This document shows positions 1 to 64,000 of a stretch of DNA of 64,000 nt, piece after piece. The DNA is from Leisingera aquaemixtae (lineage in GTDB: Bacteria; Pseudomonadota; Alphaproteobacteria; Rhodobacterales; Rhodobacteraceae): positions 1-64,000 of the forward strand of contig NZ_CYSR01000020.1 in the NCBI RefSeq assembly GCF_001458395.1, in the 5' to 3' direction. Each line of letters begins with the position of its first letter. The stretch's first letter is position 1. Made by a program: the position numbers and the translations under genes. The notes beneath the pieces were generated by a model. It made no database searches. It was not told the DNA's origin and saw nothing but the letters and a program-made list of their open reading frames with translations.

Positions 1-306
1 ATCCCCGCTCGCGCCTCCTGTTCCGCCAGTGGCGAAGCCTTCCCTGATTTTCACTTCGGAAGACCTCGTGTCTTCCGGAGGGCAAAGCAGGGTGGGCGCA
101 GCCCGGACTGCGGCCGGACGGTGATCTGACACCCGCGAAATGACAGGATGCGCCGGAGCGGTGAAATCGGGAGGGGCCCGCGCCTGGCGCGGGAGGAATC
201 GGAATTCTTCGTGGAGGCTGACGCGCGAGCTGCATCAGAACCCGTGTTCAGATTGCCGGCCGGATGGCAGGCGGACCAGTCAAACGGAAAATGCCAGGCG
301 CGCTAG
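1..306. other. Non-coding stretch left of the IS element
   Basis: I see no convincing gene here. A frame open from the left edge closes with TGA at 127-129 and could be the tail of a gene outside the window, but it has no recognisable motif. A perfect 8-bp inverted repeat (57-64 with 70-77, 5-base loop) is present without a following T run, so I do not call it a terminator. Confidence 0.4.
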
Positions 307-319
307 GGTCAGGATGCAT
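307..319 (+). repeat. Left terminal inverted repeat of the IS5-like element
   Basis: GGTCAGGATGCAT, matching the right end at 12 of 13 positions and preceded by CTAG. Confidence 0.8.
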
Positions 320-369
320 TGATTTTCAACGCTCTGCGTGATTCACGGCTCGGAAAACGGAGCGGTGAC

Positions 370-1163
370 ATGAGAGACCTTTTCTGGCTGTCCGACGAGC
401 AGATGGCCAAGCTTTCCCTTTTCTTCCCGAAGTCGCACGGTCAGCCACGGGTCGATGACAGACGAGTTTTGAGCGGGATTATCTTTATAAATCGCAACGG
501 CTTACGATTGCGAGACGCTCCGGAAGCCTACGGTCCGCACAAGACGCTCTACAGCCGGTGGAAGCGCTGGAGCGAGAAAGGCATCTTTGCCCGGATCATG
601 GCAGGCTTGGCCGCCGAACACGGCGAGGAGAAGACCGTGATGATCGACGCAACGTATCTGAAGGCACACCGCACCGCGACCAGCATGGCCGCGAAAAAGG
701 GGGCGCGGTCGCCTGATCGGTTGAACCAAGGGTGGAATAAATACCAAGCTGCATGCCATCTGTGACAGCCAAGGGCGACCGCTCAGTCTGTCCGTCACCG
801 CTGGGCCCCTTCTCGGCGATGCAACCATCGCCTGCCAGGCAGCGGGTCAGCGACTACATCGGTGCGCGGGCGTTGCTGAGCAGCCTTACCCAGGTCAAGT
901 GGCTGCCCGGAGATCGTGGCTATGACGCTGAATGGTTCCGAGATGCGTTGAAAGACAAAGGGATGCGCGCCTGTATCCCTGGCCGGAAGCAGCGAAAGAC
1001 GAAGGTGAAACACGACAAGCGCCGTTACAAAAGGCGCAACCGTATCGAGATCATGTACGACAGGCTCAAGGATTGGCGGCGTGTAGCGACACGCTATGAC
1101 CGCTGTCCCAAGGCCTCCCTATCCGCAATCGCCCTCGCTGCAACCGTCATCTACTGGTTATGA
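370..1163 (+). pseudogene. IS5-family DDE transposase, frameshifted
   Basis: The N-terminal part reads well from ATG 370 (LFWLSDEQMAKL, then the VDDRRVLSGIIF region) and carries the first catalytic Asp in the motif IDATYLKAHRTA. Reading then breaks: the frame shifts near 700, the resumed frame has a TGA at 722-724, and roughly 40 odd bases around 806-845 shift it again. The C-terminal part (frame of 753-1163) recovers the second Asp (PGDRGYDAEW) and the catalytic Glu region (RRNRIEIMYDRLKDWRR). At least three lesions mean the gene is dead rather than using programmed frameshifting, which normally gives one slip between two clean frames. Family assignment comes from these motifs. Confidence 0.85.
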
Positions 1164-1172
1164 ATCCTGACC
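1160..1172 (-). repeat. Right terminal inverted repeat of the IS5-like element
   Basis: Read on the minus strand it is GGTCAGGATTCAT. CTAG follows at 1173-1176. Confidence 0.8.
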
Positions 1173-1321
1173 CTAGGCCGGTCTGAGCCCAAATTACTGA
1201 ATACTGTGCGAGATATGAACTGGCAGGAAACACGCAATGCCGCCTTTGGCCGAAGTAGTACCGACCCAAGCCAGACATCAACACCCACCGGTTTTCGGAA
1301 GTGCAACTTCTGCAAAGTGGA

Positions 1322-1353
1322 CCTCTTCGAAGTTTCCGTCGAAGAGGTTTTTT
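1322..1353 (+). terminator. Rho-independent terminator
   Basis: A perfect 9-bp stem (CCTCTTCGA at 1322-1330 with TCGAAGAGG at 1339-1347) and an 8-base loop are followed by six T on the plus strand. No intact plus-strand gene lies directly upstream, so it probably belonged to a gene lost or displaced by the IS insertion. It also keeps read-through from the IS out of the antisense side of the TetR gene. Confidence 0.75.
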
Positions 1354-1447
1354 CATTATGACAGGCGTTTGGTCACCAATTTTGCGCCTGGGAATCTCGC
1401 TTTTACTGCCCCCTTGCAAAAGATGGCGGCCCATCCGTGCTTACTGT

Positions 1448-2089
1448 TCAGAAGTATCCCGGGAAGAAGGCGCGGGCGGTGGTTTGGCAGATTTCCACCG
1501 CATTTCCCCTGCTGAATTCATCGGGGTGGGCGTGAAAGTCGGTCCACAACCCTTCCAGCAGAGACATGATAGCCATCGCGACTTTCTCGGGATCACCCTG
1601 GGTGCCGCAAGCCTTACACAGCACATGGCAGCAGTTGCGCACATGGTCATGCAGGTCGGTTCCGCGGGTTTCGGTATAGCCGGTTCCAAGCGCCTGCAAT
1701 TCAGGTTCCGCGCGGAAAGCAAAGGTCAGCCGGGCGCTGCGCTTGTTCAGAACTGCTTCCGAAAAATCCGTTTCAAACAGCGCTTGAAGGCGGGCTGCGG
1801 CATGTTCCGGGGTGCTCACCTCTTCTGGTGCTTGGCTGGTGAAGTTCTGCCACGCCGCATTGTACTCCCGCGTCATGTGTATCGCGAGTTCGCGAATCAA
1901 GTTGTCCTTCGACTGGAAATGCAGGTTGATCATGCCGCGCGACAGGCCGGATTCCTCTTGGATACGGCTGATTGTTGCGCCGCTCACGCCGTGCCGCAGG
2001 ATCACGCTGGCAGTGGCGTCCAGCAGGACCTCCCGGTGCAGGTCCTTGTCCACCTTCCGCTTTTTCCTTGTATCTTCGGCACTTGTCAT
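1448..2089 (-). CDS. TetR-family transcriptional regulator (BetI-like)
   Basis: A 213-residue protein of typical TetR length. Residues about 20-65 form the N-terminal helix-turn-helix, with the recognition segment around SGLSRGMINLHFQSKDNL; the rest is a helical ligand-binding domain. The HTH resembles BetI-type repressors. It is divergent from the polyamine operon beginning at 2245, and two near-identical 14-bp motifs lie in the shared promoter region, so it probably represses that operon and itself. The ligand is unknown; a polyamine or its aldehyde is a reasonable guess from context. Confidence 0.85.
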   Translation of the reverse strand: MTSAEDTRKKRKVDKDLHREVLLDATASVILRHGVSGATISRIQEESGLSRGMINLHFQSKDNLIRELAIHMTREYNAAWQNFTSQAPEEVSTPEHAAARLQALFETDFSEAVLNKRSARLTFAFRAEPELQALGTGYTETRGTDLHDHVRNCCHVLCKACGTQGDPEKVAMAIMSLLEGLWTDFHAHPDEFSRGNAVEICQTTARAFFPGYF

Positions 2090-2170
2090 TTGCCCGCCCC
2101 CTCATTCTCCCGACTGGCCCGCTGCCTTTCCAGCACCTTGCCCGTGATTGCAACAGATTTCCATCGACAA

Positions 2171-2213
2171 TGAACGATCATTCACTTACGTCTAATGTAT
2201 GAACGTTCATTCA
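2171..2213. promoter_or_regulatory. Putative TetR operator pair in divergent promoter
   Basis: Two copies of TGAACG(A/T)TCATTCA, at 2171-2184 and 2200-2213, are identical in 13 of 14 positions and start 29 bp apart. The second contains the perfect 10-bp palindrome TGAACGTTCA. They lie between the divergent TetR gene and the aminotransferase start, as expected for autoregulation plus operon control. The assignment to this TetR is inferred from position and symmetry. Confidence 0.65.
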
Positions 2214-2244
2214 TGAAAGCAGCAACTCCGGACAGAGGGCCGAG

Positions 2245-3657
2245 ATGACCAAACTTGGAAACGACTTCGAAAACTTCAAAACCTGGGACAAGGAGAATTA
2301 CTTCCATCCGTGGGAAGGGCTGGAAGTTCAGGGCGCCGGAAAAGCCGACAGGACGTTCAGCGAGTATGCCGAAGGCATCTATGTTTACGATGAGCACGGC
2401 AACAAGGTGATCGACGGCCCCGGCGGCATGTGGTGCATGCAGCTGGGCTACGGTAACGCCGAGATTGCTGATGCGATGGCGGCACAAGCCCGCAAGATGG
2501 CCTATTGCTCGCCCTTCAGTGAGGCCACGTCGGTAAGCGCCGAATTTGCCCACGCGATTGCCGAACGGGCGCCGGGCGACCTCAACCGGGTCTATTTCAC
2601 CACCGGCGGCTCCACTGCAGTTGATACCGCTATCCGCTTTGTCCACTTCCGCAACAACCTGCTGGGCAAGCCCGCCAAGAAGCGGATCATCACCCGCGCG
2701 CACGCCTACCACGGCGGCACGTATCTGACCGCCTCGCTCAGCGGCAAGCCGAGCGAGCGCCAGTGGTTCGACACCGATCAGGTCCTTCCCCAATTCCTGC
2801 CGGATGTGAACGCCTTCCGCCGCCCCGCAGGCATGAGCATCGAAGCCTTCCTGGACGAAAAAGTGGCGGACCTGGAAAGCGCGATTCTGGAGCTGGGCGC
2901 GGACAATGCCGCCGCTTTCATTGCCGAACCGGTGCTGGGCTCCGGCGGCGTGATCGTGCCGCCCGCGGGCTACCACAAGCGCTGCCTGGAGGTCTGCCGC
3001 AAGCATGATGTTCTGTACATCTCCGACGAGGTCGTCACCGGATTTGGCCGCCTTGGCCACTGGTTCGCCTCCGATGAGCTGTTCGGTATCACCCCGGACA
3101 TCATCACCTGCGCCAAGGGGTTGACCTCGGGCTATGCGCCGATGGGGGCGGCGATCTTCTCGGACCGGCTGTTCAAGGACATTGAGGGCGATGTTTCCAA
3201 GGATGTCTATTTCACCAGCGGCTACACCTATTCCGGCCATCCGGTCTGCGCCGCCGCGGGCCTCAAGAACATCGAGATCTTCGAGCGTGACGGCATTCTG
3301 GAGCATGTCCGCAAGGTGACGCCGCACTTCCAGAAGCGCCTGCATCAGATGCTGGAGCTGCCGCTGATCGTGGATGTGCGCGGCATGGGGCTGGTGGGCT
3401 GCATCGAATGCTCGCTGACCCGAGAGGGCCAAGCCAGCGCCGGGATCGACGCCACCATCGGCGCGGTGATCGACGCCCGCTGCCAGGAACTGGGCTTGAT
3501 GGTCCGCCCCTATGGCAACATGGCGATCTTCTCGCCGCCGCTGGTGATCACCGAAGCGCAGATCGACGACATGTTCGACATGCTGACCGAAGGCGTCCAG
3601 CGCGCCACCCGGGAGTTGCTGGAACAGGGGCTCGAACTGGAACAGGAGCGGGCCTAA
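2245..3657 (+). CDS. Class III PLP aminotransferase, putative polyamine:pyruvate aminotransferase
   Basis: This 470-residue protein has the fold-type I class III pattern: the PLP-contacting Asp in ISDEVVTGFGR (D261) and the Schiff-base Lys in CAKGLTSGYAPMG (K291). Sequence style and length resemble SpuC-type putrescine/omega-amine:pyruvate aminotransferases, which convert putrescine to 4-aminobutyraldehyde. The next genes are a PotF-type binding protein and its ABC transporter, then an aldehyde dehydrogenase that could take the aldehyde product, which supports the polyamine assignment. Beta-alanine or taurine transamination by the same family cannot be excluded. It is the first gene of the operon, about 30 bp downstream of the second putative TetR operator. 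Confidence 0.85.
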   Translation: MTKLGNDFENFKTWDKENYFHPWEGLEVQGAGKADRTFSEYAEGIYVYDEHGNKVIDGPGGMWCMQLGYGNAEIADAMAAQARKMAYCSPFSEATSVSAEFAHAIAERAPGDLNRVYFTTGGSTAVDTAIRFVHFRNNLLGKPAKKRIITRAHAYHGGTYLTASLSGKPSERQWFDTDQVLPQFLPDVNAFRRPAGMSIEAFLDEKVADLESAILELGADNAAAFIAEPVLGSGGVIVPPAGYHKRCLEVCRKHDVLYISDEVVTGFGRLGHWFASDELFGITPDIITCAKGLTSGYAPMGAAIFSDRLFKDIEGDVSKDVYFTSGYTYSGHPVCAAAGLKNIEIFERDGILEHVRKVTPHFQKRLHQMLELPLIVDVRGMGLVGCIECSLTREGQASAGIDATIGAVIDARCQELGLMVRPYGNMAIFSPPLVITEAQIDDMFDMLTEGVQRATRELLEQGLELEQERA

Positions 3658-3708
3658 GGCCCGCATCCCAAAAGAGAAGCAAACAGAAACCCAACACGGG
3701 AGGGAACC

Positions 3709-4800
3709 ATGAAATCCAAGCTGACAACTGGCCTGCTGGCCGGAACAGCCGCCATCTGGGGCGCCGCCGCGGCGGCTGAGGGTGAACTGGTGATCTACAA
3801 CTGGAGCGACTATCTAGATCCAGCGATCATCGAGGCGTTCGAGGTTGAGACCGGGATCGACGTCACCTATGACACCTATGATTCAAACGCGATGCTGGAA
3901 ACCAAGGTTCTGGCGGGCAGCTCCGGCTATGACATCATCGTTCCCTCCTCCACCGGCACCGCACGGCTGATCTCGGCCGGGGTGCTGCGGAAGATCGACA
4001 AGTCTAAAATCCCCAACCTGCAGCACGTCTGGCCCAAGATCGCCGGACTGATCGAAACCTTCGATCCCGGCAACGAATACCTGGTGCCCTACAACTGGTG
4101 GACATTCGGCATCGCCTATAACACCGGCAAGCTTGCAGAGCGGCTGGGCGACGACCACCCCAGGTCCTGGGATCTGCTGTTTGACCCGGAGATCTCAGGC
4201 AAGCTGGCCGATTGCAGCGTGATGATCGTGGACTCGCCCATAGACGTGATCGGCGCCGCGCTGATCGACATGGGGCAGGACCCGAACACCAGCAACAAGG
4301 ATCAGATCACCGCCGCCGGGGCGCATATCGGTGCGATCCGGGGCAATATCGCCCAGATTTCCACTGACGCCATGATCGGCGCGCTGTCCGATGGCGATGC
4401 CTGCCTCGGCCTGACCTGGAGCGGCGACGCCTATTGGGCCGCCGATGGCGCCAAGGAGGCCAACAATGGCGTTAATCTGGAATACATCATTCCGGAAGAA
4501 GGCACGCTGCTGGACTTTGACGGCCTCGCCATCCTGGCCGATGCCAGGAACGTGGAAGAGGCGCATGCCTTCCTGAACTACCTGCTGCAGCCTTCGGTGT
4601 CGGCGCAGAACGCCAACTTCATCCGCTACGGCAGTGCCAACCTCACCGCCCAGGCAGAAATCGACCCGGAGCTGACCGGCAATCCCGCCGTCTATCCGAC
4701 CGAGGCGACCATGGAGATGCTGACCACCCCGGTGCTGCAAGACCGCAAGACCGAGCGTCTTTACACCCGCACCTGGTCCAAGGTCCGCACCGGCCAATGA
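3709..4800 (+). CDS. potF: Polyamine ABC transporter periplasmic binding protein (PotF-like)
   Basis: A 363-residue exported solute-binding protein. Residues 1-23 are a signal peptide ending in an Ala-rich cleavage site. The mature start (ELVIYNWSDYLDPAIIEAFE) is the hallmark of the spermidine/putrescine-binding PotD/PotF family. It delivers substrate to the ATPase and two permeases encoded next. The start is supported by a GGGAGG ribosome site just upstream. Exact substrate (putrescine, spermidine or a relative) cannot be read from sequence; the flanking aminotransferase and aldehyde dehydrogenase favour a diamine. Confidence 0.9.
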   Translation: MKSKLTTGLLAGTAAIWGAAAAAEGELVIYNWSDYLDPAIIEAFEVETGIDVTYDTYDSNAMLETKVLAGSSGYDIIVPSSTGTARLISAGVLRKIDKSKIPNLQHVWPKIAGLIETFDPGNEYLVPYNWWTFGIAYNTGKLAERLGDDHPRSWDLLFDPEISGKLADCSVMIVDSPIDVIGAALIDMGQDPNTSNKDQITAAGAHIGAIRGNIAQISTDAMIGALSDGDACLGLTWSGDAYWAADGAKEANNGVNLEYIIPEEGTLLDFDGLAILADARNVEEAHAFLNYLLQPSVSAQNANFIRYGSANLTAQAEIDPELTGNPAVYPTEATMEMLTTPVLQDRKTERLYTRTWSKVRTGQ

Positions 4801-4892
4801 GCTTTGGCGCGGCTTCAAGGCCGCACCTGTCTTGCCTGCCGCGGCGCCCGCTCATGCAGCGGCAGGCACCTGCAACAGGGGAACCTGCAACA

Positions 4893-6056
4893 ATGAATTT
4901 CCATGATCCGGCCAGTACCGCCGCCCAGGCCGAACCCGTCAGTGCGCTGACGCAGGACCGCACCCCCTTGATTCGCTTCGAGAATGTGACCAAGACCTTT
5001 GGCAGCTTCACCGCGATCTCGGACCTGAACCTGAACATCCGGGAACGCGAGTTCTTCTCGCTCCTCGGCCCCTCCGGCTGCGGCAAGACCACGATGATGC
5101 GGCTGCTGGCCGGGTTTGAGGAAGTGACCTCGGGCCGCATCCTGCTGGACGGCCAGGACCTGACCGGAATCCCGGCGAACCGGCGCCCGGTCAACATGAT
5201 GTTCCAGTCCTACGCGCTGTTTCCGCATATGTCGGTGGCAAAAAACATCGGCTTTGGCCTGAAACAGGAGCGCTGGAAGAAAAGTGATATCCAGGACCGC
5301 GTCGACGAGATGCTGGCACTGGTGCAACTCGAAGACTTCGCTGACCGCAAGCCGCACCAGCTGTCCGGCGGGCAGATGCAGCGGGTGGCGCTGGCACGCT
5401 CGCTGGCTAAAAAACCCAAGGTTCTGCTGCTGGACGAGCCGCTGGGCGCGCTCGACAAGAAACTGCGCGAGGAGACCCAGTTCCAGCTGATGGACGTGCA
5501 GGACCGGCTGGGCCTCACCTTCATCATCGTGACCCACGATCAGGACGAAGCGATGACCGTTTCTTCCCGCATCGCGGTGATGAAGGCGGGCAAGCTGCTG
5601 CAAACCGACACGCCCGCACGGATTTATGAACACCCGGCATCAAGCTATGTCGCTGATTTCATTGGCAACGTGAACCTGATCAATGTCGAGCTTGCGGGCA
5701 TGGACGGCGAGCTGGCACTGGCCCGCTGGGACGGCGGAACCCGGCTGGCGATCCGCCCGCAGCCCGAGGATGTGCTGACACCCGGCGCCCGCAAGACGCT
5801 GGTGCTGCGCCCCGAGAAGATCCACGTCACCAAGGACCAGCCAGCAGAAGCCCCCAACGTGAACAGGGTTGAGGGCACGGTGGAGGAAATCTCCTATACC
5901 GGCAGCGCTTCCACCTTCCTGGTGCGGCTCGACGGCGGCCAGCTGATCCGCGCGCAAGAGGCCAACCGCCTCCTGACTTCGCGCCGCGAGGTTGACTGGA
6001 ACGACCGGGTCTGGCTCAGCTGGCGCGCGGGCGCTTGCGTGCTGGTCGACGCGTGA
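4893..6056 (+). CDS. potG: Polyamine ABC transporter ATPase (PotA/PotG-like)
   Basis: The ATPase has a Walker A GPSGCGKTT near residues 59-67, an LSGGQ signature, Walker B LLLDEPLGALD, and a C-terminal TOBE-type regulatory region of about 120 residues, as in PotA/PotG. I start it at ATG 4893, which has GGGGAA nine bases upstream; an in-frame ATG at 4797 overlapping the potF stop would add 32 residues that look unlike the family. The product powers polyamine import through the two permeases encoded directly downstream. About 387 residues, normal for the family. Confidence 0.9.
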   Translation: MNFHDPASTAAQAEPVSALTQDRTPLIRFENVTKTFGSFTAISDLNLNIREREFFSLLGPSGCGKTTMMRLLAGFEEVTSGRILLDGQDLTGIPANRRPVNMMFQSYALFPHMSVAKNIGFGLKQERWKKSDIQDRVDEMLALVQLEDFADRKPHQLSGGQMQRVALARSLAKKPKVLLLDEPLGALDKKLREETQFQLMDVQDRLGLTFIIVTHDQDEAMTVSSRIAVMKAGKLLQTDTPARIYEHPASSYVADFIGNVNLINVELAGMDGELALARWDGGTRLAIRPQPEDVLTPGARKTLVLRPEKIHVTKDQPAEAPNVNRVEGTVEEISYTGSASTFLVRLDGGQLIRAQEANRLLTSRREVDWNDRVWLSWRAGACVLVDA

Positions 6057-6066
6057 GGGCCGGACC

Positions 6067-6969
6067 ATGAGCACATCCGGCCCGCGCCGCCTGCTAATCC
6101 TTCTGCCCTATCTGTGGCTGGGGCTATTCTTCCTGGTGCCCTTCCTGATCGTCATCAAGATCGCACTGTCGGACTCGGTCACGGCCAGCCCGCCCTATGC
6201 CCCCACCTTCAGCCTTGATGAGGGGCTGGCAGGCCTGCGCGCGGCCTTCGCGGCGCTGGACTTCGAGAATTTCGTCTGGCTGGCCGAGGACGGCATCTAC
6301 CTCAAGGCCTATCTCAACAGCGTGAAGGTCGCCGCCATCGCAACGCTGCTCACCCTGATGATCGGCTATCCGGTGGCCTATGCCATGGCCAAGGCGCCGC
6401 AGGACTGGCGCAAAACCCTCCTGCTGCTGGTGATCCTGCCGTTCTGGACCAGCTTTCTGATCCGCATTTACGCCTGGATCGGCATCCTCAAGAACGAGGG
6501 TTTCCTGAACCTCACCCTGATGAAGCTCGGCCTCATCGATCAGCCGCTGGCGATCATGCACACCGAAATCGCGGTCTATATCGGCATCGTATATTCCTAC
6601 CTGCCGTTCATGATCCTGCCGCTTTATGCCTCGCTGGAACGGATCGACGGCCGGCTCCTGGAAGCCGCCGAAGACCTCGGTTGCAGCGCCTTTGCCGCCT
6701 TCCGCCAGATCACCCTGCCGCTGTCGCTGCCGGGAGTGGTTGCGGGCTGCTTCCTGGTCTTCATCCCGGCGATCGGCGAATTTGTGATCCCCGACCTCTT
6801 GGGCGGCTCCGGCACGCTGATGATCGGCAAGACCCTATGGCTCGAGTTCTTCTCCAACCGCGACTGGGGCGTGGCGGCGGCGGTGGCCATCGTGCTGCTG
6901 ACCATCCTGATCGTGCCTATCGTGCTGTTCCAGCGCCATCAGCAGAAACATCAGGAGGAACTGGGATGA
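6067..6969 (+). CDS. potH: Polyamine ABC transporter permease 1 (PotB/PotH-like)
   Basis: A 300-residue inner-membrane protein with about six hydrophobic spans and the binding-protein-dependent permease EAA loop (EAAEDLGCSAFAAFRQITLPL) that docks on the ATPase. I chose ATG 6067, ten bases after the ATPase stop; the longer frame from 5992 overlaps the ATPase gene. It forms the channel with the next permease, whose start overlaps this stop (ATGA), indicating translational coupling. Confidence 0.9.
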   Translation: MSTSGPRRLLILLPYLWLGLFFLVPFLIVIKIALSDSVTASPPYAPTFSLDEGLAGLRAAFAALDFENFVWLAEDGIYLKAYLNSVKVAAIATLLTLMIGYPVAYAMAKAPQDWRKTLLLLVILPFWTSFLIRIYAWIGILKNEGFLNLTLMKLGLIDQPLAIMHTEIAVYIGIVYSYLPFMILPLYASLERIDGRLLEAAEDLGCSAFAAFRQITLPLSLPGVVAGCFLVFIPAIGEFVIPDLLGGSGTLMIGKTLWLEFFSNRDWGVAAAVAIVLLTILIVPIVLFQRHQQKHQEELG

Positions 6970-7787
6970 TCCGCCGCTTCAACATGTTCAACCTGACCTC
7001 GCTGACCTTTGGCTTGGCCTTCCTCTACCTGCCGCTCTTGCTGGTGGTGATCTACTCCTTCAACGACTCCCGCCTGGTCACCGTCTGGGGCGGCTTCAGC
7101 ACCAAATGGTACGGCATCGTGCTGAACAACGAGGCTTATCTGGCGGCCGCTTGGATCACCCTGCGCATCGCCTTTGTCTCGGCCACGCTGGCCACGGTGC
7201 TGGGCACGCTCAGCGCAGTTGTCATGGTGCGTATGGGCCGCTTTCCGGGCCGCACGCTGTTCTCCGGCATGATCTATGCGCCCTTGGTGATGCCAGAGGT
7301 GGTAACCGGCCTGTCGCTCCTCTTGCTGTTCGTCGCCATCGGCCTCGACCGCGGCTTCTGGACCATCACCATAGCCCACGCGACCTTTGCCATGTGCTAT
7401 GCCTCGGTGGTGGTCTCTTCCCGGCTGGCCAGCTTCGACCGGTCGCTGGAGGATGCGGCGCTGGATCTGGGCTGCACGCCGTTCTCGGCCTTCCGCCAAG
7501 TGACTTTGCCAGTGATCGCGCCCGCGGTGATCTCGGCCTGGCTGCTCTCGTTCACCCTGTCGCTCGACGACCTGGTGATCGCCACCTTCACCTCCGGCCC
7601 CGGCTCCACCACCCTGCCGATGAAGCTCTATTCCTCCGTCCGGCTGGGCGTCTCGCCCGAGATCAATGCGCTCTCGTCCATGCTGATCGGCATCGTCACC
7701 CTTGGCGTCATCGCCGCCTCGCTGATCAACCGGCGGCAGGAGCGGCGCCAGCAACAGGACACCCGCGCGGCGGCCGCCGCCGCGTGA
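6966..7787 (+). CDS. potI: Polyamine ABC transporter permease 2 (PotC/PotI-like)
   Basis: A 273-residue membrane protein starting at ATG 6966 within the previous stop (ATGA overlap). It has about six transmembrane spans and the EAA-type loop DAALDLGCTPFSAFRQVTLPV. The segment LLVVIYSFNDSR near the N terminus is typical of PotC/PotI. It is the partner of the preceding permease in a PotFGHI-type importer. The C terminus is an Arg/Gln-rich then poly-Ala tail. Confidence 0.9.
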   Translation: MIRRFNMFNLTSLTFGLAFLYLPLLLVVIYSFNDSRLVTVWGGFSTKWYGIVLNNEAYLAAAWITLRIAFVSATLATVLGTLSAVVMVRMGRFPGRTLFSGMIYAPLVMPEVVTGLSLLLLFVAIGLDRGFWTITIAHATFAMCYASVVVSSRLASFDRSLEDAALDLGCTPFSAFRQVTLPVIAPAVISAWLLSFTLSLDDLVIATFTSGPGSTTLPMKLYSSVRLGVSPEINALSSMLIGIVTLGVIAASLINRRQERRQQQDTRAAAAAA

Positions 7788-7816
7788 TGCGCCCTCAAAC
7801 CAGATCGGATAGGCCA

Positions 7817-9244
7817 ATGCAGTACAATATGTCCCAATTCTACATCGACGGCAGCTGGATTGATCCCCGCGGCAGCAGTTCCGCCGATGTGATCAACCCC
7901 GCCACCGAACAATCGCTCGGCCGGCTGGCGCTCGGCAGCGAAGCCGACGTTGACGCCGCCGTGGCCGCGGCCAAAGCCGCATTGCCCGGCTTTGCCGCCA
8001 CCAGCCGCGAGGCCCGTATTGCGCTCCTTGAACGGGTGCTGGAGGTCTACACCGCCCGCGCTGATGAATTCGCGCAGGCCATCTCGCTGGAGATGGGCGC
8101 CCCGATCACCATGTCGCGCGAGATGCAGGCGCAAGCGGGCATCGACCACTTGGAGGCCATCATCGCCGATCTGAAGGCGCTCGATTTCGAGGAATCCCTG
8201 CCCAATGGCGACACGCTGGTGCGGATGCCGGTTGGCGTCTGCGGGCTGATCACGCCGTGGAACTGGCCGATCAACCAAATCGTGCTGAAGGTGGGGCCTG
8301 CTCTGGCTGCCGGCTGCACCATGGTGCTGAAACCGTCGGAGCTTACGCCCTTGTCCGCGATCCTCTATGCCGAAGTGCTACACGAGGCCGGTGTGCCCGC
8401 AGGCGTCTTCAACCTGGTCCACGGCGAAGGCCCGGTGGTTGGCGCCGCGCTGTCTCGCCACCCTGATGTTTCTATGATGTCCTTCACCGGCTCTACCCGC
8501 GGCGGCGTCGCAGTGACACGGGATGCGGCGGAAACCGTCAAGAAGGTGGCGCTGGAGCTGGGCGGCAAATCCCCCAACCTGGTCTTTGCCGATTGCGATC
8601 TGGAGACCGCCATCGCCGAAGGGGTCGAGGCCTGTTTCATCAACACCGGTCAAAGCTGCGACGCCGCCACCCGGATGCTGGTGGAATGCAGCGTCTATGG
8701 CCGCGCGGTGGAACTGGCGCAGACCAAGGCTGACGAGAAGTCTGTGGGCAACCCGGCTGAGCCTGGCGACCACATGGGGCCGCTGTCCAGCGCGCAGCAA
8801 TACGCCCGCGTGCAGGAGATGATCGGGGCCGGCATCGCCGAAGGCGCACAGCTGATTGCCGGCGGCCCGGGCAAGCCGGAGGGTTTCGAAACCGGCTACT
8901 ATGCCCGCCCCACCATTTTTGCCGATGTAAACTCCGCCATGCGTATCGCGCAGGAGGAGATTTTCGGCCCTGTGCTGGTCATGATCCCCTTCGGCAGCGA
9001 AGACGAGGCCATCGAAATCGCCAATGACACACCTTACGGCCTGTCGGCCTATGTACAGACCGGTGACAGCGCCCGCGCGGCACGCGTTGCCCGCGCCCTG
9101 CAGTCCGGCATGGTGAATGTGAACGGCGCCTTCCTGGGCGCAGGCTCCCCCTTCGGCGGGGTCAAGATGTCGGGGATCGGGCGCGAAGGCGGCCGGGAAG
9201 GCATCCTCGAATTCCTCGAAACCAAGGTGATTGCAGCACCCTGA
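7817..9244 (+). CDS. NAD(P)-dependent aldehyde dehydrogenase
   Basis: A 475-residue ALDH-superfamily enzyme. Visible active-site elements, counted from ATG 7817, are the Asn of PWNWP (N149), the general-base Glu in LELGGKSPN (E247) and the nucleophile Cys in NTGQSCDAATR (C281). In this operon it most likely oxidises the aminoaldehyde made by the aminotransferase at 2245 to an amino acid such as 4-aminobutyrate. The sequence after the nucleophile (CDAATR) departs from the common CTAGSR, so the substrate may differ from classic aminobutyraldehyde enzymes. An alternative start is ATG 7829. Confidence 0.88.
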   Translation: MQYNMSQFYIDGSWIDPRGSSSADVINPATEQSLGRLALGSEADVDAAVAAAKAALPGFAATSREARIALLERVLEVYTARADEFAQAISLEMGAPITMSREMQAQAGIDHLEAIIADLKALDFEESLPNGDTLVRMPVGVCGLITPWNWPINQIVLKVGPALAAGCTMVLKPSELTPLSAILYAEVLHEAGVPAGVFNLVHGEGPVVGAALSRHPDVSMMSFTGSTRGGVAVTRDAAETVKKVALELGGKSPNLVFADCDLETAIAEGVEACFINTGQSCDAATRMLVECSVYGRAVELAQTKADEKSVGNPAEPGDHMGPLSSAQQYARVQEMIGAGIAEGAQLIAGGPGKPEGFETGYYARPTIFADVNSAMRIAQEEIFGPVLVMIPFGSEDEAIEIANDTPYGLSAYVQTGDSARAARVARALQSGMVNVNGAFLGAGSPFGGVKMSGIGREGGREGILEFLETKVIAAP

Positions 9245-9270
9245 CGGGGCTGCCGGAACGGACCAGCGCC

Positions 9271-10623
9271 ATGAAAACCCTCTGCCGCATCTACAACGCC
9301 CACGCCTATGACACCAAGGCCCCCGTGGGCAGCTACTGGGACGCCACGCTGCCCGCCGCCCCTGCCTATCCGGCGCTGGACGGCGACCGGCGCACGGGCG
9401 TGGCCATCATCGGCGCGGGCTACACCGGCCTCAGTGCCGCGCTGCATCTGGCCCGTGACCATGGCGAGGCGCCGCTGGTGATCGACGCCGCCCAGCCCGG
9501 CTGGGGCGCCTCGGGGCGCAATGCCGGCTTTTGCGGTTTCGGCGGCGCCAAGCTGGGCGACAGTGCCATCATCGGCCGTTTCGGCGAGGAGGATCTGCGA
9601 GCCTTCTACAGCGCCCAGAAAGAGGCCATCGCACTGGTTCGCGATCTGAATTCCACCGGCGGCATCGCGGCCGATGTGCAGGAAGACGGCGAATACTGCC
9701 TTGCCCACAATGCCCGCGCGGCCCGCGCCCTGCCGGAGATGGCGGCAGGTCTCGGCCGCTATGCCGGGGTGAACTGCCAGGTGCTCTCAGCTGAGGAAAT
9801 GCGCCAGGAGGGCCTGCATAGCGGCAGGTTCCACGGCGGGTTTCTGCTGCCCCTGGGCTTTGGCCTGAACCCGGGCAAATACGCGGCCGGCCTGGCCCGC
9901 CTGGCACAGCATGCCGGCGCCGTGATCCACGGCCATACCCCGGCGCTCTCGGTGCAGGAGCAGCCCGGCGGCACCTATATCATTGAAACACCGTCGGGCC
10001 GCATCACAGCGGACCGGCTGATCATCGCCAGCAATGGCTACAGCAGCGACAACCTGCCGGACTGGCTGCGCGGGCGCTATTTGCCGGTGGTGTCGCATAT
10101 CATGGTGACTCGGCCGCTGACGGAGGCAGAGAAACAGGCCCAGGGCTGGACCACCCGCCGCATCGCCTATGACACCCGCAACTTGCTGCACTACTTCCGC
10201 CTGCTGCCGGACAACCGGGTGCTGTTCGGGATGCGCGGCACCAGCAACATCACCTCCGGCTCCACGCAGCGGATGCAGCGCCAGATCCGCCGCAATTTTG
10301 AGACGATGTTCCCGGCTCTGGCACATGCGGAAACCGCGCATCATTGGAGCGGTCTGGTCTGCCTGACCCGCGGCCTGACGCCTTATGCCGGTCAGATCGG
10401 AGACTGGCAGCGCGCCTGGACCGGGTTCGGCTATCACGGCGGAGGAGTGGCCCTGGCAACCTATACCGGGCGGTTGCTGGCAGGGCTTGCGGCCGGTAGG
10501 CCCTGCAGTTCCCCCTTGCCACGGCTGATGCAAGCGGAACCTGCAGCCTTCCCCATCCCAAGGTTGCGCCGCCATTGCCTGCCCCTAGCGTACACCTGCT
10601 ACGGTGCCATGGATCTGCATTAG
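9271..10623 (+). CDS. FAD-dependent amine oxidoreductase (DAO family, PuuB-like)
   Basis: A 450-residue flavoprotein with a dinucleotide-binding GAGYTG (residues 48-53) preceded by about 40 residues, and the WGASGRNAGFCGFG stretch typical of the DAO family near gamma-glutamylputrescine oxidase (PuuB). It is the last gene of the polyamine operon, 26 bp after the aldehyde dehydrogenase, and probably oxidises an amine group to the imine/aldehyde with release of H2O2. No PuuA-type glutamate-putrescine ligase is present in the window, so the true substrate may be an unmodified amine. The final 30 residues look unconserved. Confidence 0.8.
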   Translation: MKTLCRIYNAHAYDTKAPVGSYWDATLPAAPAYPALDGDRRTGVAIIGAGYTGLSAALHLARDHGEAPLVIDAAQPGWGASGRNAGFCGFGGAKLGDSAIIGRFGEEDLRAFYSAQKEAIALVRDLNSTGGIAADVQEDGEYCLAHNARAARALPEMAAGLGRYAGVNCQVLSAEEMRQEGLHSGRFHGGFLLPLGFGLNPGKYAAGLARLAQHAGAVIHGHTPALSVQEQPGGTYIIETPSGRITADRLIIASNGYSSDNLPDWLRGRYLPVVSHIMVTRPLTEAEKQAQGWTTRRIAYDTRNLLHYFRLLPDNRVLFGMRGTSNITSGSTQRMQRQIRRNFETMFPALAHAETAHHWSGLVCLTRGLTPYAGQIGDWQRAWTGFGYHGGGVALATYTGRLLAGLAAGRPCSSPLPRLMQAEPAAFPIPRLRRHCLPLAYTCYGAMDLH

Positions 10624-11294
10624 GAGGTTTCAGTTTCCCTCAATTGACAATGCTCCTCAACCCTTGAGGCAATGAACCAAGTAAAACCGGCGCTCAGTTC
10701 TTGTTTCGCCTCAAATTGTTATGTCTGTCGAACACTAGCTTCAGGAGCGGCGGTGCGGAGAGCTGCATGAATTCGTGACCGCGCAGAGCATCGCAACCAG
10801 TGCTTACTACGAATGTCCGCTCAGACAGCTGTCCACCAGTGCATTTGCGATTGCAGCGAATGGCCGCTCTCCGCCCTCCCTTTGGATCGCCGCAGGCAAA
10901 ATGCGCAGTTCGCCGCCTTTGAAGCAGCTCGCAGCGAGTTTTCAGTTTGTCCGGTGCTGCGCGAGTTCGTGATTTCAGAATTGGACCTGCCGCGGGATTG
11001 TGCCGCTCCTTTGACCACGTATCGTGTCGCAAAGGCGAACACAGATGGCATCACGGCCGACCGAGGAATCCCGCGACAGGTCCAGGCTTTCGCTGCCCGG
11101 GACATGAAAGTCTGCTTCCGTCGATGGAAAACCTATGGGTCGCAAAAGGAAAGACTGGTGCGAGCGTGAGTTCTCCGCTGGCACAAAATCAAAGGCTTGG
11201 CGGAGCCTTGATGGAAAACTATGCGGCGCCGCACAGCGGCAACGGCTTGACCTCGCTCAAGGCGGCGGGGGCCCGCTTGGCGGATCATGGGGCC
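10624..11294. other. Long non-coding stretch between polyamine operon and VIT gene
   Basis: No convincing gene here; the frames crossing it show no family features. It appears less GC-rich than its surroundings. Two related 11-mers, GAATGTCCGCT at 10811-10821 and GAATGGCCGCT at 10858-10868, stand out. A short hairpin (CCTCAA/TTGAGG, about 10658-10672) lacks a T run. The last part (11211-11294) may instead be the N terminus of the next gene. Confidence 0.4.
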
Positions 11295-12008
11295 ATGAAA
11301 GCGGAACACGGGCACAGCAGGGAAGAGATCGCCCGCCGCCTGCAAGGCAGCAGGAAGGAGGGGCGGCTGCGGGATGCGGTTTACGGCGGCATCGACGGCG
11401 CGGTGACGACCTTTGCCATTGCGGGGGGAGTCGAGGGGGCGGGGTTTAACTCGTCAGTGATCATCGCGCTGGGGATTGCCAATGTGCTGGCGGACGGCTT
11501 TTCGATGGCCGCCGCCAATTACCTGGGGACCAAGGCGGATCTGGACGACCGGCGGCGGCTCTACCGGGTGGAGCAGAGCCATATCCGCGACTATCCGGAC
11601 GGCGAGCGCGAGGAGCTGCGCCAAATCCTGCAGGAGCTGGGCCTGAGCGGCGGGGTGCTGGAGGGCGCGGTGAAGGCGGTGGCGGCCAAGCCCGAGAAGT
11701 GGATTTCCCTGATGCTGGCAAGCGAATACGGGCTGGGGCCTGCGGAGCCCAACCCGGTGGCGGCGGCGCTGACCACGTTTCTGGCCTTCATGCTGGCCGG
11801 GATCGTGCCGCTGCTGCCGTTCATCCTGGGGCTGCCGGACCCGTTCCTGCTGGCCTCGGCGGCGACGGGGCTGGTGTTTTTCACCATCGGCGCCAGCAAA
11901 AGCATCTGGTCGCTGTCGCCGTGGTGGATTTCGGGGCTGGAAACGCTGCTGATCGGCTCCTGCGCGGCGGCGCTGGCCTATGGCGCGGGCAGCCTGTTCC
12001 GGGGTTGA
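11295..12008 (+). CDS. VIT1/CCC1-family membrane transporter
   Basis: A protein of about 237 residues in the VIT1/CCC1 family, whose characterised members move Fe2+ or Mn2+ out of the cytosol. The N-terminal MKAEHGHSREEIARRL and the following YGGIDGAVTTFAIAGGVEGA segment match bacterial family members; five hydrophobic segments follow, with a charged cytosolic domain (REELRQIL...EKWISLMLASEYG) between helices 2 and 3, which binds metal in the family. The start is chosen because family proteins usually begin M-x-x-EH-x-HS; ATG 11211 would add 28 atypical residues. It leads a group of membrane and redox-stress genes. Confidence 0.82.
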   Translation: MKAEHGHSREEIARRLQGSRKEGRLRDAVYGGIDGAVTTFAIAGGVEGAGFNSSVIIALGIANVLADGFSMAAANYLGTKADLDDRRRLYRVEQSHIRDYPDGEREELRQILQELGLSGGVLEGAVKAVAAKPEKWISLMLASEYGLGPAEPNPVAAALTTFLAFMLAGIVPLLPFILGLPDPFLLASAATGLVFFTIGASKSIWSLSPWWISGLETLLIGSCAAALAYGAGSLFRG

Positions 12009-12069
12009 GCCGGATCAATGGGGGATCGGCGCGGCAGCGCTATTAATTGCGGCAGGAGGGGGGAGTTTC

Positions 12070-13221
12070 ATGTTCTCAAACGCAGTCAGGATCGCGCGGC
12101 TGCAGGGGTTTGACATCAAGGTCGACCCCAGCTGGCTGCTGATCGCGGCGCTGATCACCTGGAGCCTGGCCACTCAGTTCTTTCCGATGTCCTATCCCGG
12201 GGCGGGGCAGGCGGTCTACCTGCTGCTGGCGGTTCTGGCGATGCTCGGCTTCTTTGCCTCGCTGATCCTGCACGAGATGTCGCATTCGGTGGTGGCGCGG
12301 CGGTTCGGGGTGGAGATCAAGGGGATCACCCTGTTCATCTTCGGCGGCGTGGCAGAGCTGGGCTCGGAACCCAAGACCGCCGTCAGCGAATTCTGGATTG
12401 CCATCGCCGGGCCGCTGATGAGCTTTGCGCTGGCCTTTGGCTTCTGGCTGCTGGCGCAGATCGGCTGGGCGCTGGTGCCGGGCGGGGCGCTGAACCCGGT
12501 GCTGGGCTATCTGGCGCTGATCAACCTGGTGCTGGCGGTGTTCAACCTGGTGCCGGCCTTTCCGCTGGACGGCGGCCGCATCCTGCGGGCCTGGCTGTGG
12601 AGCCGCAGCCGCGATCTGCTGGCGGCGACCCGGACGGCGACCCGGATCAGCAGCTATTTTGCCTATGCGCTTATTCTCTACGGGCTGCTCGGGTTGTTCT
12701 CCGGCAATCCGGTGGCGGCGCTGTGGCAGGTGCTGATCGGGGTTTTTGTGCTGTCGGCGGCCAAGGGCACCTATGCCCATCAGCTGCAAACCGCCGCCTT
12801 CAAGGGCAAGACGGTGGCCGACCTGATGACCCGCGATCCGGTGACCGTGGGCCCGGAGATCAGCCTGCAGGCGCTGGCGAACCAAGTGCTGCTGCCCGAG
12901 CGCAAGAGCTTTGTGCCGGTGGTGCAGCAGGGCGTGCTGCTGGGCTGCACCGACACCCAGGACCTGGCGCGGGTGCCGCAGGAACGGTGGGCGCAGACCC
13001 CGGTGGAGGAGGTCTATCAGCCGCCCGATGGCAGCAACTCGGTCGCGCCTCAGATGCAGGCCGATGCGCTGATGCGGAAGATCTCGGAGACCGGGCGGCG
13101 CAAGTTTCTGGTCACCGACAAGGGCCGCCTGCTGGGGGTGATCACCCTGACGGACCTGACCGGATACATAGCCCTGCTGCAGGAGGTGCGGCGGATGGGC
13201 GGCAAGGGGGAGAACACATGA
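12070..13221 (+). CDS. Site-2-protease-type M50 metalloprotease with two CBS domains
   Basis: A 383-residue intramembrane metalloprotease. The zinc-binding HEMSH (H68, E69, H72) lies in a transmembrane helix and the third ligand Asp is in FNLVPAFPLDGGR (D167). The C-terminal third (about 247-375) holds a CBS pair, which in this family senses adenine nucleotides. An AGGAGGGGG ribosome site precedes ATG 12070. The substrate is unknown; relatives with this architecture (SpoIVFB-like, Rip3-like) cleave membrane-bound regulators. The next gene overlaps by ATGA. Confidence 0.9.
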   Translation: MFSNAVRIARLQGFDIKVDPSWLLIAALITWSLATQFFPMSYPGAGQAVYLLLAVLAMLGFFASLILHEMSHSVVARRFGVEIKGITLFIFGGVAELGSEPKTAVSEFWIAIAGPLMSFALAFGFWLLAQIGWALVPGGALNPVLGYLALINLVLAVFNLVPAFPLDGGRILRAWLWSRSRDLLAATRTATRISSYFAYALILYGLLGLFSGNPVAALWQVLIGVFVLSAAKGTYAHQLQTAAFKGKTVADLMTRDPVTVGPEISLQALANQVLLPERKSFVPVVQQGVLLGCTDTQDLARVPQERWAQTPVEEVYQPPDGSNSVAPQMQADALMRKISETGRRKFLVTDKGRLLGVITLTDLTGYIALLQEVRRMGGKGENT

Positions 13222-13796
13222 CACGGATACTGATCATTCAGGGCCACCCGGACAGCAGCCAGGCGCATTTCTGCCACGCGCTGGCGCAGAGCTATGCCAA
13301 GGGCGCCAGGGACGCGGGCCATGAGGTGGAGGTCATCGAGGTGGCCGCCAGCGGCGTCACCTGCCTGCGCAGCCGCGCCGAATGGCAAGAGGAAGAGCTG
13401 CCAGACTATGTTGCCCGCGGCCAGCAGGCGGTGGCGGCGGCGGATCATCTTGTGTTTGTCTATCCGCTGTGGCTGGGCACCATGCCCGCGCTGCTGAAGG
13501 CCTGGCTGGAACAGGTGTTCCGCGAGCAGTTCGCCTTTACCGTCGGAGATAAGGGCTGGCACCCCAAGCTGAAGGGGAAGAGCGCGCGGATCATCGTCAC
13601 CATGGGGATGCCGTCCGCCTTCTACCGCTGGTTCTACTTCGCCCATTCGCTGCGCAGTTTCGAACGCAACATCCTGAAGTTCTGCGGCATCAGGCCGGTC
13701 CGCTGGACGGTTTGCGGCATGGTCGACGACAAGCGGGCGGAACGGCGGGTGGCCTATCTGGCGGAGGCCGCAAGCGACGGGGCCGCGGCCCGCTGA
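13218..13796 (+). CDS. NAD(P)H dehydrogenase (quinone)/flavodoxin-fold oxidoreductase
   Basis: A 192-residue protein of the flavodoxin_2 family, like KefF/MdaB/NQO1. N-terminal RILIIQGHPDSSQAHF forms the FMN phosphate-binding loop, and VYPLWLGTMPALLKAWLEQVF is the conserved second flavin-contacting segment. It probably performs two-electron reduction of quinones or other electrophiles in the cytosol, avoiding radical formation. It is translationally coupled to the M50 protease gene (ATGA at 13218). It converges with the FNT gene eight bases further on. Confidence 0.88.
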   Translation: MTRILIIQGHPDSSQAHFCHALAQSYAKGARDAGHEVEVIEVAASGVTCLRSRAEWQEEELPDYVARGQQAVAAADHLVFVYPLWLGTMPALLKAWLEQVFREQFAFTVGDKGWHPKLKGKSARIIVTMGMPSAFYRWFYFAHSLRSFERNILKFCGIRPVRWTVCGMVDDKRAERRVAYLAEAASDGAAAR

Positions 13797-13803
13797 GCGG
13801 GCG

Positions 13804-14616
13804 TCACCGCTTGCGCTGCGCCTTGCCGGCCGCCGGGGCGGTGCGGCCCAGGTAGGCGAACCAGTAGGCAAAGGCGACCCCGCCGGCGCCGCCCGCGATA
13901 TTGCCCAGCGTCACCCAGAACAGATTGGCCGCAGCGGCATGGAGGGAAACATCGGCACCGGCGGCCCAGCCCTGCGGGAAGAAGAACATGTTGGCCACCG
14001 AATGCTCCAGCCCCAGGAGCACAAAGGCGGTGATCGGCCAGAGCACCGCAAGGATCTTGCCCACCGCCGTGCGGGCCGCGAAGGAGAGCCAGACCGCCAG
14101 GCACACCAGCCCGTTGCACAGGGCGCCGCGCAGGAAGGCCTCCACAGGGGAGAGGGCGGATTTCGCCTCGGCGATGCGGGCGGCGGTGGCGCCTGCCGAG
14201 CCGTCCAGCAGGCCGGTGAAGGCAAAGGCGGCGGCGAGGCCTGCGGCGCCTGCGAGGTTGCCGGCATAGACGATGGCCCAGCTGCGCCACAGCCGCCTGA
14301 GCCGGATCTTGCGGTCCACCGCGGCGATCACCATCAGCACGTTGCCGGTGAACAGCTCGGCGCCGCCCACCACCACCAGAATGAGACCCAGCGAGAACAC
14401 CGCGCCGCCCAGCACCCGCACCGGGCCCGAGGCGGTGTCCGCGCCGGTCATCGCGGTGGTATAGGCGGCGGCGCCAAAGCCGATGAAGGCGCCCGCTAGC
14501 ATCGCCAGCACAAACATCTGCGGCAGCGGCAGCCGCGCCTTGGCGACGCCTGCGGTTTCCACCAGTGCGGCGATTTCAGCGGGTTTATAGGCATTGAACG
14601 CGGCGGGCTCCGTCAT
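13804..14616 (-). CDS. Formate/nitrite transporter (FNT) family channel 1
   Basis: A 270-residue membrane protein starting MTEPAAFNAYKP at 14616. It has six hydrophobic spans and the family signatures: LLGLEHSVANMFFFPQGW near the fifth helix, and GGAELFTGNVLM near the third. FNT proteins form pentameric channels for formate, nitrite or related monovalent anions. The gene follows a universal stress protein gene on the same strand, 35 bp away, and may share its Fnr-like promoter, which would fit a role under low oxygen. The anion cannot be decided from sequence. Confidence 0.88.
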   Translation of the reverse strand: MTEPAAFNAYKPAEIAALVETAGVAKARLPLPQMFVLAMLAGAFIGFGAAAYTTAMTGADTASGPVRVLGGAVFSLGLILVVVGGAELFTGNVLMVIAAVDRKIRLRRLWRSWAIVYAGNLAGAAGLAAAFAFTGLLDGSAGATAARIAEAKSALSPVEAFLRGALCNGLVCLAVWLSFAARTAVGKILAVLWPITAFVLLGLEHSVANMFFFPQGWAAGADVSLHAAAANLFWVTLGNIAGGAGGVAFAYWFAYLGRTAPAAGKAQRKR

Positions 14617-14651
14617 CGGCTGCTCCCTTGCGGCTGGGCGGCGGCTGCGGG

Positions 14652-15497
14652 TCAATGGGCAAACAGGACCGGCAAGGCGGTCTGCTCCAGCAGGCTGCGG
14701 GTGGTGCCGCCGAACACCGCCTGGCGCAGGCGGGAATGGCCGTAGGCGCCCATCACCACCAGATCCGCGCCGGTCTCGCGCGCGCGGTCCTGAATGGCGG
14801 AGCCGGTATCGCGGCCGCCGCTGGGAAATTGCGACAGGGTGACGGTGCAGCCGTGGTGGCTGAGCCAGGCGGCCATGTCCGCGCCGGGGTCCTCGCCGTC
14901 GCGCGTGTCGCTCATGTCCGGGTCGAAGCAGCCGATCACCACCTCTTCCGCGGCCTTGAAATAGGGCAGGGCGGCATGGGCCGCGCGGGCGGCGGACAGG
15001 CTGCTGTTCCAGGCCAGGAAGATGCGTTTGCGCGGGGCCAGGGGGCTGCCGTTCACCATCAGCGGCACCGGCGCGCCGAACAGGATGCCGTGCATCGCAT
15101 CGCGGAACACCTCCGGATCCTCGCGCAGGCCGTCTGCTGCCTCGGCAATGTCGCAGGAAAGCGCCCGGCGGGCAGCCAGCAGCCGGATGTCCGAGTCGCT
15201 GCCGGTGGCATACTGCACGTCGCCCGCGGTGTTGCTGCGCGACAGCAGCGCCTCCACCTCTGCCGCGCGGGCGGCCTGGGCGGTGCGGCAGCTTTGCAGG
15301 GTTTCCAGCCATTCATCCGGCACCGCCATCACGCCGTAGGCAGAGGCGCCATAGGCGAAATGGGGCATGCCGGGCAGCGTCCTGAGCAGCAGGCAGGCCA
15401 GATGCGCCCGCTGTTCGCGGGCGGCCTCGGCGGCGGCGGTGATGGTGGTGTCGCTGGTGCTGCTGCTGATCGCAAAGAGCAACGTTCTGCGGTGCAT
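14652..15497 (-). CDS. Universal stress protein, tandem UspA domains
   Basis: A 281-residue protein with two UspA folds. The C-terminal domain ends with the ATP-binding pattern GAYGHSRLRQAVFGGTTRSLL; the N-terminal domain (about 1-145) lacks a clear glycine loop and may be degenerate. Tandem Usp proteins help cells survive starvation and oxygen limitation. An ATGAT-N4-ATCAA motif 80 bp upstream suggests control by an Fnr/FnrL-type oxygen sensor. Followed by the FNT gene in the same direction. Confidence 0.85.
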   Translation of the reverse strand: MHRRTLLFAISSSTSDTTITAAAEAAREQRAHLACLLLRTLPGMPHFAYGASAYGVMAVPDEWLETLQSCRTAQAARAAEVEALLSRSNTAGDVQYATGSDSDIRLLAARRALSCDIAEAADGLREDPEVFRDAMHGILFGAPVPLMVNGSPLAPRKRIFLAWNSSLSAARAAHAALPYFKAAEEVVIGCFDPDMSDTRDGEDPGADMAAWLSHHGCTVTLSQFPSGGRDTGSAIQDRARETGADLVVMGAYGHSRLRQAVFGGTTRSLLEQTALPVLFAH

Positions 15498-15577
15498 GGC
15501 GGGTCTCCTCCCCGGTCAGCGCGGCAGACGCCAGACGTGCCGCTTCCACCATTAAACCAGTCCCTGCGGCGGATGCT

Positions 15578-15591
15578 ATGATCCTGATCAA
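15578..15591 (-). promoter_or_regulatory. Fnr/FnrL-like box upstream of usp
   Basis: Read on the minus strand, the site is TTGAT-CAGG-ATCAT, 9 of 10 matches to the TTGAT-N4-ATCAA consensus. It is about 80 bp upstream of the Usp start, where an activator site would sit, in a 109-bp non-coding gap. Function is inferred from the match and position. Confidence 0.55.
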
Positions 15592-15606
15592 TGCTTCCGG
15601 GCGCGG

Positions 15607-17049
15607 TCAGTTGCGGCAGATCTCAAGGCAGGCGCGCAGGCCGCGGCGGCCGTCCTCAAAATACAGGCGCCCGCCGTGCTGTTCGGCCACGGTGGCCACA
15701 ATCGTCAGCCCCAGGCCAAAGCCGTCGATGGCGCGTGTGTTATCGCCGCGGCGGAATGGCGCGATCACCTCCGTGATTTCGGCGGCGGTCATGCCGGAGC
15801 CTTCGTCCTCCACCGTGATGATGGCGTGATCGGAATTGGCGCTGAGCCCGATGGCGGCGCGGCGGCCGTATTTCAGCGCATTGTCGATCAGGTTGGAGAC
15901 CGCCCGCTGCAAGGACACCGGGCGCGCCACCACCAGCATCGGCTGGTCCGCCGGCATCGCGCTGCGGCCGGGGGCAGAGGTAAAGACCGACCGGCCGCCT
16001 GCCGCCACCTGCGGCGCGGGGCGCAGCAGTTCGACCGGCTTGCCGAAGTCCTGGTAATCGGCTGCGACCGCCTCCACCAGCGAGGTGAGGGAGAGGCGGC
16101 GCGGGGTTTCGGCGCTCATCTCGGCCCGGGTGTAGGTCAGCACGCTTTCGATCATGCCGGTCATGGCGTCCAGATCGGTCTCGAACTTCTGCCGCAGCTC
16201 CGCGTCCTGGATCAGCGCCGCGCGCAGCCGCAGGCGGGTGGCGGGGGTGCCAAGGTCGTGGCTGACCCCGGACAGTACCGCCGCCCGGCTGGCAAGCTGT
16301 TCGCGCTCGGTCTCAAGGTAGCTGTTCACCGCCGTCACGATCTCCTGCAGCTCTCCCGGGCCCTGCAGCGCATAGGCGTCCGGCCCGCCCAGGCGGCGGC
16401 GGTCGCGCAGGGCGCGGGCGAAGCGGTCGAAATGGGCCGAGGTGTCCATCACCAGCGTCGCCAGCACCGCCAGGGCCAGCAGCGACAGCAGCACCGCTGG
16501 CAGGCGCAGGTCGCGGGGCGCGGCGGAGCAGCCCCAGACCGCGGTGCCGTCCACCCGCTGCCACGGGCCATAGCCTGCGCGGGCAAAGATCACCGGTTCG
16601 CTGCAATAGGCAGCCAGCAGCCGGGTGGCAGCACCCAGTTTCTCTGCCGCGGACTGGCCACCCGCGGGCGGCAGTTCCGCCACCGGATAGCGCAGGTCCG
16701 GGGAGGCGATGACCAACGCCAGAACCTCGCCCGACAGGGGATCGGGGCCGCTGTCGAGGAGAGAGACATAGGTGAAGAAAGCTGGTTTCGGGATGCCGTC
16801 CAGCCGCAGGTAATCGCCGCTGGCCAGAAACGCCGCCTGCGCCGTGTCCACCTGGGTGACAACCACCCCTTCAGGCGGTGCGGCGCCGCGGCGCAGGGTG
16901 CCGTCCAGGGCAATGCCCGCGATGGCGGCGCGGGTCTGGTGCGCCTGCCAGCTGGCGCTGGAGCGGGCCCAGGCCCAGGCCGCCGCCAGCCCCGCGGCAA
17001 AGGCCAGCGCCAGCAGGATCAGCCCCCGTGTTCTGAGCCGCAGCGCCAC
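15607..17049 (-). CDS. Sensor histidine kinase (GtrS-like, two-component)
   Basis: A 480-residue inner-membrane kinase. TM1 is about residues 9-28 and TM2 about 183-203, bracketing a periplasmic sensor of roughly 150 residues; then a HAMP-like linker, the H-box VSHDLGTPATRLRLRA (H264) and an ATPase domain with N box NLIDNALKYG and G boxes DEGSGM and GFGLGL. It follows the response regulator by five bases. The pair is divergent from a GtsABCD-like sugar transporter, the arrangement known for GtrS/GltR in pseudomonads, so sensing of glucose or a glucose-derived acid is a reasonable inference. The Gly after HDL replaces the more usual Arg. Confidence 0.88.
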   Translation of the reverse strand: MALRLRTRGLILLALAFAAGLAAAWAWARSSASWQAHQTRAAIAGIALDGTLRRGAAPPEGVVVTQVDTAQAAFLASGDYLRLDGIPKPAFFTYVSLLDSGPDPLSGEVLALVIASPDLRYPVAELPPAGGQSAAEKLGAATRLLAAYCSEPVIFARAGYGPWQRVDGTAVWGCSAAPRDLRLPAVLLSLLALAVLATLVMDTSAHFDRFARALRDRRRLGGPDAYALQGPGELQEIVTAVNSYLETEREQLASRAAVLSGVSHDLGTPATRLRLRAALIQDAELRQKFETDLDAMTGMIESVLTYTRAEMSAETPRRLSLTSLVEAVAADYQDFGKPVELLRPAPQVAAGGRSVFTSAPGRSAMPADQPMLVVARPVSLQRAVSNLIDNALKYGRRAAIGLSANSDHAIITVEDEGSGMTAAEITEVIAPFRRGDNTRAIDGFGLGLTIVATVAEQHGGRLYFEDGRRGLRACLEICRN

Positions 17050-17054
17050 CGGCG

Positions 17055-17789
17055 TCAGTCCCCGCCGGTTTCGACATCCACCGCAAGGACATAGCCGGTG
17101 CCGCGCTCGGTGCGCAGCAGCTTCGGCTCCTTGGGGGTCTGTTCGATCTTGGAGCGCAGGCGGCCCACCAGCACGTCGATGGCGCGGCCCGATCCCTCAT
17201 CGCTGCCGCCCTCGCCGGTCACATCCAGCGCCGCGGCGATCTCCTCGCGCGTCAGCGGGATATGCGGGTTGGCCAGAAACACCTTGAGCAAGCCGGTCTC
17301 GCGCCGCGACAGCGCCACTTGCACGCCCGCGGGGGAGATCACCTCGTCCCGCTTGGCGTCATAGGTCCAGCCGGCAAAGCGGAAGGTCGCCACGCTGCGC
17401 CGGTAGATCAGCGAAGAGGACCGCCGCGCGCGCTGCAGCACCGCGCGGACGCGGGCCAGCAGCAGGTCAGGGTTGAACGGCTTGGCGATGTAGTCGTCGG
17501 CGCCGGATTCATAGCCCGCCATCCGCTGGTGGTCGGCGGACAGCGCCGACACCAGAATGATCGGCACATCCTGTTTGGCGCGCAGGCGGGTGCAGATCTC
17601 CACCCCGTTTTCGTCGCCCAGCATCACGTCGAGCAGGATCAGGTCGATCCGGCCCGCGCCGATCTGGGCGCGGATGTCCGCCTCGCTGGCGCAGGGCAGG
17701 GCGATAAAGCCGTTCTGGCGCAGGTACTGGGTCAGCATCATGCGCGTCTCAGTATCGTCATCCACCACTAGAAGCCGCGGAATCGCCAT
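17055..17789 (-). CDS. OmpR-family response regulator (GltR-like)
   Basis: A 244-residue protein with a receiver (acidic pocket VVDDD, phosphoacceptor D54 in LILLDVMLG, the Lys of AKPF) and a C-terminal winged helix from about residue 145 ending RTERGTGYVLA. It forms a two-component system with the kinase gene just downstream. In the divergent region toward gtsA, GTAACA/GCAACA hexamers repeat at 10-bp steps, a layout OmpR-family dimers bind in tandem, so it probably controls the sugar transporter and its own gene. Confidence 0.9.
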   Translation of the reverse strand: MAIPRLLVVDDDTETRMMLTQYLRQNGFIALPCASEADIRAQIGAGRIDLILLDVMLGDENGVEICTRLRAKQDVPIILVSALSADHQRMAGYESGADDYIAKPFNPDLLLARVRAVLQRARRSSSLIYRRSVATFRFAGWTYDAKRDEVISPAGVQVALSRRETGLLKVFLANPHIPLTREEIAAALDVTGEGGSDEGSGRAIDVLVGRLRSKIEQTPKEPKLLRTERGTGYVLAVDVETGGD

Positions 17790-17843
17790 CTGTCCGTATC
17801 CTCCCCGAAGACCGCCGGTTGTGGCTGTCCCGCCCGTTTGTCT

Positions 17844-17889
17844 GTAACATCATGCAACAAAATCAATTGCTGCGTAACAACAGGTAACA
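17844..17889. promoter_or_regulatory. Tandem 10-bp-spaced repeats, putative response-regulator sites
   Basis: GTAACA occurs at 17844, 17874 and 17884 and GCAACA at 17854, all in exact 10-bp register (the 17864 slot holds the divergent CAATTG). Helically phased direct repeats are the usual target of OmpR-family regulators. The array lies between the divergent response regulator gene and gtsA. Confidence 0.6.
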
Positions 17890-18017
17890 GCCGCGCGGAA
17901 AAACTGCTGCGGCCCGCGCCCCAGGCTGTGCTGAGCGATTGAAAAGCGGCCCCGCGGTTTTGCAAGCTGATGGGGAAGGCTGCGGGGAGCGGCCGACACA
18001 TAAGGGAGGAATAAGCG

Positions 18018-19262
18018 ATGAAACGCACCGCTTTTGCGGCCGCATCGGCCGTGGCGCTGGCCTGTGCGGCCCCGGTCTGGGCCGGACCGCAGGCTGAAGT
18101 TCTGCACTGGTGGACATCCGGCGGCGAGGCCAAATCGGCGGCCGTCTTGCAACAGGAGTTTGCCGATAACGGCGGCACCTGGACCGACATGCCGGTGGCG
18201 GGCGGCGGCGGCGATGCGGCGATGACCGCGCTGCGCGCCCGTGTCCTGTCCGGCAACGCGCCGACCGCGGTGCAGCTCAAGGGCCCTGCGATCCAGGAAT
18301 GGTACGAGGAAGGCGTGCTGGCCGATATCTCCGCCGTCGCGGAGGCCGAGGGCTGGGCGGATGTGCTGCCCGGCTCCATCGCCGAGCATATGAAATGCGA
18401 GGGCAAATGGTGCGCCGCGCCGGTGAACGTCCACCGGGTCGACTGGATCTGGGCCAATGCGGCGGTTCTGGAGGCCAGCGGTATCGAGATGCCAACGACC
18501 TGGGAGGAGTTCAACGCCGCCGCGGACAAGCTGCTGGCGGCAGGCGTCACCCCGCTGGCGCATGGCGGCCAGGCCTGGCAGGACGCCACCGTGTTCGAGG
18601 CTGTCGCCTTGGGCATTCTGGGGCCGGAGGATTTCCGCAAGGCCTTTGTCGACTTGGACATGGAGACGCTGAAGTCCGGCAAAATGGTCGCGGTCTTTGA
18701 CCAGATGCGCAAGATGCGCGGCTATGTGGATGCCAACTTCCCGGGCCGCGACTGGAACCTGGCGACCGCCATGGTGATGAACGGCGAGGCCGCGTTCCAG
18801 ATCATGGGCGACTGGGCCAAGGGCGAGTTCCTGGCCGCGGGCAAGGAGCCGGGCAAGGATTTCCTCTGCGCCTCGGTGCCGGGCGACGGGTTCCTTTATA
18901 ACGTCGACAGCTTCGCCATGTTCGAGGTCGACGGCGAGGACAAGCAGGCCGGGCAGGACCTGTTGGCCAAGCTGATCGTCGGGCCGAAGTTCCAGGAGGT
19001 GTTCAACCTCAACAAGGGTTCGATCCCGGCGCGGGTCGATGTGAAACTGGACGCTTTTGACTCCTGCGCGCATCTGTCGGCCAAGGATATGGGCGAAAGC
19101 GCCGAAAACGGCTCTCTGCTGCCGAGCTATGCCCACGGCATGGCGCTGCGCGGCGCGCAGGCCGGCGCCATCACCGATGTGGTGACCGCGCATTTCAACT
19201 CCGACATGTCCTCGGACGAGGCCGTGCAGATGCTGGCCGACGCTGTCGCCAACTCCATGTGA
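18018..19262 (+). CDS. gtsA: Glucose/mannose-type ABC transporter binding protein (GtsA-like)
   Basis: A 414-residue exported binding protein with a signal peptide (residues 1-22, ending VWA). The mature N terminus VLHWWTSGGEAKSA and the internal APVNVHRVDWIWAN, HGGQAWQDATVFEAV and FQIMGDWAKGEF are close to Pseudomonas GtsA glucose-binding proteins. It begins the gtsABCD-glk operon behind an AGGGAGGAAT ribosome site. Glucose, possibly with mannose or other aldoses, is the likely ligand, supported by the glucokinase gene at the end of the operon. Confidence 0.88.
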   Translation: MKRTAFAAASAVALACAAPVWAGPQAEVLHWWTSGGEAKSAAVLQQEFADNGGTWTDMPVAGGGGDAAMTALRARVLSGNAPTAVQLKGPAIQEWYEEGVLADISAVAEAEGWADVLPGSIAEHMKCEGKWCAAPVNVHRVDWIWANAAVLEASGIEMPTTWEEFNAAADKLLAAGVTPLAHGGQAWQDATVFEAVALGILGPEDFRKAFVDLDMETLKSGKMVAVFDQMRKMRGYVDANFPGRDWNLATAMVMNGEAAFQIMGDWAKGEFLAAGKEPGKDFLCASVPGDGFLYNVDSFAMFEVDGEDKQAGQDLLAKLIVGPKFQEVFNLNKGSIPARVDVKLDAFDSCAHLSAKDMGESAENGSLLPSYAHGMALRGAQAGAITDVVTAHFNSDMSSDEAVQMLADAVANSM

Positions 19263-19321
19263 TCCTCCCCCGGGCCTCGCGTCCTTCGGGATGCGGGGCC
19301 GCTTATTCAAGGGCCGTTACA

Positions 19322-20194
19322 ATGTCCCAATGGCTAGAACGTCATATACCGAAGATGGTGCTGGCACCGTCCTTCGCCGCGGTGCTGGTGTTTGTCTACG
19401 GCTTCATCATCTGGACCGCCTGGGTGTCGCTGACCCGCTCCCGCCTGCTGCCGAAATACGAGATTGAAGGACTGATCCAATACGAGCGCCTGTTCAATGC
19501 GCCGCGCTGGGACACCGCGATGTCGAACCTGTTTGTGTTCGGCACCCTGTTCATCCTGATCTCGATGGTGCTCGGCCTGATGCTGGCGATCTTGCTGGAC
19601 CAGAAGATCCGCACCGAGGGCGTGCTGCGCACCATCTACCTGTATCCGATGGCGCTGTCGCTGATCGTGACCGGCACCGCCTGGAAGTGGATCATGAACC
19701 CCGGACTGGGCATCGAGGCCATGGTCCGCGGCTGGGGGTTTGAAAGCTTCACCTTCGACTGGGTGATCAACCCCGACAAGGCGATCTATGCGGTGGTTAT
19801 CGCCGGTGTCTGGCAGGCGTCCGGGTTCGTGATGGCGCTGTTCCTGGCAGGGCTTCGCGGCGTCGATGGCGAGATCATCAAGGCCGCGCAGGTCGATGGC
19901 ATCCCCGCCTGGCGGATCTATACCGCGATTATCATCCCCTCGATGGCTCCGATCTTCCTGTCTGCCTTCATCGTGCTGGCGCATCTGGCGATCAAGAGCT
20001 TCGACCTGGTGATTGCGCTGACCGGCGGCGGCCCCGGCTATGCCACCGATCTGCCTGCCACCTATATGTACACGATGGCCTTTTCCCGCGGCGACATCGG
20101 CCAGGCGGCAAGCTCCGCCATGGTGATGATGGCTGTGGTTTTTGCGATCATCGTTCCCTACCTCTACTCCGAGCTGAGGGCCAAACATGACTGA
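19322..20194 (+). CDS. gtsB: Sugar ABC transporter permease (GtsB-like)
   Basis: A 290-residue permease of the MalF/UgpA type with six transmembrane spans and the EAA loop (AAQVDGIPAWRIYTAIIIPSM). ATG 19322 has AAGGG eight bases upstream; the frame is also open from 19259 at the gtsA stop but those 21 extra residues are not family-like. It pairs with the next permease, whose start overlaps by eight bases. Confidence 0.9.
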   Translation: MSQWLERHIPKMVLAPSFAAVLVFVYGFIIWTAWVSLTRSRLLPKYEIEGLIQYERLFNAPRWDTAMSNLFVFGTLFILISMVLGLMLAILLDQKIRTEGVLRTIYLYPMALSLIVTGTAWKWIMNPGLGIEAMVRGWGFESFTFDWVINPDKAIYAVVIAGVWQASGFVMALFLAGLRGVDGEIIKAAQVDGIPAWRIYTAIIIPSMAPIFLSAFIVLAHLAIKSFDLVIALTGGGPGYATDLPATYMYTMAFSRGDIGQAASSAMVMMAVVFAIIVPYLYSELRAKHD

Positions 20195-21083
20195 TGCGAC
20201 GCTTGTCCCCGCCCGCGCGCCTGCGCAGAACTGGAGCCGCATCGCCCTGCGCTGGCTGCTGTTCACTCTCCTGGGCCTGTTTGCCCTGTTCTACCTGATG
20301 CCGCTGTTTGTGATGATCACCACCTCGCTGAAAAGCCTGGAGGAAATCCGCACCGGCAGCCTGATCGCCTTCCCGCGCGAGGTCACTTTCGACGCCTGGC
20401 GCACCGCCTGGTCGGAGGCCTGCACCGGCATCCAGTGCGAGGGCCTGCGCCCGTTCTTCTGGAACTCGGTGGTGATCGCGGTGCCTGCGGTGGCGATCTC
20501 CACCATGCTGGGGGCGGCCAATGGCTATGTCATCGCGCAATGGCGGTTCAAGGGAGCCAACCTGATCTTCTCGCTGATGCTGTTCGGCTGCTTCATCCCG
20601 TTTCAGGTGGTGCTGCTGCCGATGGCGCGGATGCTGGGACTGATGGGGCTGGCGGGCAGTATTCCGGGGCTGATCTTTGTCCATGTGATCTATGGCATCG
20701 GCTTCACCACGCTGTTCTTCCGCAACTTCTATGTCACCATCCCGCAGGATCTGGTGAAGGCAGCCAAAGTGGACGGCGCGGGGTTCTTCCGCATCTTCTG
20801 GTCGATCTTCCTGCCGCTGTCGCTGCCGATCATCGTCGTGACCGTGATCTGGCAGTTCACCCAGATCTGGAACGACTTCCTGTTCGGCGTGTCGTTCAGC
20901 CAGGCGGGCACCCAGCCTGTCACGGTGGCGCTCAACAACATCGTCAACTCGACCACCGGCGTGAAGGAATACAACGTCGACATGGCCGCCGCGATCATCG
21001 CCGCGCTGCCGACGCTGCTGGTCTATGCCGTTGCCGGCAAATACTTCATCCGCGGCCTGACCGCCGGATCCGTAAAGGGGTAA
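20187..21083 (+). CDS. gtsC: Sugar ABC transporter permease (GtsC-like)
   Basis: A 298-residue permease of the MalG/UgpE type: N-terminal span LLGLFALFYLMPLFVMITTSLKS, EAA loop AAKVDGAGFFRIFWSIFLPLSLP, six spans in all. It overlaps gtsB by eight bases, indicating translational coupling. The insertion around residues 70-90 with two Cys (EACTGIQCEG) in the first periplasmic loop is also seen in GtsC-type proteins. Confidence 0.9.
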   Translation: MTDATLVPARAPAQNWSRIALRWLLFTLLGLFALFYLMPLFVMITTSLKSLEEIRTGSLIAFPREVTFDAWRTAWSEACTGIQCEGLRPFFWNSVVIAVPAVAISTMLGAANGYVIAQWRFKGANLIFSLMLFGCFIPFQVVLLPMARMLGLMGLAGSIPGLIFVHVIYGIGFTTLFFRNFYVTIPQDLVKAAKVDGAGFFRIFWSIFLPLSLPIIVVTVIWQFTQIWNDFLFGVSFSQAGTQPVTVALNNIVNSTTGVKEYNVDMAAAIIAALPTLLVYAVAGKYFIRGLTAGSVKG

Positions 21084-21087
21084 ATCC

Positions 21088-22185
21088 ATGGCACCTATTC
21101 TGGACATCACCAACCTGCGCAAGAACTACGGCGCAACCGAGATCCTGAAGGACATCAATGTCAGTATCGAGCCGGGCGACTTCCTGGTGCTCGTCGGCCC
21201 CTCCGGCTGCGGCAAGTCCACGCTGCTGAACTGCATCGCCGGGCTGGAGCCGATCTCCGGCGGGCGGATCGAAATCGGCGGGCGCGACATGACCCAAGTC
21301 AGCCCCAAGGACCGCGACATCGCCATGGTGTTCCAGTCCTACGCGCTCTACCCGACGATGACAGTGGCCAGGAACATCACATTCGGCATGAAGGTGCGCG
21401 GCGCCGATGCCGCGACGCAGGCGCGCAAGCTGAAGGAGGTCGCGGCACAGCTGCAGATCGAGGCGCTGCTGGACCGCCGCCCGGGCCAGCTCTCCGGCGG
21501 CCAGCGCCAGCGGGTGGCAATGGGCCGGGCGCTGGTGCGCGACCCCAAGCTGTTTCTGTTCGATGAGCCGCTGTCGAACCTCGACGCCAAGCTGCGCGTG
21601 GAGATGCGGACCGAGATCAAGAAGCTGCACCACAACCTCGGCGCCACCATGGTCTATGTCACCCACGACCAGATCGAGGCGATGACGCTGGCGACCAAGA
21701 TTGTGGTCATGAAAGGCGGGGTGGTGCAGCAGATCGGCACGCCCGCAGAAATCTACAACAAGCCCGCGAACCTGTTCGTGGCCGATTTCATGGGCAGCCC
21801 GGCGATGAACCTGATCCCGGCCCGCGCGCAGCCGAACGGGCAGGGCACGCGGATCGAGATGGACTGCGGCGGCAGCGCCCCGATCGTGCTGAAAGACAGC
21901 CGCGCCACCGGCCTGCCGCAGGACGTGATCCTGGGGGTGCGGCCCGAAGACATCGCCGAGGCGGGCTTTCGCGCGGGCGAGGGCGTGCAAGAGGCGGCCT
22001 GCCTCATCGACATGGTGGAGCCTGCGGGCGCTGACACCTATGTGGTCTCGCAGCTGGGCGGCAAGCAGGTGACGGCGCGGCTCCATGCAGAAACCCGGGC
22101 GCAGCCGGGGCAGATGCTGGATCTGGCCTTTGATCTGTCCAAGGTGTCCTATTTCTCGCCCGCCACCGGCGAGCGGCTGAATTGA
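21088..22185 (+). CDS. gtsD: Sugar ABC transporter ATPase (GtsD/UgpC/MalK-like)
   Basis: A 365-residue ATPase with Walker A GPSGCGKST (37-45), signature LSGGQRQRVAMGRAL, Walker B LFLFDEPLSNLDAKLR and a C-terminal TOBE/OB regulatory domain typical of MalK-type subunits. It powers GtsBC. The stop overlaps the glucokinase TTG start, tying uptake to phosphorylation. Confidence 0.9.
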   Translation: MAPILDITNLRKNYGATEILKDINVSIEPGDFLVLVGPSGCGKSTLLNCIAGLEPISGGRIEIGGRDMTQVSPKDRDIAMVFQSYALYPTMTVARNITFGMKVRGADAATQARKLKEVAAQLQIEALLDRRPGQLSGGQRQRVAMGRALVRDPKLFLFDEPLSNLDAKLRVEMRTEIKKLHHNLGATMVYVTHDQIEAMTLATKIVVMKGGVVQQIGTPAEIYNKPANLFVADFMGSPAMNLIPARAQPNGQGTRIEMDCGGSAPIVLKDSRATGLPQDVILGVRPEDIAEAGFRAGEGVQEAACLIDMVEPAGADTYVVSQLGGKQVTARLHAETRAQPGQMLDLAFDLSKVSYFSPATGERLN

Positions 22186-23069
22186 CCGGGCTGCGGCTGG
22201 CCGCAGATGTGGGCGGCACGAATACGCGGCTGGGGCTGGCGCGGGACGGCGTGCTGCTGGCGGACACGGTGCAAAGCTTCCGCAACGAGGCGTTTTCCGG
22301 TTTTACGGCGGTGCTGGACCAGTATTTGCAGAAGGCCGCGCCCGGCGGCGTGGCGGAGGTGGTGATTGCCGTCGCCGGGCCGGTCACAGGCGCGACCGCG
22401 CGGCTGACCAACCGGGACTGGCACTTTGACGCCGCGGCGCTGTCCAGGCACCTAACCGGCGCGGGGGTTTTTCTGCTGAACGACCTGGCGGCGCTGGGGC
22501 AGGCCTGCCCGCATCTGGGGGCGGAGTGCCTCGATACCGTGATTGCGCCCGCGGGCGAAGCGGGCGGAGACGGCCAGCGGCTGGTGGTGGGCATCGGCAC
22601 CGGCTTCAACCTGTCGCCGGTGCTGCACGCGGGCGGGCGGGTGCAATGCCTGAACGTGGAATACGGCCATGTCAGCCTGCCGCTGGACGTGGCGGAGCAT
22701 CTGCGCAGCCGGACCGGCGACGCCGGGGCGTTCCGCACGGTGGAGCATCTGTTCTCCGGCCGCGGCCATGCGGCGGTGCGGGCGCAGTTCCCGGAGGATA
22801 CCGCCGGCACACAGGCCTTTCAGACGTTTTACGCCGAGCTGCTGGCGCTGCTGGCGCGCAACCTGATGCTGGCGTTTCTGCCCGCGCAGGGGATCTATTT
22901 CGCGGGTGCGGTGGCGCGCAGCCTGCTGGCCTCCCCGGCGCGGCAGGTGTTTGCGGAGGCCTTCCGCCAGCCTTTCGCGCTCGATACTGGGATAGAGGCT
23001 CCGGTGTATGTCATCCTCGACGACGCCGCTGCCCTGAAGGGCTGCGCCGCCGTTACGGTCAACCGCTGA
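22182..23069 (+). CDS. glk: Glucokinase (ROK-independent Glk family)
   Basis: A 295-residue sugar kinase with the ATP phosphate-1 motif DVGGTNTRLGL near residues 9-19, the sugar-binding LNDLAALGQA and the GIGTGFN adenosine-side glycine loop. It phosphorylates imported glucose to glucose-6-phosphate, feeding Entner-Doudoroff metabolism. Translation probably begins at TTG 22182, sharing bases with the gtsD stop (TTGA). As the last gene of the gts operon it supports glucose as the transported sugar. Confidence 0.88.
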   Translation: MTGLRLAADVGGTNTRLGLARDGVLLADTVQSFRNEAFSGFTAVLDQYLQKAAPGGVAEVVIAVAGPVTGATARLTNRDWHFDAAALSRHLTGAGVFLLNDLAALGQACPHLGAECLDTVIAPAGEAGGDGQRLVVGIGTGFNLSPVLHAGGRVQCLNVEYGHVSLPLDVAEHLRSRTGDAGAFRTVEHLFSGRGHAAVRAQFPEDTAGTQAFQTFYAELLALLARNLMLAFLPAQGIYFAGAVARSLLASPARQVFAEAFRQPFALDTGIEAPVYVILDDAAALKGCAAVTVNR

Positions 23070-23209
23070 TCCGCAAGGCCTGCCCGTGCGGGCTGGCTGT
23101 GCGAGTTGCCTGCGCGGGTTATCGCTGCGGGTGATAATCAGAGTTATGGTAATTGACTGCCCCGCAGGACGGGGCCGGCTGGCCCCTTAACCTCTTTTGC
23201 CGGTGGCCG

Positions 23210-23235
23210 GGAACGCCGCGCCCGGTTGCGGCGTT
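23210..23235 (+). promoter_or_regulatory. EcfG-type promoter upstream of MATE gene
   Basis: GGAAC at 23210-23214, a 17-bp spacer, then CGTT at 23232-23235, an exact match to the alphaproteobacterial general-stress sigma factor consensus. It ends 37 bp before the MATE start. Assignment is by consensus and position. Confidence 0.65.
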
Positions 23236-23272
23236 GGGTCTGCAACACCCATCCGCAGCGGGAGGTACACGT

Positions 23273-24637
23273 ATGGCGCGGTCTGATCTGACCGAAGGGC
23301 CGGTCTGGCGCGCGCTGGCGCGGGTTTCGGCGCCGATGTCGCTGGGCATTCTGGCAGTTCTGTCGATCGGATTGGCCGATGCGTATTTCCTGGGCCAGCT
23401 GGGCGGCGCGCCGCTGGCGGCGGTGGGGTTCATCTATCCGGTCACAACGGCACTGGCATCGCTGGCAATCGGGTTGTCGGCAGGCGCAAATGCTGCCGTG
23501 TCCCAGGCCCTTGGCCGCGAGGATGAGGACAGCGCGGTGGCGCGGATGTCGCTGCATGCGGCCGGACTGGGCCTGCTGCTGTCGGTGCTGGTGGCGCTGG
23601 CCTTTTACGCCCTGCACGGGCAGATCTTTTCCCTGATGGGCGCGCGCGGCAAGGTGATGGCGGAGATCTCCGCCTATGTCCCGCTTTGGGCGCTGTCGTT
23701 CCCGTTTCTGGTGCTGATGATGCTGGTCAACGCGCTGTTCCGCGCCCATGGCAATGCGGTTCATGCCTCGCTGTTCATGATCCTGGCGGCGGCTGTGAAC
23801 ATCGCGCTCAACCCGCTGTTCATCTTCGGCTGGGGGCCGGTGCCGGCGATGGAAACCGGCGGCGCGGCGCTGGCGACGCTGGCCGGGCGGCTGGCGGCGG
23901 CGGCCGGCGCCATCGCCTTTGCCGTGCATGCGGGATATTTGCGGCTGTGCGGCCGGATCTGGCAGGATCTGTGGCGCAGCCTGCGGGAAATCACCCAGGT
24001 TGGCGCGCCGGCCGCCTTTTCCAATGCGATCAACCCGGCGGGCATGGCGCTGGTCACCGCTGCGGTGGCCACGCTGGGCGATGCCGCGGTCGCCGGGTTC
24101 GGCGCTGCGACGCGGGTGCAGTCGCTGGCGATCGTGGTGCTGCTGGCGCTGTCTGCCGGGATCGGCCCGGTGGTCGGCCAGAACTGGGGCGCGGGCAAGG
24201 AAACCCGGGCGCAATCCGCGGTGGTGCAGGCCTGGGCGTTCTGCCTGGTGTACGGCCTAGCCCTGGGCGCGGTGCTGAGCCTGGGGGGCGGCTGGATCGC
24301 CGCGGCCATTGCCGAAGATGCGGAGGCAGCGGACTACACGCGGCGCTACTTGCAGGTCGTCGGCTGGAGCCTGTTCGGCTATGGCATCCTGGTGACCGCA
24401 AACGCGGCGATGAACGCCCGCTCCAAGGCGCTGCACTCAATGGGGCTGAGCCTGGGGCGGATCACGCTGATCTATGTGCCGCTGGCCTGGCTTGGGGTCT
24501 GGACCTTCGGCTACGGCGGCATCCTGGCGGCAGCGGTTGCGGCCAACCTCGGCGCGGTTGCCGGGGCGGTCTGGGCCGCCCGGCGCACCGGGCTGTGGCC
24601 GCAAAGCACCCGCATCACCCGGCACATCGCGGCGTGA
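23273..24637 (+). CDS. MATE-family multidrug/Na+ exporter (NorM-like)
   Basis: A 454-residue inner-membrane protein with about twelve hydrophobic spans in two homologous halves, beginning GPVWRALARVSAPMSLGILAV and containing LSAGANAAVSQALG and IGPVVGQNWGAG, the equivalent glycine-rich segments of the two MATE halves. MATE proteins expel cationic drugs or metabolites using Na+ or H+. GGGAGG precedes ATG 23273; the upstream in-frame ATG-like codon at 23153 lies above the promoter-like element and is disfavoured. The EcfG-type promoter suggests stress induction. Confidence 0.88.
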   Translation: MARSDLTEGPVWRALARVSAPMSLGILAVLSIGLADAYFLGQLGGAPLAAVGFIYPVTTALASLAIGLSAGANAAVSQALGREDEDSAVARMSLHAAGLGLLLSVLVALAFYALHGQIFSLMGARGKVMAEISAYVPLWALSFPFLVLMMLVNALFRAHGNAVHASLFMILAAAVNIALNPLFIFGWGPVPAMETGGAALATLAGRLAAAAGAIAFAVHAGYLRLCGRIWQDLWRSLREITQVGAPAAFSNAINPAGMALVTAAVATLGDAAVAGFGAATRVQSLAIVVLLALSAGIGPVVGQNWGAGKETRAQSAVVQAWAFCLVYGLALGAVLSLGGGWIAAAIAEDAEAADYTRRYLQVVGWSLFGYGILVTANAAMNARSKALHSMGLSLGRITLIYVPLAWLGVWTFGYGGILAAAVAANLGAVAGAVWAARRTGLWPQSTRITRHIAA

Positions 24638-24710
24638 GGCCCGCAGACCTTATGCCCGCCGGGACCGTGTGTGCAGTCTCGCGCAACCGCCGGAAAATTG
24701 GGCCAAGCCG

Positions 24711-24735
24711 GGAACATTCCGCTGTTTCGGGCGTT
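24711..24735 (+). promoter_or_regulatory. EcfG-type promoter upstream of FNT channel 2
   Basis: GGAAC at 24711-24715, 16-bp spacer, CGTT at 24732-24735: exact consensus for the general-stress sigma factor, 112 bp before the FNT start, in a 210-bp gap. Confidence 0.6.
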
Positions 24736-24847
24736 GAATCAGGGACAGAGTGCGCACCCCGACGGGCCATTTGCGGCCTTTGCGGCATGGCGGGCCCCCT
24801 CCCCGGCCCCGCCGCGCGGGCTTTCCGAACACGCAGGAGACCGAGTA

Positions 24848-25711
24848 ATGACCCCCACTGACAAGCACCTGCTTGCAGAAGAGCAAAAGGAACGCGACGC
24901 AGTGGAGGAGGCCACCGGCCTGTCCGCCAAGCTGATTTTCGAGACCATCAGGCTGGAAGGCGAAGAGGAACTGCGGCGCCCGATGCGGGCGTTGTGGTGG
25001 TCCGGTCTGGCCGCCGGTCTGCTGATTTCCTTCTCGGTCTGGGGCGAGGCGATCCTGCGCTCCAGCCTGCCGGACGGGGACTGGCGGTTTATCGTTGAAA
25101 ACCTGGGCTACAGCTTGGGGTTTGTGCTGGTCATTCTGGGCCGGATGCAGCTGTTCACGGAAAACACAATCACCACCGTGGTGCCGGTGACGCTGTGCCC
25201 GACGTGGAAGTCGTTCGGGCGCACGGGGCGGCTGTGGGCGGTGGTGCTGGCAGCAAACGTCACCGGCGCTTTCATCGCTGCCGCCTTTTTGGCCTTCACA
25301 CCGGTGATGTCCGGTCCGATGGCAGACGCGATGCTGTCGCTGAGCCATCACGCGACCGGAATGCCGTGGGCCGAGGGGCTGGTGCGCGGCATCCCTGCGG
25401 GCGTGCTGATTGCGGCGCTGGTGTGGATGCTGCCCCAGGCTAACGGCTCGGCGCTGCCGCTGATCATCCTCATCACCTGGCTGATCGCCTTGGGGGATTT
25501 CACCCATATCATCGCAGGCTCTGTCGAGATGGCCTTTCTGATGGTGCAGGGCGAGCTGTCCCTGGCTCCAGCCGTGTTCCGCTTCTTCCTGCCGGTGCTG
25601 GCAGGCAATGTGATCGGCGGCACCGCAGTGTTCACCCTGCTGACCTGGGCACAGATCCGGCCTGAGGTGGAAGAAGCAAAAGAGAAGAGGAACGGCAGGC
25701 TGAAAACCTGA
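24848..25711 (+). CDS. FNT-family channel 2 (YfdC-like)
   Basis: A 287-residue membrane protein with an acidic, charged N-terminal cytosolic segment (about 1-50) and six spans. It is closer to the YfdC subgroup than to FocA/NirC, with motifs ILGRMQLFTENTITTVVPV (third helix region) and GDFTHIIAGSVEMAFLM (fifth helix region). It is distinct from the FNT gene at 13804. The anion carried is unknown. An EcfG-type promoter lies upstream, pointing to general-stress expression. ATG 24848 is preceded by an AGGAG-type site. Confidence 0.85.
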   Translation: MTPTDKHLLAEEQKERDAVEEATGLSAKLIFETIRLEGEEELRRPMRALWWSGLAAGLLISFSVWGEAILRSSLPDGDWRFIVENLGYSLGFVLVILGRMQLFTENTITTVVPVTLCPTWKSFGRTGRLWAVVLAANVTGAFIAAAFLAFTPVMSGPMADAMLSLSHHATGMPWAEGLVRGIPAGVLIAALVWMLPQANGSALPLIILITWLIALGDFTHIIAGSVEMAFLMVQGELSLAPAVFRFFLPVLAGNVIGGTAVFTLLTWAQIRPEVEEAKEKRNGRLKT

Positions 25712-25748
25712 GCGTCTGAACGCCGCGCGGCCCGCCTCCCGGCCGCCG

Positions 25749-26756
25749 TCACACGCCCGCGGTTATCTTCTCCAGCTGCTGCGCTGCTCCTTCGAAACTG
25801 GGGGCGGCAATCACGGTGATGCCGGTTTCCCTCAGCTTTGCCAAATCGCGCTCGTCGTCCGCGCTCAGACCGTCTGCTGGCACCCGCAGCAGCACCGCGG
25901 CGATGCGGCCCGGATGGCGGCGCACCGCCGCTCCGTAGATGGACGCATCTTTTTGGCCGGTGTCGCCCATCAGGATTGCAGGCAGCTCCGGGTGCGCGTT
26001 CAGCAGCAGGTCGATGCTTTGCCCCTTGTGGCTGCCATGGCCCGCGGAGATGAACTGGGTCTCGCTCAGCCCGAGGTCGCGCAGGAACATCGGGCCGCGG
26101 ACCATATCCGCCTGGCGGAACACCTGCTCCAGAAACGCGTGCATGTTCCAGGGGGAGGAGCTGACATAGAACACCGGGTTGCGGCCCTGTTGCGACAGCT
26201 TGCGCAGCAGGTCCGCCGAGTCGGGGAACACATGCCGCGTCAGCGCATTGCCGCTGAAGGTGGTCCAGAGGTTGCGCACCAGCGAATAGGCGGAGGTCTT
26301 CAGGACCGTGTCGTCGATATCGGAAATGACCAGAAACCGGGCATCCGGACGCGGGATCAGCACCGGGCAGACGGTCTGCGCTGCGCTGTCCGCGATAGCA
26401 ACCGGGATGTCATGCCAGCCCGGCGCCCGGCCCGGCGGCAGCGGCAGTTGGAAATACCCCTCTTCATCACTGACCGCGGTGGCATCGCCGTGGCAGACCG
26501 TAATCCCGGCCGCCTCATCCGTCAGGAACAGCGAAATCATCTGCCGCACATTGCGCAAAACCCCCTGGCCTGCGCGGGGCGCGCTGTGGCGCAGCTGTGT
26601 CAGCACCCGGCCGCGCACGATCAGGGCCTCCGGCGTGGCGTAACCGATGTAAGGGTCGATCACCAGATCCGCACCGCTGCGCACCTTGCGGGGCAGCAGC
26701 CTGTCCAGCAGATTTTCGGCATGAAGGGCGGTGCGGTGCAGGGCGTGCTTGAACAT
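25749..26756 (-). CDS. App1-family phosphatidate phosphatase-like protein (DUF2183)
   Basis: A 335-residue HAD-like phosphatase of the App1 family, named for the yeast actin-patch phosphatidate phosphatase. The catalytic DxDxT is in VISDIDDTVLKTS (D146, D148, T150); later conserved stretches are PVFYVSSSPWNM, GSHKGQSIDLLL and LMGDTGQKDASIYG. The N-terminal half (about 30-135) is a beta-rich domain common to the family. Bacterial members are widespread but their substrate is not established; a phospholipid-related phosphomonoester is likely. Single gene, convergent with the FNT gene. Confidence 0.85.
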   Translation of the reverse strand: MFKHALHRTALHAENLLDRLLPRKVRSGADLVIDPYIGYATPEALIVRGRVLTQLRHSAPRAGQGVLRNVRQMISLFLTDEAAGITVCHGDATAVSDEEGYFQLPLPPGRAPGWHDIPVAIADSAAQTVCPVLIPRPDARFLVISDIDDTVLKTSAYSLVRNLWTTFSGNALTRHVFPDSADLLRKLSQQGRNPVFYVSSSPWNMHAFLEQVFRQADMVRGPMFLRDLGLSETQFISAGHGSHKGQSIDLLLNAHPELPAILMGDTGQKDASIYGAAVRRHPGRIAAVLLRVPADGLSADDERDLAKLRETGITVIAAPSFEGAAQQLEKITAGV

Positions 26757-26864
26757 ATCGGACCTCGTTGCTGCTTCAGGTATACAACGCGCGAGGTGCC
26801 GGTAAAGTGCCCGGCCCCTGTCAGACGCAAGGGCCGGGTTCGGTGTTTGTGCTAGAGCGCCGTG

Positions 26865-27203
26865 TCAGCAGGCGGCGGTGACGATGATTTCCACCTTCAG
26901 ATCCGGCCGCGCAAGCCTGGCCTCGCCGCAGGCCCGTGCCGGGGCATGGCCTTGCGGCACCCAGGCATCCCAGACCGCGTTCATCTCGGCAAAATCCTTC
27001 ATATCGGCCAGCCAGACAATCGCCTGCAGGATCTGCTGCGGCGAGGAGCCGGCCTTCTCCAGCAGCGCCTCGACGCGGGACAGGCAGTCGCGGGTCTGTT
27101 CGGCCACATCGGCGCCGTCCCCGACCTGGCCGCACAGATAGGCCACGCCGTTATGCTTCACGATCTTGCTCATGCGGGGGCCGGTTTCGATCCGTTCGAT
27201 CAT
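26865..27203 (-). CDS. RidA/YjgF-family reactive imine deaminase
   Basis: A 112-residue RidA-fold protein with the family pattern [15 protein letters not shown] near the N terminus and [28 protein letters not shown] centrally. The C-terminal Arg in [16 protein letters not shown] matches the substrate carboxylate-binding Arg. RidA proteins hydrolyse enamine/imine intermediates from amino acid dehydrogenation. It is the last gene of the operon carrying an FAD/2Fe-2S amino-acid-type dehydrogenase, exactly where such intermediates arise. Confidence 0.88.
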
Positions 27204-27212
27204 CTTCTTCTC

Positions 27213-28607
27213 CTATTCAGCGGCAGTGGCGGAGGGGTCTTCCATCGCTGCCAGTTCGCCCAGTGTCACGGGTTTTATCGGCGGCCGGATGCGGTAGTAC
27301 CCCGTCTCATCCGGGGTCTGCCCGTTGGCCTCAGCCAGCAGCGCAGTCACGGTCAGCCCGCAATAGCGGCCCTGGCACGGCCCCATACCCGCGCGCCCGA
27401 AGGCCTTGGCCTGGTTCGGGCCAAGACAGCCGAGTTTGGCAAAACTGCGGATGTCGCCCGCGGTGACCTCCTCGCAGCGGCAGACGATGGTGCTGTCGGC
27501 GGGCCGCAGGGCGCCACCATAGGGCGGATAGGCCGCATCCAGGAAGGGCCGCACGGCGGTTTCCCGGCTGCGGCGGCTGAACAGCGGCGCGGCCAAGCGG
27601 TCGCGCTCCGCCGCGGTGATCCGGCCCAGCTCCTCCGCCGCTTTCAGCGCCGCAATCCGCCCGGCATATTCAGCCGCCATGGCGCCGCTGATGCCTGCGC
27701 CGTCCCCGGCGATCAGGACACCGTCCTTGCCGGTCTCACCCCAGGGGCCGGTTTCGGGCACAAAGCACTGCTGCGCTTCGGACCAGACATGCGGCACATT
27801 GATCGAGCGCGCGGCCTGGGTGTTCGGCACCACCCCGTGGTGCAGCAGGACGGTATCGCACGCGATGCGGTGCGCCTGCCCCTTGCTGCGGAAGGTCACC
27901 GCCTCGGCCCGGGTGCTGCCCGCCACTGCAATGTCCGTTGCGCCGGTGTAGCGCGGCACGCCGGCGCGTTTGATCTCTGCCAGCATCTTCAGGCCCTTGG
28001 CCAGATAACGCCAGCCGCGCAGCGCGCCGGGCAGATGGCGGCTTGCGGCCATCGGGCTGCCGGCGGTCTGGGTTTCGACCAGCGCCAGCGGCGGCGTTCC
28101 GGCACGTACCATCTGCGCCGCGATCAGATAAAGCAGCGGCCCGCACCCGGCGAGCACGGCGCGGCGCGGCAGCACGCCGGATTGCTTGAGCAGGATCTGC
28201 GCGGCGCCTGCGGTCATCACGCCGGGCAGGGTCCAGCCGGGGAGCGGCATCGGGCGCTCCAGCGCGCCGGTGGCCAGGATCACCCGCGCGGCCTCCAGCT
28301 GCTCCCCGCGGCCATCGCGGATAAAGGAGATGCGGAATCCCTCCTCGATGGCCCAGACAACGGCGCCGGACAGATGCGTGATCCCCGAAGCGCCAAGATC
28401 CGCCGTCAGGCTTGCGCCGTGCAGATACTCCTGCCCCAGGATGGCGCCGCGCGGACCGCCTGCGCGGTCCACCTCGCGGTAAATCTGCCCGCCGGGGCGG
28501 TTTTGTTCGTCCAGCAGGGTGACGCTCAGACCCTGTTGGGCTGCCTCGGCAGCGGCGGCCATGCCGGCCGGGCCAGCACCGATGATGGCGAGGTCACAGT
28601 TCCGCAT
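27213..28607 (-). CDS. FAD/NAD(P) dehydrogenase subunit with BFD-like [2Fe-2S] domain (HcnB-like)
   Basis: A 464-residue flavoprotein: FAD-binding GAGPAGMAAAAEA at the N terminus, a second Rossmann segment near LAGCGPLLYLIAAQM, and a C-terminal bacterioferritin-associated-ferredoxin-like cluster with Cys in IVCRCEEV and GPCQGRYC. This architecture is shared by HcnB, opine oxidase subunit A and the large subunit of D-hydroxyproline dehydrogenase. With the 2Fe-2S protein and the DAO protein encoded upstream it makes a heterotrimeric dehydrogenase. Start 28607 has GGAGG seven bases upstream. Substrate not readable; an amino acid is inferred from context. Confidence 0.85.
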   Translation of the reverse strand: MRNCDLAIIGAGPAGMAAAAEAAQQGLSVTLLDEQNRPGGQIYREVDRAGGPRGAILGQEYLHGASLTADLGASGITHLSGAVVWAIEEGFRISFIRDGRGEQLEAARVILATGALERPMPLPGWTLPGVMTAGAAQILLKQSGVLPRRAVLAGCGPLLYLIAAQMVRAGTPPLALVETQTAGSPMAASRHLPGALRGWRYLAKGLKMLAEIKRAGVPRYTGATDIAVAGSTRAEAVTFRSKGQAHRIACDTVLLHHGVVPNTQAARSINVPHVWSEAQQCFVPETGPWGETGKDGVLIAGDGAGISGAMAAEYAGRIAALKAAEELGRITAAERDRLAAPLFSRRSRETAVRPFLDAAYPPYGGALRPADSTIVCRCEEVTAGDIRSFAKLGCLGPNQAKAFGRAGMGPCQGRYCGLTVTALLAEANGQTPDETGYYRIRPPIKPVTLGELAAMEDPSATAAE

Positions 28608-28905
28608 GATCTGCCTCCGCTTCATGCGGGCGGGCAATCCGCATGCCCTCCTCCACATCCAGCATGCAGGCCTGCTGCACGCGGCCGCCAACCTCCACCA
28701 GGCATTCGAAACAGGCGCCCATCATGCAGAACGGTGCCCGCGGCGCGCCGGAGACCGGCGTATGGCGGAACACCTGCACGCCAGCGGCCAGCAGCGCGGC
28801 GGCCAGGTTGGCGCCTGCTGGCAGGTCCAGCGGCTGGCCGTCGAACCAGACCCGCACGCGGGGGGCATCGCCTGCCAGCTCAAGAAACGGGGAATCGGTC
28901 TTCAC
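28594..28905 (-). CDS. (2Fe-2S)-binding small dehydrogenase subunit (HcnA-like)
   Basis: A 103-residue ferredoxin-like protein. Cluster Cys are visible in FCMMGACFECLV and, after a spacer, QQACML, matching the plant-type [2Fe-2S] pattern. GTG 28905 has GGAGG seven bases upstream and gives the usual length; the frame open further upstream lies inside the neighbouring oxidoreductase gene. It overlaps that gene by 26 bp and the next gene by 14 bp, so all three are co-translated. It passes electrons between the two flavin subunits. Confidence 0.85.
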   Translation of the reverse strand: MKTDSPFLELAGDAPRVRVWFDGQPLDLPAGANLAAALLAAGVQVFRHTPVSGAPRAPFCMMGACFECLVEVGGRVQQACMLDVEEGMRIARPHEAEADHAEL

Positions 28906-29980
28906 TGAACACCTCCAGATCAGGGGCGGCTGCGGTGCCTTCCAGCCAGTCGGGCAGGAACAGCGCATGGGCCGCGGCCAAAGTGATGCCGCTGTGGCAG
29001 GTGACAAGGTAGGCGCCCGGCATCTCGGGGCTTTCCTGGTAGATCGGCAGCCCGTCGGGCGACAGGATGCGCAGCGCGCCCCAGCTGCGCACCAGCTGCG
29101 CGCGGGCCAGTGCCGGGTAGGCCGCGATCGCCTCGGCGGCGAGGCCCGACAGGCCCGGCTGCGTCACGCTGTCGTCCAGCCCCACCTCCTCGTTGGTGGC
29201 GCCGATCTGGATGCCGCCCTCGTCCACCTGGCGGGCAATCAGCGAGGGGCGGTTGATCAGTTTCGGCAGCTTCTCGGTGATCAGCACCTGGCCGCGCTGC
29301 GGCCGCACCGGCGCCTTGAAGCCCAGCTTGGGGCCCAGCTCCATCGCGCCAAGACCGGCGGACAGCACGACCTTGGCGGCCGTGACCGTGGTGCCATCGC
29401 TGCACTGGACCTTGAACGCATCCGGCTTGGAGACCCCAGTGACGGTCTTGCCGTTCAGAACCGTGCCGCCCAGCCGCCGCACGTCGTCGGCCAGCGAGAC
29501 CAGCAAGCGCAGCGGGTTTGCGTGGCCGTCCTGGTGATGCAGGATCGCGCCTGCCACCTTGGGGCCGATATGCGGCTCTTCGCGGCTTAGGGCATTGCGG
29601 CCCAGCACTTCATAAGGGTAGTTGCCGCCCAGCTTGTCCTTCAGCGCATCATACTGCGCGACGGTGGCATAGAGTGTTTCTTCGGAAAAATGCAGGTCAT
29701 AGCCGCCGTTCTGCTGCAGCCCGACGGAGCGGCCGGTGCCGTCTTCCAGCTCGGCGGCAAATCCGGCCCAAGCCGCGGCGGACTGCTGGCTCCAGCTGGC
29801 ATAGCGCGGCTGCTTCATGCCCTTGGACTGGACCCAGACCAGGCCGAAATTGCCGCGGCTGGCGCGGAACGATCCGTCATCGCCGTCCAGCACCGTGACG
29901 CGCTTGCCGCGCCTGAGCAGCCCCCAGGCCACCGACAGGCCGACAACGCCGCCGCCGATCACTGCATAATCTGCTTCCAT
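28880..29980 (-). CDS. FAD-dependent D-amino-acid-dehydrogenase-like subunit (HcnC/DadA-like)
   Basis: A 366-residue DAO-family flavoprotein with the FAD motif VIGGGVVGLSVAWGL at the very N terminus and a late GAYLVTCHSGITLAAAHALFL segment that closes the flavin site. It is the catalytic beta-type subunit of a three-part dehydrogenase with the two following genes. HcnABC, opine oxidases and D-hydroxyproline dehydrogenases share this layout. Its operon with a TRAP importer and RidA favours oxidation of an imported amino acid over cyanogenesis. Confidence 0.85.
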   Translation of the reverse strand: MEADYAVIGGGVVGLSVAWGLLRRGKRVTVLDGDDGSFRASRGNFGLVWVQSKGMKQPRYASWSQQSAAAWAGFAAELEDGTGRSVGLQQNGGYDLHFSEETLYATVAQYDALKDKLGGNYPYEVLGRNALSREEPHIGPKVAGAILHHQDGHANPLRLLVSLADDVRRLGGTVLNGKTVTGVSKPDAFKVQCSDGTTVTAAKVVLSAGLGAMELGPKLGFKAPVRPQRGQVLITEKLPKLINRPSLIARQVDEGGIQIGATNEEVGLDDSVTQPGLSGLAAEAIAAYPALARAQLVRSWGALRILSPDGLPIYQESPEMPGAYLVTCHSGITLAAAHALFLPDWLEGTAAAPDLEVFSEDRFPVS

Positions 29981-30049
29981 CCTGCCGTATCTCCGGGGTT
30001 GGCTGCGGTTGCGGGGCGGCGCGCGGCCGCCCCGGTCTGTCCTGCGGGA

Positions 30050-31042
30050 TTACTTGCCGATCTGGTCAAGAATGCCTTGGCCCCACTCGGCGCCAACGTC
30101 TTCCAGAACCACCGGCCAGACATCGTTGCGCACCTTGGCAGCCATCGCCGCCAGTTCGTCGTCGCTCAGCTCGACCACTTTGGCGCCCAGGTCATCGGCC
30201 AGACGCTGCTCCCAATCGCCCTGTTCTTTTTCGGCAACGGTCCAGCGCTGCGCCTCGAAGTCTGCCGCGGCGGCTTTCAGCGCCTCCTGATCTTCGGCGT
30301 CCAGCTCAGCCAGCGAGCCGTTGGAGATGATCATGTACCAGACCTCGAAATGGGTGTTGGCGGGCACGTAGGTCTTGGTCACATCGCGGAACGAGGCATA
30401 GTAGCCTTCGGCGCCGGAGCCGATCACACCGTCAACCACACCAGTCTGGATCGCGGTGAAAGCTTCAGAGAACGGGATCGGCGACGGGATGTAGCCAAGC
30501 GCTTCGCCGGTCAGCTGGAAGCTCTTGATGCCGGGCACCCGCACCTTGATGCCGTTGGATTGCGACGGGTCGCCCGGGTTGACGGCGTCGGTGTTCAGCG
30601 CGATGCCCCCGAAATACACCGGGTAGGCCGCCAGCATGGTGATGTCCTGCTTGGCGTAAAGATCTGCCATCACGTTGCGGACCGGGCCGTCGGGGCCGTA
30701 GATCGCGCGCGCCTCGGCCCAGGTGTTGGCCAGGTAGGGGAAGGAGCTGATCTGCATCCGGCGGTCCGCCGCGGCTGCCGCAGGCTGGGTCGCCATGTCG
30801 ATGGCGCCGACGCTGACGCGTTCCTGCACGGTGGTGTAATCGCCAAGCGCAGACGCCGGGAAGATGTTGATCGAGACGTCGCCGCCGGTGGCCTCATCCA
30901 CCTGGGCTGCAAAGGCGCGCAACTCCTTGTCGATGGTGGTGTCCTGCGGGCGCACGTGGCTCATCTTGAGATCCGCGGCCTGGGCGAGGCCCGCCAGCGA
31001 CATCAGGGCAGCGGCGGCGGTGCCGGTCAGAAAGTGTTTCAT
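30050..31042 (-). CDS. dctP: TRAP transporter substrate-binding protein (DctP) 1
   Basis: A 330-residue DctP-family periplasmic protein with signal peptide (residues 1-22, ending AQA). It contains the family Arg-bearing segment GIKVRVPGIKSFQLTGEALG (carboxylate clamp) and FTAIQTGVVDGVIGSG. It captures a carboxylate for the DctQM membrane part encoded just upstream in the same operon. Start 31042 has a strong AAGGAGG site; the longer frame overlaps dctM. The ligand may be the substrate of the downstream dehydrogenase. Confidence 0.9.
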   Translation of the reverse strand: MKHFLTGTAAAALMSLAGLAQAADLKMSHVRPQDTTIDKELRAFAAQVDEATGGDVSINIFPASALGDYTTVQERVSVGAIDMATQPAAAAADRRMQISSFPYLANTWAEARAIYGPDGPVRNVMADLYAKQDITMLAAYPVYFGGIALNTDAVNPGDPSQSNGIKVRVPGIKSFQLTGEALGYIPSPIPFSEAFTAIQTGVVDGVIGSGAEGYYASFRDVTKTYVPANTHFEVWYMIISNGSLAELDAEDQEALKAAAADFEAQRWTVAEKEQGDWEQRLADDLGAKVVELSDDELAAMAAKVRNDVWPVVLEDVGAEWGQGILDQIGK

Positions 31043-31074
31043 GGGTAGTCTCCTCCTTAAGGTGTCAGGTGTGT

Positions 31075-32373
31075 TCAGTAGCCGAAGAAACGCGGCAGAA
31101 AGAGCGACAGGTCGGGCCACAGAGAGGTCAGGAAGACCACCGGCACATAGCCTGTCAGGATCAGGATCATCGCGGGCGGGATCACTTTGGTGACCTTCAC
31201 ATTGCCGATCCGCGCGCCAAGGTAGAGGATCGAGGCGTATGGCGGAGTGACGCCGCCCATCGCGGTGTTGACGCCCATGATCGCGGCGAACTGCACCGGG
31301 GTGACCCCGATCGCCTGCATCAGCGGCAGCAACAGCGGCGCGATCAGGATGATGGCGGTGACGTCGTTCACGACCATGCCGACCAGGAACAGCAGGATGT
31401 TGATGAAGATCAGCAGCAGCACCTTGTTTTCGGTGATCTCGAAGATCGCGCTGACCATCTTTTGCGGGATCGCCTCATAGACGAACATCTGGCTCAGAAT
31501 CATCGAGAACAGGATCATCACCATGATCGCGCCCACCGCCGTGGCGGCTTCCTTGCCGGCCTCCAGGAAGCTGTTCCACTTGAGGCCCTTGTAGATGAAG
31601 AAGCCGACCGGCAGCGCATAGATCACCGACAGCGCGGCGGCTTCGGTCGGGGTCATGATGCCGCCGTAGATGCCGCCCAGGATGATCACTGGCATCAAGA
31701 GCGCCGGGGTGGCGTTGAAGCCCTTCTTTGCCACATCGCCCGCCAGCTCCGAGAAGCTGGGCGTGTCATCCAGCACCAGGTCGAACTTGCGGCTCATCCA
31801 CAGGTTCATGGCCGAGAAGTTGAACATGATCAGCAGGCCCGGCCCCAGGGTCGCCAGGAAACAGGCCAGGATCGACGTGTCGGTCACCCAGCCATAGACG
31901 ATCATGGTCACAGACGGCGGGATCAGCAGGCCCAGGATGGACGAATTCGCAATCAGCGCGGTGGCGTATTCCCGCGGGTAGCCGCGCTTTTCCATCTCGG
32001 GGATCAGCAGCGGGCCGATGGCGGCGATGCCTGTCAGCCCAGAGCCGGAGATCGCGCCGATGATGGCGCAGCTGACTGCCGCCACAACACCCAGGCCGCC
32101 GCGGATATGGCCGATGAAGGCATTGACGAAGTTCAGAAGCGAGGCTGCAATACCGCTGGCCGACATGATGGTGCCGGCCAGCACAAACAGCGGAATGGCC
32201 AGCAGCACCGGGTTGCCCAGCTGCTGGGATCCCCACAGCATCATGCCCTTCATGGTCACATCGCCCAGGAAATACATAATCATCAGGGCGGCGCCAAAGC
32301 AGTAGGGCAGCGGCACGCCTAGGGTCAGGGTCAGCACCAGAACGGCAATGGCAAGGAGTGCGATTTCAATCAT
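31075..32373 (-). CDS. dctM: TRAP transporter large permease (DctM) 1
   Basis: A 432-residue membrane protein with about twelve spans, typical DctM length, carrying SCAIIGAISGSGLTGIAAIGPLLIPEM and ANSSILGLLIPPSVTMIVYG. These re-entrant-hairpin segments carry the Na+ and substrate route. Start ATG 32373 overlaps the DctQ stop (ATGA). Confidence 0.92.
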   Translation of the reverse strand: MIEIALLAIAVLVLTLTLGVPLPYCFGAALMIMYFLGDVTMKGMMLWGSQQLGNPVLLAIPLFVLAGTIMSASGIAASLLNFVNAFIGHIRGGLGVVAAVSCAIIGAISGSGLTGIAAIGPLLIPEMEKRGYPREYATALIANSSILGLLIPPSVTMIVYGWVTDTSILACFLATLGPGLLIMFNFSAMNLWMSRKFDLVLDDTPSFSELAGDVAKKGFNATPALLMPVIILGGIYGGIMTPTEAAALSVIYALPVGFFIYKGLKWNSFLEAGKEAATAVGAIMVMILFSMILSQMFVYEAIPQKMVSAIFEITENKVLLLIFINILLFLVGMVVNDVTAIILIAPLLLPLMQAIGVTPVQFAAIMGVNTAMGGVTPPYASILYLGARIGNVKVTKVIPPAMILILTGYVPVVFLTSLWPDLSLFLPRFFGY

Positions 32374-32840
32374 TTTGCGGCTCCCGCGCGCAGGGCGTTG
32401 ATATGGCGGAGCAGGTGCACCGCGGTGTAGAGCATCATCAGCCCCAGCCCGGCCACGAGCGCCACTTCGGAATAGAATGTCGGCAGGTAGAGCGTCGGGC
32501 TCTCTTTCCAGACCCGCCAGGCGTACTGGGTGTATTCCCAGGCCCAGCTCAGCAGCCACAGGCCGACGGTCAGGCTGATGATTTCGCCGATGATCGCCAG
32601 AACGGTGTGGCCGCGCTCTGTCTTGATGGCGATTTCCAGCACGTTGGCGCGGATGTGGGTGTCCTCGCGCGAGGCGTTCACGGCACCCAGGATATACAGC
32701 CAGATGGTCGGGTAGAGCATGGTCTCCTCCAGCCCCATCACCGGGATCTGCAGCAGGTACCGGGTGACCACCTGTACAAACTGGCCCAGGGCCACCAGAC
32801 AGATCAGCCCCGTCAGCAAGTATTTTGTGAATGTATCCAT
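32370..32840 (-). CDS. dctQ: TRAP transporter small permease (DctQ) 1
   Basis: A 156-residue four-span membrane protein with the DctQ features YLLQIPVMGLEETMLYPTIWLYILGAV and a conserved HIRANVLE segment. It scaffolds the large permease. It is the first gene of the minus-strand operon dctQ-dctM-dctP-dehydrogenase-ridA, divergent from the LysR gene. Confidence 0.9.
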   Translation of the reverse strand: MDTFTKYLLTGLICLVALGQFVQVVTRYLLQIPVMGLEETMLYPTIWLYILGAVNASREDTHIRANVLEIAIKTERGHTVLAIIGEIISLTVGLWLLSWAWEYTQYAWRVWKESPTLYLPTFYSEVALVAGLGLMMLYTAVHLLRHINALRAGAAK

Positions 32841-32928
32841 CGGTCCTCCTTCCGGTGTCCCCTCACCGGGTTTGGCGGATTTGGCTGGACAAAGGGCATA
32901 AGATCAATTTGAAAATATCTCTGACTCC

Positions 32929-32943
32929 ATCAATTTCCTTGAT
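32929..32943. promoter_or_regulatory. ATCAA-N5-TTGAT inverted repeat, putative LysR operator
   Basis: A perfect 5-bp inverted repeat (32929-32933 and 32939-32943) sits ten bases before the LysR start in the region shared with the divergent TRAP operon. It fits the T-N11-A form of LysR boxes. Its position over the LysR start suggests autoregulation. Confidence 0.45.
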
Positions 32944-32952
32944 ACCCATGCC

Positions 32953-33885
32953 ATGAACTTCTCGATCCGCCAGATCTTCACCTTCCGCGAGGTCATGCGC
33001 AGCGGCTCCATTTCCCAGGCCGCGCGCACCGTCGGGCGCACCCAGCCCGCTGTCAGCACCATGATTTCCACGCTGGAGGGGGAACTGGGCTTCAGCCTGT
33101 TTGTCCGCGAGCAAGGCAAGCTGATCCCAACCCCGGAGGCCCGTTTCTTTCTGGAGGAATGCGAGGCCGTGCTGGAGCGCATCGAGCGGATCGAGCGCAC
33201 GGTGAGCAAGATCCGCAGCCACGAGGCCGGCAAGCTGCGGGTCGCCTGCCACCCGGCGGCAGCCGGGCTGTTCATGCCGAGGATTTTAACGGATTTTCTG
33301 CAAGGCAAGGATGATCTGGAGGTCTCGCTGATCATGCGGTCGTCGGATGTGATCGAGGATTTGATCGCCTCGCAGCAGTTCGACATCGGCTTTGCCGAAA
33401 CCCCGGAGCCGCGCCCGTCCATCAAGCAGACGGACTTCGACCTGGAAAGCGTCTGCATCGTCCCGGAAAGCGATCCGCTGGCCGCGGCCGAACAGATCAC
33501 GCCGCAGGATCTGGACGGGGCACCGATGGCGGTGCTGTTTGAAAAGCACCCCATGACGGTCCGGACCGAGGCCGCGTTCCAGCGCAGCGGCTGCCGGTTC
33601 CGCAAGCGGCTGGAGTTGCGCACCTGGGCCCCCGGCCTGCAGTTTGTGGCGGCGGGCATGTGTTACATGATCTGCGACATGATCACCGCCTATGGCTGTT
33701 TGCAGCAGCGCCAGACAACCGCAGGGCTGGCGATTCGCCGGTTCACGCCGCGAATCAGTTCCAGCGTCTCGATTCTCACCCCCGGCTACGCCACCCCGTC
33801 CCTGACGTCCGAGGCCTTCACGGCGCGGCTGTGCGCCGCAATCGGGCATATGCAGGCGGAAATCGAAGCCAGTCTCAGCCTGTGA
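32953..33885 (+). CDS. LysR-family transcriptional regulator
   Basis: A 310-residue LysR protein: winged HTH in residues 1-65 (FREVMRSGSISQAARTVGRTQPAVSTMI) and a periplasmic-binding-protein-like effector domain after residue 90. It is transcribed divergently from the TRAP-dehydrogenase operon and is its most likely regulator. The co-inducer is probably the transported substrate. No strong ribosome site precedes the ATG. Confidence 0.88.
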   Translation: MNFSIRQIFTFREVMRSGSISQAARTVGRTQPAVSTMISTLEGELGFSLFVREQGKLIPTPEARFFLEECEAVLERIERIERTVSKIRSHEAGKLRVACHPAAAGLFMPRILTDFLQGKDDLEVSLIMRSSDVIEDLIASQQFDIGFAETPEPRPSIKQTDFDLESVCIVPESDPLAAAEQITPQDLDGAPMAVLFEKHPMTVRTEAAFQRSGCRFRKRLELRTWAPGLQFVAAGMCYMICDMITAYGCLQQRQTTAGLAIRRFTPRISSSVSILTPGYATPSLTSEAFTARLCAAIGHMQAEIEASLSL

Positions 33886-34009
33886 TCGCGGCCCCGGCCC
33901 CGGAAAAGCCACGAAAATGCTGCGGCACGGCGTAATTTTGTTTCTTTTGACTCCAATGCCTTAACCCGGTCTGCCCCTGCGGAAACCTGCAACTGCGGCA
34001 CTTGGCGCG

Positions 34010-34035
34010 GGAACCTTTGCGGACTCCGGCGCGTT
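34010..34035 (+). promoter_or_regulatory. EcfG-type promoter upstream of the 82-residue protein
   Basis: GGAAC at 34010-34014, 17-bp spacer, CGTT at 34032-34035, ending 32 bp before ATG 34068. Exact consensus of the general-stress sigma factor. Confidence 0.68.
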
Positions 34036-34067
34036 GACCGGCTGACGAAACCCGAAAGGACAGTACG

Positions 34068-34316
34068 ATGAAACCTTCCTATATCTTCGCCGCCATCGCC
34101 GGCATTCTTGTGCTGGTTTTTGCTGTTTACATGGTCGACATCGACCAGACCGAAGAAACCCGCCTGCCTGACGTCGATGTCAAAATTGAGGGCGGCCAGC
34201 TGCCCGAGTTCGAAGCCGAAGTCGGCGACATCGAGACCGGTACCAAGGACGTGACCGTGACCGTTCCGACCGTCGACATTCAGAGCCCGGAAGAAGACGC
34301 CAAGGAAGACGGCTAA
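34068..34316 (+). CDS. Small membrane-anchored acidic protein
   Basis: An 82-residue protein I do not recognise. Residues about 4-23 form one hydrophobic span, followed by a strongly acidic tail rich in Asp, Glu, Val and Thr with beta-type periodicity (LPDVDVKIEGG, TKDVTVTVPTVDIQ). It is probably inserted N-in with the tail outside the cytosol. It stands alone between an EcfG-type promoter and a strong terminator, so it is a monocistronic stress gene. AAAGGAC precedes the ATG. Confidence 0.75.
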   Translation: MKPSYIFAAIAGILVLVFAVYMVDIDQTEETRLPDVDVKIEGGQLPEFEAEVGDIETGTKDVTVTVPTVDIQSPEEDAKEDG

Positions 34317-34335
34317 TCCGCGCACTACAGGACGG

Positions 34336-34371
34336 AAAAAAAGCGCAGCGCACGCCGCTGCGCTTTTTTTT
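34336..34371 (+). terminator. Rho-independent terminator of the small acidic protein gene
   Basis: A 9-bp stem (AGCGCAGCG at 34342-34350 with CGCTGCGCT at 34356-34364), extended by A-T pairs, is followed by a run of eight T. The matching A run upstream makes it usable from either strand. Confidence 0.9.
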
Positions 34372-34497
34372 GCGCCCTGGTGCGGCCTGCATCGGGCTGC
34401 ACGGCCCCCGCGGAATGCGGGCGGTCAGGGCCAGACCGCCTGGCACCGCCGCTGGGACCGCAAAAACCCCTGCAAACCAGCCCTGTCGAATAAATTT

Positions 34498-34522
34498 GGA
34501 ACAATCGCCGGCTGCACGCGTT
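34498..34522 (+). promoter_or_regulatory. EcfG-type promoter upstream of the PLDc_N-like gene
   Basis: GGAAC at 34498-34502, 16-bp spacer, CGTT at 34519-34522, 31 bp before ATG 34554. Exact consensus. Confidence 0.68.
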
Positions 34523-34553
34523 GGGCCATCAGAGCATCATTAGGGGATACACA

Positions 34554-34739
34554 ATGGAATATGGACTGATTGGCCTTCTGGTCCTTGCTGCCGACATCTA
34601 CGCAATTATTCAGGTTCTGGGGTCCGGGGCCTCAACCGCTGCCAAGATCGTCTGGGTGCTTGTCATCCTTGTCTTGCCGGTGCTGGGCTTCATCGCCTGG
34701 CTTGTCGCAGGGCCGCGCTCCTCTGCTGCAAAAATCTGA
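34554..34739 (+). CDS. Small two-span membrane protein (PLDc_N-like)
   Basis: A 61-residue protein with two hydrophobic helices, about 4-22 and 31-52, joined by a short loop (GSGASTAAKIVWVLVILVLPVLGFIAW). The pattern matches the phospholipase-D nuclease N-terminal domain, a two-helix membrane module often found alone as a short stress protein. No catalytic domain is attached. An AGGGGA ribosome site precedes ATG 34554, an EcfG-type promoter lies 31 bp upstream and a strong terminator follows. Confidence 0.75.
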   Translation: MEYGLIGLLVLAADIYAIIQVLGSGASTAAKIVWVLVILVLPVLGFIAWLVAGPRSSAAKI

Positions 34740-34761
34740 TCTTGCCGCATACGGCATGTCC

Positions 34762-34793
34762 CGGCCCGGCTGTTCACAGCCGGGCCGTTTCCG
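34762..34793 (+). terminator. Rho-independent terminator of the PLDc_N-like gene
   Basis: A perfect 11-bp GC-rich stem (34762-34772 with 34777-34787), TTCA loop, followed by TTTCCGTTT. It also separates this gene from the convergent MscS gene. Confidence 0.8.
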
Positions 34794-34823
34794 TTTGCGC
34801 GGCAGCGCCGCCTCGCGGCCCTG

Positions 34824-36245
34824 TCACTCTGCCTGTTGCTGCGCATCCAGCAGGTTTTCGCCGCCATCCAGTCCTTCGCGCTCCCGCCGCGCGGCGCCGG
34901 CAGCCGCCAGTTCCGTCCGTTCGGGGTCGGCGGCCTCCGGCAAGTCCGCGCTGACGGCCTCCCGCGGCGCCTGTTTTGCGGCGGTATCCTTGGCCGGGGA
35001 TGGCGTCGCCTCCGCCGCGCTGTCCAACCGGACCCTGTAGATCGGCTCCGGCAGGCCAAAGCCCGCCGCCTCCAGCGCCATCTTGGCGGCCCGGATCGCC
35101 TCGCCGCGCGCCTTGGCGAAATCCACCCGGGTCTGGTCCACCCAGCCGGTGAAGGTCAGGATCACGTTAGAATCCCCGACCTCGCTGATCCAGGCGCCGA
35201 CTTCGGGATCGTCCAGCACAAAGGGCTGCGCGTCCAGCGCGGCAACGGCGGTCGACAGCGCCGCCGCCAGATCCGCATCCGCATCTACCCCAAGATCAAA
35301 GCCGAAGCGCCGCCGCGGGTCGCGGGTGAAATTCACGATACGGCCCTTGAACACCGTGGCATTGGGAATGCGGATGTGGTTGCCCTCTGGCGAAATCAGG
35401 ATCGTCGCGCGCGAGGTCAGCCGCGCCACGGTGCCCTGATCGCCCTGGATATCGACAAAATCATTGGGCCGGAACGGCTGCCGCAGGCTGAGCAGGATCG
35501 AGGCGATGAAATTCTCCACCGTGTCGCGCACCGCAAAGCCAAGCGCCAGGCCGACCACCCCCGCGGCGCCCAGCACCGCGCCGATCAGCGCGGTGGCGTT
35601 CATAATGTCGAGCGCCAGCACCAGCCCGGTCAGGATGAACAGGATCCGCGCCACCGCCCGGTAAACATCAGCGATAAAGGGATTGGGCGCCAGCCGGGTC
35701 CAGATGCCGATCCGGGTGGTCAGCAGCCAGCCGCCCGCCGCCACCGCCGCAAAGGCGGCCAGCGCCACCAGAAAGATCGGCCCGTTTGCCAGCAGGTTGC
35801 GGGTCCGGGCCGCAATCCGCTCCATCGCCGGGGCCAGCCGCTCCTCCAGGGTGCCGCTGATCTCGGTCTCGTTCTCGATCGCCACCACCCCGGCCACCCG
35901 GTTGATAATCTGCGTCAGCCGGTCCTGCGCGGCGTTGTCGATCACCTCGCCGGTGATGCGGACCACCCCTTCGGACACCGACACAGTCACCGCCCCGTAG
36001 CCCTCGATTTCCGCCAGCAGCTTCTCGATCCGGTTCAGGATTTCGCTGTCGCGCACCGCCGCGTCGCCGACCTCGATCCGCCCGTCGGTCTGCACCGGAT
36101 CCGCTGTGGTCTGCGCCTGGGCACCGGTGCCGCCAAGGCACAGGGCCGCCAGCAGGATTAATAAATGCAAACCCGCCAGCAGCGCCCGGCGCGCCCCGGG
36201 CCAGCGCCCTGCACGCGCGGTTGAACATGTCATGTCGCGGCTCAA
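34824..36245 (-). CDS. MscS-family mechanosensitive channel with N-terminal BON domain
   Basis: About 473 residues: signal-like hydrophobic N terminus, a BON domain (about residues 60-130, SEGVVRITGEVIDNAAQDRLTQIINRVAGV) that probably sits in the periplasm, three spans, the MscS pore segment GAAGVVGLALGFAVRDTVENF, the beta domain DFVDIQGDQGTVARLTSRATIL and a cytosolic alpha/beta domain. The tail after about 425 is charged and low-complexity. It should release solutes on hypo-osmotic shock. Start is uncertain: TTG 36245 has AGGAGG eight bases upstream, while ATG 36233 lacks a good site. Confidence 0.85.
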   Translation of the reverse strand: MSRDMTCSTARAGRWPGARRALLAGLHLLILLAALCLGGTGAQAQTTADPVQTDGRIEVGDAAVRDSEILNRIEKLLAEIEGYGAVTVSVSEGVVRITGEVIDNAAQDRLTQIINRVAGVVAIENETEISGTLEERLAPAMERIAARTRNLLANGPIFLVALAAFAAVAAGGWLLTTRIGIWTRLAPNPFIADVYRAVARILFILTGLVLALDIMNATALIGAVLGAAGVVGLALGFAVRDTVENFIASILLSLRQPFRPNDFVDIQGDQGTVARLTSRATILISPEGNHIRIPNATVFKGRIVNFTRDPRRRFGFDLGVDADADLAAALSTAVAALDAQPFVLDDPEVGAWISEVGDSNVILTFTGWVDQTRVDFAKARGEAIRAAKMALEAAGFGLPEPIYRVRLDSAAEATPSPAKDTAAKQAPREAVSADLPEAADPERTELAAAGAARREREGLDGGENLLDAQQQAE

Positions 36246-36462
36246 TTCCGCATCCTCCTGATGAAAAACCTGCCCCGCAAGTTGCAACCGGGGCCCAACC
36301 AGTCTTTGCCGCAGCAGACCGCCAGCGCAAGAGCGTAACCGCACCGGATCCGGGCGAACCTCCGCCGCCTGTTTAAATTTTATCCCGCTGATATGTCACA
36401 GTTTAATGCGCCTGACCCTACGTCGGTGCCATTCCTCACATTCAAAAAACTGAGGAAGACCA

Positions 36463-36828
36463 ATGAGCACTACAGCCGCCGGCGCGCAAACGCCCGTTCT
36501 GATCCTGACCCCCAACGCCCTGGAGGCCGCGGACATCAGCGACTACCTGCTGCGGCGGGGGTACCCGGCGGTGAGCACTGAGACCCGCCTCGACGGGCTT
36601 GCCGCAGCGCTGGACTACGCCGCACAGCCGCCGCACCTTGTGTTCTTCGGGTTCCCGCTCAGCGTTCCCGCCGCCCGCGATTGGCTGCAGTCGGCCATGG
36701 CCAAGGAATGGCGCCTCATCCTGATCAACGGCGACACCACCGAGCCGGAGCTGCGGTCGCTGCCGATGCTGAGCCGCCCGTTCGCAACCCCGCATCTGGA
36801 CGCGGCAATGCAGCTTCTGGGCGAATAA
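36463..36828 (+). CDS. Pseudo-receiver (degenerate response-regulator domain) protein
   Basis: A 121-residue single-domain protein with the alternating strand/helix order of a CheY-like receiver: VLILTP, VFFGFP and RLILIN as strands and a late LSRPFATPHLDAAM helix lead-in. The acidic pocket after strand 1 is replaced (TPNALEA), the phosphoacceptor Asp after strand 3 is absent (VFFGFPL), and the Lys of the K-P pair is Arg (SRPF). It therefore should not be phosphorylated in the usual way. GAGGAAG precedes ATG 36463. Family membership is my structural reading, not a database match. Confidence 0.6.
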   Translation: MSTTAAGAQTPVLILTPNALEAADISDYLLRRGYPAVSTETRLDGLAAALDYAAQPPHLVFFGFPLSVPAARDWLQSAMAKEWRLILINGDTTEPELRSLPMLSRPFATPHLDAAMQLLGE

Positions 36829-36935
36829 CCGCCTTTTGCCCGGCGGCAGCAGGCCTGTCTGCCGCCGGGGCCCTGTCCGGGACGGGGCCAGCCGTTTCGC
36901 CTGATGGCTGCACGGCAGAGATACCGCGCAATCAC

Positions 36936-36960
36936 GGAACTTCGCAGCCGCCACCGCGTT
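36936..36960 (+). promoter_or_regulatory. EcfG-type promoter upstream of csbD-like gene
   Basis: GGAAC at 36936-36940, 16-bp spacer, CGTT at 36957-36960, 59 bp before the ATG. Exact general-stress consensus; CsbD proteins are classic general-stress products, which strengthens the call. Confidence 0.72.
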
Positions 36961-37019
36961 CTCCTAGTGTTGCCGCCGCAGCGCGGCGGACCCCTGCACT
37001 TTCCCAAGGAGGACACGAC

Positions 37020-37217
37020 ATGGACGACGACCGCATCACCGGCAAATGGACCGAGCTGAAGGGCCGCCTGCGGGAAACCTACGGCGAGCTGACCGACAAC
37101 GAGCTGGAAGAAACCAAGGGCGAGCGCCAGAAGCTGGAAGGGCTGCTGCAGCAGCGCCTGGGCAAGACCAAGGACGATATCCGCGAGACTGTCGACCGTA
37201 TGCTGGAGAGCCTCTGA
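37020..37217 (+). CDS. CsbD-family stress protein
   Basis: A 65-residue charged helical protein with the CsbD pattern RITGKWTELKGRLRETYGELTDNELEE. CsbD proteins are among the most strongly induced general-stress proteins in many bacteria, but their molecular role is unknown. An AGGAGG site precedes the ATG and an EcfG-type promoter lies upstream. The next stress gene starts one base after its stop, so the two are co-transcribed. Confidence 0.88.
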   Translation: MDDDRITGKWTELKGRLRETYGELTDNELEETKGERQKLEGLLQQRLGKTKDDIRETVDRMLESL

Positions 37218-37218
37218 C

Positions 37219-37734
37219 ATGGCCCGCAGACCGGACAGTGACGCCGACGCCGCCGCCCAGCTGTGGAAACGCCTTGAGGACACCCGCACCGGCATGCTGT
37301 CGGTCGACGGCAGCAGCCAGCATCCCCAGCCGATGAGCCATTTTTCCGACCCTGACAGCGGCGAAATCTGGTTCATCACCTCCGCCGACACCGATCTGGT
37401 GGCTGCGGTCGGACTGGGGGCGGAGGCCACTTTCTGCTACCAGTCGCAAAAGGGCGATTACCACGCCTCGGTCAAAGGCCCGCTGGTGGTCTATCAGAGC
37501 GAGGAAAAGCTCGACAGCCTGTGGAGCCCGCCGGTGGCGGCCTGGTTCGAGAAGGGCCGCGAAGATCCCAAGGTCACCCTGCTGCAGCTGACCCCGCGCG
37601 AGGCTGCGATCTGGGCGTCGGATTCCAACCCGATCCTGGTCGGGCTGAAGATGCTGAACGCCGCAATGCGCGACGACGTGAGCGAACCGGACGTCGGCAT
37701 TCACCGGGTGATCAACTTCAGCGACGTGGCCTGA
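37219..37734 (+). CDS. General stress protein, pyridoxamine-5'-phosphate-oxidase-like flavin fold
   Basis: A 171-residue split-barrel protein of the PNPOx-like general-stress group (GS26-type). Visible segments are QLWKRLEDTRTGMLSV, QPMSHFSDPDSGEIWFITSADTDLV and YHASVKGPLVVYQSEEKLDSLWSPPVAAWFEKGREDP. Characterised relatives bind FMN or FAD and may act as flavin chaperones or reductases. It directly follows csbD and shares its stress promoter; a terminator lies downstream. Confidence 0.85.
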   Translation: MARRPDSDADAAAQLWKRLEDTRTGMLSVDGSSQHPQPMSHFSDPDSGEIWFITSADTDLVAAVGLGAEATFCYQSQKGDYHASVKGPLVVYQSEEKLDSLWSPPVAAWFEKGREDPKVTLLQLTPREAAIWASDSNPILVGLKMLNAAMRDDVSEPDVGIHRVINFSDVA

Positions 37735-37778
37735 AACGCGGCCTGACCTGCACCCAGCGCGGCAAGCCGCAAACGATC

Positions 37779-37810
37779 AGGCCCGCCGGACAACACCGGC
37801 GGGCCTTTTC
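37779..37810 (+). terminator. Rho-independent terminator of the csbD operon
   Basis: An 11-bp GC-rich stem (AGGCCCGCCGG at 37779-37789 with CCGGCGGGCCT at 37796-37806) and ACAACA loop are followed by TTTTCC. Confidence 0.85.
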
Positions 37811-37857
37811 CGTTCAGCCCTGATCCATTCAGCGGGTCCGCTGCCCGGCGGCGGCAG

Positions 37858-40437
37858 TCAGCCCGCGTTGCCGGCTAAGGCCATCGTCTCCAGAACCGCG
37901 CTCAGCTGTTCCACCGTGTAGGGCTTTTTCAGGATTTTCAGCCCCGGGAAGCGCTTGGTGATGTCATCCGTTGCTCCGTACCCCGTGGCCAGCACCACCG
38001 CGATGCCCAGCTCGCGGCACCTCTCCACCACCGGCAGCGAGTTTTCCGGCCCCAGGTTCATGTCCGCCAGAACAAACTGCGTGCCGCCCCGCTCCAGCAG
38101 GTTCAGCGCGGTCTCGACCCCGCTGCAGGTCTCCACCTTTTCAGCGCCCAGCTGAGACAGCATGTCCGCCGCATCCATGGCGATGATCATGTTGTCTTCC
38201 AGCACCAGCGCATTGCCGGACAGGCGCGGCACAACCGACGCCTGACGTGCGCCGGTCTTCGGCGCCGGGGCCGCAGGCGTTTCCGCCTTGCGCACATGGC
38301 GGGCGGGCAGCACAAAATCCGCCTCCAGCCCGGTGAGCTGGTATTTCACGTTCGCTTCGCCCCGCAGCTCAAACGGCACCGATTGCTCGATCAGCGTGGT
38401 GCCGAAGCCCCTGCGCCGCGGTGCCTGGACCGGCGGGCCATCGCATTCGCGCCAGCTCAGCGCGGCGGTGCCGTCGCCGTTCAGCGCGGTGCGGATTTCC
38501 ACCCGCCCGGAAGAGTCGCTGAGCGCGCCGTATTTGACCGAGTTCGTCACCAGCTCATGAACGACCAGCGCCATGCAGGTAAACGCCGCGGGCGACAGCT
38601 CCAGCGCCTCGCCGTCAATCGACACCCGGCTGGCCTTGCCCGACAGAAACGCCTCGGTTTCCGTCCCGATCAGCACCGTCAGCGGGCTCCAGTCCCATTC
38701 CGAGCCGGTCAGCTGGTCATGTGCCCGCGCCAGCGCGTGAATGCGCGCGTCCAGCACCTCGCCAAAAGCATCGGCGGATTTCACCGACTCCTTGCCCTGC
38801 GACACCAGCCCGCGGATCAGGTTCAGGATGTTGCGCACCCGGTGGTTCAGCTCCGCAATCAGCAGCTCCTGCTGGTCCTGCGCCCGCTTGCGGGCAGCGT
38901 TGTTCTCATCCGCCAGCTTCAGAACCACTTCGATCAGGGTTGTGCGCAGGGCCTCGGCAGTGCGCTGCTCGCGCTGCTTCCACGGCTGGCAATGGCCGCG
39001 CGCCACCTCCTGCCAGGCCTCGAAACTCTTGCGCGGCGTCAGCCGCAGGCCATTCGGCCCCGGTTCGGCGGGTTTCTCCGGATTGCCCGCCCAGGTCACC
39101 GATTTGATCACCTCGCGCCGGAACAGCACAAAATAATCCCGCGGCTTGCGCGACACCGGGATCGCCAGCAGCCCGGCCACCCGGTCCGCAAACCCGTCAG
39201 TGGCCGGATAGCGCTTGATCAGGTTGCTGTTGCTATAGACCTGCGCGGGCGGCGTGGTGTTCAGGAACCGCACCAGCCCAAGGAACTCCTCTTCCACCGG
39301 GGCGGATCCGGTGGATTTGTACTGCCCGTCCGAATAAATCGCGGCCCCGTCAAAGGGGATGACCTCGCCGATGCCGCTGCACAGGTCTTCAAAAGCCGCA
39401 AACAGGTTGGAGCCATTGGACAGCTGCGGCATCAGGCTGTCATGCAGCTCCCTGGAACGGTCGATGTCGCCCAGCTCATCAGCCATTTCCATCTGAGCCA
39501 GCTCATAGTTGAACAGCTGCGCAAACAGCTCCACCGAAGTGCGCATTTCATAGCTGAGGTACTGCGGCTTGGGGTGATGGCAGGCGAACAGACCCCAAAG
39601 CTGGCCATTGCGCAGGATGGACACCGACATCGAGGCCGCAACCCCCATGTTCCTGAGATACTCCATATGGATCGGAGACACCGCCCGGGTCACCGCCAGC
39701 GACAGGTCCAGCGGTTCGCCATTGGGATCGGTTTCCGGCAGCACCGGGTAGACCGGCGCCGTGACGTCGGGAATGATCCGCAGCATGTTGCGCACATACA
39801 GCGCCCGGGCCTGCTTGGGGATGTCGCTGGCCGGATAGCGCAGGCCCAGAAACGGCTCCAGGTCCGAATCGCGGGCCTCCGCGATGACGGTGCCGCTGCC
39901 GTCTTCCTCGAACTTGTAGACCATGACGCGGCCATAGCCGCTCAGCGCCTTGAGGCCCCTTGCGGCCTCCTTCGCCATCGCGTCCAGCGCATCGTGGCGC
40001 TGCACCCGGCCGATCAGCGCCTGCACCATCCCCGGATCATGCACATCACGCGCATCCGCCGCCCGGCGCTCGAACTCCAGGACAAACAGCCGCCCGGACT
40101 GGTGGATGGAGACGTCATACCTCTGCCCGTCGCCGCGCAGGTCATAGCCGAACACCCGCACCGCGCTCTGCTGCATCCGCAGCATCTGCATCCGGGTGCG
40201 CAGATCGTGCAACGCCTGCGGGCTGAGAATATCCGTCACCGGCCGCCCCGGCAGCTCCGACTCATCCAGTCCCAGAACCTCTGCGCAATTGGCAGAGGCA
40301 TGGGCGATGATCCAGTCCGCAGAAACCGCCATCAGGCAGCCAAAGCTCTGCACCTGGCCGATAATATGGATCGGCTCCTGATCGCAGGTGGTCAGATCCA
40401 CCTGCGCCTCGGCGGCACTGGAAGTTTCGTCAGGCAT
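37858..40437 (-). CDS. bphP: Bacteriophytochrome: PAS-GAF-PHY, HWE-type histidine kinase, C-terminal receiver
   Basis: An 859-residue red/far-red photoreceptor. The biliverdin-attaching Cys is present (C18, TTCDQEPIHIIGQ), as are the GAF motif SDIP (204-207) and the PHY tongue motif PRKSF (469-473). The kinase is HWE/HisKA_2 type, with His in ELNHRVRNILNLIRG (H532) and N box HELVTNSVKYGALS. A receiver occupies about 735-859, with its phospho-Asp in VLADMNLG. Start ATG 40437 follows a GGGGAGGG site. The heme oxygenase gene ends inside its start region, so light sensor and chromophore enzyme are co-expressed. HWE kinases commonly feed the PhyR-EcfG general stress pathway. Confidence 0.93.
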   Translation of the reverse strand: MPDETSSAAEAQVDLTTCDQEPIHIIGQVQSFGCLMAVSADWIIAHASANCAEVLGLDESELPGRPVTDILSPQALHDLRTRMQMLRMQQSAVRVFGYDLRGDGQRYDVSIHQSGRLFVLEFERRAADARDVHDPGMVQALIGRVQRHDALDAMAKEAARGLKALSGYGRVMVYKFEEDGSGTVIAEARDSDLEPFLGLRYPASDIPKQARALYVRNMLRIIPDVTAPVYPVLPETDPNGEPLDLSLAVTRAVSPIHMEYLRNMGVAASMSVSILRNGQLWGLFACHHPKPQYLSYEMRTSVELFAQLFNYELAQMEMADELGDIDRSRELHDSLMPQLSNGSNLFAAFEDLCSGIGEVIPFDGAAIYSDGQYKSTGSAPVEEEFLGLVRFLNTTPPAQVYSNSNLIKRYPATDGFADRVAGLLAIPVSRKPRDYFVLFRREVIKSVTWAGNPEKPAEPGPNGLRLTPRKSFEAWQEVARGHCQPWKQREQRTAEALRTTLIEVVLKLADENNAARKRAQDQQELLIAELNHRVRNILNLIRGLVSQGKESVKSADAFGEVLDARIHALARAHDQLTGSEWDWSPLTVLIGTETEAFLSGKASRVSIDGEALELSPAAFTCMALVVHELVTNSVKYGALSDSSGRVEIRTALNGDGTAALSWRECDGPPVQAPRRRGFGTTLIEQSVPFELRGEANVKYQLTGLEADFVLPARHVRKAETPAAPAPKTGARQASVVPRLSGNALVLEDNMIIAMDAADMLSQLGAEKVETCSGVETALNLLERGGTQFVLADMNLGPENSLPVVERCRELGIAVVLATGYGATDDITKRFPGLKILKKPYTVEQLSAVLETMALAGNAG

Positions 40438-40993
40438 GAACCGCCCTCCCCTCGGCAGACTCAGCAGCAATGCATTCTAAGCAAAATTCGAACAGGCCGG
40501 TAGCATCTGTGACAATCCGGTCCGCCGCCGCGCCGCCGGCCGGAAGCGCTTCGGCCCGGGCCACATAGCCGCGCCAGTACTCCATATAGGGCGGCGCCGA
40601 CAAATAGCCGTCCGCATACATAGTCTCAGGCAGGCCGCTGTCCAGCCAGCGCTTGCGCAGCACCTTCGCGCCCAGGCGCGAGCCGGACACCACGTAATCC
40701 ACCGCCAGCGGATGCGGGTCCAGCGGCAGCCGCGGCACAGGCGCCAGGCGGCCCAGCTGCTCCAGATCCGCGCCAGCCCGCTGCGTCAGATCACGGATCA
40801 CCGGCGCGCAGGCGGCGCTCTGGCTCACCGGCTCCAGCGCCGCAAACAGCCGCCACTGCAGCAGCAGAAAGCGCGCATAGCCCTCCGCGCCCTGCTGATC
40901 CAGCCGGGTTACCTGATCATCCAGCGCGGCATGGCAGTGCCGCGTGTCCCCGCGCAGCCGGGCACGCAAGTTCTCATATTGGGCCTTAGCCAC
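40430..40993 (-). CDS. bphO: Heme oxygenase for biliverdin synthesis (BphO)
   Basis: A 187-residue heme-oxygenase-superfamily protein. The likely proximal heme ligand is the His in LRGDTRHCHAALDDQV near the N terminus, and the distal-helix region is YVVSGSRLGAKVLRKRW with the Gly-containing kink. It opens heme to biliverdin, the chromophore of the bacteriophytochrome encoded next; the two genes overlap by eight bases. Translation is taken from GTG 40993, which has GGGGGA nine bases upstream and gives normal length; the longer open frame adds 42 atypical residues. Confidence 0.85.
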   Translation of the reverse strand: MAKAQYENLRARLRGDTRHCHAALDDQVTRLDQQGAEGYARFLLLQWRLFAALEPVSQSAACAPVIRDLTQRAGADLEQLGRLAPVPRLPLDPHPLAVDYVVSGSRLGAKVLRKRWLDSGLPETMYADGYLSAPPYMEYWRGYVARAEALPAGGAAADRIVTDATGLFEFCLECIAAESAEGRAVHA

Positions 40994-41413
40994 GGAACCG
41001 TTCCCCCTAGTCAGCAGCACTATAGCGTTCGCCAAAACCGAATCAATGGGCTTCCGCCGCGATACCAGAAGGGGAAAAGCAAAGTTTTGCAACGCTTTAG
41101 ACGCCTTTCCCCGGCGCAAGCCGCGCTGGGGCGGCCCTTACCGCGGGGCACTTGGCCGGCCGGCTTCCGGCCCGGCCCCGCTGCTGCCGGGCTGCCTGCC
41201 CTTTAGGCGCCCAGTTTAACTAACTTCAACGCAAGTCGCCGGCAGGCCGTTAACCCAATGTTTACAGCCCTTTCCGCGCAAATGCGGCGGAAATCGGGCA
41301 GGTCTGCCGCAATTGCCCGGAAGCTGCCGCGAACATTCCGCAATTGGCTTTCAGCGTGAAGGCCAGCCCGCGCCCTCTGCCCGGGCCCCACGCCGCCACG
41401 AGGACCTGACGCC
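40994..41413. other. Divergent intergenic region bphO / kinase cassette
   Basis: About 420 bp with no gene I can support. It should hold the promoters of the minus-strand bphO-bphP operon and the plus-strand kinase-GTPase cassette. Partly lower GC stretches occur near 41030-41110 and 41210-41280. I found no exact EcfG-type site; TTAAC-N17-CGTT on the minus strand near 41228-41253 is only a weak partial match. Confidence 0.4.
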
Positions 41414-42778
41414 GTGCCGCATGACATCTTTTCCGCCGATCCGGCGCCGGCCAGCGAACTGCCCTGCGGCTTCAAGCTGCTGCAGGGCCAGTACCAGATC
41501 GAGCGGCCTCTGCTCAGCGGCGGCTTCGGCATCACCTATCTGGCCCGCGACAGCCTGGAACGCCGCGTCGTGATCAAGGAATGCTATCCGGCGGGACTCT
41601 GCCGCCGCAGCGGCACCGATGTGGAACCCAGCTCCCCCGAACACGCCAGATCCTGCCGCAACGTGCTGCGCGCCTTCCTGCGCGAGGCGCATCTGCTGGC
41701 CCGCGCCCGGCATCCCGCCATCGTCGGTGTCCACCAGGTGTTCAAGGAAAACCAGACCGCCTATATCGCGATGGAGTTCATCGACGGGCTGGACCTGCTC
41801 ACCGTGCGCGAGGAGCAGCCGGAGCGGCTGACCGGGCCGGTGCTGCGCCGGATCCTCGATCAGTCGCTGGAGGCGCTGGACTGCCTGCACCGGCTGGGCG
41901 TCCTGCACCGCGACATCTCGCCGGACAACATCCTGCTGGGCAAGGACGGCACCGTGACGCTGATCGACTTCGGCGCCGCCTGCGGCAGCACCCCCGATGA
42001 CAGCACCGCGCTGCCGATGCTGCTGGCAGTCAAGGACGGCTATTCGGCCCATGAGCTTTACAGCCCCGACCTGCCCCAGCGCCCGGCCTGCGACCTCTAC
42101 GCGCTTGGCGCCACGCTCTACTACCTGATCACCGGCGCTCCGCCCGCGGCCAGCCAAAAGCGGCTGGCGGCGCTGCTGGCGGGCTCCCCGGACCCCTGCC
42201 GCCCGCTGCTGGGCGGGCCCTGGGCCGCAGACCCGGCGCTGCTGGCGACCGTGGACATGGCGATGTCGGTGCTTCCGGCGGAACGGTTCCAAAGCGCCAG
42301 CGGCTGGGCCGCCGCCCTGGCGGAGGAAGTCGCGCCGCAGCAGGCCGTAGACCCGCAAACCACCCCGGCGGCCCCCGCGGCGGCAGCCGCCTGCGCAGAC
42401 GACGGCAGCCGGCTGGCCGCGGCAATCTCCGAGCTGGTCGCCAAGACCAATGACAGCCTCAAGCCCGGCCTGCCCCGCTCCGCCCGCCAGGCGCAGACCC
42501 CGCCTGCCGCCCCGCCCGCCGGACCGCGCCGCCCGCTGGTCAACATCTTCGGCGAGCCGGTCACCGACCTTGAGGCCTGGCTGGAAGAAGAGGATGCGAT
42601 CTCCTGGCGCAAGAAAATTGCCCCTTCCGCGCAGCAGCCGCCGGGCGCGGCCCCGGTACCGCTGGCAGATCCGTCGGACCCGGCACTGGGCCTGCGCCGG
42701 GACAAGCCGACATTCGCCGGCCGCTTGCGCAGGATCTTCGGGCGTCCCGCCAACAGCCCGCAAACGGTTAAGAACTGA
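41414..42778 (+). CDS. Ser/Thr protein kinase
   Basis: A 454-residue Hanks-type kinase. The glycine loop SGGFG (35-39), catalytic Lys in VVIKE (K55), HRDISPDN (H165-N172) and DFG (185-187) are all intact, so it should be active. After the kinase domain (about 27-315) comes a Pro/Ala-rich linker and a short basic C-terminal patch (FAGRLRRIFGRP); no transmembrane span is evident. It opens a run of eight plus-strand genes that includes an FHA phospho-reader, a PP2C phosphatase and three GTPases, which are its probable partners and substrates. Confidence 0.92.
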   Translation: MPHDIFSADPAPASELPCGFKLLQGQYQIERPLLSGGFGITYLARDSLERRVVIKECYPAGLCRRSGTDVEPSSPEHARSCRNVLRAFLREAHLLARARHPAIVGVHQVFKENQTAYIAMEFIDGLDLLTVREEQPERLTGPVLRRILDQSLEALDCLHRLGVLHRDISPDNILLGKDGTVTLIDFGAACGSTPDDSTALPMLLAVKDGYSAHELYSPDLPQRPACDLYALGATLYYLITGAPPAASQKRLAALLAGSPDPCRPLLGGPWAADPALLATVDMAMSVLPAERFQSASGWAAALAEEVAPQQAVDPQTTPAAPAAAAACADDGSRLAAAISELVAKTNDSLKPGLPRSARQAQTPPAAPPAGPRRPLVNIFGEPVTDLEAWLEEEDAISWRKKIAPSAQQPPGAAPVPLADPSDPALGLRRDKPTFAGRLRRIFGRPANSPQTVKN

Positions 42779-42783
42779 AGGGA

Positions 42784-44136
42784 ATGGGTATGAAGTTCAT
42801 CAAGGATATCATCGGCGAAAAGCGGGAACGGGTCCGCCTGGACGGCGCCGCCGCCCCAGCCGCGGAACCGGTGCAGCCGCCTGCAGAGGACACCGGCAGC
42901 CGCGCGCCCTTCAGCCTCGGCAGCAGCTTCCGGCTGGACCCGGAACCCGGTCCGCCCCCCGCCAGCCCGGACGCTGCCGCGTCCCTGACAGAGGCTTTCC
43001 GCGACCCGCCGGACGTGCCCGCGGCAGACCTGGACGGTGAACCGGACGATGATTTCGCCGGTTTGAGCGGGCCCGAACCGGAGGAGGATGCGATTGCCGC
43101 CTTCTTCGCCCGCGAGCAGACCCGGACCGCGGCACAGGACCGCCCGGACACCGCCGCCTTCTTCGCCGCCCCGGAGCATGACACCGCAGAGGCGGATCCC
43201 GCGGAAGCGCCGGAAGAGGATTTCTTTGCCCAGCCGGAAGACGCAGACGACGACACGGCAGAGGCCTTCGCGGCGGATCCGGATTTCAGCCGCCTGCAGC
43301 AGCCGGAGCCGGACGCGGACACCGCCAGGCCCTACCGGATCTTCACGCGCAGCCACACCGCCGGGCGGAGCCCAGACGCCATGGGAGACCGCACCGAAAC
43401 CGCCGCAGCACCTGCTCCTGAGCCGGACCCGCAGCCGGAAGTGCAGCCCGCAGTGCAGCCGGAACCCGCCTTCATCGCGGCGGACCCCCCGGCCCCTCAG
43501 GCTGCCGCGGCCCCGGCAGCGCAGCCCGCATGGGAAGCGCCCCCGGCGGAGGCGCCGCAGGCCGCCGTCTGCGCCCCTGCCGCCGCACCCATCTCAGCCC
43601 CCGCTGGCGCGCCGATTGACGTGCCCGCGCCCTCGATGGGCCGCGGCGCCAGCCGCGCGGGCCGGGTCAAGACCCGCCTCCTGGGGTTCAGCCCGGCGCA
43701 GGCCGCAGCCAGCGACCCGTTTGCCCGCAGCGCAGAGGCCGCGGCGCCCGGCTACACCCAGTTTCCCGTCGGCTGGCTCGCCATCGTGCAGGGGCCGGGC
43801 CGCGGCGCCGCCTTCACACTGTTCAGCGGCGTCACCGTGATCGGCCGCGGCGCGGATCAGACCGTGCGGCTCGACTTCGGCGACAACAGCATCTCCCGCG
43901 ACAACCACGCCGCCATCGCCTATGACCCGGAGCAGAAGTCCTTCTTCATCGGCCACGGCGGCAAGGCCAACCTGGTGCGCCGCAACGGCCGCCCCGTGCT
44001 CAGCACCGAGGCGCTGTCGGCGGGCGACGTGATCCGGATCGGCGAAACCACCCTGCGCTTCGTGCCGCTGTGCGGCGCCGACTTCGGCTGGGACCAGCCG
44101 CAACACAGCGATGCCGCAGATGCTGCATTCCGCTGA
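42784..44136 (+). CDS. FHA-domain protein with long acidic Pro/Ala-rich N terminus
   Basis: A 450-residue protein. Residues about 1-320 are disordered-looking, rich in Ala, Pro, Asp and Glu, with a basic patch VKTRLLGF near 295-302. The FHA fold occupies about 330-428: the phosphothreonine-binding residues lie in VIGRGADQTVRL and NSISRDNHAAIAY, and the strand ends VIRIGETTLRFVPLC. It probably binds a phosphothreonine made by the adjacent kinase, perhaps in its own tail. It begins five bases after the kinase stop and overlaps the phosphatase gene by 26 bp. Confidence 0.9.
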   Translation: MGMKFIKDIIGEKRERVRLDGAAAPAAEPVQPPAEDTGSRAPFSLGSSFRLDPEPGPPPASPDAAASLTEAFRDPPDVPAADLDGEPDDDFAGLSGPEPEEDAIAAFFAREQTRTAAQDRPDTAAFFAAPEHDTAEADPAEAPEEDFFAQPEDADDDTAEAFAADPDFSRLQQPEPDADTARPYRIFTRSHTAGRSPDAMGDRTETAAAPAPEPDPQPEVQPAVQPEPAFIAADPPAPQAAAAPAAQPAWEAPPAEAPQAAVCAPAAAPISAPAGAPIDVPAPSMGRGASRAGRVKTRLLGFSPAQAAASDPFARSAEAAAPGYTQFPVGWLAIVQGPGRGAAFTLFSGVTVIGRGADQTVRLDFGDNSISRDNHAAIAYDPEQKSFFIGHGGKANLVRRNGRPVLSTEALSAGDVIRIGETTLRFVPLCGADFGWDQPQHSDAADAAFR

Positions 44137-45088
44137 GATCGAATACGACGCCGCGACGGCCCTCAGCCAGGGCCGCCGCGAGCGTCAGGAGGATGCGGTC
44201 GCCGCCGATTTCCCGGCCGGCACCGGCACCGGCTTTGCGGTGCTGGCCGACGGCATGGGCGGCCATGCGGCCGGCGACATCGCCAGCCGGATCGTGGTGA
44301 CCGAGGTGTTCAGCGAGCTGAAGCTGCAGGCCGGCGATCCCGCGGCGCTGGAACAGGCCATCGGCGCGGTGCTGCAGCAGGCCGCCAATGGCGCCGACGC
44401 CTGTCTTGGCGAATATGCCAGCCATCAGCCCCAGGCCCGCGGCATGGGCGCCACCCTGCTGGCGCCGGTGCTGTTTTGCGACCGGCTCTATTGGATCTCG
44501 GCCGGCGACTCGCCGCTCTACCTGTTCCGCAAGGGCAGCCTGATCCGGCTCAACGCCGATCACTCGATGGCGTCTGAATTGGATGGCCTGGTGGCCGAGG
44601 GCCGGATGGACGCCGCCGAGGCCGCCAGCCACCCGGACCGCCACTGCGTCACCTCGGTGCTGACCGGCGCGGGCATCCCCCGCATCGACTGCCGCAGCGC
44701 CCCGGTGCGCCTGCAGGCGGGCGATATCGTGCTGGCCGCCAGCGACGGGCTGCAATTCCTGCCCGAAGCCGAAATCGCCGCCGTGCTGGCCGCCGAATGC
44801 CTGAGCCCCAGCGCCCGCATCGGTGCGGTGCTGATGCAGCGGCTGAAGGCTCTGAACGCACCCGAACAGGACAATGCCGCGCTCTGCGTCATCAAACCCT
44901 TCGACCCGCGCGCCAGGCACCCTGAACCGGCCCCGGCTCCGGCGCGGGACCTGGCACAGCCCGCGCCCCCGCCGCAAGCCCCGGCTCCGCGCCCCCGCGG
45001 CGGCCGCCGCGTCGTGACCCTGCTGGCCTCCGCGACATGGCGCGCCGCGCCCGCCGCCAGCCAAACCAAGACGGATGCACCGGTGTGA
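44111..45088 (+). CDS. PP2C-family Ser/Thr phosphatase
   Basis: A 325-residue phosphatase with PP2C metal-binding motifs: RRERQEDAV (about 22-30), LADGMGGHAAGD (45-56), GMGATLLAP, WISAGDSPLYLFR, LAASDGLQFL and DNAALCVI. All acidic ligands are present, so it should dephosphorylate targets of the neighbouring kinase. Beyond residue about 265 is a Pro/Ala/Arg-rich tail. The frame overlaps the FHA gene upstream and the P-loop gene downstream (GTGA). Confidence 0.92.
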   Translation: MPQMLHSAEIEYDAATALSQGRRERQEDAVAADFPAGTGTGFAVLADGMGGHAAGDIASRIVVTEVFSELKLQAGDPAALEQAIGAVLQQAANGADACLGEYASHQPQARGMGATLLAPVLFCDRLYWISAGDSPLYLFRKGSLIRLNADHSMASELDGLVAEGRMDAAEAASHPDRHCVTSVLTGAGIPRIDCRSAPVRLQAGDIVLAASDGLQFLPEAEIAAVLAAECLSPSARIGAVLMQRLKALNAPEQDNAALCVIKPFDPRARHPEPAPAPARDLAQPAPPPQAPAPRPRGGRRVVTLLASATWRAAPAASQTKTDAPV

Positions 45089-46287
45089 GCCTCTCCCAGC
45101 GAGACATAACCCCGCTTGCCGGCCAGCTGGAGCACACGCTCAGCACCGGGCTGCTGCCGCCGGACGTGACCGGCTGGGGCAGCCAGCTGCTGCAGCGGCT
45201 GCGCCAGCCGGTCCGGGTGGCTGTCACCGGCGCCCCGGGCACCGGCAAATCGGCGCTGATCGACATGCTTCTGGGCCGGGTGGTGATCGGCAGGGCCGCC
45301 GCGGGCCTGCCGGTCGAGATCTGCTACGGGCCCGAGGAGCAGGTGGTGTTCGACACCCCTGCCGGCACGCGCCGGCAGCAGGCCGGCTGCCTGGCAGACA
45401 CCGCCGTGCCGCCGGATGCGCTGCGGGTGCGCCAGCACCTGCCCGACCTGCGGCTGCGCGCCCACAGCTTTTGCGAAATCCCGCTGGCAGGCCCGCCCGG
45501 CCGCCAGCAGGACACGCTGCAGCAGGCCGCCGCCATGGCGGACATCATCCTGTGGTGCAGCGAAACCTTCCCCGAGGCCGAGCAGGCCCTGTGGTCGGCA
45601 ATGCCCGACAGCACCAAGGATCACAGCTTTCTGGTCCTCACCATGGCCGACCGCCAGATCATGCGCGGCATCCTTCCCGGCCTGATCCAGTCGCTGGAGC
45701 CGGTCGCCGCAGAGGAGTTTCTCGGCGTCTACCCGGTGGCCGCCATCCAGGGCCTGACGGCGCAGACCGCCGGCGCCCCGGCAGAGGGTCTGTGGCGCTC
45801 CAGCGGCGGCAGGCAGCTGGCCGAAGACGTGCAGCGACAGATCGGCCTGGGCCGCGCCTCGGATGCGGATCAGGCGGAACTGCTGATCCGCCAGTTTGGC
45901 GGCCCCCTCCCGGCAGACGCTCCGCCGCCGCCCGCGGTCAGCACCGCCCGCCCCGCCGCAGCACCGCCAGCCCCCGCCGCCAGCCTGGCCGCGGCGCTGG
46001 ACCAGCTGCACAGCGGCGCCGAGGACATGCTGGCCCAGGCCGAAGCGGCCGGCGGCCCGCAGGCAGGCCCTGTCCTGGCGCACTGTATGGACCTGATCCG
46101 CAGCCTGTCCGCCTCGCTGGAGGCCCTGCCCGGCAGCGCCGCGGTCAGCGCCGCCCGCGACGCCGCCCAGGACGGCGAGGAGCTGTTGATGCTGTGCCAG
46201 CTGGAACAGGACGAAGACGCGGCCATCGACGCGGTGACGCTGCTTTTCCAACTGAAGAAGGAGCTGGCCGAAGTCCCCCCCGGGTAG
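45085..46287 (+). CDS. P-loop GTPase-like protein, divergent
   Basis: A 400-residue protein from GTG 45085, sharing bases with the PP2C stop. Walker A GAPGTGKS (49-56) follows a helical lead of about 40 residues. The position of the GTPase DTPG is occupied by the degenerate EIPLAGPPG, and TMAD could serve as the TxxD guanine-specificity motif, so nucleotide choice and hydrolysis are uncertain. From about 290 on the protein is Ala-rich and predicted helical (ALDQLHSGAEDMLAQAEAAGG). It is probably a regulatory or partner subunit of the dynamin-like GTPase encoded next. Confidence 0.75.
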   Translation: MSLSQRDITPLAGQLEHTLSTGLLPPDVTGWGSQLLQRLRQPVRVAVTGAPGTGKSALIDMLLGRVVIGRAAAGLPVEICYGPEEQVVFDTPAGTRRQQAGCLADTAVPPDALRVRQHLPDLRLRAHSFCEIPLAGPPGRQQDTLQQAAAMADIILWCSETFPEAEQALWSAMPDSTKDHSFLVLTMADRQIMRGILPGLIQSLEPVAAEEFLGVYPVAAIQGLTAQTAGAPAEGLWRSSGGRQLAEDVQRQIGLGRASDADQAELLIRQFGGPLPADAPPPPAVSTARPAAAPPAPAASLAAALDQLHSGAEDMLAQAEAAGGPQAGPVLAHCMDLIRSLSASLEALPGSAAVSAARDAAQDGEELLMLCQLEQDEDAAIDAVTLLFQLKKELAEVPPG

Positions 46288-46345
46288 CGCCCGCGCCCGG
46301 AAACGCGCCCAAGAACACGCCAATGCAGGAACAGCAGATTCAGCC

Positions 46346-48406
46346 ATGAACATGGAAGCCCAGATCGAGAGTGCCACCGACATCCGCGCCTCCGCGCGGC
46401 CGACCAACCTGAACGCCGGGCTGGAGCCGCTGGCGGCATATGCCCGCAAGGCGCAGCGGCTGGATACCGCGCTGGCCGCCCTTGCCGGGGTGTCGGGCGA
46501 GCGGGTCCGGCGCAGCCTGGCCCGGCTGCAGGCGGAACTCGCCGCGTTCGAGCCCAGCGTCACCCTGCTGGGGCAGGTGAAATCCGGCAAGACCTCCCTG
46601 GTGAACGCCATGGCAGGCTGGGCCGACCTGCTGCCCTCCGACGTCAATCCCTGGACCTCGGTTGTCACCTCATTGCACCTGGAACCGGACGGGACCCGCA
46701 CCGAAAACAAGGCCAGCTTCCAGTTCATGACCGAGGACGAATGGGACCGGCTGACCACCAAAGGCGGCCGCATCGGTGAAATGGCGGGCCGCGCAGGCGC
46801 CGGCAGCGAGCTGCAGAAGATCCGCGCCCAGATCGAGGAGATGCGCGAACGCTCCCGCCAGCGGCTGGGCCGCAAGTTCGAACTCCTGATGGGGCAGAAG
46901 CACGATTACGGCTATTTCGACAAGAACCTGATCGAACGCTACATCTGCCTCGGCGACGACTTCGGCGGCGAAGAGCCGGGCGGCGCGGACGAACAGGGCC
47001 GCTTTGCCGACATCACCCGCGCCGCCGATCTGTACCTGAACTGCCAGAGCGTGCCGCACCGCCTCTGCCTGCGCGACACGCCGGGCGTAAACGACACCTT
47101 CATGATGCGCGAGCAGATCACCATCCAGGCGATCCGCGACAGCCGCATCTGCGTGGTGGTGCTGTCGGCGGGCCAGGCGCTCACCTCGGTCGATATGGGG
47201 CTGATCCGGATGATCTCCAGCCTCAAATCGCGCGAGGTGGTGATCTTCGTCAACCGCATCGACGAACTGGCCGACCCCGCAAACCAGGTGGCCGAGATCG
47301 AGGCCAGCATCCGCCAGACCCTGCAAGCGCACCACGGCCCGCAGGAGGCCACCATCCTGTTCGGCAGCGCCTATTGGGCCAACAAGGTGCTGACCGGCGG
47401 GCTGGAGGATATGGATCCGGCCAGCTCCGCCGCGCTGCTCAGCTGGGCCGAGGCGTCGGTCAACGCGTCCCACGCCAAGGCCACCGCCCAGAACATGGTG
47501 TGGGAGCTGTCGGGCATCCCGGCCCTGAACCGCGCGGTCTCCGAACGCATCGCCGCCGACCTCGGCACCCCGCTGCTGACGCGCATTGCCGCCTCCGCCA
47601 CCACGGCCGCCACCGGCCAGCAGGCCGCCAACGCGGTCCTGGTGCAGGGCGAGGGCAGCGGCGGCGGCGCCAACCTGCACGACGTCCGCACCGCTTTCGA
47701 GGATCTGTGCCAGAGCCACCTTGAGGCGCTGGAGGCGGAGGCGGGCCAGGTGCTCGACGCCTTCCGCGACCGCGCCGACCGGGCGCATGCCACCTTTACC
47801 GACCGCGCCACCCACGCGCTGATCGACCATCTGGAGAAATGGGGCGAGGACTGCCATTGGGAATACGACCCGGCCGGGCTGCGGATGCTGCTGCGCTCTG
47901 CCTACTCGGTGATGGCCAGCCGCCTGCAATCCGCCGCGCAGACCCGCTACGAGGCCGCGGTGCAGGATGTGGCAGAGCTGCTGTATGACGGCTTCGGCCC
48001 GGCGGTCGAGGGCATCCAGCTGGCGGTGCCCGAGGTGCCCCAGCCCGCCTCGCCGGTGGCGCTGGCGCAGTCCATCGCACTGGATTTCAACGACAGCTGG
48101 TGGGCCTCCTGGTGGCGCCGCACCCGCGGCTACAAGGCCTTTGCCAAACAGTTCCGCAGCCTGGTCGCTGGCGAGACAGAGGATTTCATGACCCAGCTCA
48201 AGACCGTGCAGACCGCGGACGCCCGCGCCGCCATCCTCGCCCGGCTGCAGGGCTTCTTCGACGATCAGCGCGACATCCTGCTGGAAATCGCCGACTGCCG
48301 CCGCGGCGGCGGCGACATGCAGGCGCTGTTTGCCGGCGATGAGGCCCGCCGCCGCCAGACCCAGACCGCCACCGCCTTGGAAACCCTCAGGAGCTTCACC
48401 GCATGA
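46346..48406 (+). CDS. Dynamin-like large GTPase
   Basis: A 686-residue protein with a complete GTPase domain: G1 GQVKSGKTS (76-84), G3 DTPG (244-247) and G4 NRID (303-306). About 110 residues separate the G2 region (NPWTSVVTSL) from the start of the G3 strand, much of it charged helix. After about 430 it is mainly helical (AFEDLCQSHLEALEAEAGQVLDAFRDRADRAHATF), as in the stalk of bacterial dynamin-like proteins, with a Trp-rich patch (SWWASWWRR) near 590 that could touch membrane. It starts 58 bp after the previous gene and overlaps the next by ATGA. Role unknown. Confidence 0.85.
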   Translation: MNMEAQIESATDIRASARPTNLNAGLEPLAAYARKAQRLDTALAALAGVSGERVRRSLARLQAELAAFEPSVTLLGQVKSGKTSLVNAMAGWADLLPSDVNPWTSVVTSLHLEPDGTRTENKASFQFMTEDEWDRLTTKGGRIGEMAGRAGAGSELQKIRAQIEEMRERSRQRLGRKFELLMGQKHDYGYFDKNLIERYICLGDDFGGEEPGGADEQGRFADITRAADLYLNCQSVPHRLCLRDTPGVNDTFMMREQITIQAIRDSRICVVVLSAGQALTSVDMGLIRMISSLKSREVVIFVNRIDELADPANQVAEIEASIRQTLQAHHGPQEATILFGSAYWANKVLTGGLEDMDPASSAALLSWAEASVNASHAKATAQNMVWELSGIPALNRAVSERIAADLGTPLLTRIAASATTAATGQQAANAVLVQGEGSGGGANLHDVRTAFEDLCQSHLEALEAEAGQVLDAFRDRADRAHATFTDRATHALIDHLEKWGEDCHWEYDPAGLRMLLRSAYSVMASRLQSAAQTRYEAAVQDVAELLYDGFGPAVEGIQLAVPEVPQPASPVALAQSIALDFNDSWWASWWRRTRGYKAFAKQFRSLVAGETEDFMTQLKTVQTADARAAILARLQGFFDDQRDILLEIADCRRGGGDMQALFAGDEARRRQTQTATALETLRSFTA

Positions 48407-49389
48407 CCCAGCACACCGCCATTCCTGCCCCCCTCGCTCCAGACGCGGCCCCGGCGCGCAAGCCCCGCCTGGCGCTGATGGGGGAATTCAGCGCCGGCAA
48501 AAGCACCCTGACCAACCTGCTGGCCGGCCGCGCCCCGCTCCCCACACGCGTCACCGCCACCCGGCTGCCGCCGGTCTGGCTGTCGCACGGGCCGGAGGGC
48601 GCCAGCCTCACCGGCACCGACGGCAGCGAAACCCCGGTGCCGCTGGAGGACATCGCCGCGGCACCGCTGGAAAGCACCGCACTGATCCGCCTGACCCTGC
48701 CCGCCGAGGCGCTGGAGCTGTGCGATCTGATCGACATGCCCGGCATCTCCGACCCGAACATGCCCGCCAGCGTCTGGCAGGCCCTGCTGCCCGAGGTCGA
48801 CAGCGTGATCTGGTGCACCCATGCCACCCAGGCCTGGCGCCAGTCCGAAGCCGCCGCGTGGGAGGAGATCTCCAGCCGCCTCAGCGGCCCCAGCACCCTG
48901 CTGATCACCCACTTCGACAAGCTGCGCAATCCCCGCGACCAGGACCGCGTGCTGCGCCGCGTGCAAAAGGAAACCGGCGATGCCTTCAACGCCATCTTCC
49001 CGCTGTCGCTCAGCCAGGCGCTAACCGCGGGCGAGGATATGGAAGCATGGAAGACCAGCGGCGCCGACCGCTTTGCCGAATATTTGGTGGATCTGCTGCT
49101 GAACTGGGCAGAGCCCGGCCGCCGCCCGGCCCAGGCCGCAGCCCCGGCCCAGCCCCAGTCTGCCCCGCAAACCGCACCGCAAGCGGGCGGAGGTCCGCGC
49201 GCCGAAGTGCTGGATTTCGGCAGCAAGCGCGAGGCCGCCGCCCAGGCCCAGACACAGGCGCAGGCGCAGACAGCCGCCGGCAGCGCCGATCCCGCCAGCC
49301 GGGTGATGCCGCGCCGCGTCGCCCCGCCGGCCAAGCGCAGCCAGCGCCCAGGCCGCGCCCGCCCCGAACCCCAGCCCGCCGGAGACTGA
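48403..49389 (+). CDS. Dynamin-family-type GTPase, short
   Basis: A 328-residue GTPase with G1 GEFSAGKS (27-34), the same GEFSAGKST form as bacterial dynamin-like proteins, G3 DMPG (111-114) and THFD (170-172 region) as guanine-specificity motif. The stalk is missing: after about 240 the protein turns into a Gln/Ala/Pro low-complexity and Arg-rich tail. It is therefore a stand-alone G domain that may pair with the large GTPase, whose stop overlaps its start. Confidence 0.82.
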   Translation: MTQHTAIPAPLAPDAAPARKPRLALMGEFSAGKSTLTNLLAGRAPLPTRVTATRLPPVWLSHGPEGASLTGTDGSETPVPLEDIAAAPLESTALIRLTLPAEALELCDLIDMPGISDPNMPASVWQALLPEVDSVIWCTHATQAWRQSEAAAWEEISSRLSGPSTLLITHFDKLRNPRDQDRVLRRVQKETGDAFNAIFPLSLSQALTAGEDMEAWKTSGADRFAEYLVDLLLNWAEPGRRPAQAAAPAQPQSAPQTAPQAGGGPRAEVLDFGSKREAAAQAQTQAQAQTAAGSADPASRVMPRRVAPPAKRSQRPGRARPEPQPAGD

Positions 49390-49446
49390 CACCGCCATGC
49401 CAGCCGCTGCCGCCCCGGATTGCCCGCGCCGCGAAGGAGACCCAAG

Positions 49447-49830
49447 GTGACGCTTGCCCGCCAGCTCGACACCCTGCGCCAAAGCGCGGACGGCTGCCGC
49501 CTGGCGGCCTTCGGCGATCTGGGCGCCAGCATCGTCCTGCGCAGCAGCAGCGCCGCCAGCGACCCGCGGGAATACCTCGACGCGCTGTGCCAGCAGGCCC
49601 GCCGCGGCTTCCTGATGCTCGACGCCGCGGTGCAGGCCGGGCCGGAGGCAGCGTGCCCGCCCGCCGATGACATCCTGATGCTGGTCCCGGGCGAGGCCCG
49701 CCTCTGCATCCGCGCGCCCGATGGCTCCGGCGACGCGCTCTTGTGCGTCTGCAGCGACGCGGACACCGCCGCCCGCCTGGCGGCACCTGCGCGGGCGCTG
49801 CTGGCCGGTCTCGGCGGGGGCGCAGAATGA
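49447..49830 (+). CDS. Small alpha/beta protein of the GTPase cassette, possibly Roadblock/LC7-like
   Basis: A 127-residue protein from GTG 49447, with GAAGGAG upstream. I recognise no family motif. The order helix (LARQLDTLRQS), two strands (CRLAAFGDLGASIVL), helix (REYLDALCQQARRGFL), three strands (DDILMLVPGEARLCIR, DALLCVC) and helix (TAARLAAPARALL) matches the Roadblock/LC7 fold, whose members bind small GTPases. That would suit its place behind three GTPase genes, but it is a structural guess. Confidence 0.6.
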   Translation: MTLARQLDTLRQSADGCRLAAFGDLGASIVLRSSSAASDPREYLDALCQQARRGFLMLDAAVQAGPEAACPPADDILMLVPGEARLCIRAPDGSGDALLCVCSDADTAARLAAPARALLAGLGGGAE

Positions 49831-50609
49831 CCAGCCCCGCCCGCCAGCTCCCCGGCGCAAAGCCCGCCCCGGACGCGCTGCACCAGGCGCTGCGGCAGCT
49901 GGCGCAGCCGGTGCAGGCGCTGACTGCCCAGGCGCAGCGCGCCGCCGCGGGGCAGGAACCGCTGCTGCCTGCCCTGCTGCGCGAAATCGGGGAAACCGTG
50001 CTGCCGCGCGAAATCACCCTTTGCATCGGCCAGACCCCCGCCGCCGTTCTCACCGCCGCCCACCGCAGGCTCGCAGGCCTCAGCCTGGGCGGCACGGCGG
50101 AGGCGGGCGCCGCGCCGGAGGACCCCGCCGCCGCCGCCCGGCTGTTTGCCGCCCGGCTGCGCCGGCTGGAGGCGCAGGCCGCAAGCGCCGGCATCACTTT
50201 CCGCCGCCGCCCCTGCGCAGCGCCGCAGGGCGCAGGCAGCTGCACCGCCGCCCAGCTGCAGGAAGCGCTCGCCGCTGCCAGCCGCAGCCCGCTCGGCACG
50301 CTGCGCAGCGCCGCCGCGGCGCAGGCCCTGGCGTGGATCCATTGCCCTGCCGGTGCGCAGGCGCCGGTCAGCGGCGGCCCTGCCCCCCTGCTGCAACAGC
50401 TGCAGGCGGTCCGCAGCGCCTTTGCCGCCAGCGCCGCCCGCCCGGGATCGGCCAGAATGCCCGCCCACAGGCCCGACTGCCTGCTGCTGCCGGTCTCGCC
50501 TAATCTGCGCATCCTGGCCGCCGCCCATGAGGATGAGCTGCTGCTTCTGGCGCTGCCGCCCGGGGCCGTCCCCGGCCTGATCGAGACCTGGGACGCCCTG
50601 TTCTCCTGA
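49827..50609 (+). CDS. Uncharacterised Ala-rich protein, last gene of the GTPase cassette
   Basis: A 260-residue protein I cannot assign. It starts within the previous stop (ATGA). The first 190 residues are mostly helical and Ala-rich (PDALHQALRQLAQPVQALTAQ). The last third (about 150-260) follows the same strand/helix order as the preceding protein: LGTLRSAAAAQALAWI, then a helix, then PDCLLLPVSPNLRILAAA, DELLLLALP and a final helix LIETWDALF. A shared domain between the two is possible. It ends 21 bp from the convergent TlpA-like gene. Confidence 0.6.
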   Translation: MTSPARQLPGAKPAPDALHQALRQLAQPVQALTAQAQRAAAGQEPLLPALLREIGETVLPREITLCIGQTPAAVLTAAHRRLAGLSLGGTAEAGAAPEDPAAAARLFAARLRRLEAQAASAGITFRRRPCAAPQGAGSCTAAQLQEALAAASRSPLGTLRSAAAAQALAWIHCPAGAQAPVSGGPAPLLQQLQAVRSAFAASAARPGSARMPAHRPDCLLLPVSPNLRILAAAHEDELLLLALPPGAVPGLIETWDALFS

Positions 50610-50630
50610 CGTCTTCTGCCCCGGCACGGC

Positions 50631-51161
50631 TCAGACCGTGCAGCCCGCCGGGCCGCAGCCGCCCGCGGGTCCGGCCCCGTCCGGCGCGGCGTCCGACGCC
50701 GCCGGCGCGTCCTCCGCCATCAGCGCGGCAATTTCCGCCCCCAGCCGCAGCTCCGAAACCTCGCCGAAGTGATGCGCCCGCAACTCCCCGTCCCTGCCGA
50801 TCAGCAGCAGGCTCGGGGTGCCGCGCATCCCGTAGGCCTCCATCGTGCGCGGCATCGGCCCGCCGCCGGGCCGGTCCACCCCCACCGGAAAGGTGATCCG
50901 GTATTCCTGCAGAAACGCCGCCAGCGACACCGGCGTCATCGCCGCGTGATGCTCAAACACCGTGTGCAGCCCCAGCACCGCCACCCGGTCCTGCGGAAAA
51001 GCCGCCCGCACCTTCTGCGCCAGCGGCAGCCCGTGGCGCACACAGCCCGGGCACAGCATCTGAAACGCCTCGATCACCACCACCCTGCCCCGCAGCGACT
51101 GCAGGGTGACGGGACCGGGGCTGTTGAACCACTGCACGGTATCAAGTTCGGGTGCGGGCAT
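50631..51161 (-). CDS. TlpA/AhpC-type thioredoxin-fold protein
   Basis: A 176-residue redoxin with the active-site CxxC in FQMLCPGCVRHGLP (C37, C40) and the later cis-Pro region GMRGTPSLLLIGRDG. No signal peptide is seen, so it is probably cytosolic, unlike classic TlpA. A second Cys pair ends the protein in a Gly-rich tail (GGCGPAGC), which could bind metal or act as a resolving site. It probably reduces peroxides or disulfides. Its partner is unknown; the next gene upstream on this strand encodes an exported protein. Confidence 0.82.
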   Translation of the reverse strand: MPAPELDTVQWFNSPGPVTLQSLRGRVVVIEAFQMLCPGCVRHGLPLAQKVRAAFPQDRVAVLGLHTVFEHHAAMTPVSLAAFLQEYRITFPVGVDRPGGGPMPRTMEAYGMRGTPSLLLIGRDGELRAHHFGEVSELRLGAEIAALMAEDAPAASDAAPDGAGPAGGCGPAGCTV

Positions 51162-51237
51162 GTCTGTCTCCTTGTCTCCGCTCGGTCACAGGCGCCGCCC
51201 CGGCCCGCCCGCCAAGGGGCCGCCGGGGCAACAGGGG

Positions 51238-51993
51238 TCACAGCTTGCCCGGCAGGCTCAGATCGCCGGAAGCCACATCGAACACATCGGTGACACACAG
51301 CAGCGGCGCGTGGATATCCGCGTTCACCCGCAAGGCCGCCGTCACCCCGTCATAGGCCGCGCCCTCCAGCGCCACCTCCCGGCCAAAGGCCGCTGTCACC
51401 GCAATCTCCGGCCCGTCGAACACCGGCGAGAATCCGGGGCTGTCGAGGAAGATCGGGAACCCGGGCCAGGTCGCAGGCAGCTGCGGCGTCTCGCCTTCCG
51501 GAATGTCGCGCACCGCCAGCGCGCCAGGGCCGCAGGCTTCAGCCGGGGCCAGCACCACCCAATGGCTGTGCCAGACCACCCCGTCATTGGCCGGGTCGCC
51601 GTCCTGGTTCTCGTCATACAGGGGCGTGTCGTCGAAATCCGGGTGGCTGGTCGCCGCCAGCGCCAGAATGCCGGTGCCGCCCTCGAACCCGACTGCAGAC
51701 GGGTCCAGCGAGGTCGGCCAGACATAAGACAGCACCCCTGCCCCGCCCACGGCGCCCGTTGCCTCCGGCACCTCGGCGCCTGCGGTCCCGTTGGTGGTCA
51801 TGTGAAAGGTCACCAGGTTGCCCTTGCGGTGCGCATGTGCCGCCAGAATGTCAAAAGCCGCCCGCGTCCCGTCCGCCGATGCCGCCGACAGCACAGCGCC
51901 GTCCTGATCCGCCGCGCGGCCGTGGCCCTCATCTGCCAAAGCTGCGCTAGCTGCCAGCATCAGCGCCGCGCCCGAAATAAGTGAAATCCGCAT
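51238..51993 (-). CDS. Exported protein of unknown function with Ca-loop-like motif
   Basis: A 251-residue protein with a signal peptide (MRISLISGAALMLAASAALA, cleavage near residue 20). I do not recognise the family. The mature protein looks beta-rich and holds an acidic loop DENQDGDPANDG similar to Ca2+-binding DxNxDG loops, then VVWHSHWVVL and several His. Two Cys (one in EACGPGALA, one in LLCVTDVF) could form a disulfide in the periplasm. The upstream gap contains a 15-bp direct repeat. It is followed by the TlpA-like gene, perhaps as an operon. Confidence 0.65.
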   Translation of the reverse strand: MRISLISGAALMLAASAALADEGHGRAADQDGAVLSAASADGTRAAFDILAAHAHRKGNLVTFHMTTNGTAGAEVPEATGAVGGAGVLSYVWPTSLDPSAVGFEGGTGILALAATSHPDFDDTPLYDENQDGDPANDGVVWHSHWVVLAPAEACGPGALAVRDIPEGETPQLPATWPGFPIFLDSPGFSPVFDGPEIAVTAAFGREVALEGAAYDGVTAALRVNADIHAPLLCVTDVFDVASGDLSLPGKL

Positions 51994-52033
51994 TGCAGTG
52001 TCTCCGTTATGTCCTTCGTGATGCTCCTTGTAG

Positions 52034-52077
52034 TTTCGAGTCGCTATCCTTTGCAAGAATTATTTCGACTCGCTACC
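52034..52077. repeat. 15-bp direct repeat upstream of the exported protein
   Basis: TTTCGAGTCGCTATC at 52034-52048 and TTTCGACTCGCTACC at 52063-52077 match at 13 of 15 positions and start 29 bp apart. They lie 41 bp upstream of the start at 51993, suggesting a regulator site. Confidence 0.5.
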
Positions 52078-52186
52078 TTCAGGCCCGCACCACGCCCGCA
52101 GCCGGGCAGGCACACAGAAACTACCGCCGTGCGCCACCGCACGGCGGAGCTGTCAGATCATCCCGGAAATACGGCGCAGGCGGCGC

Positions 52187-52519
52187 TTACGCCCCAGGCG
52201 CCTTGTAGGCGCCGGCAATGCCGCTGGCCTTCTTCTGCATCTCGAGGAATTCGTCCGCGGTAAAGGCCCGCACGGTCCTGAGGTTGCTGACCGCACCGCT
52301 GGCGCCCACCGCCAGCAAGCCCGCCAGCAGGGCCGACACATCGTCAATGTTCACATGGATGGCAAAATCGCTGTCCCCCGTGGTCAGGAAAAAGCTTTCC
52401 TGGGTGCCGCCCGCCGCTTCGACCAAAGCACGGGACGCAGCTTCGCGGTCGCTGGGGCGATCAACCATCGCCTTCATGGCAGAGGCGGTATAACAACCGG
52501 TCACGATAAATCTTGGCAT
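52187..52519 (-). CDS. GYD-domain protein
   Basis: A 110-residue protein of the small GYD family (named for a conserved Gly-Tyr-Asp). Its N-terminal strand is RFIVTGCYTASAMKAMV, followed by a helix (ASRALVEAAGGT), then ESFFLTTGDSDFAIHVNIDD, consistent with a ferredoxin-like dimeric fold. No function is established for the family. Start 52519 is preceded by GGGAGAG. It stands alone between the exported protein gene and the Lrp gene. Confidence 0.75.
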   Translation of the reverse strand: MPRFIVTGCYTASAMKAMVDRPSDREAASRALVEAAGGTQESFFLTTGDSDFAIHVNIDDVSALLAGLLAVGASGAVSNLRTVRAFTADEFLEMQKKASGIAGAYKAPGA

Positions 52520-52668
52520 TCTGACTCTCCCTTGGGGTAAAAGGCGAGCCGTTTTCGGGCACGATGCCGGATCGTCCGGCCCGCATCCCCCCAAGCTGCC
52601 ATGATACCACAAGACGGGGCCGTTTGGCATGCCAAACCGGGCAGCGGGCCGGCGCCTGCCCCTGCCGG

Positions 52669-53127
52669 TCAGGAGGCGGGCGGGAACACGGCTGTTTTCT
52701 TGACCGTGCCGTACACGAAACTGGTGTCGATCGAGGCGATGCCGCCGATCGGGTGTATGCGGTTGCGGATGAAGCTTTCATAGGCTTCCAGGTCCGGCAC
52801 CAGCACCCGCAGCTGGTAATCCATCGCCCCAGTCAGCACATGGCACTCCAGCACCTCGTCCATCCGCCGCACGCGGCCTTCAAAGGACTGCACGTCGGTT
52901 TCATTGTGCCGCTCCAGCCGGATCCGAACAAACACGGTGATCGCCAGGCCATAGGCCGTGGCGTCCACATCGGCGCTGTAGCCGCGGATCACCCCGCTCG
53001 CCTCCAGGTTCCGCACCCGGCGCAGGCAGGGCGAGGGCGACAGGTTCACCGCCTCGGCCAGATCCTGATTGGTCATCCGCCCGTCGCGCTGCAAGGCGCG
53101 GATGATCTGTCTGTCTTTGCTGTCCAT
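52669..53127 (-). CDS. mdeR: Lrp/AsnC-family regulator, putative MdeR
   Basis: A 152-residue Lrp-type regulator: HTH in residues about 2-55 (DSKDRQIIRALQRDGRMTNQDLAEAVNLSPSPCLRRVRNLE) and a RAM effector domain (ECHVLTGAMDYQLRVLVPDLEAYESF). It is divergent from methionine gamma-lyase. In Pseudomonas putida the same arrangement holds, with MdeR activating mdeAB. A TTGGCA-N5-TGCCAA palindrome just upstream is a candidate binding site. The gene name rests on that context. Confidence 0.85.
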   Translation of the reverse strand: MDSKDRQIIRALQRDGRMTNQDLAEAVNLSPSPCLRRVRNLEASGVIRGYSADVDATAYGLAITVFVRIRLERHNETDVQSFEGRVRRMDEVLECHVLTGAMDYQLRVLVPDLEAYESFIRNRIHPIGGIASIDTSFVYGTVKKTAVFPPAS

Positions 53128-53138
53128 GCGGTCCCCGA

Positions 53139-53184
53139 TTGGCAGATTATGCCAAAATCTACTCACATGCTGGCATAATTGGCA
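53139..53184. promoter_or_regulatory. TTGGCA repeats, putative MdeR operator
   Basis: TTGGCA-N5-TGCCAA at 53139-53155 is a perfect inverted repeat. Further TGGCA copies at 53171-53175 and TTGGCA at 53179-53184 lie in the same 113-bp divergent gap. Multiple spaced half-sites are usual for Lrp-family regulators. Confidence 0.55.
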
Positions 53185-53240
53185 ATCCATCACTCTCCGG
53201 GCAGGCGCAATATGGCAGCAACACAGATCAGGAGCCCGAC

Positions 53241-54443
53241 ATGAAACGTTCCGCAGGATTTGCCACCCGCGCCATTCACCACGCCTACAACCCGCAGGAC
53301 CACGACGGGGCGCTGACCCCGCCGCTGCACCTGACATCGACCTTCACGTTTGAGACCGCCGAAGCCGGCGGCGAGATGTTCGCGGGCGAGCGTCAGGGCC
53401 ATATCTACAGCCGCATCTCCAACCCCACCTGCGACCTGCTGGAACAGCGCATCGCGGTGCTGGAAGGCGCAGAGGCGGGCCTGGCCCTGTCCAGCGGCAT
53501 GGGCGCGATCACCGCGGTTCTATGGACGCTGCTGTCGCCCGGCGACGAGGTGATCGTCGACAAGACGCTCTACGGCTGCACCTTCGCCTTCATGCGCCAC
53601 GGCCTGGCGAAATGGGGCGTCACCATCACCCATGTCGACATGACCGACCCGGAAAACCTGCGCGCCGCGGTGTCGGAGAAAACCCGCGTGGTCTATTTCG
53701 AGACTCCGGCCAACCCCAACATGCGGCTGGTCGACATTGCCGCCAGCTCTGAGATCGCCCATGCGGCGGGCGCCACGGTGGTGGTCGACAACACCTATGC
53801 CACCCCCTACCTGACCCGCCCGATCGAACACGGCGCCGACATCGTGCTGCACTCCGCCACCAAGTATCTGGGCGGCCACGGCGATGTGGTGGCCGGTCTG
53901 GTCGCGGGCACCGCCGAGCAGATCGCCGAGATCCGCCTGGTTGGCATGAAGGACATGACCGGCGCGGTGATGGCGCCCTTCAACGCGATGCTGATCCTGC
54001 GCGGCATCAAGACGCTGAACCTGCGGATGGACCGCCACTGCGCCACCGCCCGCACCGTCGCCGCCTATCTTGAGGCGCACCCCGCCGTCGGCGCGGTGTA
54101 TTTCCCGGGCCTCGACAGCTTTGAACAGCACGGTATCGCGGAACGCCAGATGGACCAGCCCGGCGCCATGATCGCCTTCGAAGCCAAGGGCGGCCTGGCC
54201 GGCGGCATTGCCTTCATGAACCGGCTGGAGATGATCCAGCGCGCGGTGTCGCTGGGCGACGCCGAAACCCTGATCCAGCACCCGGCGTCGATGACCCACT
54301 CCACCTACACGCCTGAGGAACGCGCCGAGCACGGCATCAGCGACGGCCTCATCCGCCTGTCGGTCGGGCTGGAAGACGCCGAAGACATCATCGCCGACCT
54401 GGAGCAGGCCCTGGCCCCCGCCGCCCTGCAGGCCGCCGAGTAA
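53241..54443 (+). CDS. megL: L-methionine gamma-lyase
   Basis: A 400-residue Cys/Met-metabolism PLP enzyme. The Schiff-base Lys is in HSATKYLGGHGD (K208), and the Cys typical of methionine gamma-lyases (C116 in P. putida) is present in LYGCTFAF (C113), which argues against cystathionine gamma-lyase. Much of the sequence (RMDRHCATARTVAAYLEAHP, SLGDAETLIQHPASMTHSTY) closely follows P. putida MdeA. It splits methionine to methanethiol, ammonia and 2-ketobutyrate; the next gene product can oxidise the last. AGGAG precedes ATG 53241. Confidence 0.93.
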   Translation: MKRSAGFATRAIHHAYNPQDHDGALTPPLHLTSTFTFETAEAGGEMFAGERQGHIYSRISNPTCDLLEQRIAVLEGAEAGLALSSGMGAITAVLWTLLSPGDEVIVDKTLYGCTFAFMRHGLAKWGVTITHVDMTDPENLRAAVSEKTRVVYFETPANPNMRLVDIAASSEIAHAAGATVVVDNTYATPYLTRPIEHGADIVLHSATKYLGGHGDVVAGLVAGTAEQIAEIRLVGMKDMTGAVMAPFNAMLILRGIKTLNLRMDRHCATARTVAAYLEAHPAVGAVYFPGLDSFEQHGIAERQMDQPGAMIAFEAKGGLAGGIAFMNRLEMIQRAVSLGDAETLIQHPASMTHSTYTPEERAEHGISDGLIRLSVGLEDAEDIIADLEQALAPAALQAAE

Positions 54444-54465
54444 ACCGCCCCTCAAGGAGACCGCC

Positions 54466-56862
54466 ATGCGCCCCGATCCCGCCCATCTGAAGACCATCGA
54501 ACAGCGGCTCTTGTGGCTGTCGCACTGGATGGTCCACCACGCCAACCACATCCGGCCCAAGGCGGACGGGATCAAGGTGGGCGGGCATCAGGCATCCTCG
54601 GCCTCGATGGTCTCGATCATGACGGCGCTCTATTTCACCGCCCTGCGGCCCGAGGACCGGGTGGCGGTGAAACCCCACGCCGCCCCTGTCTTTCACGCCC
54701 TGCAGTACCTGATGGGCAACCAGACCCGGGAGAAGATGGAGAACTTCCGCGGCTTCGGCGGGGTGCAAAGCTACCCCAGCCGCACCAAGGACACCTGCGA
54801 CGTGGATTTCTCCACCGGCTCGGTCGGGCTGGGGGTGGCGATCACCTCCTTCGCCTCGCTGATCCAGGACTACATCACCGCCAAAGGCTGGGGCGCTGAC
54901 GCCCCGATGGGCCGCATGGTCGCCCTCGTTGGCGACGCCGAACTGGATGAGGGCAACATCTACGAGGCCCTGCAGGAAGGCTGGAAGAACGATCTGCGCA
55001 ATTGCTGGTGGATCATCGACTACAACCGCCAGTCACTCGACGGCATCGTCCGCGAGGGCCTGTTCGAGCGGATCGAGAAGATCTTCGACGCCTTCGGCTG
55101 GGACGTGGTGCGGGTGAAATACGGCGTCCTGCAGCGCGCCGCCTTTGCCGAACCCGGCGGAGACAAGCTGCGCGGCTGGATCGACGCCTGCCCGAACCAG
55201 GACTATTCCGCCCTCACCTTCATGGGCGGCGCGGTCTGGCGCCAGCGCCTGCTCGACGACCTCGGCGATCAGGGCGACGTCACCGCCCTGATCGAACGCC
55301 GCAGCGATGCCCAGCTGGCGGCGCTGATGGAAAACCTCGGCGGCAACTGCGTGGAGACGATGGCCGAAACCTTCGACGCCATCACCCACGACCGCCCGGT
55401 CTGCTTCCTGGCCTATACGGTCAAGGGCTGGGGCACGCCGATTGCGGGCCACAAGGACAACCACGGCGGCCTGATGAATTCCGCCCAGTTCGCCCAGTGG
55501 CAGGCGCATATGGGTGTGCCCGAGGGCCAGGAGTGGGATCCCCTCGCCACCGTCCAGGACCCGGAAGGCCTGCGCCAGTTCCTCTCCGAAGTCCCCTTCT
55601 TTGCCCAAGGCACCCGCCGCTATGCCGACGCCCGCCTTCCGGTGCCCGAAATCGCCGCTCCTACCGGCCGCGAGATTTCGACCCAGATGGCCTTCGGCAA
55701 GATCCTCGACAATCTGTCCAAGGGAAGCAGCGACCTGGCCGACCGCATCGTCACAACCTCGCCGGACGTGACCGGCACCACCAATCTCGGGCCCTGGGTG
55801 AACCGGCGCAAGCTGTTCTCCCGCACCGCCCAGGCCGATGCCTTCATCGAGCACCGCATCCCCTCCACCGCGAAATGGGAATTCACGCCGGAGGGCCAGC
55901 ATATCGAGTTGGGCATCGCCGAGATGAACCTGATGCTGCTCTTGGGCGCGGCCGGCCTGTCGCATTCTCTGTTCGGCAAGCGGCTGATCCCCATCGGCAC
56001 CGTCTACGACCCCTTCGTCAGCCGCGGCCTCGATGCGCTGAACTACGCCTGCTACCAGGACGCGCGCTTCATCCTCGCGGGCACGCCGTCAGGCGTCACC
56101 CTGGCCCCCGAGGGCGGCGCGCACCAGTCCATCGGCACCCCGCTGATCGGCATGTCGCAGGACGGCCTGGCCGCCTTTGAACCCGCCTTCGCGGATGAGC
56201 TGGCGGTGATCATGCAATGGGCCTTCGACTATGTGCAGCGCGACGGCGAGGGCGACCCGGACGAGCGCACCTGGCTGCGCGACGAGACCGGCGGCTCGGT
56301 CTATCTGCGCCTCACCACCAACCCGGTGGAACAGCCCGGCAAACGGGCGGATGACGGCTTCCGCCAGGGCACCATCGACGGCGCCTACTGGCTGCGCCCG
56401 CCGGGGCCGAACTGCGAGGTGGTGATTGCCTACCAGGGTGCCGTCGCGCCCGAGGCGATCAAGGCCGCAGGCATGATTGCCGAAGAACGCCGCGACATTG
56501 GCGTGCTGGCAGTGACCTCTGCCGACCGGCTGAACTCCGGCTGGACCGCCGCCCAGCGGGCGCGCTCGCGCGGCAACGCCGCGGCGCAGTCCCATGCCGA
56601 AACCCTGATGGGTGCCCTGCCGCCGCACTGCAAGCTGATCACCGTGATCGACGGCCACCCCGCCACCCTGTCCTGGCTGGGCTCGGTCGCAGGCCATCAG
56701 ACCATTCCGATGGGGGTGGAGCATTTCGGCCAGACCGGCACCATCGGCGACCTCTACCGCCACCACGGCATCGACGCCGCCGCCATCGTCGAAAAGGTGA
56801 ATGGCCTCACCGCGGGCAAGCGGGCCGCCCGCGGCGCCTTTGCCGCGATGGCGCGCAGCTGA
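54466..56862 (+). CDS. mdeB: Homodimeric pyruvate-dehydrogenase-E1-like enzyme, putative 2-ketobutyrate dehydrogenase (MdeB)
   Basis: A 798-residue thiamine-diphosphate enzyme of the AceE type. The ThDP motif runs from LVGDAELDEGN (about 155-164) to IIDYNRQS (N187), and the second-domain segment IELGIAEMNLM carries the conserved Glu that activates the cofactor. It is shorter than the usual AceE of about 890 residues. Placed 22 bp after methionine gamma-lyase, it matches P. putida MdeB, which prefers 2-ketobutyrate. No E2/E3 genes are in the window, so it must use those of another complex. Confidence 0.87.
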   Translation: MRPDPAHLKTIEQRLLWLSHWMVHHANHIRPKADGIKVGGHQASSASMVSIMTALYFTALRPEDRVAVKPHAAPVFHALQYLMGNQTREKMENFRGFGGVQSYPSRTKDTCDVDFSTGSVGLGVAITSFASLIQDYITAKGWGADAPMGRMVALVGDAELDEGNIYEALQEGWKNDLRNCWWIIDYNRQSLDGIVREGLFERIEKIFDAFGWDVVRVKYGVLQRAAFAEPGGDKLRGWIDACPNQDYSALTFMGGAVWRQRLLDDLGDQGDVTALIERRSDAQLAALMENLGGNCVETMAETFDAITHDRPVCFLAYTVKGWGTPIAGHKDNHGGLMNSAQFAQWQAHMGVPEGQEWDPLATVQDPEGLRQFLSEVPFFAQGTRRYADARLPVPEIAAPTGREISTQMAFGKILDNLSKGSSDLADRIVTTSPDVTGTTNLGPWVNRRKLFSRTAQADAFIEHRIPSTAKWEFTPEGQHIELGIAEMNLMLLLGAAGLSHSLFGKRLIPIGTVYDPFVSRGLDALNYACYQDARFILAGTPSGVTLAPEGGAHQSIGTPLIGMSQDGLAAFEPAFADELAVIMQWAFDYVQRDGEGDPDERTWLRDETGGSVYLRLTTNPVEQPGKRADDGFRQGTIDGAYWLRPPGPNCEVVIAYQGAVAPEAIKAAGMIAEERRDIGVLAVTSADRLNSGWTAAQRARSRGNAAAQSHAETLMGALPPHCKLITVIDGHPATLSWLGSVAGHQTIPMGVEHFGQTGTIGDLYRHHGIDAAAIVEKVNGLTAGKRAARGAFAAMARS

Positions 56863-56867
56863 GGCCT

Positions 56868-56895
56868 GAAAAAAGCGGGGGCCATCTGCCCCCGC
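56868..56895 (-). terminator. Terminator at the end of the pxp operon (minus strand)
   Basis: An 8-bp stem (GCGGGGGC at 56875-56882 with GCCCCCGC at 56888-56895, CATCT loop) is followed on the minus strand by six or more T. It lies between the convergent mdeB and pxpA stops and may also stop mdeB transcripts. Confidence 0.8.
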
Positions 56896-56904
56896 CCCAC
56901 GCTT

Positions 56905-57678
56905 TTACAGAACCGCGCCGCTGAACTGCGCCAGCCCGACGCCGCTGTCCTGCAGCGCGCGGCGCACATCGGCGGCAATGGCCACCGCGGCCGGGGTGTC
57001 GCCATGCAGGCAGATGGTGTCGATCCGCGCCGGGATGCGCTTGCCGCTGGCGGTGATGATGGCGCCCTCGCGCACCATCTCGACCATCCGCCGCCCGGCC
57101 TCTGCCGGATCATGGATCACCGCGCCGGGCAGGCTGCGGTCTACCAGCGTCGCATCGTCGTTATAGGCACGGTCGGCAAAGATCTCGCAGGCGGTCTTGC
57201 AGCCCAGCTCCTGCGCGGCCTGCTGCTGCGCGGTGCCCGCCAGCACCATCACGATGATCTCCGGGTCCACCGACAGCGCCGCCTGATAGCAGGCCCGCGC
57301 CATCGCCAGATCTTCCGAGGCCATATTGGCCAGCGCCCCGTGCAGCTTCAGATGCCGCACCGCGCCGCCCGCCGCGCGCGCCATCGCCTGCGCCGCGCCC
57401 AGCTGGTAGCGCACCATGTTGCCCAGCGTCTCATGCGGCACCGACATCCGGCGGCGACCAAAGCCCTGCAGGTCGGGAAAACCGGGATGCGCGCCGATGC
57501 CGGTGCCCTTGGCCACCGCGTGTTTCATCGTCGCCGCCATCACATCCGGGTCGCCCGCGTGATAACCGCAGGCGATATTGGCCGAGGTCACGATATCCAG
57601 CAGCCCGGCATCATCGCCGAGGCTCCAGGCGCCAAAGCTTTCGCCCATATCGGCATTCAGATCGACAGTTCGGGTCAT
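56905..57678 (-). CDS. pxpA: 5-oxoprolinase subunit A (LamB/YcsF family)
   Basis: A 257-residue protein with family signatures VDLNADMGESFG at the N terminus, SANIACGYHAGDP, GAHPGFPDLQGFGRR, LKLHGALANMA and CEIFADRAYNDDATLVDRSLPGAVI. PxpA works with PxpB and PxpC as the prokaryotic ATP-dependent 5-oxoprolinase that opens pyroglutamate to glutamate. Last gene of the minus-strand TRAP-pxpBCA operon, nine bases after pxpC. Confidence 0.93.
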   Translation of the reverse strand: MTRTVDLNADMGESFGAWSLGDDAGLLDIVTSANIACGYHAGDPDVMAATMKHAVAKGTGIGAHPGFPDLQGFGRRRMSVPHETLGNMVRYQLGAAQAMARAAGGAVRHLKLHGALANMASEDLAMARACYQAALSVDPEIIVMVLAGTAQQQAAQELGCKTACEIFADRAYNDDATLVDRSLPGAVIHDPAEAGRRMVEMVREGAIITASGKRIPARIDTICLHGDTPAAVAIAADVRRALQDSGVGLAQFSGAVL

Positions 57679-57687
57679 GTCATCTCC

Positions 57688-58704
57688 TCACAAGACATCT
57701 TCTTCACCGGCAATCGCGCCGCTGATCAGCTGATAAGACAGCAGGTTGGACATGCTGCGCGGGTCGCGGATCAGCGGGAAGCACTGGCTCCGCAGGCCCG
57801 CGCGCCGCTCCGCCTCTGCCCGCTCCAGCTCCACCGCCTCCTCCAGCGGGATAAAGCGGAAGCGCAGCTCCGCCCCCGCCGCCGCCTGCGCCAGCAAGGG
57901 CAGGTCGCAAGGAAGCACCGTGCCGATCCGGGGATAGCCGCCGGTGGTCTGGCATTCCGACAGCAGCACATAAGGCGTGCCGTCGCCGGTCACTTGGATG
58001 TCGCCGGGCACGATCACCTCAGACACCACCGTGCGCGCGCCGTCGGGGCGGAAGCCTTCGCCATCGCTCTCCATCGGAACGCCCATCCGGTTGCCGCGCG
58101 CCCCGCGGCGGAAGGCGGTGCCTTCGAACCGCTCCAGCTCCGCCTGCGGGAACAGCGCCGTCTGCAGGCTCGCCACAACCCGCACGGTGCCGCCCTCAAA
58201 CCGGTTCTCCGGCGTCAGCCCCAGCCCGCTGCCTTGGCCGCCGTCCGCGCCGGTCTCCAGCACATCGCCCTGCGCCAGCGCAGCACCAATGCCCGCCGCC
58301 AGATGTGCCGAGCGCGCGCCCAGATGCACCGGCGTCTGAAAGCCGCCGCCGACGTGCAAATAGCCATAGCTGCCGCTGCGTGCCGCGCCGATCGTCAGCC
58401 GCGCCCCCGCGGGCAGCAGGTGGCTGGCGTTCCAGGCCGCGGCGGTGCCGTCGATGCTGGCCCGCATCGGCGCGCCGGTGAGGGCGATGCGCAGATCGCT
58501 GCCCGCCTGGAACTCGCCGCCCAGGCCGGCCATCTCGACCGCCGCCAGTTCCGCCCCCTGCCCCAGCAGCGCCGCACCCTCGGCCAGCGCCAGCCGGTCG
58601 GCAGCACCGCCGCGCGACACCCCGTATTCCAGCCAGCCCGGACGGCCAAGGTCCTGAACCGTCATCCCGGGTCCTGCGCGCAAAATGGTCAGCGAGCCGC
58701 TCAT
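57688..58704 (-). CDS. pxpC: 5-oxoprolinase subunit C (biotin-dependent-carboxyltransferase-like, KipA family)
   Basis: A 338-residue protein with the KipA/PxpC patterns GPGMTVQDLGRPGWLEYGVSRGGAAD near the start, SYGYLHVGGGFQ, and LLSECQTTGGYPRIGTVLPCDLP. It forms the catalytic assembly with PxpB. ATG 58704 overlaps the pxpB stop (ATGA), showing translational coupling of the two subunits. Confidence 0.92.
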   Translation of the reverse strand: MSGSLTILRAGPGMTVQDLGRPGWLEYGVSRGGAADRLALAEGAALLGQGAELAAVEMAGLGGEFQAGSDLRIALTGAPMRASIDGTAAAWNASHLLPAGARLTIGAARSGSYGYLHVGGGFQTPVHLGARSAHLAAGIGAALAQGDVLETGADGGQGSGLGLTPENRFEGGTVRVVASLQTALFPQAELERFEGTAFRRGARGNRMGVPMESDGEGFRPDGARTVVSEVIVPGDIQVTGDGTPYVLLSECQTTGGYPRIGTVLPCDLPLLAQAAAGAELRFRFIPLEEAVELERAEAERRAGLRSQCFPLIRDPRSMSNLLSYQLISGAIAGEEDVL

Positions 58705-59447
58705 GACAGATCCTCCGCCCTGGCGCCGCCCAGCGGATCGCGCCGCAAGCCCTGCAGCTCCTCCGGCGTTATCGCGTTGAATTGCACCTCATCGCCGAGG
58801 CGCAGCAGGAACGGCTCCTCCGCGTCGGGGCGGAACAGGCGCACCGCGGTCTGGCCCGCGTGCATCCAGCCGGTGGGCGTCGCCACCGAAAACAGCACCA
58901 GCTGCCGGATCGCCACCGCCAGCGCGCCCTCGGGAATGCGGGTGGTCAGCTGGCTCTGGCGCGGGATGTCCCAGGCCTCCGGCAGCTCACCCAGATAGGG
59001 CTGGCCGGGGGCAAAACCGATGGTCTGCACCCGCACCCGCGCCGCCGACAAGGAGGCCACCGCCTCCGCCTCGCTCATGCCCGCAGCCGCTGCTGCCTGT
59101 GGCAGCTGCGGCGCCAGCTCGGTGCCGAACACCGCCGGAATGCGCCACAGGCGGCGCTGGCCGGGCAGCGTGGCGGCGTACCAGTCGCGCTGCGCCAGCA
59201 GCCCCTCCAGCCGCGCCCGCAAGCCCGCATGGTCCAGATGCCGCAAATCAAACCGCACATAGGCCGACACCAGCGAGGTCGAGACCTCCTCCACCCCGTC
59301 CCAGCTTCGCGCCGCCAGGGCGGCGCGGAACGCCAGGGCGGCGCGGTTGGCCGGCTCGCTCAGGCGGCTGCCAAAGCTCACCAGCATCCCGTCCACCCCC
59401 ACCGTGCGGATGTCGGGGGCAGGCGGTGCTGCGCGCTCCTCAGCCAT
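58701..59447 (-). CDS. pxpB: 5-oxoprolinase subunit B (KipI/allophanate-hydrolase-subunit-1 family)
   Basis: A 248-residue protein with the family elements GVDGMLVSFGSRLSEPANRAAL near the start, VRVQTIGFAPGQPYLGELPE and RIPEGALAVAIRQLVLFSVATPTGWMHAGQT. It pairs with PxpC. The N-terminal 15 residues (AEERAAPPAPD) are an extension. The start shares a base with the stop of the TRAP large-permease gene, tying enzyme and transporter together. Confidence 0.92.
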   Translation of the reverse strand: MAEERAAPPAPDIRTVGVDGMLVSFGSRLSEPANRAALAFRAALAARSWDGVEEVSTSLVSAYVRFDLRHLDHAGLRARLEGLLAQRDWYAATLPGQRRLWRIPAVFGTELAPQLPQAAAAAGMSEAEAVASLSAARVRVQTIGFAPGQPYLGELPEAWDIPRQSQLTTRIPEGALAVAIRQLVLFSVATPTGWMHAGQTAVRLFRPDAEEPFLLRLGDEVQFNAITPEELQGLRRDPLGGARAEDLS

Positions 59448-60742
59448 CACATCTGCTCCGGCAGGAAGGTCACGATGGACGGAAACAGCACGATCAGCAC
59501 CAGCGCCAGGACCATCAGGAAGAAGAACGGCAGCGCCGCCTTGGCCACGGTCAGAATGTCCCGCCCGGTCAGCGACTGCAGCACAAACAGGTTGAACCCG
59601 ACCGGCGGCGTGATCTGCGACATCTCCACCACGATCACCAGGAAGATGCCGAACCACAGCGGGTCAATCCCCGCCTCCAGCACCATCGGCATGATCACCG
59701 AAGCCGTCAGCACCACCACCGAAATCCCGTCGAGGAAGCAGCCCATGATCACAAAGAAGATTGTCAGCGCCGCCAGCAGCGTGAAGGTCGACAGGTTCAG
59801 CGAGCCGATCCACTCCGCCAGGATGCGCGGAATGCCGGTGAACCCCATCGCCACCGTCAGGAACGACGCCCCCGCCAGGATAAAGGCGATCATGCAGGAG
59901 GTGATGGTCGCCCCCATCAGCCCCTCGGTAAAGCTCTGCCGGGTGAGCGAGCCGGACTGCCACGACAACAGCAGCGCCAGCACCACCCCCACGGCCGCCG
60001 CATCGGTGGGCGAGGCGATGCCCGCATAGATCGAGCCGATCACCCCGCCGATCAGCAGCACCACCGGCACCAGCCTGCGGGCGCGTTTCAGTTTCTCGCG
60101 GAAGGTGGCGGCAATGTCCTCGGTCGGCAGCTGGCTGCGGTTCAGCAGCGCCCAGATCACCACATAGCCCACGAACAGCCCGACCAGCAGCACGCCCGGC
60201 AGCACGCCCGCGACAAACAGCCGGGCAATGGACTGCTCGGTCGCCACGCCATAGACGATCAAAATGATCGACGGCGGGATCAGCAGCCCCAGCGTGGCAG
60301 AGCCCGCCAGGGTGCCGATCACCAGCTTTTCAGGATAGCCGCGGCGCGACAGTTCGGGGATCGACAGCTTGCCGATGGTGGCCGCCGTGGCGGCAGAGGA
60401 CCCCGACACCGCGGCAAAGATCCCGCAGGCAAAGACGTTCACATGCAACAGCTGCCCCGGCAGCCGGTTCATCCAGGGCGACAGCCCGGTGAACATGTCC
60501 TCCGACAGGCGCGAGCGGAACAGGATCTCGCCCATCCAGATGAACAGCGGCAGCGCCGCCAAGGCCCAGGAATTGCTGTGGCCCCACATGGTGGTGGCCA
60601 TCACCAGCCCCAGCGGCGCCTCGGTGAACAGCGCCATCGCGGCGATGCCCACGCCCAAGAGGGCAAAGGCCACCCACAGGCCAGCGCCCAGGAACAGGAA
60701 CAGAAGGACCAGAAGAATGATCGAAAGCGCGGCAACTGACAT
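59447..60742 (-). CDS. dctM: TRAP transporter large permease (DctM) 2
   Basis: A 431-residue membrane protein with about twelve spans and the DctM motifs CGIFAAVSGSSAATAATIGKLSIPEL and LAGSATLGLLIPPSIILIVYG. It differs clearly from the DctM at 31075. Translationally coupled to pxpB downstream, so its likely cargo is 5-oxoproline or a closely related gamma-lactam/carboxylate. Confidence 0.92.
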   Translation of the reverse strand: MSVAALSIILLVLLFLFLGAGLWVAFALLGVGIAAMALFTEAPLGLVMATTMWGHSNSWALAALPLFIWMGEILFRSRLSEDMFTGLSPWMNRLPGQLLHVNVFACGIFAAVSGSSAATAATIGKLSIPELSRRGYPEKLVIGTLAGSATLGLLIPPSIILIVYGVATEQSIARLFVAGVLPGVLLVGLFVGYVVIWALLNRSQLPTEDIAATFREKLKRARRLVPVVLLIGGVIGSIYAGIASPTDAAAVGVVLALLLSWQSGSLTRQSFTEGLMGATITSCMIAFILAGASFLTVAMGFTGIPRILAEWIGSLNLSTFTLLAALTIFFVIMGCFLDGISVVVLTASVIMPMVLEAGIDPLWFGIFLVIVVEMSQITPPVGFNLFVLQSLTGRDILTVAKAALPFFFLMVLALVLIVLFPSIVTFLPEQM

Positions 60743-60751
60743 GATGATCCC

Positions 60752-61300
60752 CTATTCGCTCAGAAGATTTTCGCCCTTGCCCTCCCAGGAGGGCAGCGCG
60801 CCGCGCAGCACGGAGATCAGCTCGTCCGCCAGCGCCAGGGTGAGGATCGCAAGACCAAGCGCCACCGGCGCCTGCGGCAGCCACAGCGGCACCGACACCA
60901 TGCCCGCGCTGCGGTCGCCGAACTCCAGCGATTCCAGCAAGAGCAGCCCCATGTACCAGGTGGCAAAGCCGCTCATCGCCAGCGCCAGCAGGATCACCCC
61001 CAGCTCCGCCGCGCGGTGGGCGGCGGCAGGCAAGCGGTTGGTCACCAGCGTCACCCGGATGTGGCCGCCCGCCCGCAGCGCATAGGCCAGCGCCAGAAAG
61101 GTCGAGGCGGCCAGGAAAAAGCCGGTGAAATCGGCGTAAGACGGGATCGTCAGCCCCACCCCGGTTCCGGTCAGCGCCGCCGCGATCTTGTCCGCGAGGT
61201 TCAGGCACACCTGCGCAAAAACCAGCGCCACGATGGCCACGATAAACAGTGCAGCCAGGCCCCCGGCCGCACGGTAGATGAAATCAAGCACAGGCCGCAT
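60752..61300 (-). CDS. dctQ: TRAP transporter small permease (DctQ) 2
   Basis: A 182-residue four-span membrane protein with the DctQ-type segments ADFTGFFLAASTFLALAYALRAGGHIRVTLV and a C-terminal span LGLAILTLALADELISVL. Start ATG 61300 follows a GGGGAGGAGG site; the longer frame adds 17 atypical residues. Partner of the large permease nine bases downstream. Confidence 0.88.
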   Translation of the reverse strand: MRPVLDFIYRAAGGLAALFIVAIVALVFAQVCLNLADKIAAALTGTGVGLTIPSYADFTGFFLAASTFLALAYALRAGGHIRVTLVTNRLPAAAHRAAELGVILLALAMSGFATWYMGLLLLESLEFGDRSAGMVSVPLWLPQAPVALGLAILTLALADELISVLRGALPSWEGKGENLLSE

Positions 61301-61358
61301 CGCCGCCCCTCCTCCCCAGGAGACCGGACGCCGCCCCCGGCGTCCGGCCATGTTGCAA

Positions 61359-62330
61359 TTACTGCTGGTAGGCGTTCAGCAGGGTGGCGCCGGCCTCCCC
61401 GGCCTCGCCCTTCCAATTTTCCAGCATCTCGGCGCCAATCGCGCGCAGGCCTTCCATCAGCTGCTCCGACGGCTCAACCACGGTGATACCGTTTTCCTTC
61501 AGCACCTCGATCTGGCTGCTGGTCTCGGCCCGGCTCATCTCCCAGCCGCGCGCTTCGGCCTTGGCTGCGGCCTCCAGGATGGCAGTCTGGGTCGCTTCAT
61601 CCAGGCGGCGGAACGCGCGCTTGTTCACCACCACGATGTTCTTCGGGATCCAGGCCTGAATGTCGGTGTAGTGGCTCAGGAAGTCCCACGCCTTGGAGTT
61701 CACCCCGGTAGAGGGCGAGGTGATCATCGCCTCGACCCGGCCGGTGCTGAAGGCCTGCGGAATGTCCGGCACCTCAACCTGGGTGGGCGCCGCGCCCGCC
61801 AGGTTGGCGAACTGCTCCAGCGTCGCGTTGTAGGTGCGGAACTTCAAGCCCGCCAGATCCTCGACGCTGTTGATTTCCTTGGTGGTGTACAGCCCCTGCG
61901 GCGGCCACGGCACAGCGTACAGCGCCATCAGCCCCTGCTCGTCCAGCAGCCCGCCGATCACATCCTTCTGCGCCGCCCAAAGCCGCTCGGCCTCTTCATA
62001 GCTGGTCGCCAGGAACGGCAGCGAGTCGGCGCCGAACGCCGGGTTGTCATTGGCCAGAAGCGACAGGAAAAACTCGCCCGCGGGCACTTGGCCGCTGCGC
62101 ACTGCCTTGCTGATTTCCGGGTGCTTGAACAGCGAACCGGCGGAATGGACCTTGATCTCCAGCCCGCCCTCGGTCGCCTCGGCCACGTCGCTGGCGAACT
62201 CAGAAATGTTCTTGGTGTGGAACGTGGCGTCCGGATAGGGCGTCGGCATGTCCCAGGTCGCGGCCAGCGCCGGCACCGACAAGCCGGCAATCAGAACGGC
62301 GGCGCCGCCCAGCAAACGGGTGATCTTCAT
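61359..62330 (-). CDS. dctP: TRAP transporter substrate-binding protein (DctP) 2
   Basis: A 323-residue periplasmic binding protein with signal peptide (1-23, ending PALA). The carboxylate-clamp region is DLAGLKFRTYNATLEQFANLAGA (Arg in KFRTYN) and the family segment VPDIPQAFSTGRVEAMITSPST follows. It is the first gene of the operon leading to the 5-oxoprolinase, behind a GGGAGG site, and divergent from the winged-helix regulator at 62540. 5-Oxoproline is the predicted ligand from context. Confidence 0.9.
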   Translation of the reverse strand: MKITRLLGGAAVLIAGLSVPALAATWDMPTPYPDATFHTKNISEFASDVAEATEGGLEIKVHSAGSLFKHPEISKAVRSGQVPAGEFFLSLLANDNPAFGADSLPFLATSYEEAERLWAAQKDVIGGLLDEQGLMALYAVPWPPQGLYTTKEINSVEDLAGLKFRTYNATLEQFANLAGAAPTQVEVPDIPQAFSTGRVEAMITSPSTGVNSKAWDFLSHYTDIQAWIPKNIVVVNKRAFRRLDEATQTAILEAAAKAEARGWEMSRAETSSQIEVLKENGITVVEPSEQLMEGLRAIGAEMLENWKGEAGEAGATLLNAYQQ

Positions 62331-62352
62331 CTTAATTTCCTCCCAAAGCGAA

Positions 62353-62364
62353 ATATTGCAATAT
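62353..62364. promoter_or_regulatory. ATATTGCAATAT palindrome, putative operator
   Basis: A perfect 12-bp palindrome 22 bp upstream of the DctP start, in the region shared with the divergent winged-helix regulator gene. AT-rich compared with the surroundings. Candidate binding site of that regulator. Confidence 0.5.
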
Positions 62365-62539
62365 CGTACCCATAACGCTGATAATTTGTCAACGTTTTGC
62401 CAATGTATCCCACTAGGCCCGCACCTGGCCCGCCGCCGCCACCAGCACCACGGCCTGCTTGATCTCCTTGATACTTTACCGTTTTATGACCACATGCAGA
62501 TAACACGCCGGGGTTTTATCAACAAAGAAGGGTGCAAGA

Positions 62540-63061
62540 ATGGCCGAAAAGAAACCGGATTCCCGCCGAATCGTCTCCTCCCGCCACCTGGCCGAAGGCG
62601 AAGGCTGGGAACTGTCGGAGCTGGAATTCGGCCTGATCATCGCCTCCAACGCGTTTTCCCGCTGGATGACCCGCTGCATGGCGGCGGCCGGCCAGCCGGA
62701 TCTGAACCCGCTGGAAATCCTGATCCTGCACAACGTCAATCACCGCGGCAAGGACAAGCGCCTGTCCGACATCTGCTTCCTGCTCAACATCGAGGACAGC
62801 CACACCGTGAACTACGGGCTGCGCAAGCTGCTGAAAGCCGGGCTGCTGGCCTCGGAAAAGCGCGGCAAGGAAGTGTTCTACCGCACCTCCGCCGAGGGCG
62901 CAGAGCTGTGTTCAGCCTATCGCGACGTGCGCCGTCAGTGCCTGCTGGACGGGCTGTCCGCAGCCGACCTGCCGGGCAAGGACCTGCGCGAGCTGGCCCG
63001 CAGCCTGCGCGCGCTGTCCGGCCACTACGACCAGGCCAGCCGCGCCGCCGCCTCGCTCTGA
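62540..63061 (+). CDS. Winged-helix (MarR-like) transcriptional regulator
   Basis: A 173-residue MarR-type winged-helix protein: LNPLEILILHNVNHRGKDKRLSDICFLL leads into the recognition helix region HTVNYGLRKLLKAGLLASEKRGKEVFYRTSAEG, the wing. Helices at both ends would form the dimer interface. Divergent from the TRAP-pxp operon and therefore its likely regulator. The AGAAGGG site precedes the ATG. Confidence 0.82.
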   Translation: MAEKKPDSRRIVSSRHLAEGEGWELSELEFGLIIASNAFSRWMTRCMAAAGQPDLNPLEILILHNVNHRGKDKRLSDICFLLNIEDSHTVNYGLRKLLKAGLLASEKRGKEVFYRTSAEGAELCSAYRDVRRQCLLDGLSAADLPGKDLRELARSLRALSGHYDQASRAAASL

Positions 63062-63089
63062 ACCACGGGGCAACAGGCGGCCCCCTGCC

Positions 63090-64000
63090 CTACCCGGCCA
63101 GTTCCTCGAACGCGCCGGGAATCAGTTCCTCCCAGAATTCCGCCATCTGGCTGGCCAGCAGCGCCGCACCCCAGCCGCGGTTGCGGAATTCCTCGCGGTC
63201 GATCTCATCTTCCAGCCGGCTCAGGAACAGCCGCTTGTCGGCATCGCGCTGCGTTGGCGAGCGGCTGGCGGCCAGATCGCGGATCCGCTCCAGCCGCTGC
63301 GCCCTCAGCGCGCGCTCCTGCGCCTTGGCCGCATCCTCTGCCGCGGCCCTGCGCGCCGCCTCCGCTTCTGCCGCCTTGCGCGCCTCGGCCGCGGCCAGCA
63401 CCTCCGGCGGCACCTCTTTCACCGCCTCCGCAGGCGCGTCCTTATAGTCGTCCCGCAGCGCCGCGCTCAGGTAACGCACCGGGCTGTCCACCCCCTTGCG
63501 CCCCTTCAGATAGCCGACCTTCTCGGCCACATAGTCCTCGCCATGCTCGGCAATCCACTGCCGCGCCAGCCGGTCGCTCACCCCCAGCGCCATCAGCTGG
63601 CCGTAAACCGCCCCCTGCCGCACCCCGGCGCCATCATCAATATCCAGCATCGCCAGCTGCGGGTTCTCCTTGATCAGGAACCGCACCTCCGCCACCTGCC
63701 GCCCCATCTTCTTGAACTCCGGCGTCAAGAGGATGTTGGAGGTCTTGTTCACCTCCGCCACCGCCGGCTTGATGATCTTGGCGTTCAGGTGCTTGAAGCT
63801 CTCGTAATAGGCGCTGCCCTCCACCCCCATCAGGCGGCGGAACAGGGCAATGTCCCACCAGCCGGTCGAGCCTGTCCGCACGAACCGGTAGCAGTTCTCA
63901 TAAAGCGCCAGCGCATGGCCGCTGGTGAAGCGGCGCTGGATGTTCAGATTGATCAGGGCAAACACCTTGGGGTCGTGCAGCTTCTCCGCCAGCGCCGGGC
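63090..64000 (-). CDS. Plasmid replication initiator, Rep_3-like (5' end beyond the window)
   Basis: About 302 residues are visible; the frame stays open through 64000, so the N terminus is cut off. The winged-helix initiator pattern is clear: FALINLNIQRRFTSGHALALYENCYRF, then TGWWDIALFRRLMGVEG and HLNAKIIKPAVAEVNKTSNI, as in Rep_3 initiator proteins. The C-terminal half holds a charged Ala/Arg helix (EAAARRAAAEDAAKAQERALRAQRLERIR). It should bind origin iterons of an extrachromosomal replicon; the origin and any partition genes lie outside the window. Confidence 0.85.
   Translation of the reverse strand, partial: PALAEKLHDPKVFALINLNIQRRFTSGHALALYENCYRFVRTGSTGWWDIALFRRLMGVEGSAYYESFKHLNAKIIKPAVAEVNKTSNILLTPEFKKMGRQVAEVRFLIKENPQLAMLDIDDGAGVRQGAVYGQLMALGVSDRLARQWIAEHGEDYVAEKVGYLKGRKGVDSPVRYLSAALRDDYKDAPAEAVKEVPPEVLAAAEARKAAEAEAARRAAAEDAAKAQERALRAQRLERIRDLAASRSPTQRDADKRLFLSRLEDEIDREEFRNRGWGAALLASQMAEFWEELIPGAFEELAG

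Follow-up and report, generated by a model that had tools for sequence, protein, structure and literature searches.

Eight genes lie tightly packed on the plus strand at positions 41414-50609 of the window, the 64,000-nucleotide stretch of Leisingera aquaemixtae DNA that was analysed, with successive intergenic gaps of 5, -26, -4, 58, -4, 57 and -4 bases. Their products are a Ser/Thr kinase, an FHA protein, a PP2C phosphatase, a protein designated P4, a 686-residue dynamin, a short dynamin-type GTPase, and two further proteins designated u7 and u8 (Table 1). An original prediction had described one eight-gene unit containing an intact kinase, an FHA protein, a PP2C phosphatase and a long and a short dynamin-like GTPase, and these assignments are borne out by Pfam matches and by the presence of the expected motifs. 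The most likely starts of P4 and u7 are both GTG codons, and equivalent starts are annotated in two Leisingera plasmids. Comparison with five Leisingera relatives indicates purifying selection on all eight genes (dN/dS 0.11-0.50), and a scan of the cassette for promoters and terminators yielded nothing above chance. In appearance, the cassette is a system for controlling membrane remodelling that has yet to be named, and no description of it was found in the portion of the open-access PMC set that our literature search covered.

Table 1. Genes and sequence motifs of the cassette, with positions in the window.
Feature	Position	Strand	Basis
Ser/Thr protein kinase, 454 aa	41414..42778	+	Pfam Pkinase 3.3e-29; HRD (HRDISPDN) and DFG intact
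FHA protein, 450 aa	42784..44136	+	Pfam FHA 4.6e-7, residues 351-420
RVKTRLLGF motif (Thr297)	43663..43689	+	54 residues before Pfam FHA match
PP2C phosphatase, Stp1-like, 325 aa	44111..45088	+	Pfam PP2C_2 1.3e-10
P4, degenerate GTPase, 400 aa, C-terminal extension	45085..46287	+	kin to short GTPase family
Dynamin-like GTPase, 686 aa	46346..48406	+	Pfam Dynamin_N 1.4e-13
WWxxWW segment, dynamin residues 585-590	48098..48115	+	homologue alignment counts
Short dynamin-type GTPase, 328 aa	48403..49389	+	Pfam Dynamin_N 1.9e-9
u7, predicted Roadblock/LC7-fold protein, 127 aa	49447..49830	+	AlphaFold2 pLDDT 92.7
u8, 260 aa	49827..50609	+	C-terminal half weakly roadblock/longin-like; AlphaFold2 pLDDT 91.0

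The gene neighbourhood was compared in two partly overlapping sets of loci (L069 and L159, for example, are shared). Of 80 named relatives, which are the best 80 of 488 confirmed and so favour the full cassette, 69 retain all eight genes in unchanged order, and the unit is conserved in 22 of 40 hand-picked family loci (L031-L070; the 20 closest besides our own genome and 20 from the rest). Nine of the 11 named loci that fall short of complete appear, from their length, to be cut near the cassette (L089, L095, L119, L128, L133, L137, L142, L148 and L150); among incomplete loci, L122 has no match to u7 and L145 none to P4. Gap ranges at the relatives' loci are rough, because open reading frame starts there were set mechanically. 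Distance matrices of the eight proteins, compared over 69 loci, are correlated (0.69-0.93, without a host-gene control), most strongly for P4 and the dynamin. The neighbourhood search that the original prediction had proposed as its check thus finds the genes together, and the cassette is a real unit whose conservation sets it apart from a fortuitous grouping of genes.

The first three genes encode a putative phosphorylation module. The window kinase has no hydrophobic membrane segment by hydropathy, and the PP2C protein carries a DGMGG motif and matches the NCBIfam Stp1 model (3.8e-37; 128 bits, against a model cut-off of 230). The FHA protein has a long Pro/Ala/acidic N-terminal region and a C-terminal FHA domain, and Thr297 in the RVKTRLLGF segment that precedes this domain is a candidate phospho-threonine docking site. 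The core of this segment, KTRLLGF, is present in 94 of 110 FHA proteins (67 of 77 in the named loci, which overlap in part with the larger set), while a looser pattern accommodates 106 of 110; of the four proteins left over, three read VKTTFLGF and the last ends at a contig edge. As with the motif counts given below for P4 and the dynamin, these figures combine the named, family and plasmid loci without removing those shared between sets. Such conservation strengthens the case for a GTPase machine read by the FHA protein.

The threonine phosphorylation pathway of type VI secretion systems (T6SS) likewise comprises a kinase (PpkA), a PP2C phosphatase (PppA) and an Fha reader; to our knowledge, dynamins and roadblock proteins are not part of it. 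The cassette might accordingly be a T6SS post-translational control module kept apart from the structural genes, given the three shared signalling activities, the T6SS that our own genome carries on contig C7, and a VipB gene that is somewhat commoner in family genomes with the dynamin than in those lacking it (25 of 78 vs 47 of 217; odds ratio 1.7, p 0.09). We regard this as very improbable. No VipB match was found in 53 of the 78 dynamin-positive family genomes, and in the 25 genomes with both, the two lie on different contigs in 21 cases and on one contig in four, at distances of 71, 135, 157 and 333 kb. The T6SS cluster of our own genome appears on reading to have its own FHA-type protein, and a VipB match on C7 lies 14 kb from the genome's other kinase. 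Co-occurrence and linkage therefore disfavour a T6SS control module, and the cassette further differs from the T6SS pathway in having dynamins and a predicted roadblock protein. No T6SS FHA model is listed among the NCBIfam matches of the cassette at E up to 1, a result that depends on such a model being in the library. A TerY-P triad is rejected for this genome: none of the eight proteins has a Pfam vWA match, the two vWA matches in the genome are unlinked to the cassette (contigs C27 and C2), and there is no TerD match in the genome. Within this genome, the original observation that the cassette has no T6SS or TerY genes beside it thus holds.

The window has the arrangement by which a bacterial dynamin-like pair is recognised, in that neighbouring genes each encode a dynamin GTPase domain with its G motifs. 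The motifs are GQVKSGKT, DTPG and NRID in the dynamin and GEFSAGKS, DMPG and THFD in the short GTPase, whose C-terminal part is smaller than a trunk and which has a conserved WCTHATQAWRQSEA motif. Over the G-domain part, the dynamin family profile matches the long chain of the Campylobacter jejuni dynamin-like pair (5owv_A, 7.9e-11) and Nostoc BDLP (2j68, 1.2e-9), and the short-GTPase family profile matches the short chain of the C. jejuni pair over positions 18-227 (5owv_C, E 3.6e-18). A WWxxWW segment, which may form a membrane-contact tip, occurs in 116 of 139 dynamin homologues (81 of 81 named, 31 of 51 from the hand-picked family loci and 4 of 7 from plasmid loci), and is missing from the other 20 of the 51 family dynamins. 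P4 gives weak P-loop matches alone in Pfam; profile comparison shows it to be a homologue of the short GTPases (hhalign probability 99.8%, E 9e-28). The P-loop is kept in 107 of 114 P4 homologues, whereas D.PG occurs anywhere in just 14 of 114, so that the 'triple GTPase' originally proposed probably consists of two active GTPases and one degenerate member.

The C. jejuni DLP1/DLP2 pair tethers liposomes in vitro (PMC6104087). It resembles the cassette pair in its side-by-side genes and in the correspondence of long and short partners. The short partner of the cassette is smaller, however (328 aa vs 614 for the solved chain), the cassette adds a degenerate third GTPase, a predicted roadblock protein and the kinase, FHA and PP2C proteins, and the word 'kinase' is absent from the main text of PMC6104087. 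Among the 40 hand-picked family loci, 11 have dynamin/GTPase pairs with no kinase, FHA or PP2C match in about 20 kb, so the pair can do without phospho-control at some loci.

The Escherichia coli Leo proteins offer another parallel, and the cassette might encode a vesicle or secretion machine in which the GTPase pair drives vesicle release under phospho-control. LeoABC is a multi-gene set of paired dynamins with proposed heterotypic partners, its loss roughly halves vesicle cargo (PMC4159319), and the LeoA model matches the cassette dynamin. We consider such a role unlikely. LeoA is reported as periplasmic in PMC4159319, whereas a hydropathy scan finds no hydrophobic N-terminal segment in any of the eight cassette proteins, and the kinase/FHA module implies a cytosolic location; no cargo gene was seen travelling with the cassette, and 'kinase' is a word that does not appear in the main text of that paper.

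The original prediction had listed the last two proteins as unknown. Neither matches Pfam in the window, and searches of u7 and u8 against Pfam, NCBIfam, PADLOC and PDB sequences gave nothing convincing, individual members showing no more than sporadic weak matches in Pfam; for u7, however, structure prediction points to a Roadblock/LC7 fold that the earlier description had missed. The best Foldseek match of the u7 model is 3kye (9e-6), its top matches are roadblock proteins, and it superposes on a roadblock structure with a VIA-align Z of 15.8 (rmsd 2.2, 117 aligned); none of 55 u7 members matches the Pfam roadblock model at E up to 1. The best Foldseek match of u8 is a chain of the Mon1-Ccz1 complex at E 3.6e-3, with none at 1e-3. 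Its C-terminal half (residues 154-260) gives a best Z of 7.8 (rmsd 3.8, 99 aligned), a roadblock/longin resemblance within the range of common arrangements, and profile comparison finds no resemblance between u7 and u8 (probability 1.3%). The cassette would share with the roadblock-longin assemblies Mon1-Ccz1 and Ragulator the predicted fold of u7 and, weakly, that of u8, but those assemblies are eukaryotic and have Rab or Rag partners; the resemblance is too weak for membership of u8 in either to be claimed.

In MglAB and in the conservons (CvnA-D) of Actinomycetota, roadblock proteins act together with GTPases (PMC4316618), and these systems likewise place a kinase, a roadblock protein and a GTPase in one operon. 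The dynamin-type GTPases of the cassette might therefore signal without reshaping membranes, as part of a polarity, motility or adhesion switch, a possibility with which the predicted fold of u7 agrees, as do the two-component regulators and LuxI-type synthases that adjoin some cassettes. This, too, we think improbable. These systems have a histidine kinase and a Ras-like GTPase, whereas the cassette has a Ser/Thr kinase and GTPases of which the long and the short match Dynamin_N, with no Ras-type (MglA-type) Pfam match in the cassette; the four proteins named as the conservon core include neither an FHA nor a PP2C protein. Moreover, the 686-residue protein has room for a trunk and contains a Trp-rich segment, and the neighbours differ among loci. 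The DO-GTPase/GAP1 conflict systems (PMC7159879) also have paralogous TRAFAC GTPases and, in some cases, kinase and PP2C neighbours. They differ in that Pfam finds no GAP1, FNIII or GASH component among the eight cassette proteins, and 'dynamin' is absent from the main text of PMC7159879; no GAP1 or DO-GTPase match appears among the families listed for members of the alignments A5, A6 (short GTPase) and A7 (P4; 25 of 38 families), which holds as far as the library contains these models.

The spread of the cassette is patchy. The dynamin was found in 78 of 295 sampled family genomes (counting our own and one weak match at 1.3e-5), and searches beyond the family at E 1e-30, which with two to three candidates per genome can miss distant forms, gave no match in the class sample and one in the phylum sample. 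The cassette is also plasmid-borne, and some genomes hold more than one copy. These properties would suit an anti-phage system in which the kinase would detect infection and the dynamins would then shield the membrane or give it up, and another bacterial dynamin reportedly acts at the membrane in such defence. The best NCBIfam match of the kinase is the defence kinase MAD6, and in PADLOC the eight proteins match kinase models (mad6 5e-43, PD-T4-6 4.6e-43), LeoA (8.7e-11, the dynamin) and, weakly, mad8 and LeoBC. However, the MAD6 score of 115.9 bits is far below the model cut-off of 460, and the kinase matches 34 PADLOC kinase-type families and thus reads as generic. An uncontrolled scan of 105 of the 603 called flanking open reading frames, from 38 of the 80 named loci, gave eight protein-to-model PADLOC matches at 1e-10, six of them to MADS models (mad3, four; mad8, two; ATPase-Toprim, one; AriA, one); ten proteins guessed to be the sources of the mad3 and mad8 matches gave none. 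A defence function, for which the original prediction had allowed, has acquired no system-specific evidence; we hold it to be a minor possibility.

Several relatives suggest where a signal might enter. Their kinases are long, have a mid-protein hydrophobic segment and adjoin sensor-type genes; these predicted transmembrane kinases, found in a minority of relatives, lie beside solute-binding, PBP-OmpA, LysM or PilJ proteins. In that minority, the kinase probably responds to a signal from the periplasm or envelope. Among named loci, drawn from the best 80 of 488, a strong hydrophobic segment is lacking in 66 of 76 kinases, and a sensor-family gene adjoins the cassette at just 5 of 76 loci, so an envelope input does not generalise. 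Nothing in the window shows one, and the case for envelope stress as the input, which the original prediction had suggested, comes from these relatives.

We favour, with a probability of about one in two, a heterotypic dynamin machine that is switched by phosphorylation and works on the inner membrane from its cytoplasmic side, its interactions, phosphosite, membrane binding and function all being inferred. In its favour are the conserved gene order, the correlated distances of the eight proteins, the matches of both GTPases to the two chains of the C. jejuni pair, the homology of P4 to the short GTPase, the predicted fold of u7, the Thr motif of the FHA protein and the long kinases beside sensor-type genes. 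Weighing against it are the lack of a Pfam roadblock match for u7, the weak likeness of u8 and its dissimilarity to u7, the rarity of sensor neighbours, the pairs that occur away from kinase, FHA and PP2C genes, and the dynamins that have no WWxxWW segment. In such a machine, the long dynamin would carry the membrane-binding part, and the short GTPase and P4 would pair with its G-domain, as the two dynamin-like proteins do in Campylobacter. By analogy with the roadblock proteins of MglAB and the conservons, u7, probably with u8, would set the GTP cycle or scaffold the GTPases. The kinase and PP2C phosphatase would control how far Thr297 in the FHA protein, or else a GTPase, is phosphorylated, and FHA binding to the phospho-threonine would then open, close or recruit the GTPase complex. 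The output would be membrane remodelling, most likely for envelope maintenance or repair. The membrane GTPase machine originally envisaged, switched by threonine phosphorylation and read by the FHA protein, fits the anatomy of the cassette and its conserved Thr motif, with the exception of the phage-defence component.

More tentatively, the cassette may exemplify an unnamed class of membrane machine in which a eukaryote-like phospho-switch, made up of the kinase, the PP2C phosphatase and an FHA protein that carries its own docking threonine, and a roadblock/longin-type regulator together gate an active dynamin pair and a pseudo-GTPase, with input in some lineages from periplasmic sensors that bind solutes or are anchored to peptidoglycan. 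If so, signals from outside the cell could by this route direct the remodelling of membranes by dynamins, and u7 with u8 would be an analogue of Ragulator or Mon1-Ccz1. What is new here is the predicted roadblock fold of u7, the weak likeness of u8, the KTRLLGF motif of the FHA protein, the loss of D.PG from most P4 homologues, and the minority transmembrane kinases with their sensors; our search of the open-access PMC set, as far as it extended, found no roadblock-type regulation of dynamin-family GTPases. Bacterial dynamins are widespread, but little is known of their control. A compact and widely conserved operon linking dynamins to reversible threonine phosphorylation and to a predicted roadblock protein would make this question of control testable in culturable marine bacteria.

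The eight genes encoding the kinase, the FHA protein, the PP2C, P4 (a degenerate P-loop GTPase), the dynamin, the short dynamin-type GTPase and the small proteins u7 and u8 constitute a real, conserved operon. Successive genes are separated by 5, -26, -4, 58, -4, 57 and -4 bases, bearing out the tightly packed plus-strand unit of the original prediction. Pfam assigns the kinase, FHA and PP2C proteins and two Dynamin_N proteins, and signature motifs of the kinase, the phosphatase and both dynamin-type GTPases are found in the window proteins. P4 yields only weak P-loop matches, and neither u7 nor u8 has a Pfam match. Comparison with five Leisingera relatives reveals purifying selection on all eight genes (dN/dS 0.11-0.50; dynamin 0.11-0.17). 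The cassette lies 294 bases from a divergent upstream ORF, whose counterpart in relatives carries a heme oxygenase annotation, and beyond this ORF is a bacteriophytochrome-type kinase gene; a convergent redoxin-type gene lies 21 bases downstream.

Conservation of the eight genes together was found across relatives. Of 488 confirmed loci the best 80 were retained (the named loci); 69 of these carry the complete cassette in the same order on a single strand, and 9 of the 11 incomplete loci appear cut by contig ends. Complete cassettes occur in 22 of 40 hand-picked Rhodobacteraceae loci, the remainder being cut, rearranged or missing genes, and 11 of the 40 have no kinase, FHA or PP2C match. Protein-distance matrices for the eight families across the 69 loci correlate at 0.69-0.93, highest for P4 with the dynamin, with shared host descent uncontrolled; the flanking genes differ between loci. 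The dynamin was detected in 78 of 295 genomes of the family sample. At E 1e-30, it was found in 2 of 385 sampled genomes across Alphaproteobacteria, both from Rhodobacteraceae, and in 9 of 398 sampled across Pseudomonadota. Eight of these nine are from Rhodobacteraceae; the ninth belongs to a different alphaproteobacterial family, and there a dynamin/short-GTPase pair was detected but no match to the other six genes within 20 kb. Two dynamin homologues (L030 and L083) each contain one in-frame TGA and may represent pseudogenes or errors.

Coordinates of the cassette and related features
Feature	Sequence	Positions	Strand	Observation
Eight-gene cassette	window	41414-50609	+	
Genes adjoining cassette, divergent	window	37858-41119	-	bacteriophytochrome-type HWE histidine kinase (PAS_2, GAF, PHY, HWE_HK) and heme oxygenase-type ORF; L. 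aquaemixtae counterpart of the ORF annotated biliverdin-producing heme oxygenase
u8 in L. aquaemixtae R2C4	L168 (NZ_CP041163.1)	17240-18023		annotated as two overlapping short genes
Dynamin/short-GTPase pair, other family	L173	9346-12824		
T6SS region, own genome	G000, contig C7	29010-59000		VipB matched twice, with 13 kb between the matches; another Ser/Thr kinase at 14 kb from one match; FHA-type protein (by reading)
LuxI/two-component cluster	L051	13211-16905		domains checked on one copy

The window belongs to a contig of 101,738 bases in a genome of 4.61 Mb. Its dynamin matches 18 plasmid records, typed as non-mobilizable, including five from L. aquaemixtae (98-99% identity) and five from L. 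caerulea (~94-95%). The cassette plasmid of L. aquaemixtae M602 is a circle of 101,352 bases whose replication initiator lies 12.5 kb beyond the cassette; we infer that the window contig is a plasmid of this type. The cassette is not bound to a single replicon, because some relatives, including L. aquimarina, carry it on megabase-size contigs. The split u8 of strain R2C4 may reflect a frameshift in that copy or an error in the sequence.

Several arrangements depart from this order. Ruegeria sp. AD91A encodes, in succession, dynamin, GTPase, u7, u8, a second dynamin, a P4-like GTPase, kinase, FHA, PP2C and two solute-binding-type proteins. In Leisingera sp. S132, the dynamin and kinase halves point towards one another and two solute-binding-type genes separate FHA from kinase; another plasmid of this strain encodes a dynamin 91% identical to that of the window. 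Rhodobacter sp. CZR27 contains two dynamin/GTPase pairs, without a kinase module in the stretch examined. The dynamin/GTPase and kinase/FHA/PP2C modules therefore join in more than one way. The two S132 cassettes, which differ and of which the second has the inverted kinase half, reside on NZ_CP083557.1 and NZ_CP083558.1.

The family profile of the dynamin matches, over G-domain parts, the long chain of the Campylobacter jejuni DLP (dynamin-like protein) pair (7.9e-11) and Nostoc BDLP (1.2e-9), and positions 18-227 of the short GTPase profile match the short C. jejuni chain (3.6e-18). Judging from the masses given in PMC6104087, DLP1 is taken to be the chain of 732 residues and DLP2 that of 614. 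P4 is homologous to the short GTPase (hhalign 99.8%). Of the three GTPases in the original description, two are dynamin-type proteins with their motifs and probably active, and the third is degenerate: P4 homologues retain the P-loop in 107 of 114 cases and D.PG in just 14 of 114. A WWxxWW motif, a candidate membrane contact, occurs in 116 of 139 dynamins (81/81 from the best 80 of 488 loci; 31/51 from the hand-picked set).

The u7 structure predicted from 55 sequences (pLDDT 92.7, pTM 0.86) most closely resembles Roadblock/LC7 proteins, with Streptomyces 3kye the best PDB match (E 9e-6; Z 15.8, rmsd 2.2, 117 residues aligned) and MP1/p14 and MglB also matched; none of the 55 members has a Pfam roadblock match. 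The u8 model (pLDDT 91.0) gives weak Foldseek matches to Mon1-Ccz1 and Ragulator chains (best 3.6e-3), with Z at most 7.8, chiefly in the C-terminal half. Its roadblock/longin likeness is only a lead, because these scores fall in the range of common arrangements.

On the phosphorylation side, KTRLLGF is present in 94 of 110 FHA homologues and a looser pattern in 106; three of the remaining four contain VKTTFLGF and one is cut. Thr297 of the FHA protein, 54 residues ahead of the Pfam FHA match, is a candidate phosphosite. A hydropathy scan found no hydrophobic membrane segment in the window kinase. Such segments occur in 10 of 76 named kinases (six mid-protein in long kinases, four near the C-terminus), and four of the five named loci with a sensor-family gene nearby also have one. 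In the hand-picked set, which overlaps the named set, all five kinases with a segment (of 27) have sensor-family neighbours, and a sixth locus has the neighbours only. Among the neighbours tested, Pfam detects SBP_bac_3, LysM, PBP-like plus OmpA, and PilJ domains; we read such neighbours as putative periplasmic sensors, linked by neighbourhood in a minority of loci. LuxI-type synthase, histidine kinase and response regulator genes adjoin the cassette in 6 of 40 family loci (L051-L054, L061, L062).

Membership in a T6SS was considered and is disfavoured. The genome has a T6SS, located on another contig, and dynamin and the T6SS marker VipB share a contig in only 4 of 25 genomes having both, at distances of 71, 135, 157 and 333 kb. 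The marker is found in 25 of 78 genomes with the dynamin and in 47 of 217 without it (odds ratio 1.7, p 0.09 by Fisher's test, ignoring kinship). TerY-P was rejected for this genome, there being no vWA protein in the cassette or on its contig and no TerD in the genome; no T6SS or TerY partner is linked to the cassette here, in line with the original prediction. With respect to defence systems, the best NCBIfam match of the kinase is MAD6, far under cut-off; in PADLOC, the kinase matches 34 families and the dynamin matches LeoA. Among 105 flanking proteins from 38 named loci, PADLOC gave 8 protein-to-model matches, six to MADS models (mad3, mad8), an uncontrolled count. Two-component families were commonest among the 25 of 90 flank Pfam families listed (Response_reg 9, HATPase_c 8, HisKA 7). 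The dynamin has no relative in 50,697 phage records.

Individual parts of the cassette belong to known kinds, and no paper describing the cassette, nor a name for the operon, was found in searches of open-access papers. Taken together, the phospho-switch, the roadblock protein and the heterotypic dynamins accompanied by a third, degenerate GTPase fit the full definition of no system tested. Related papers cover the C. jejuni DLP pair (PMC6104087), LeoABC (PMC4159319), DO-GTPase systems (PMC7159879) and prokaryotic Ras-like GTPases and conservons (PMC4316618). We give roughly even odds (about 0.5) that the cassette operates as a phosphorylation-switched heterotypic dynamin machine, which may serve envelope maintenance or, alternatively, vesicle release, defence or polarity.
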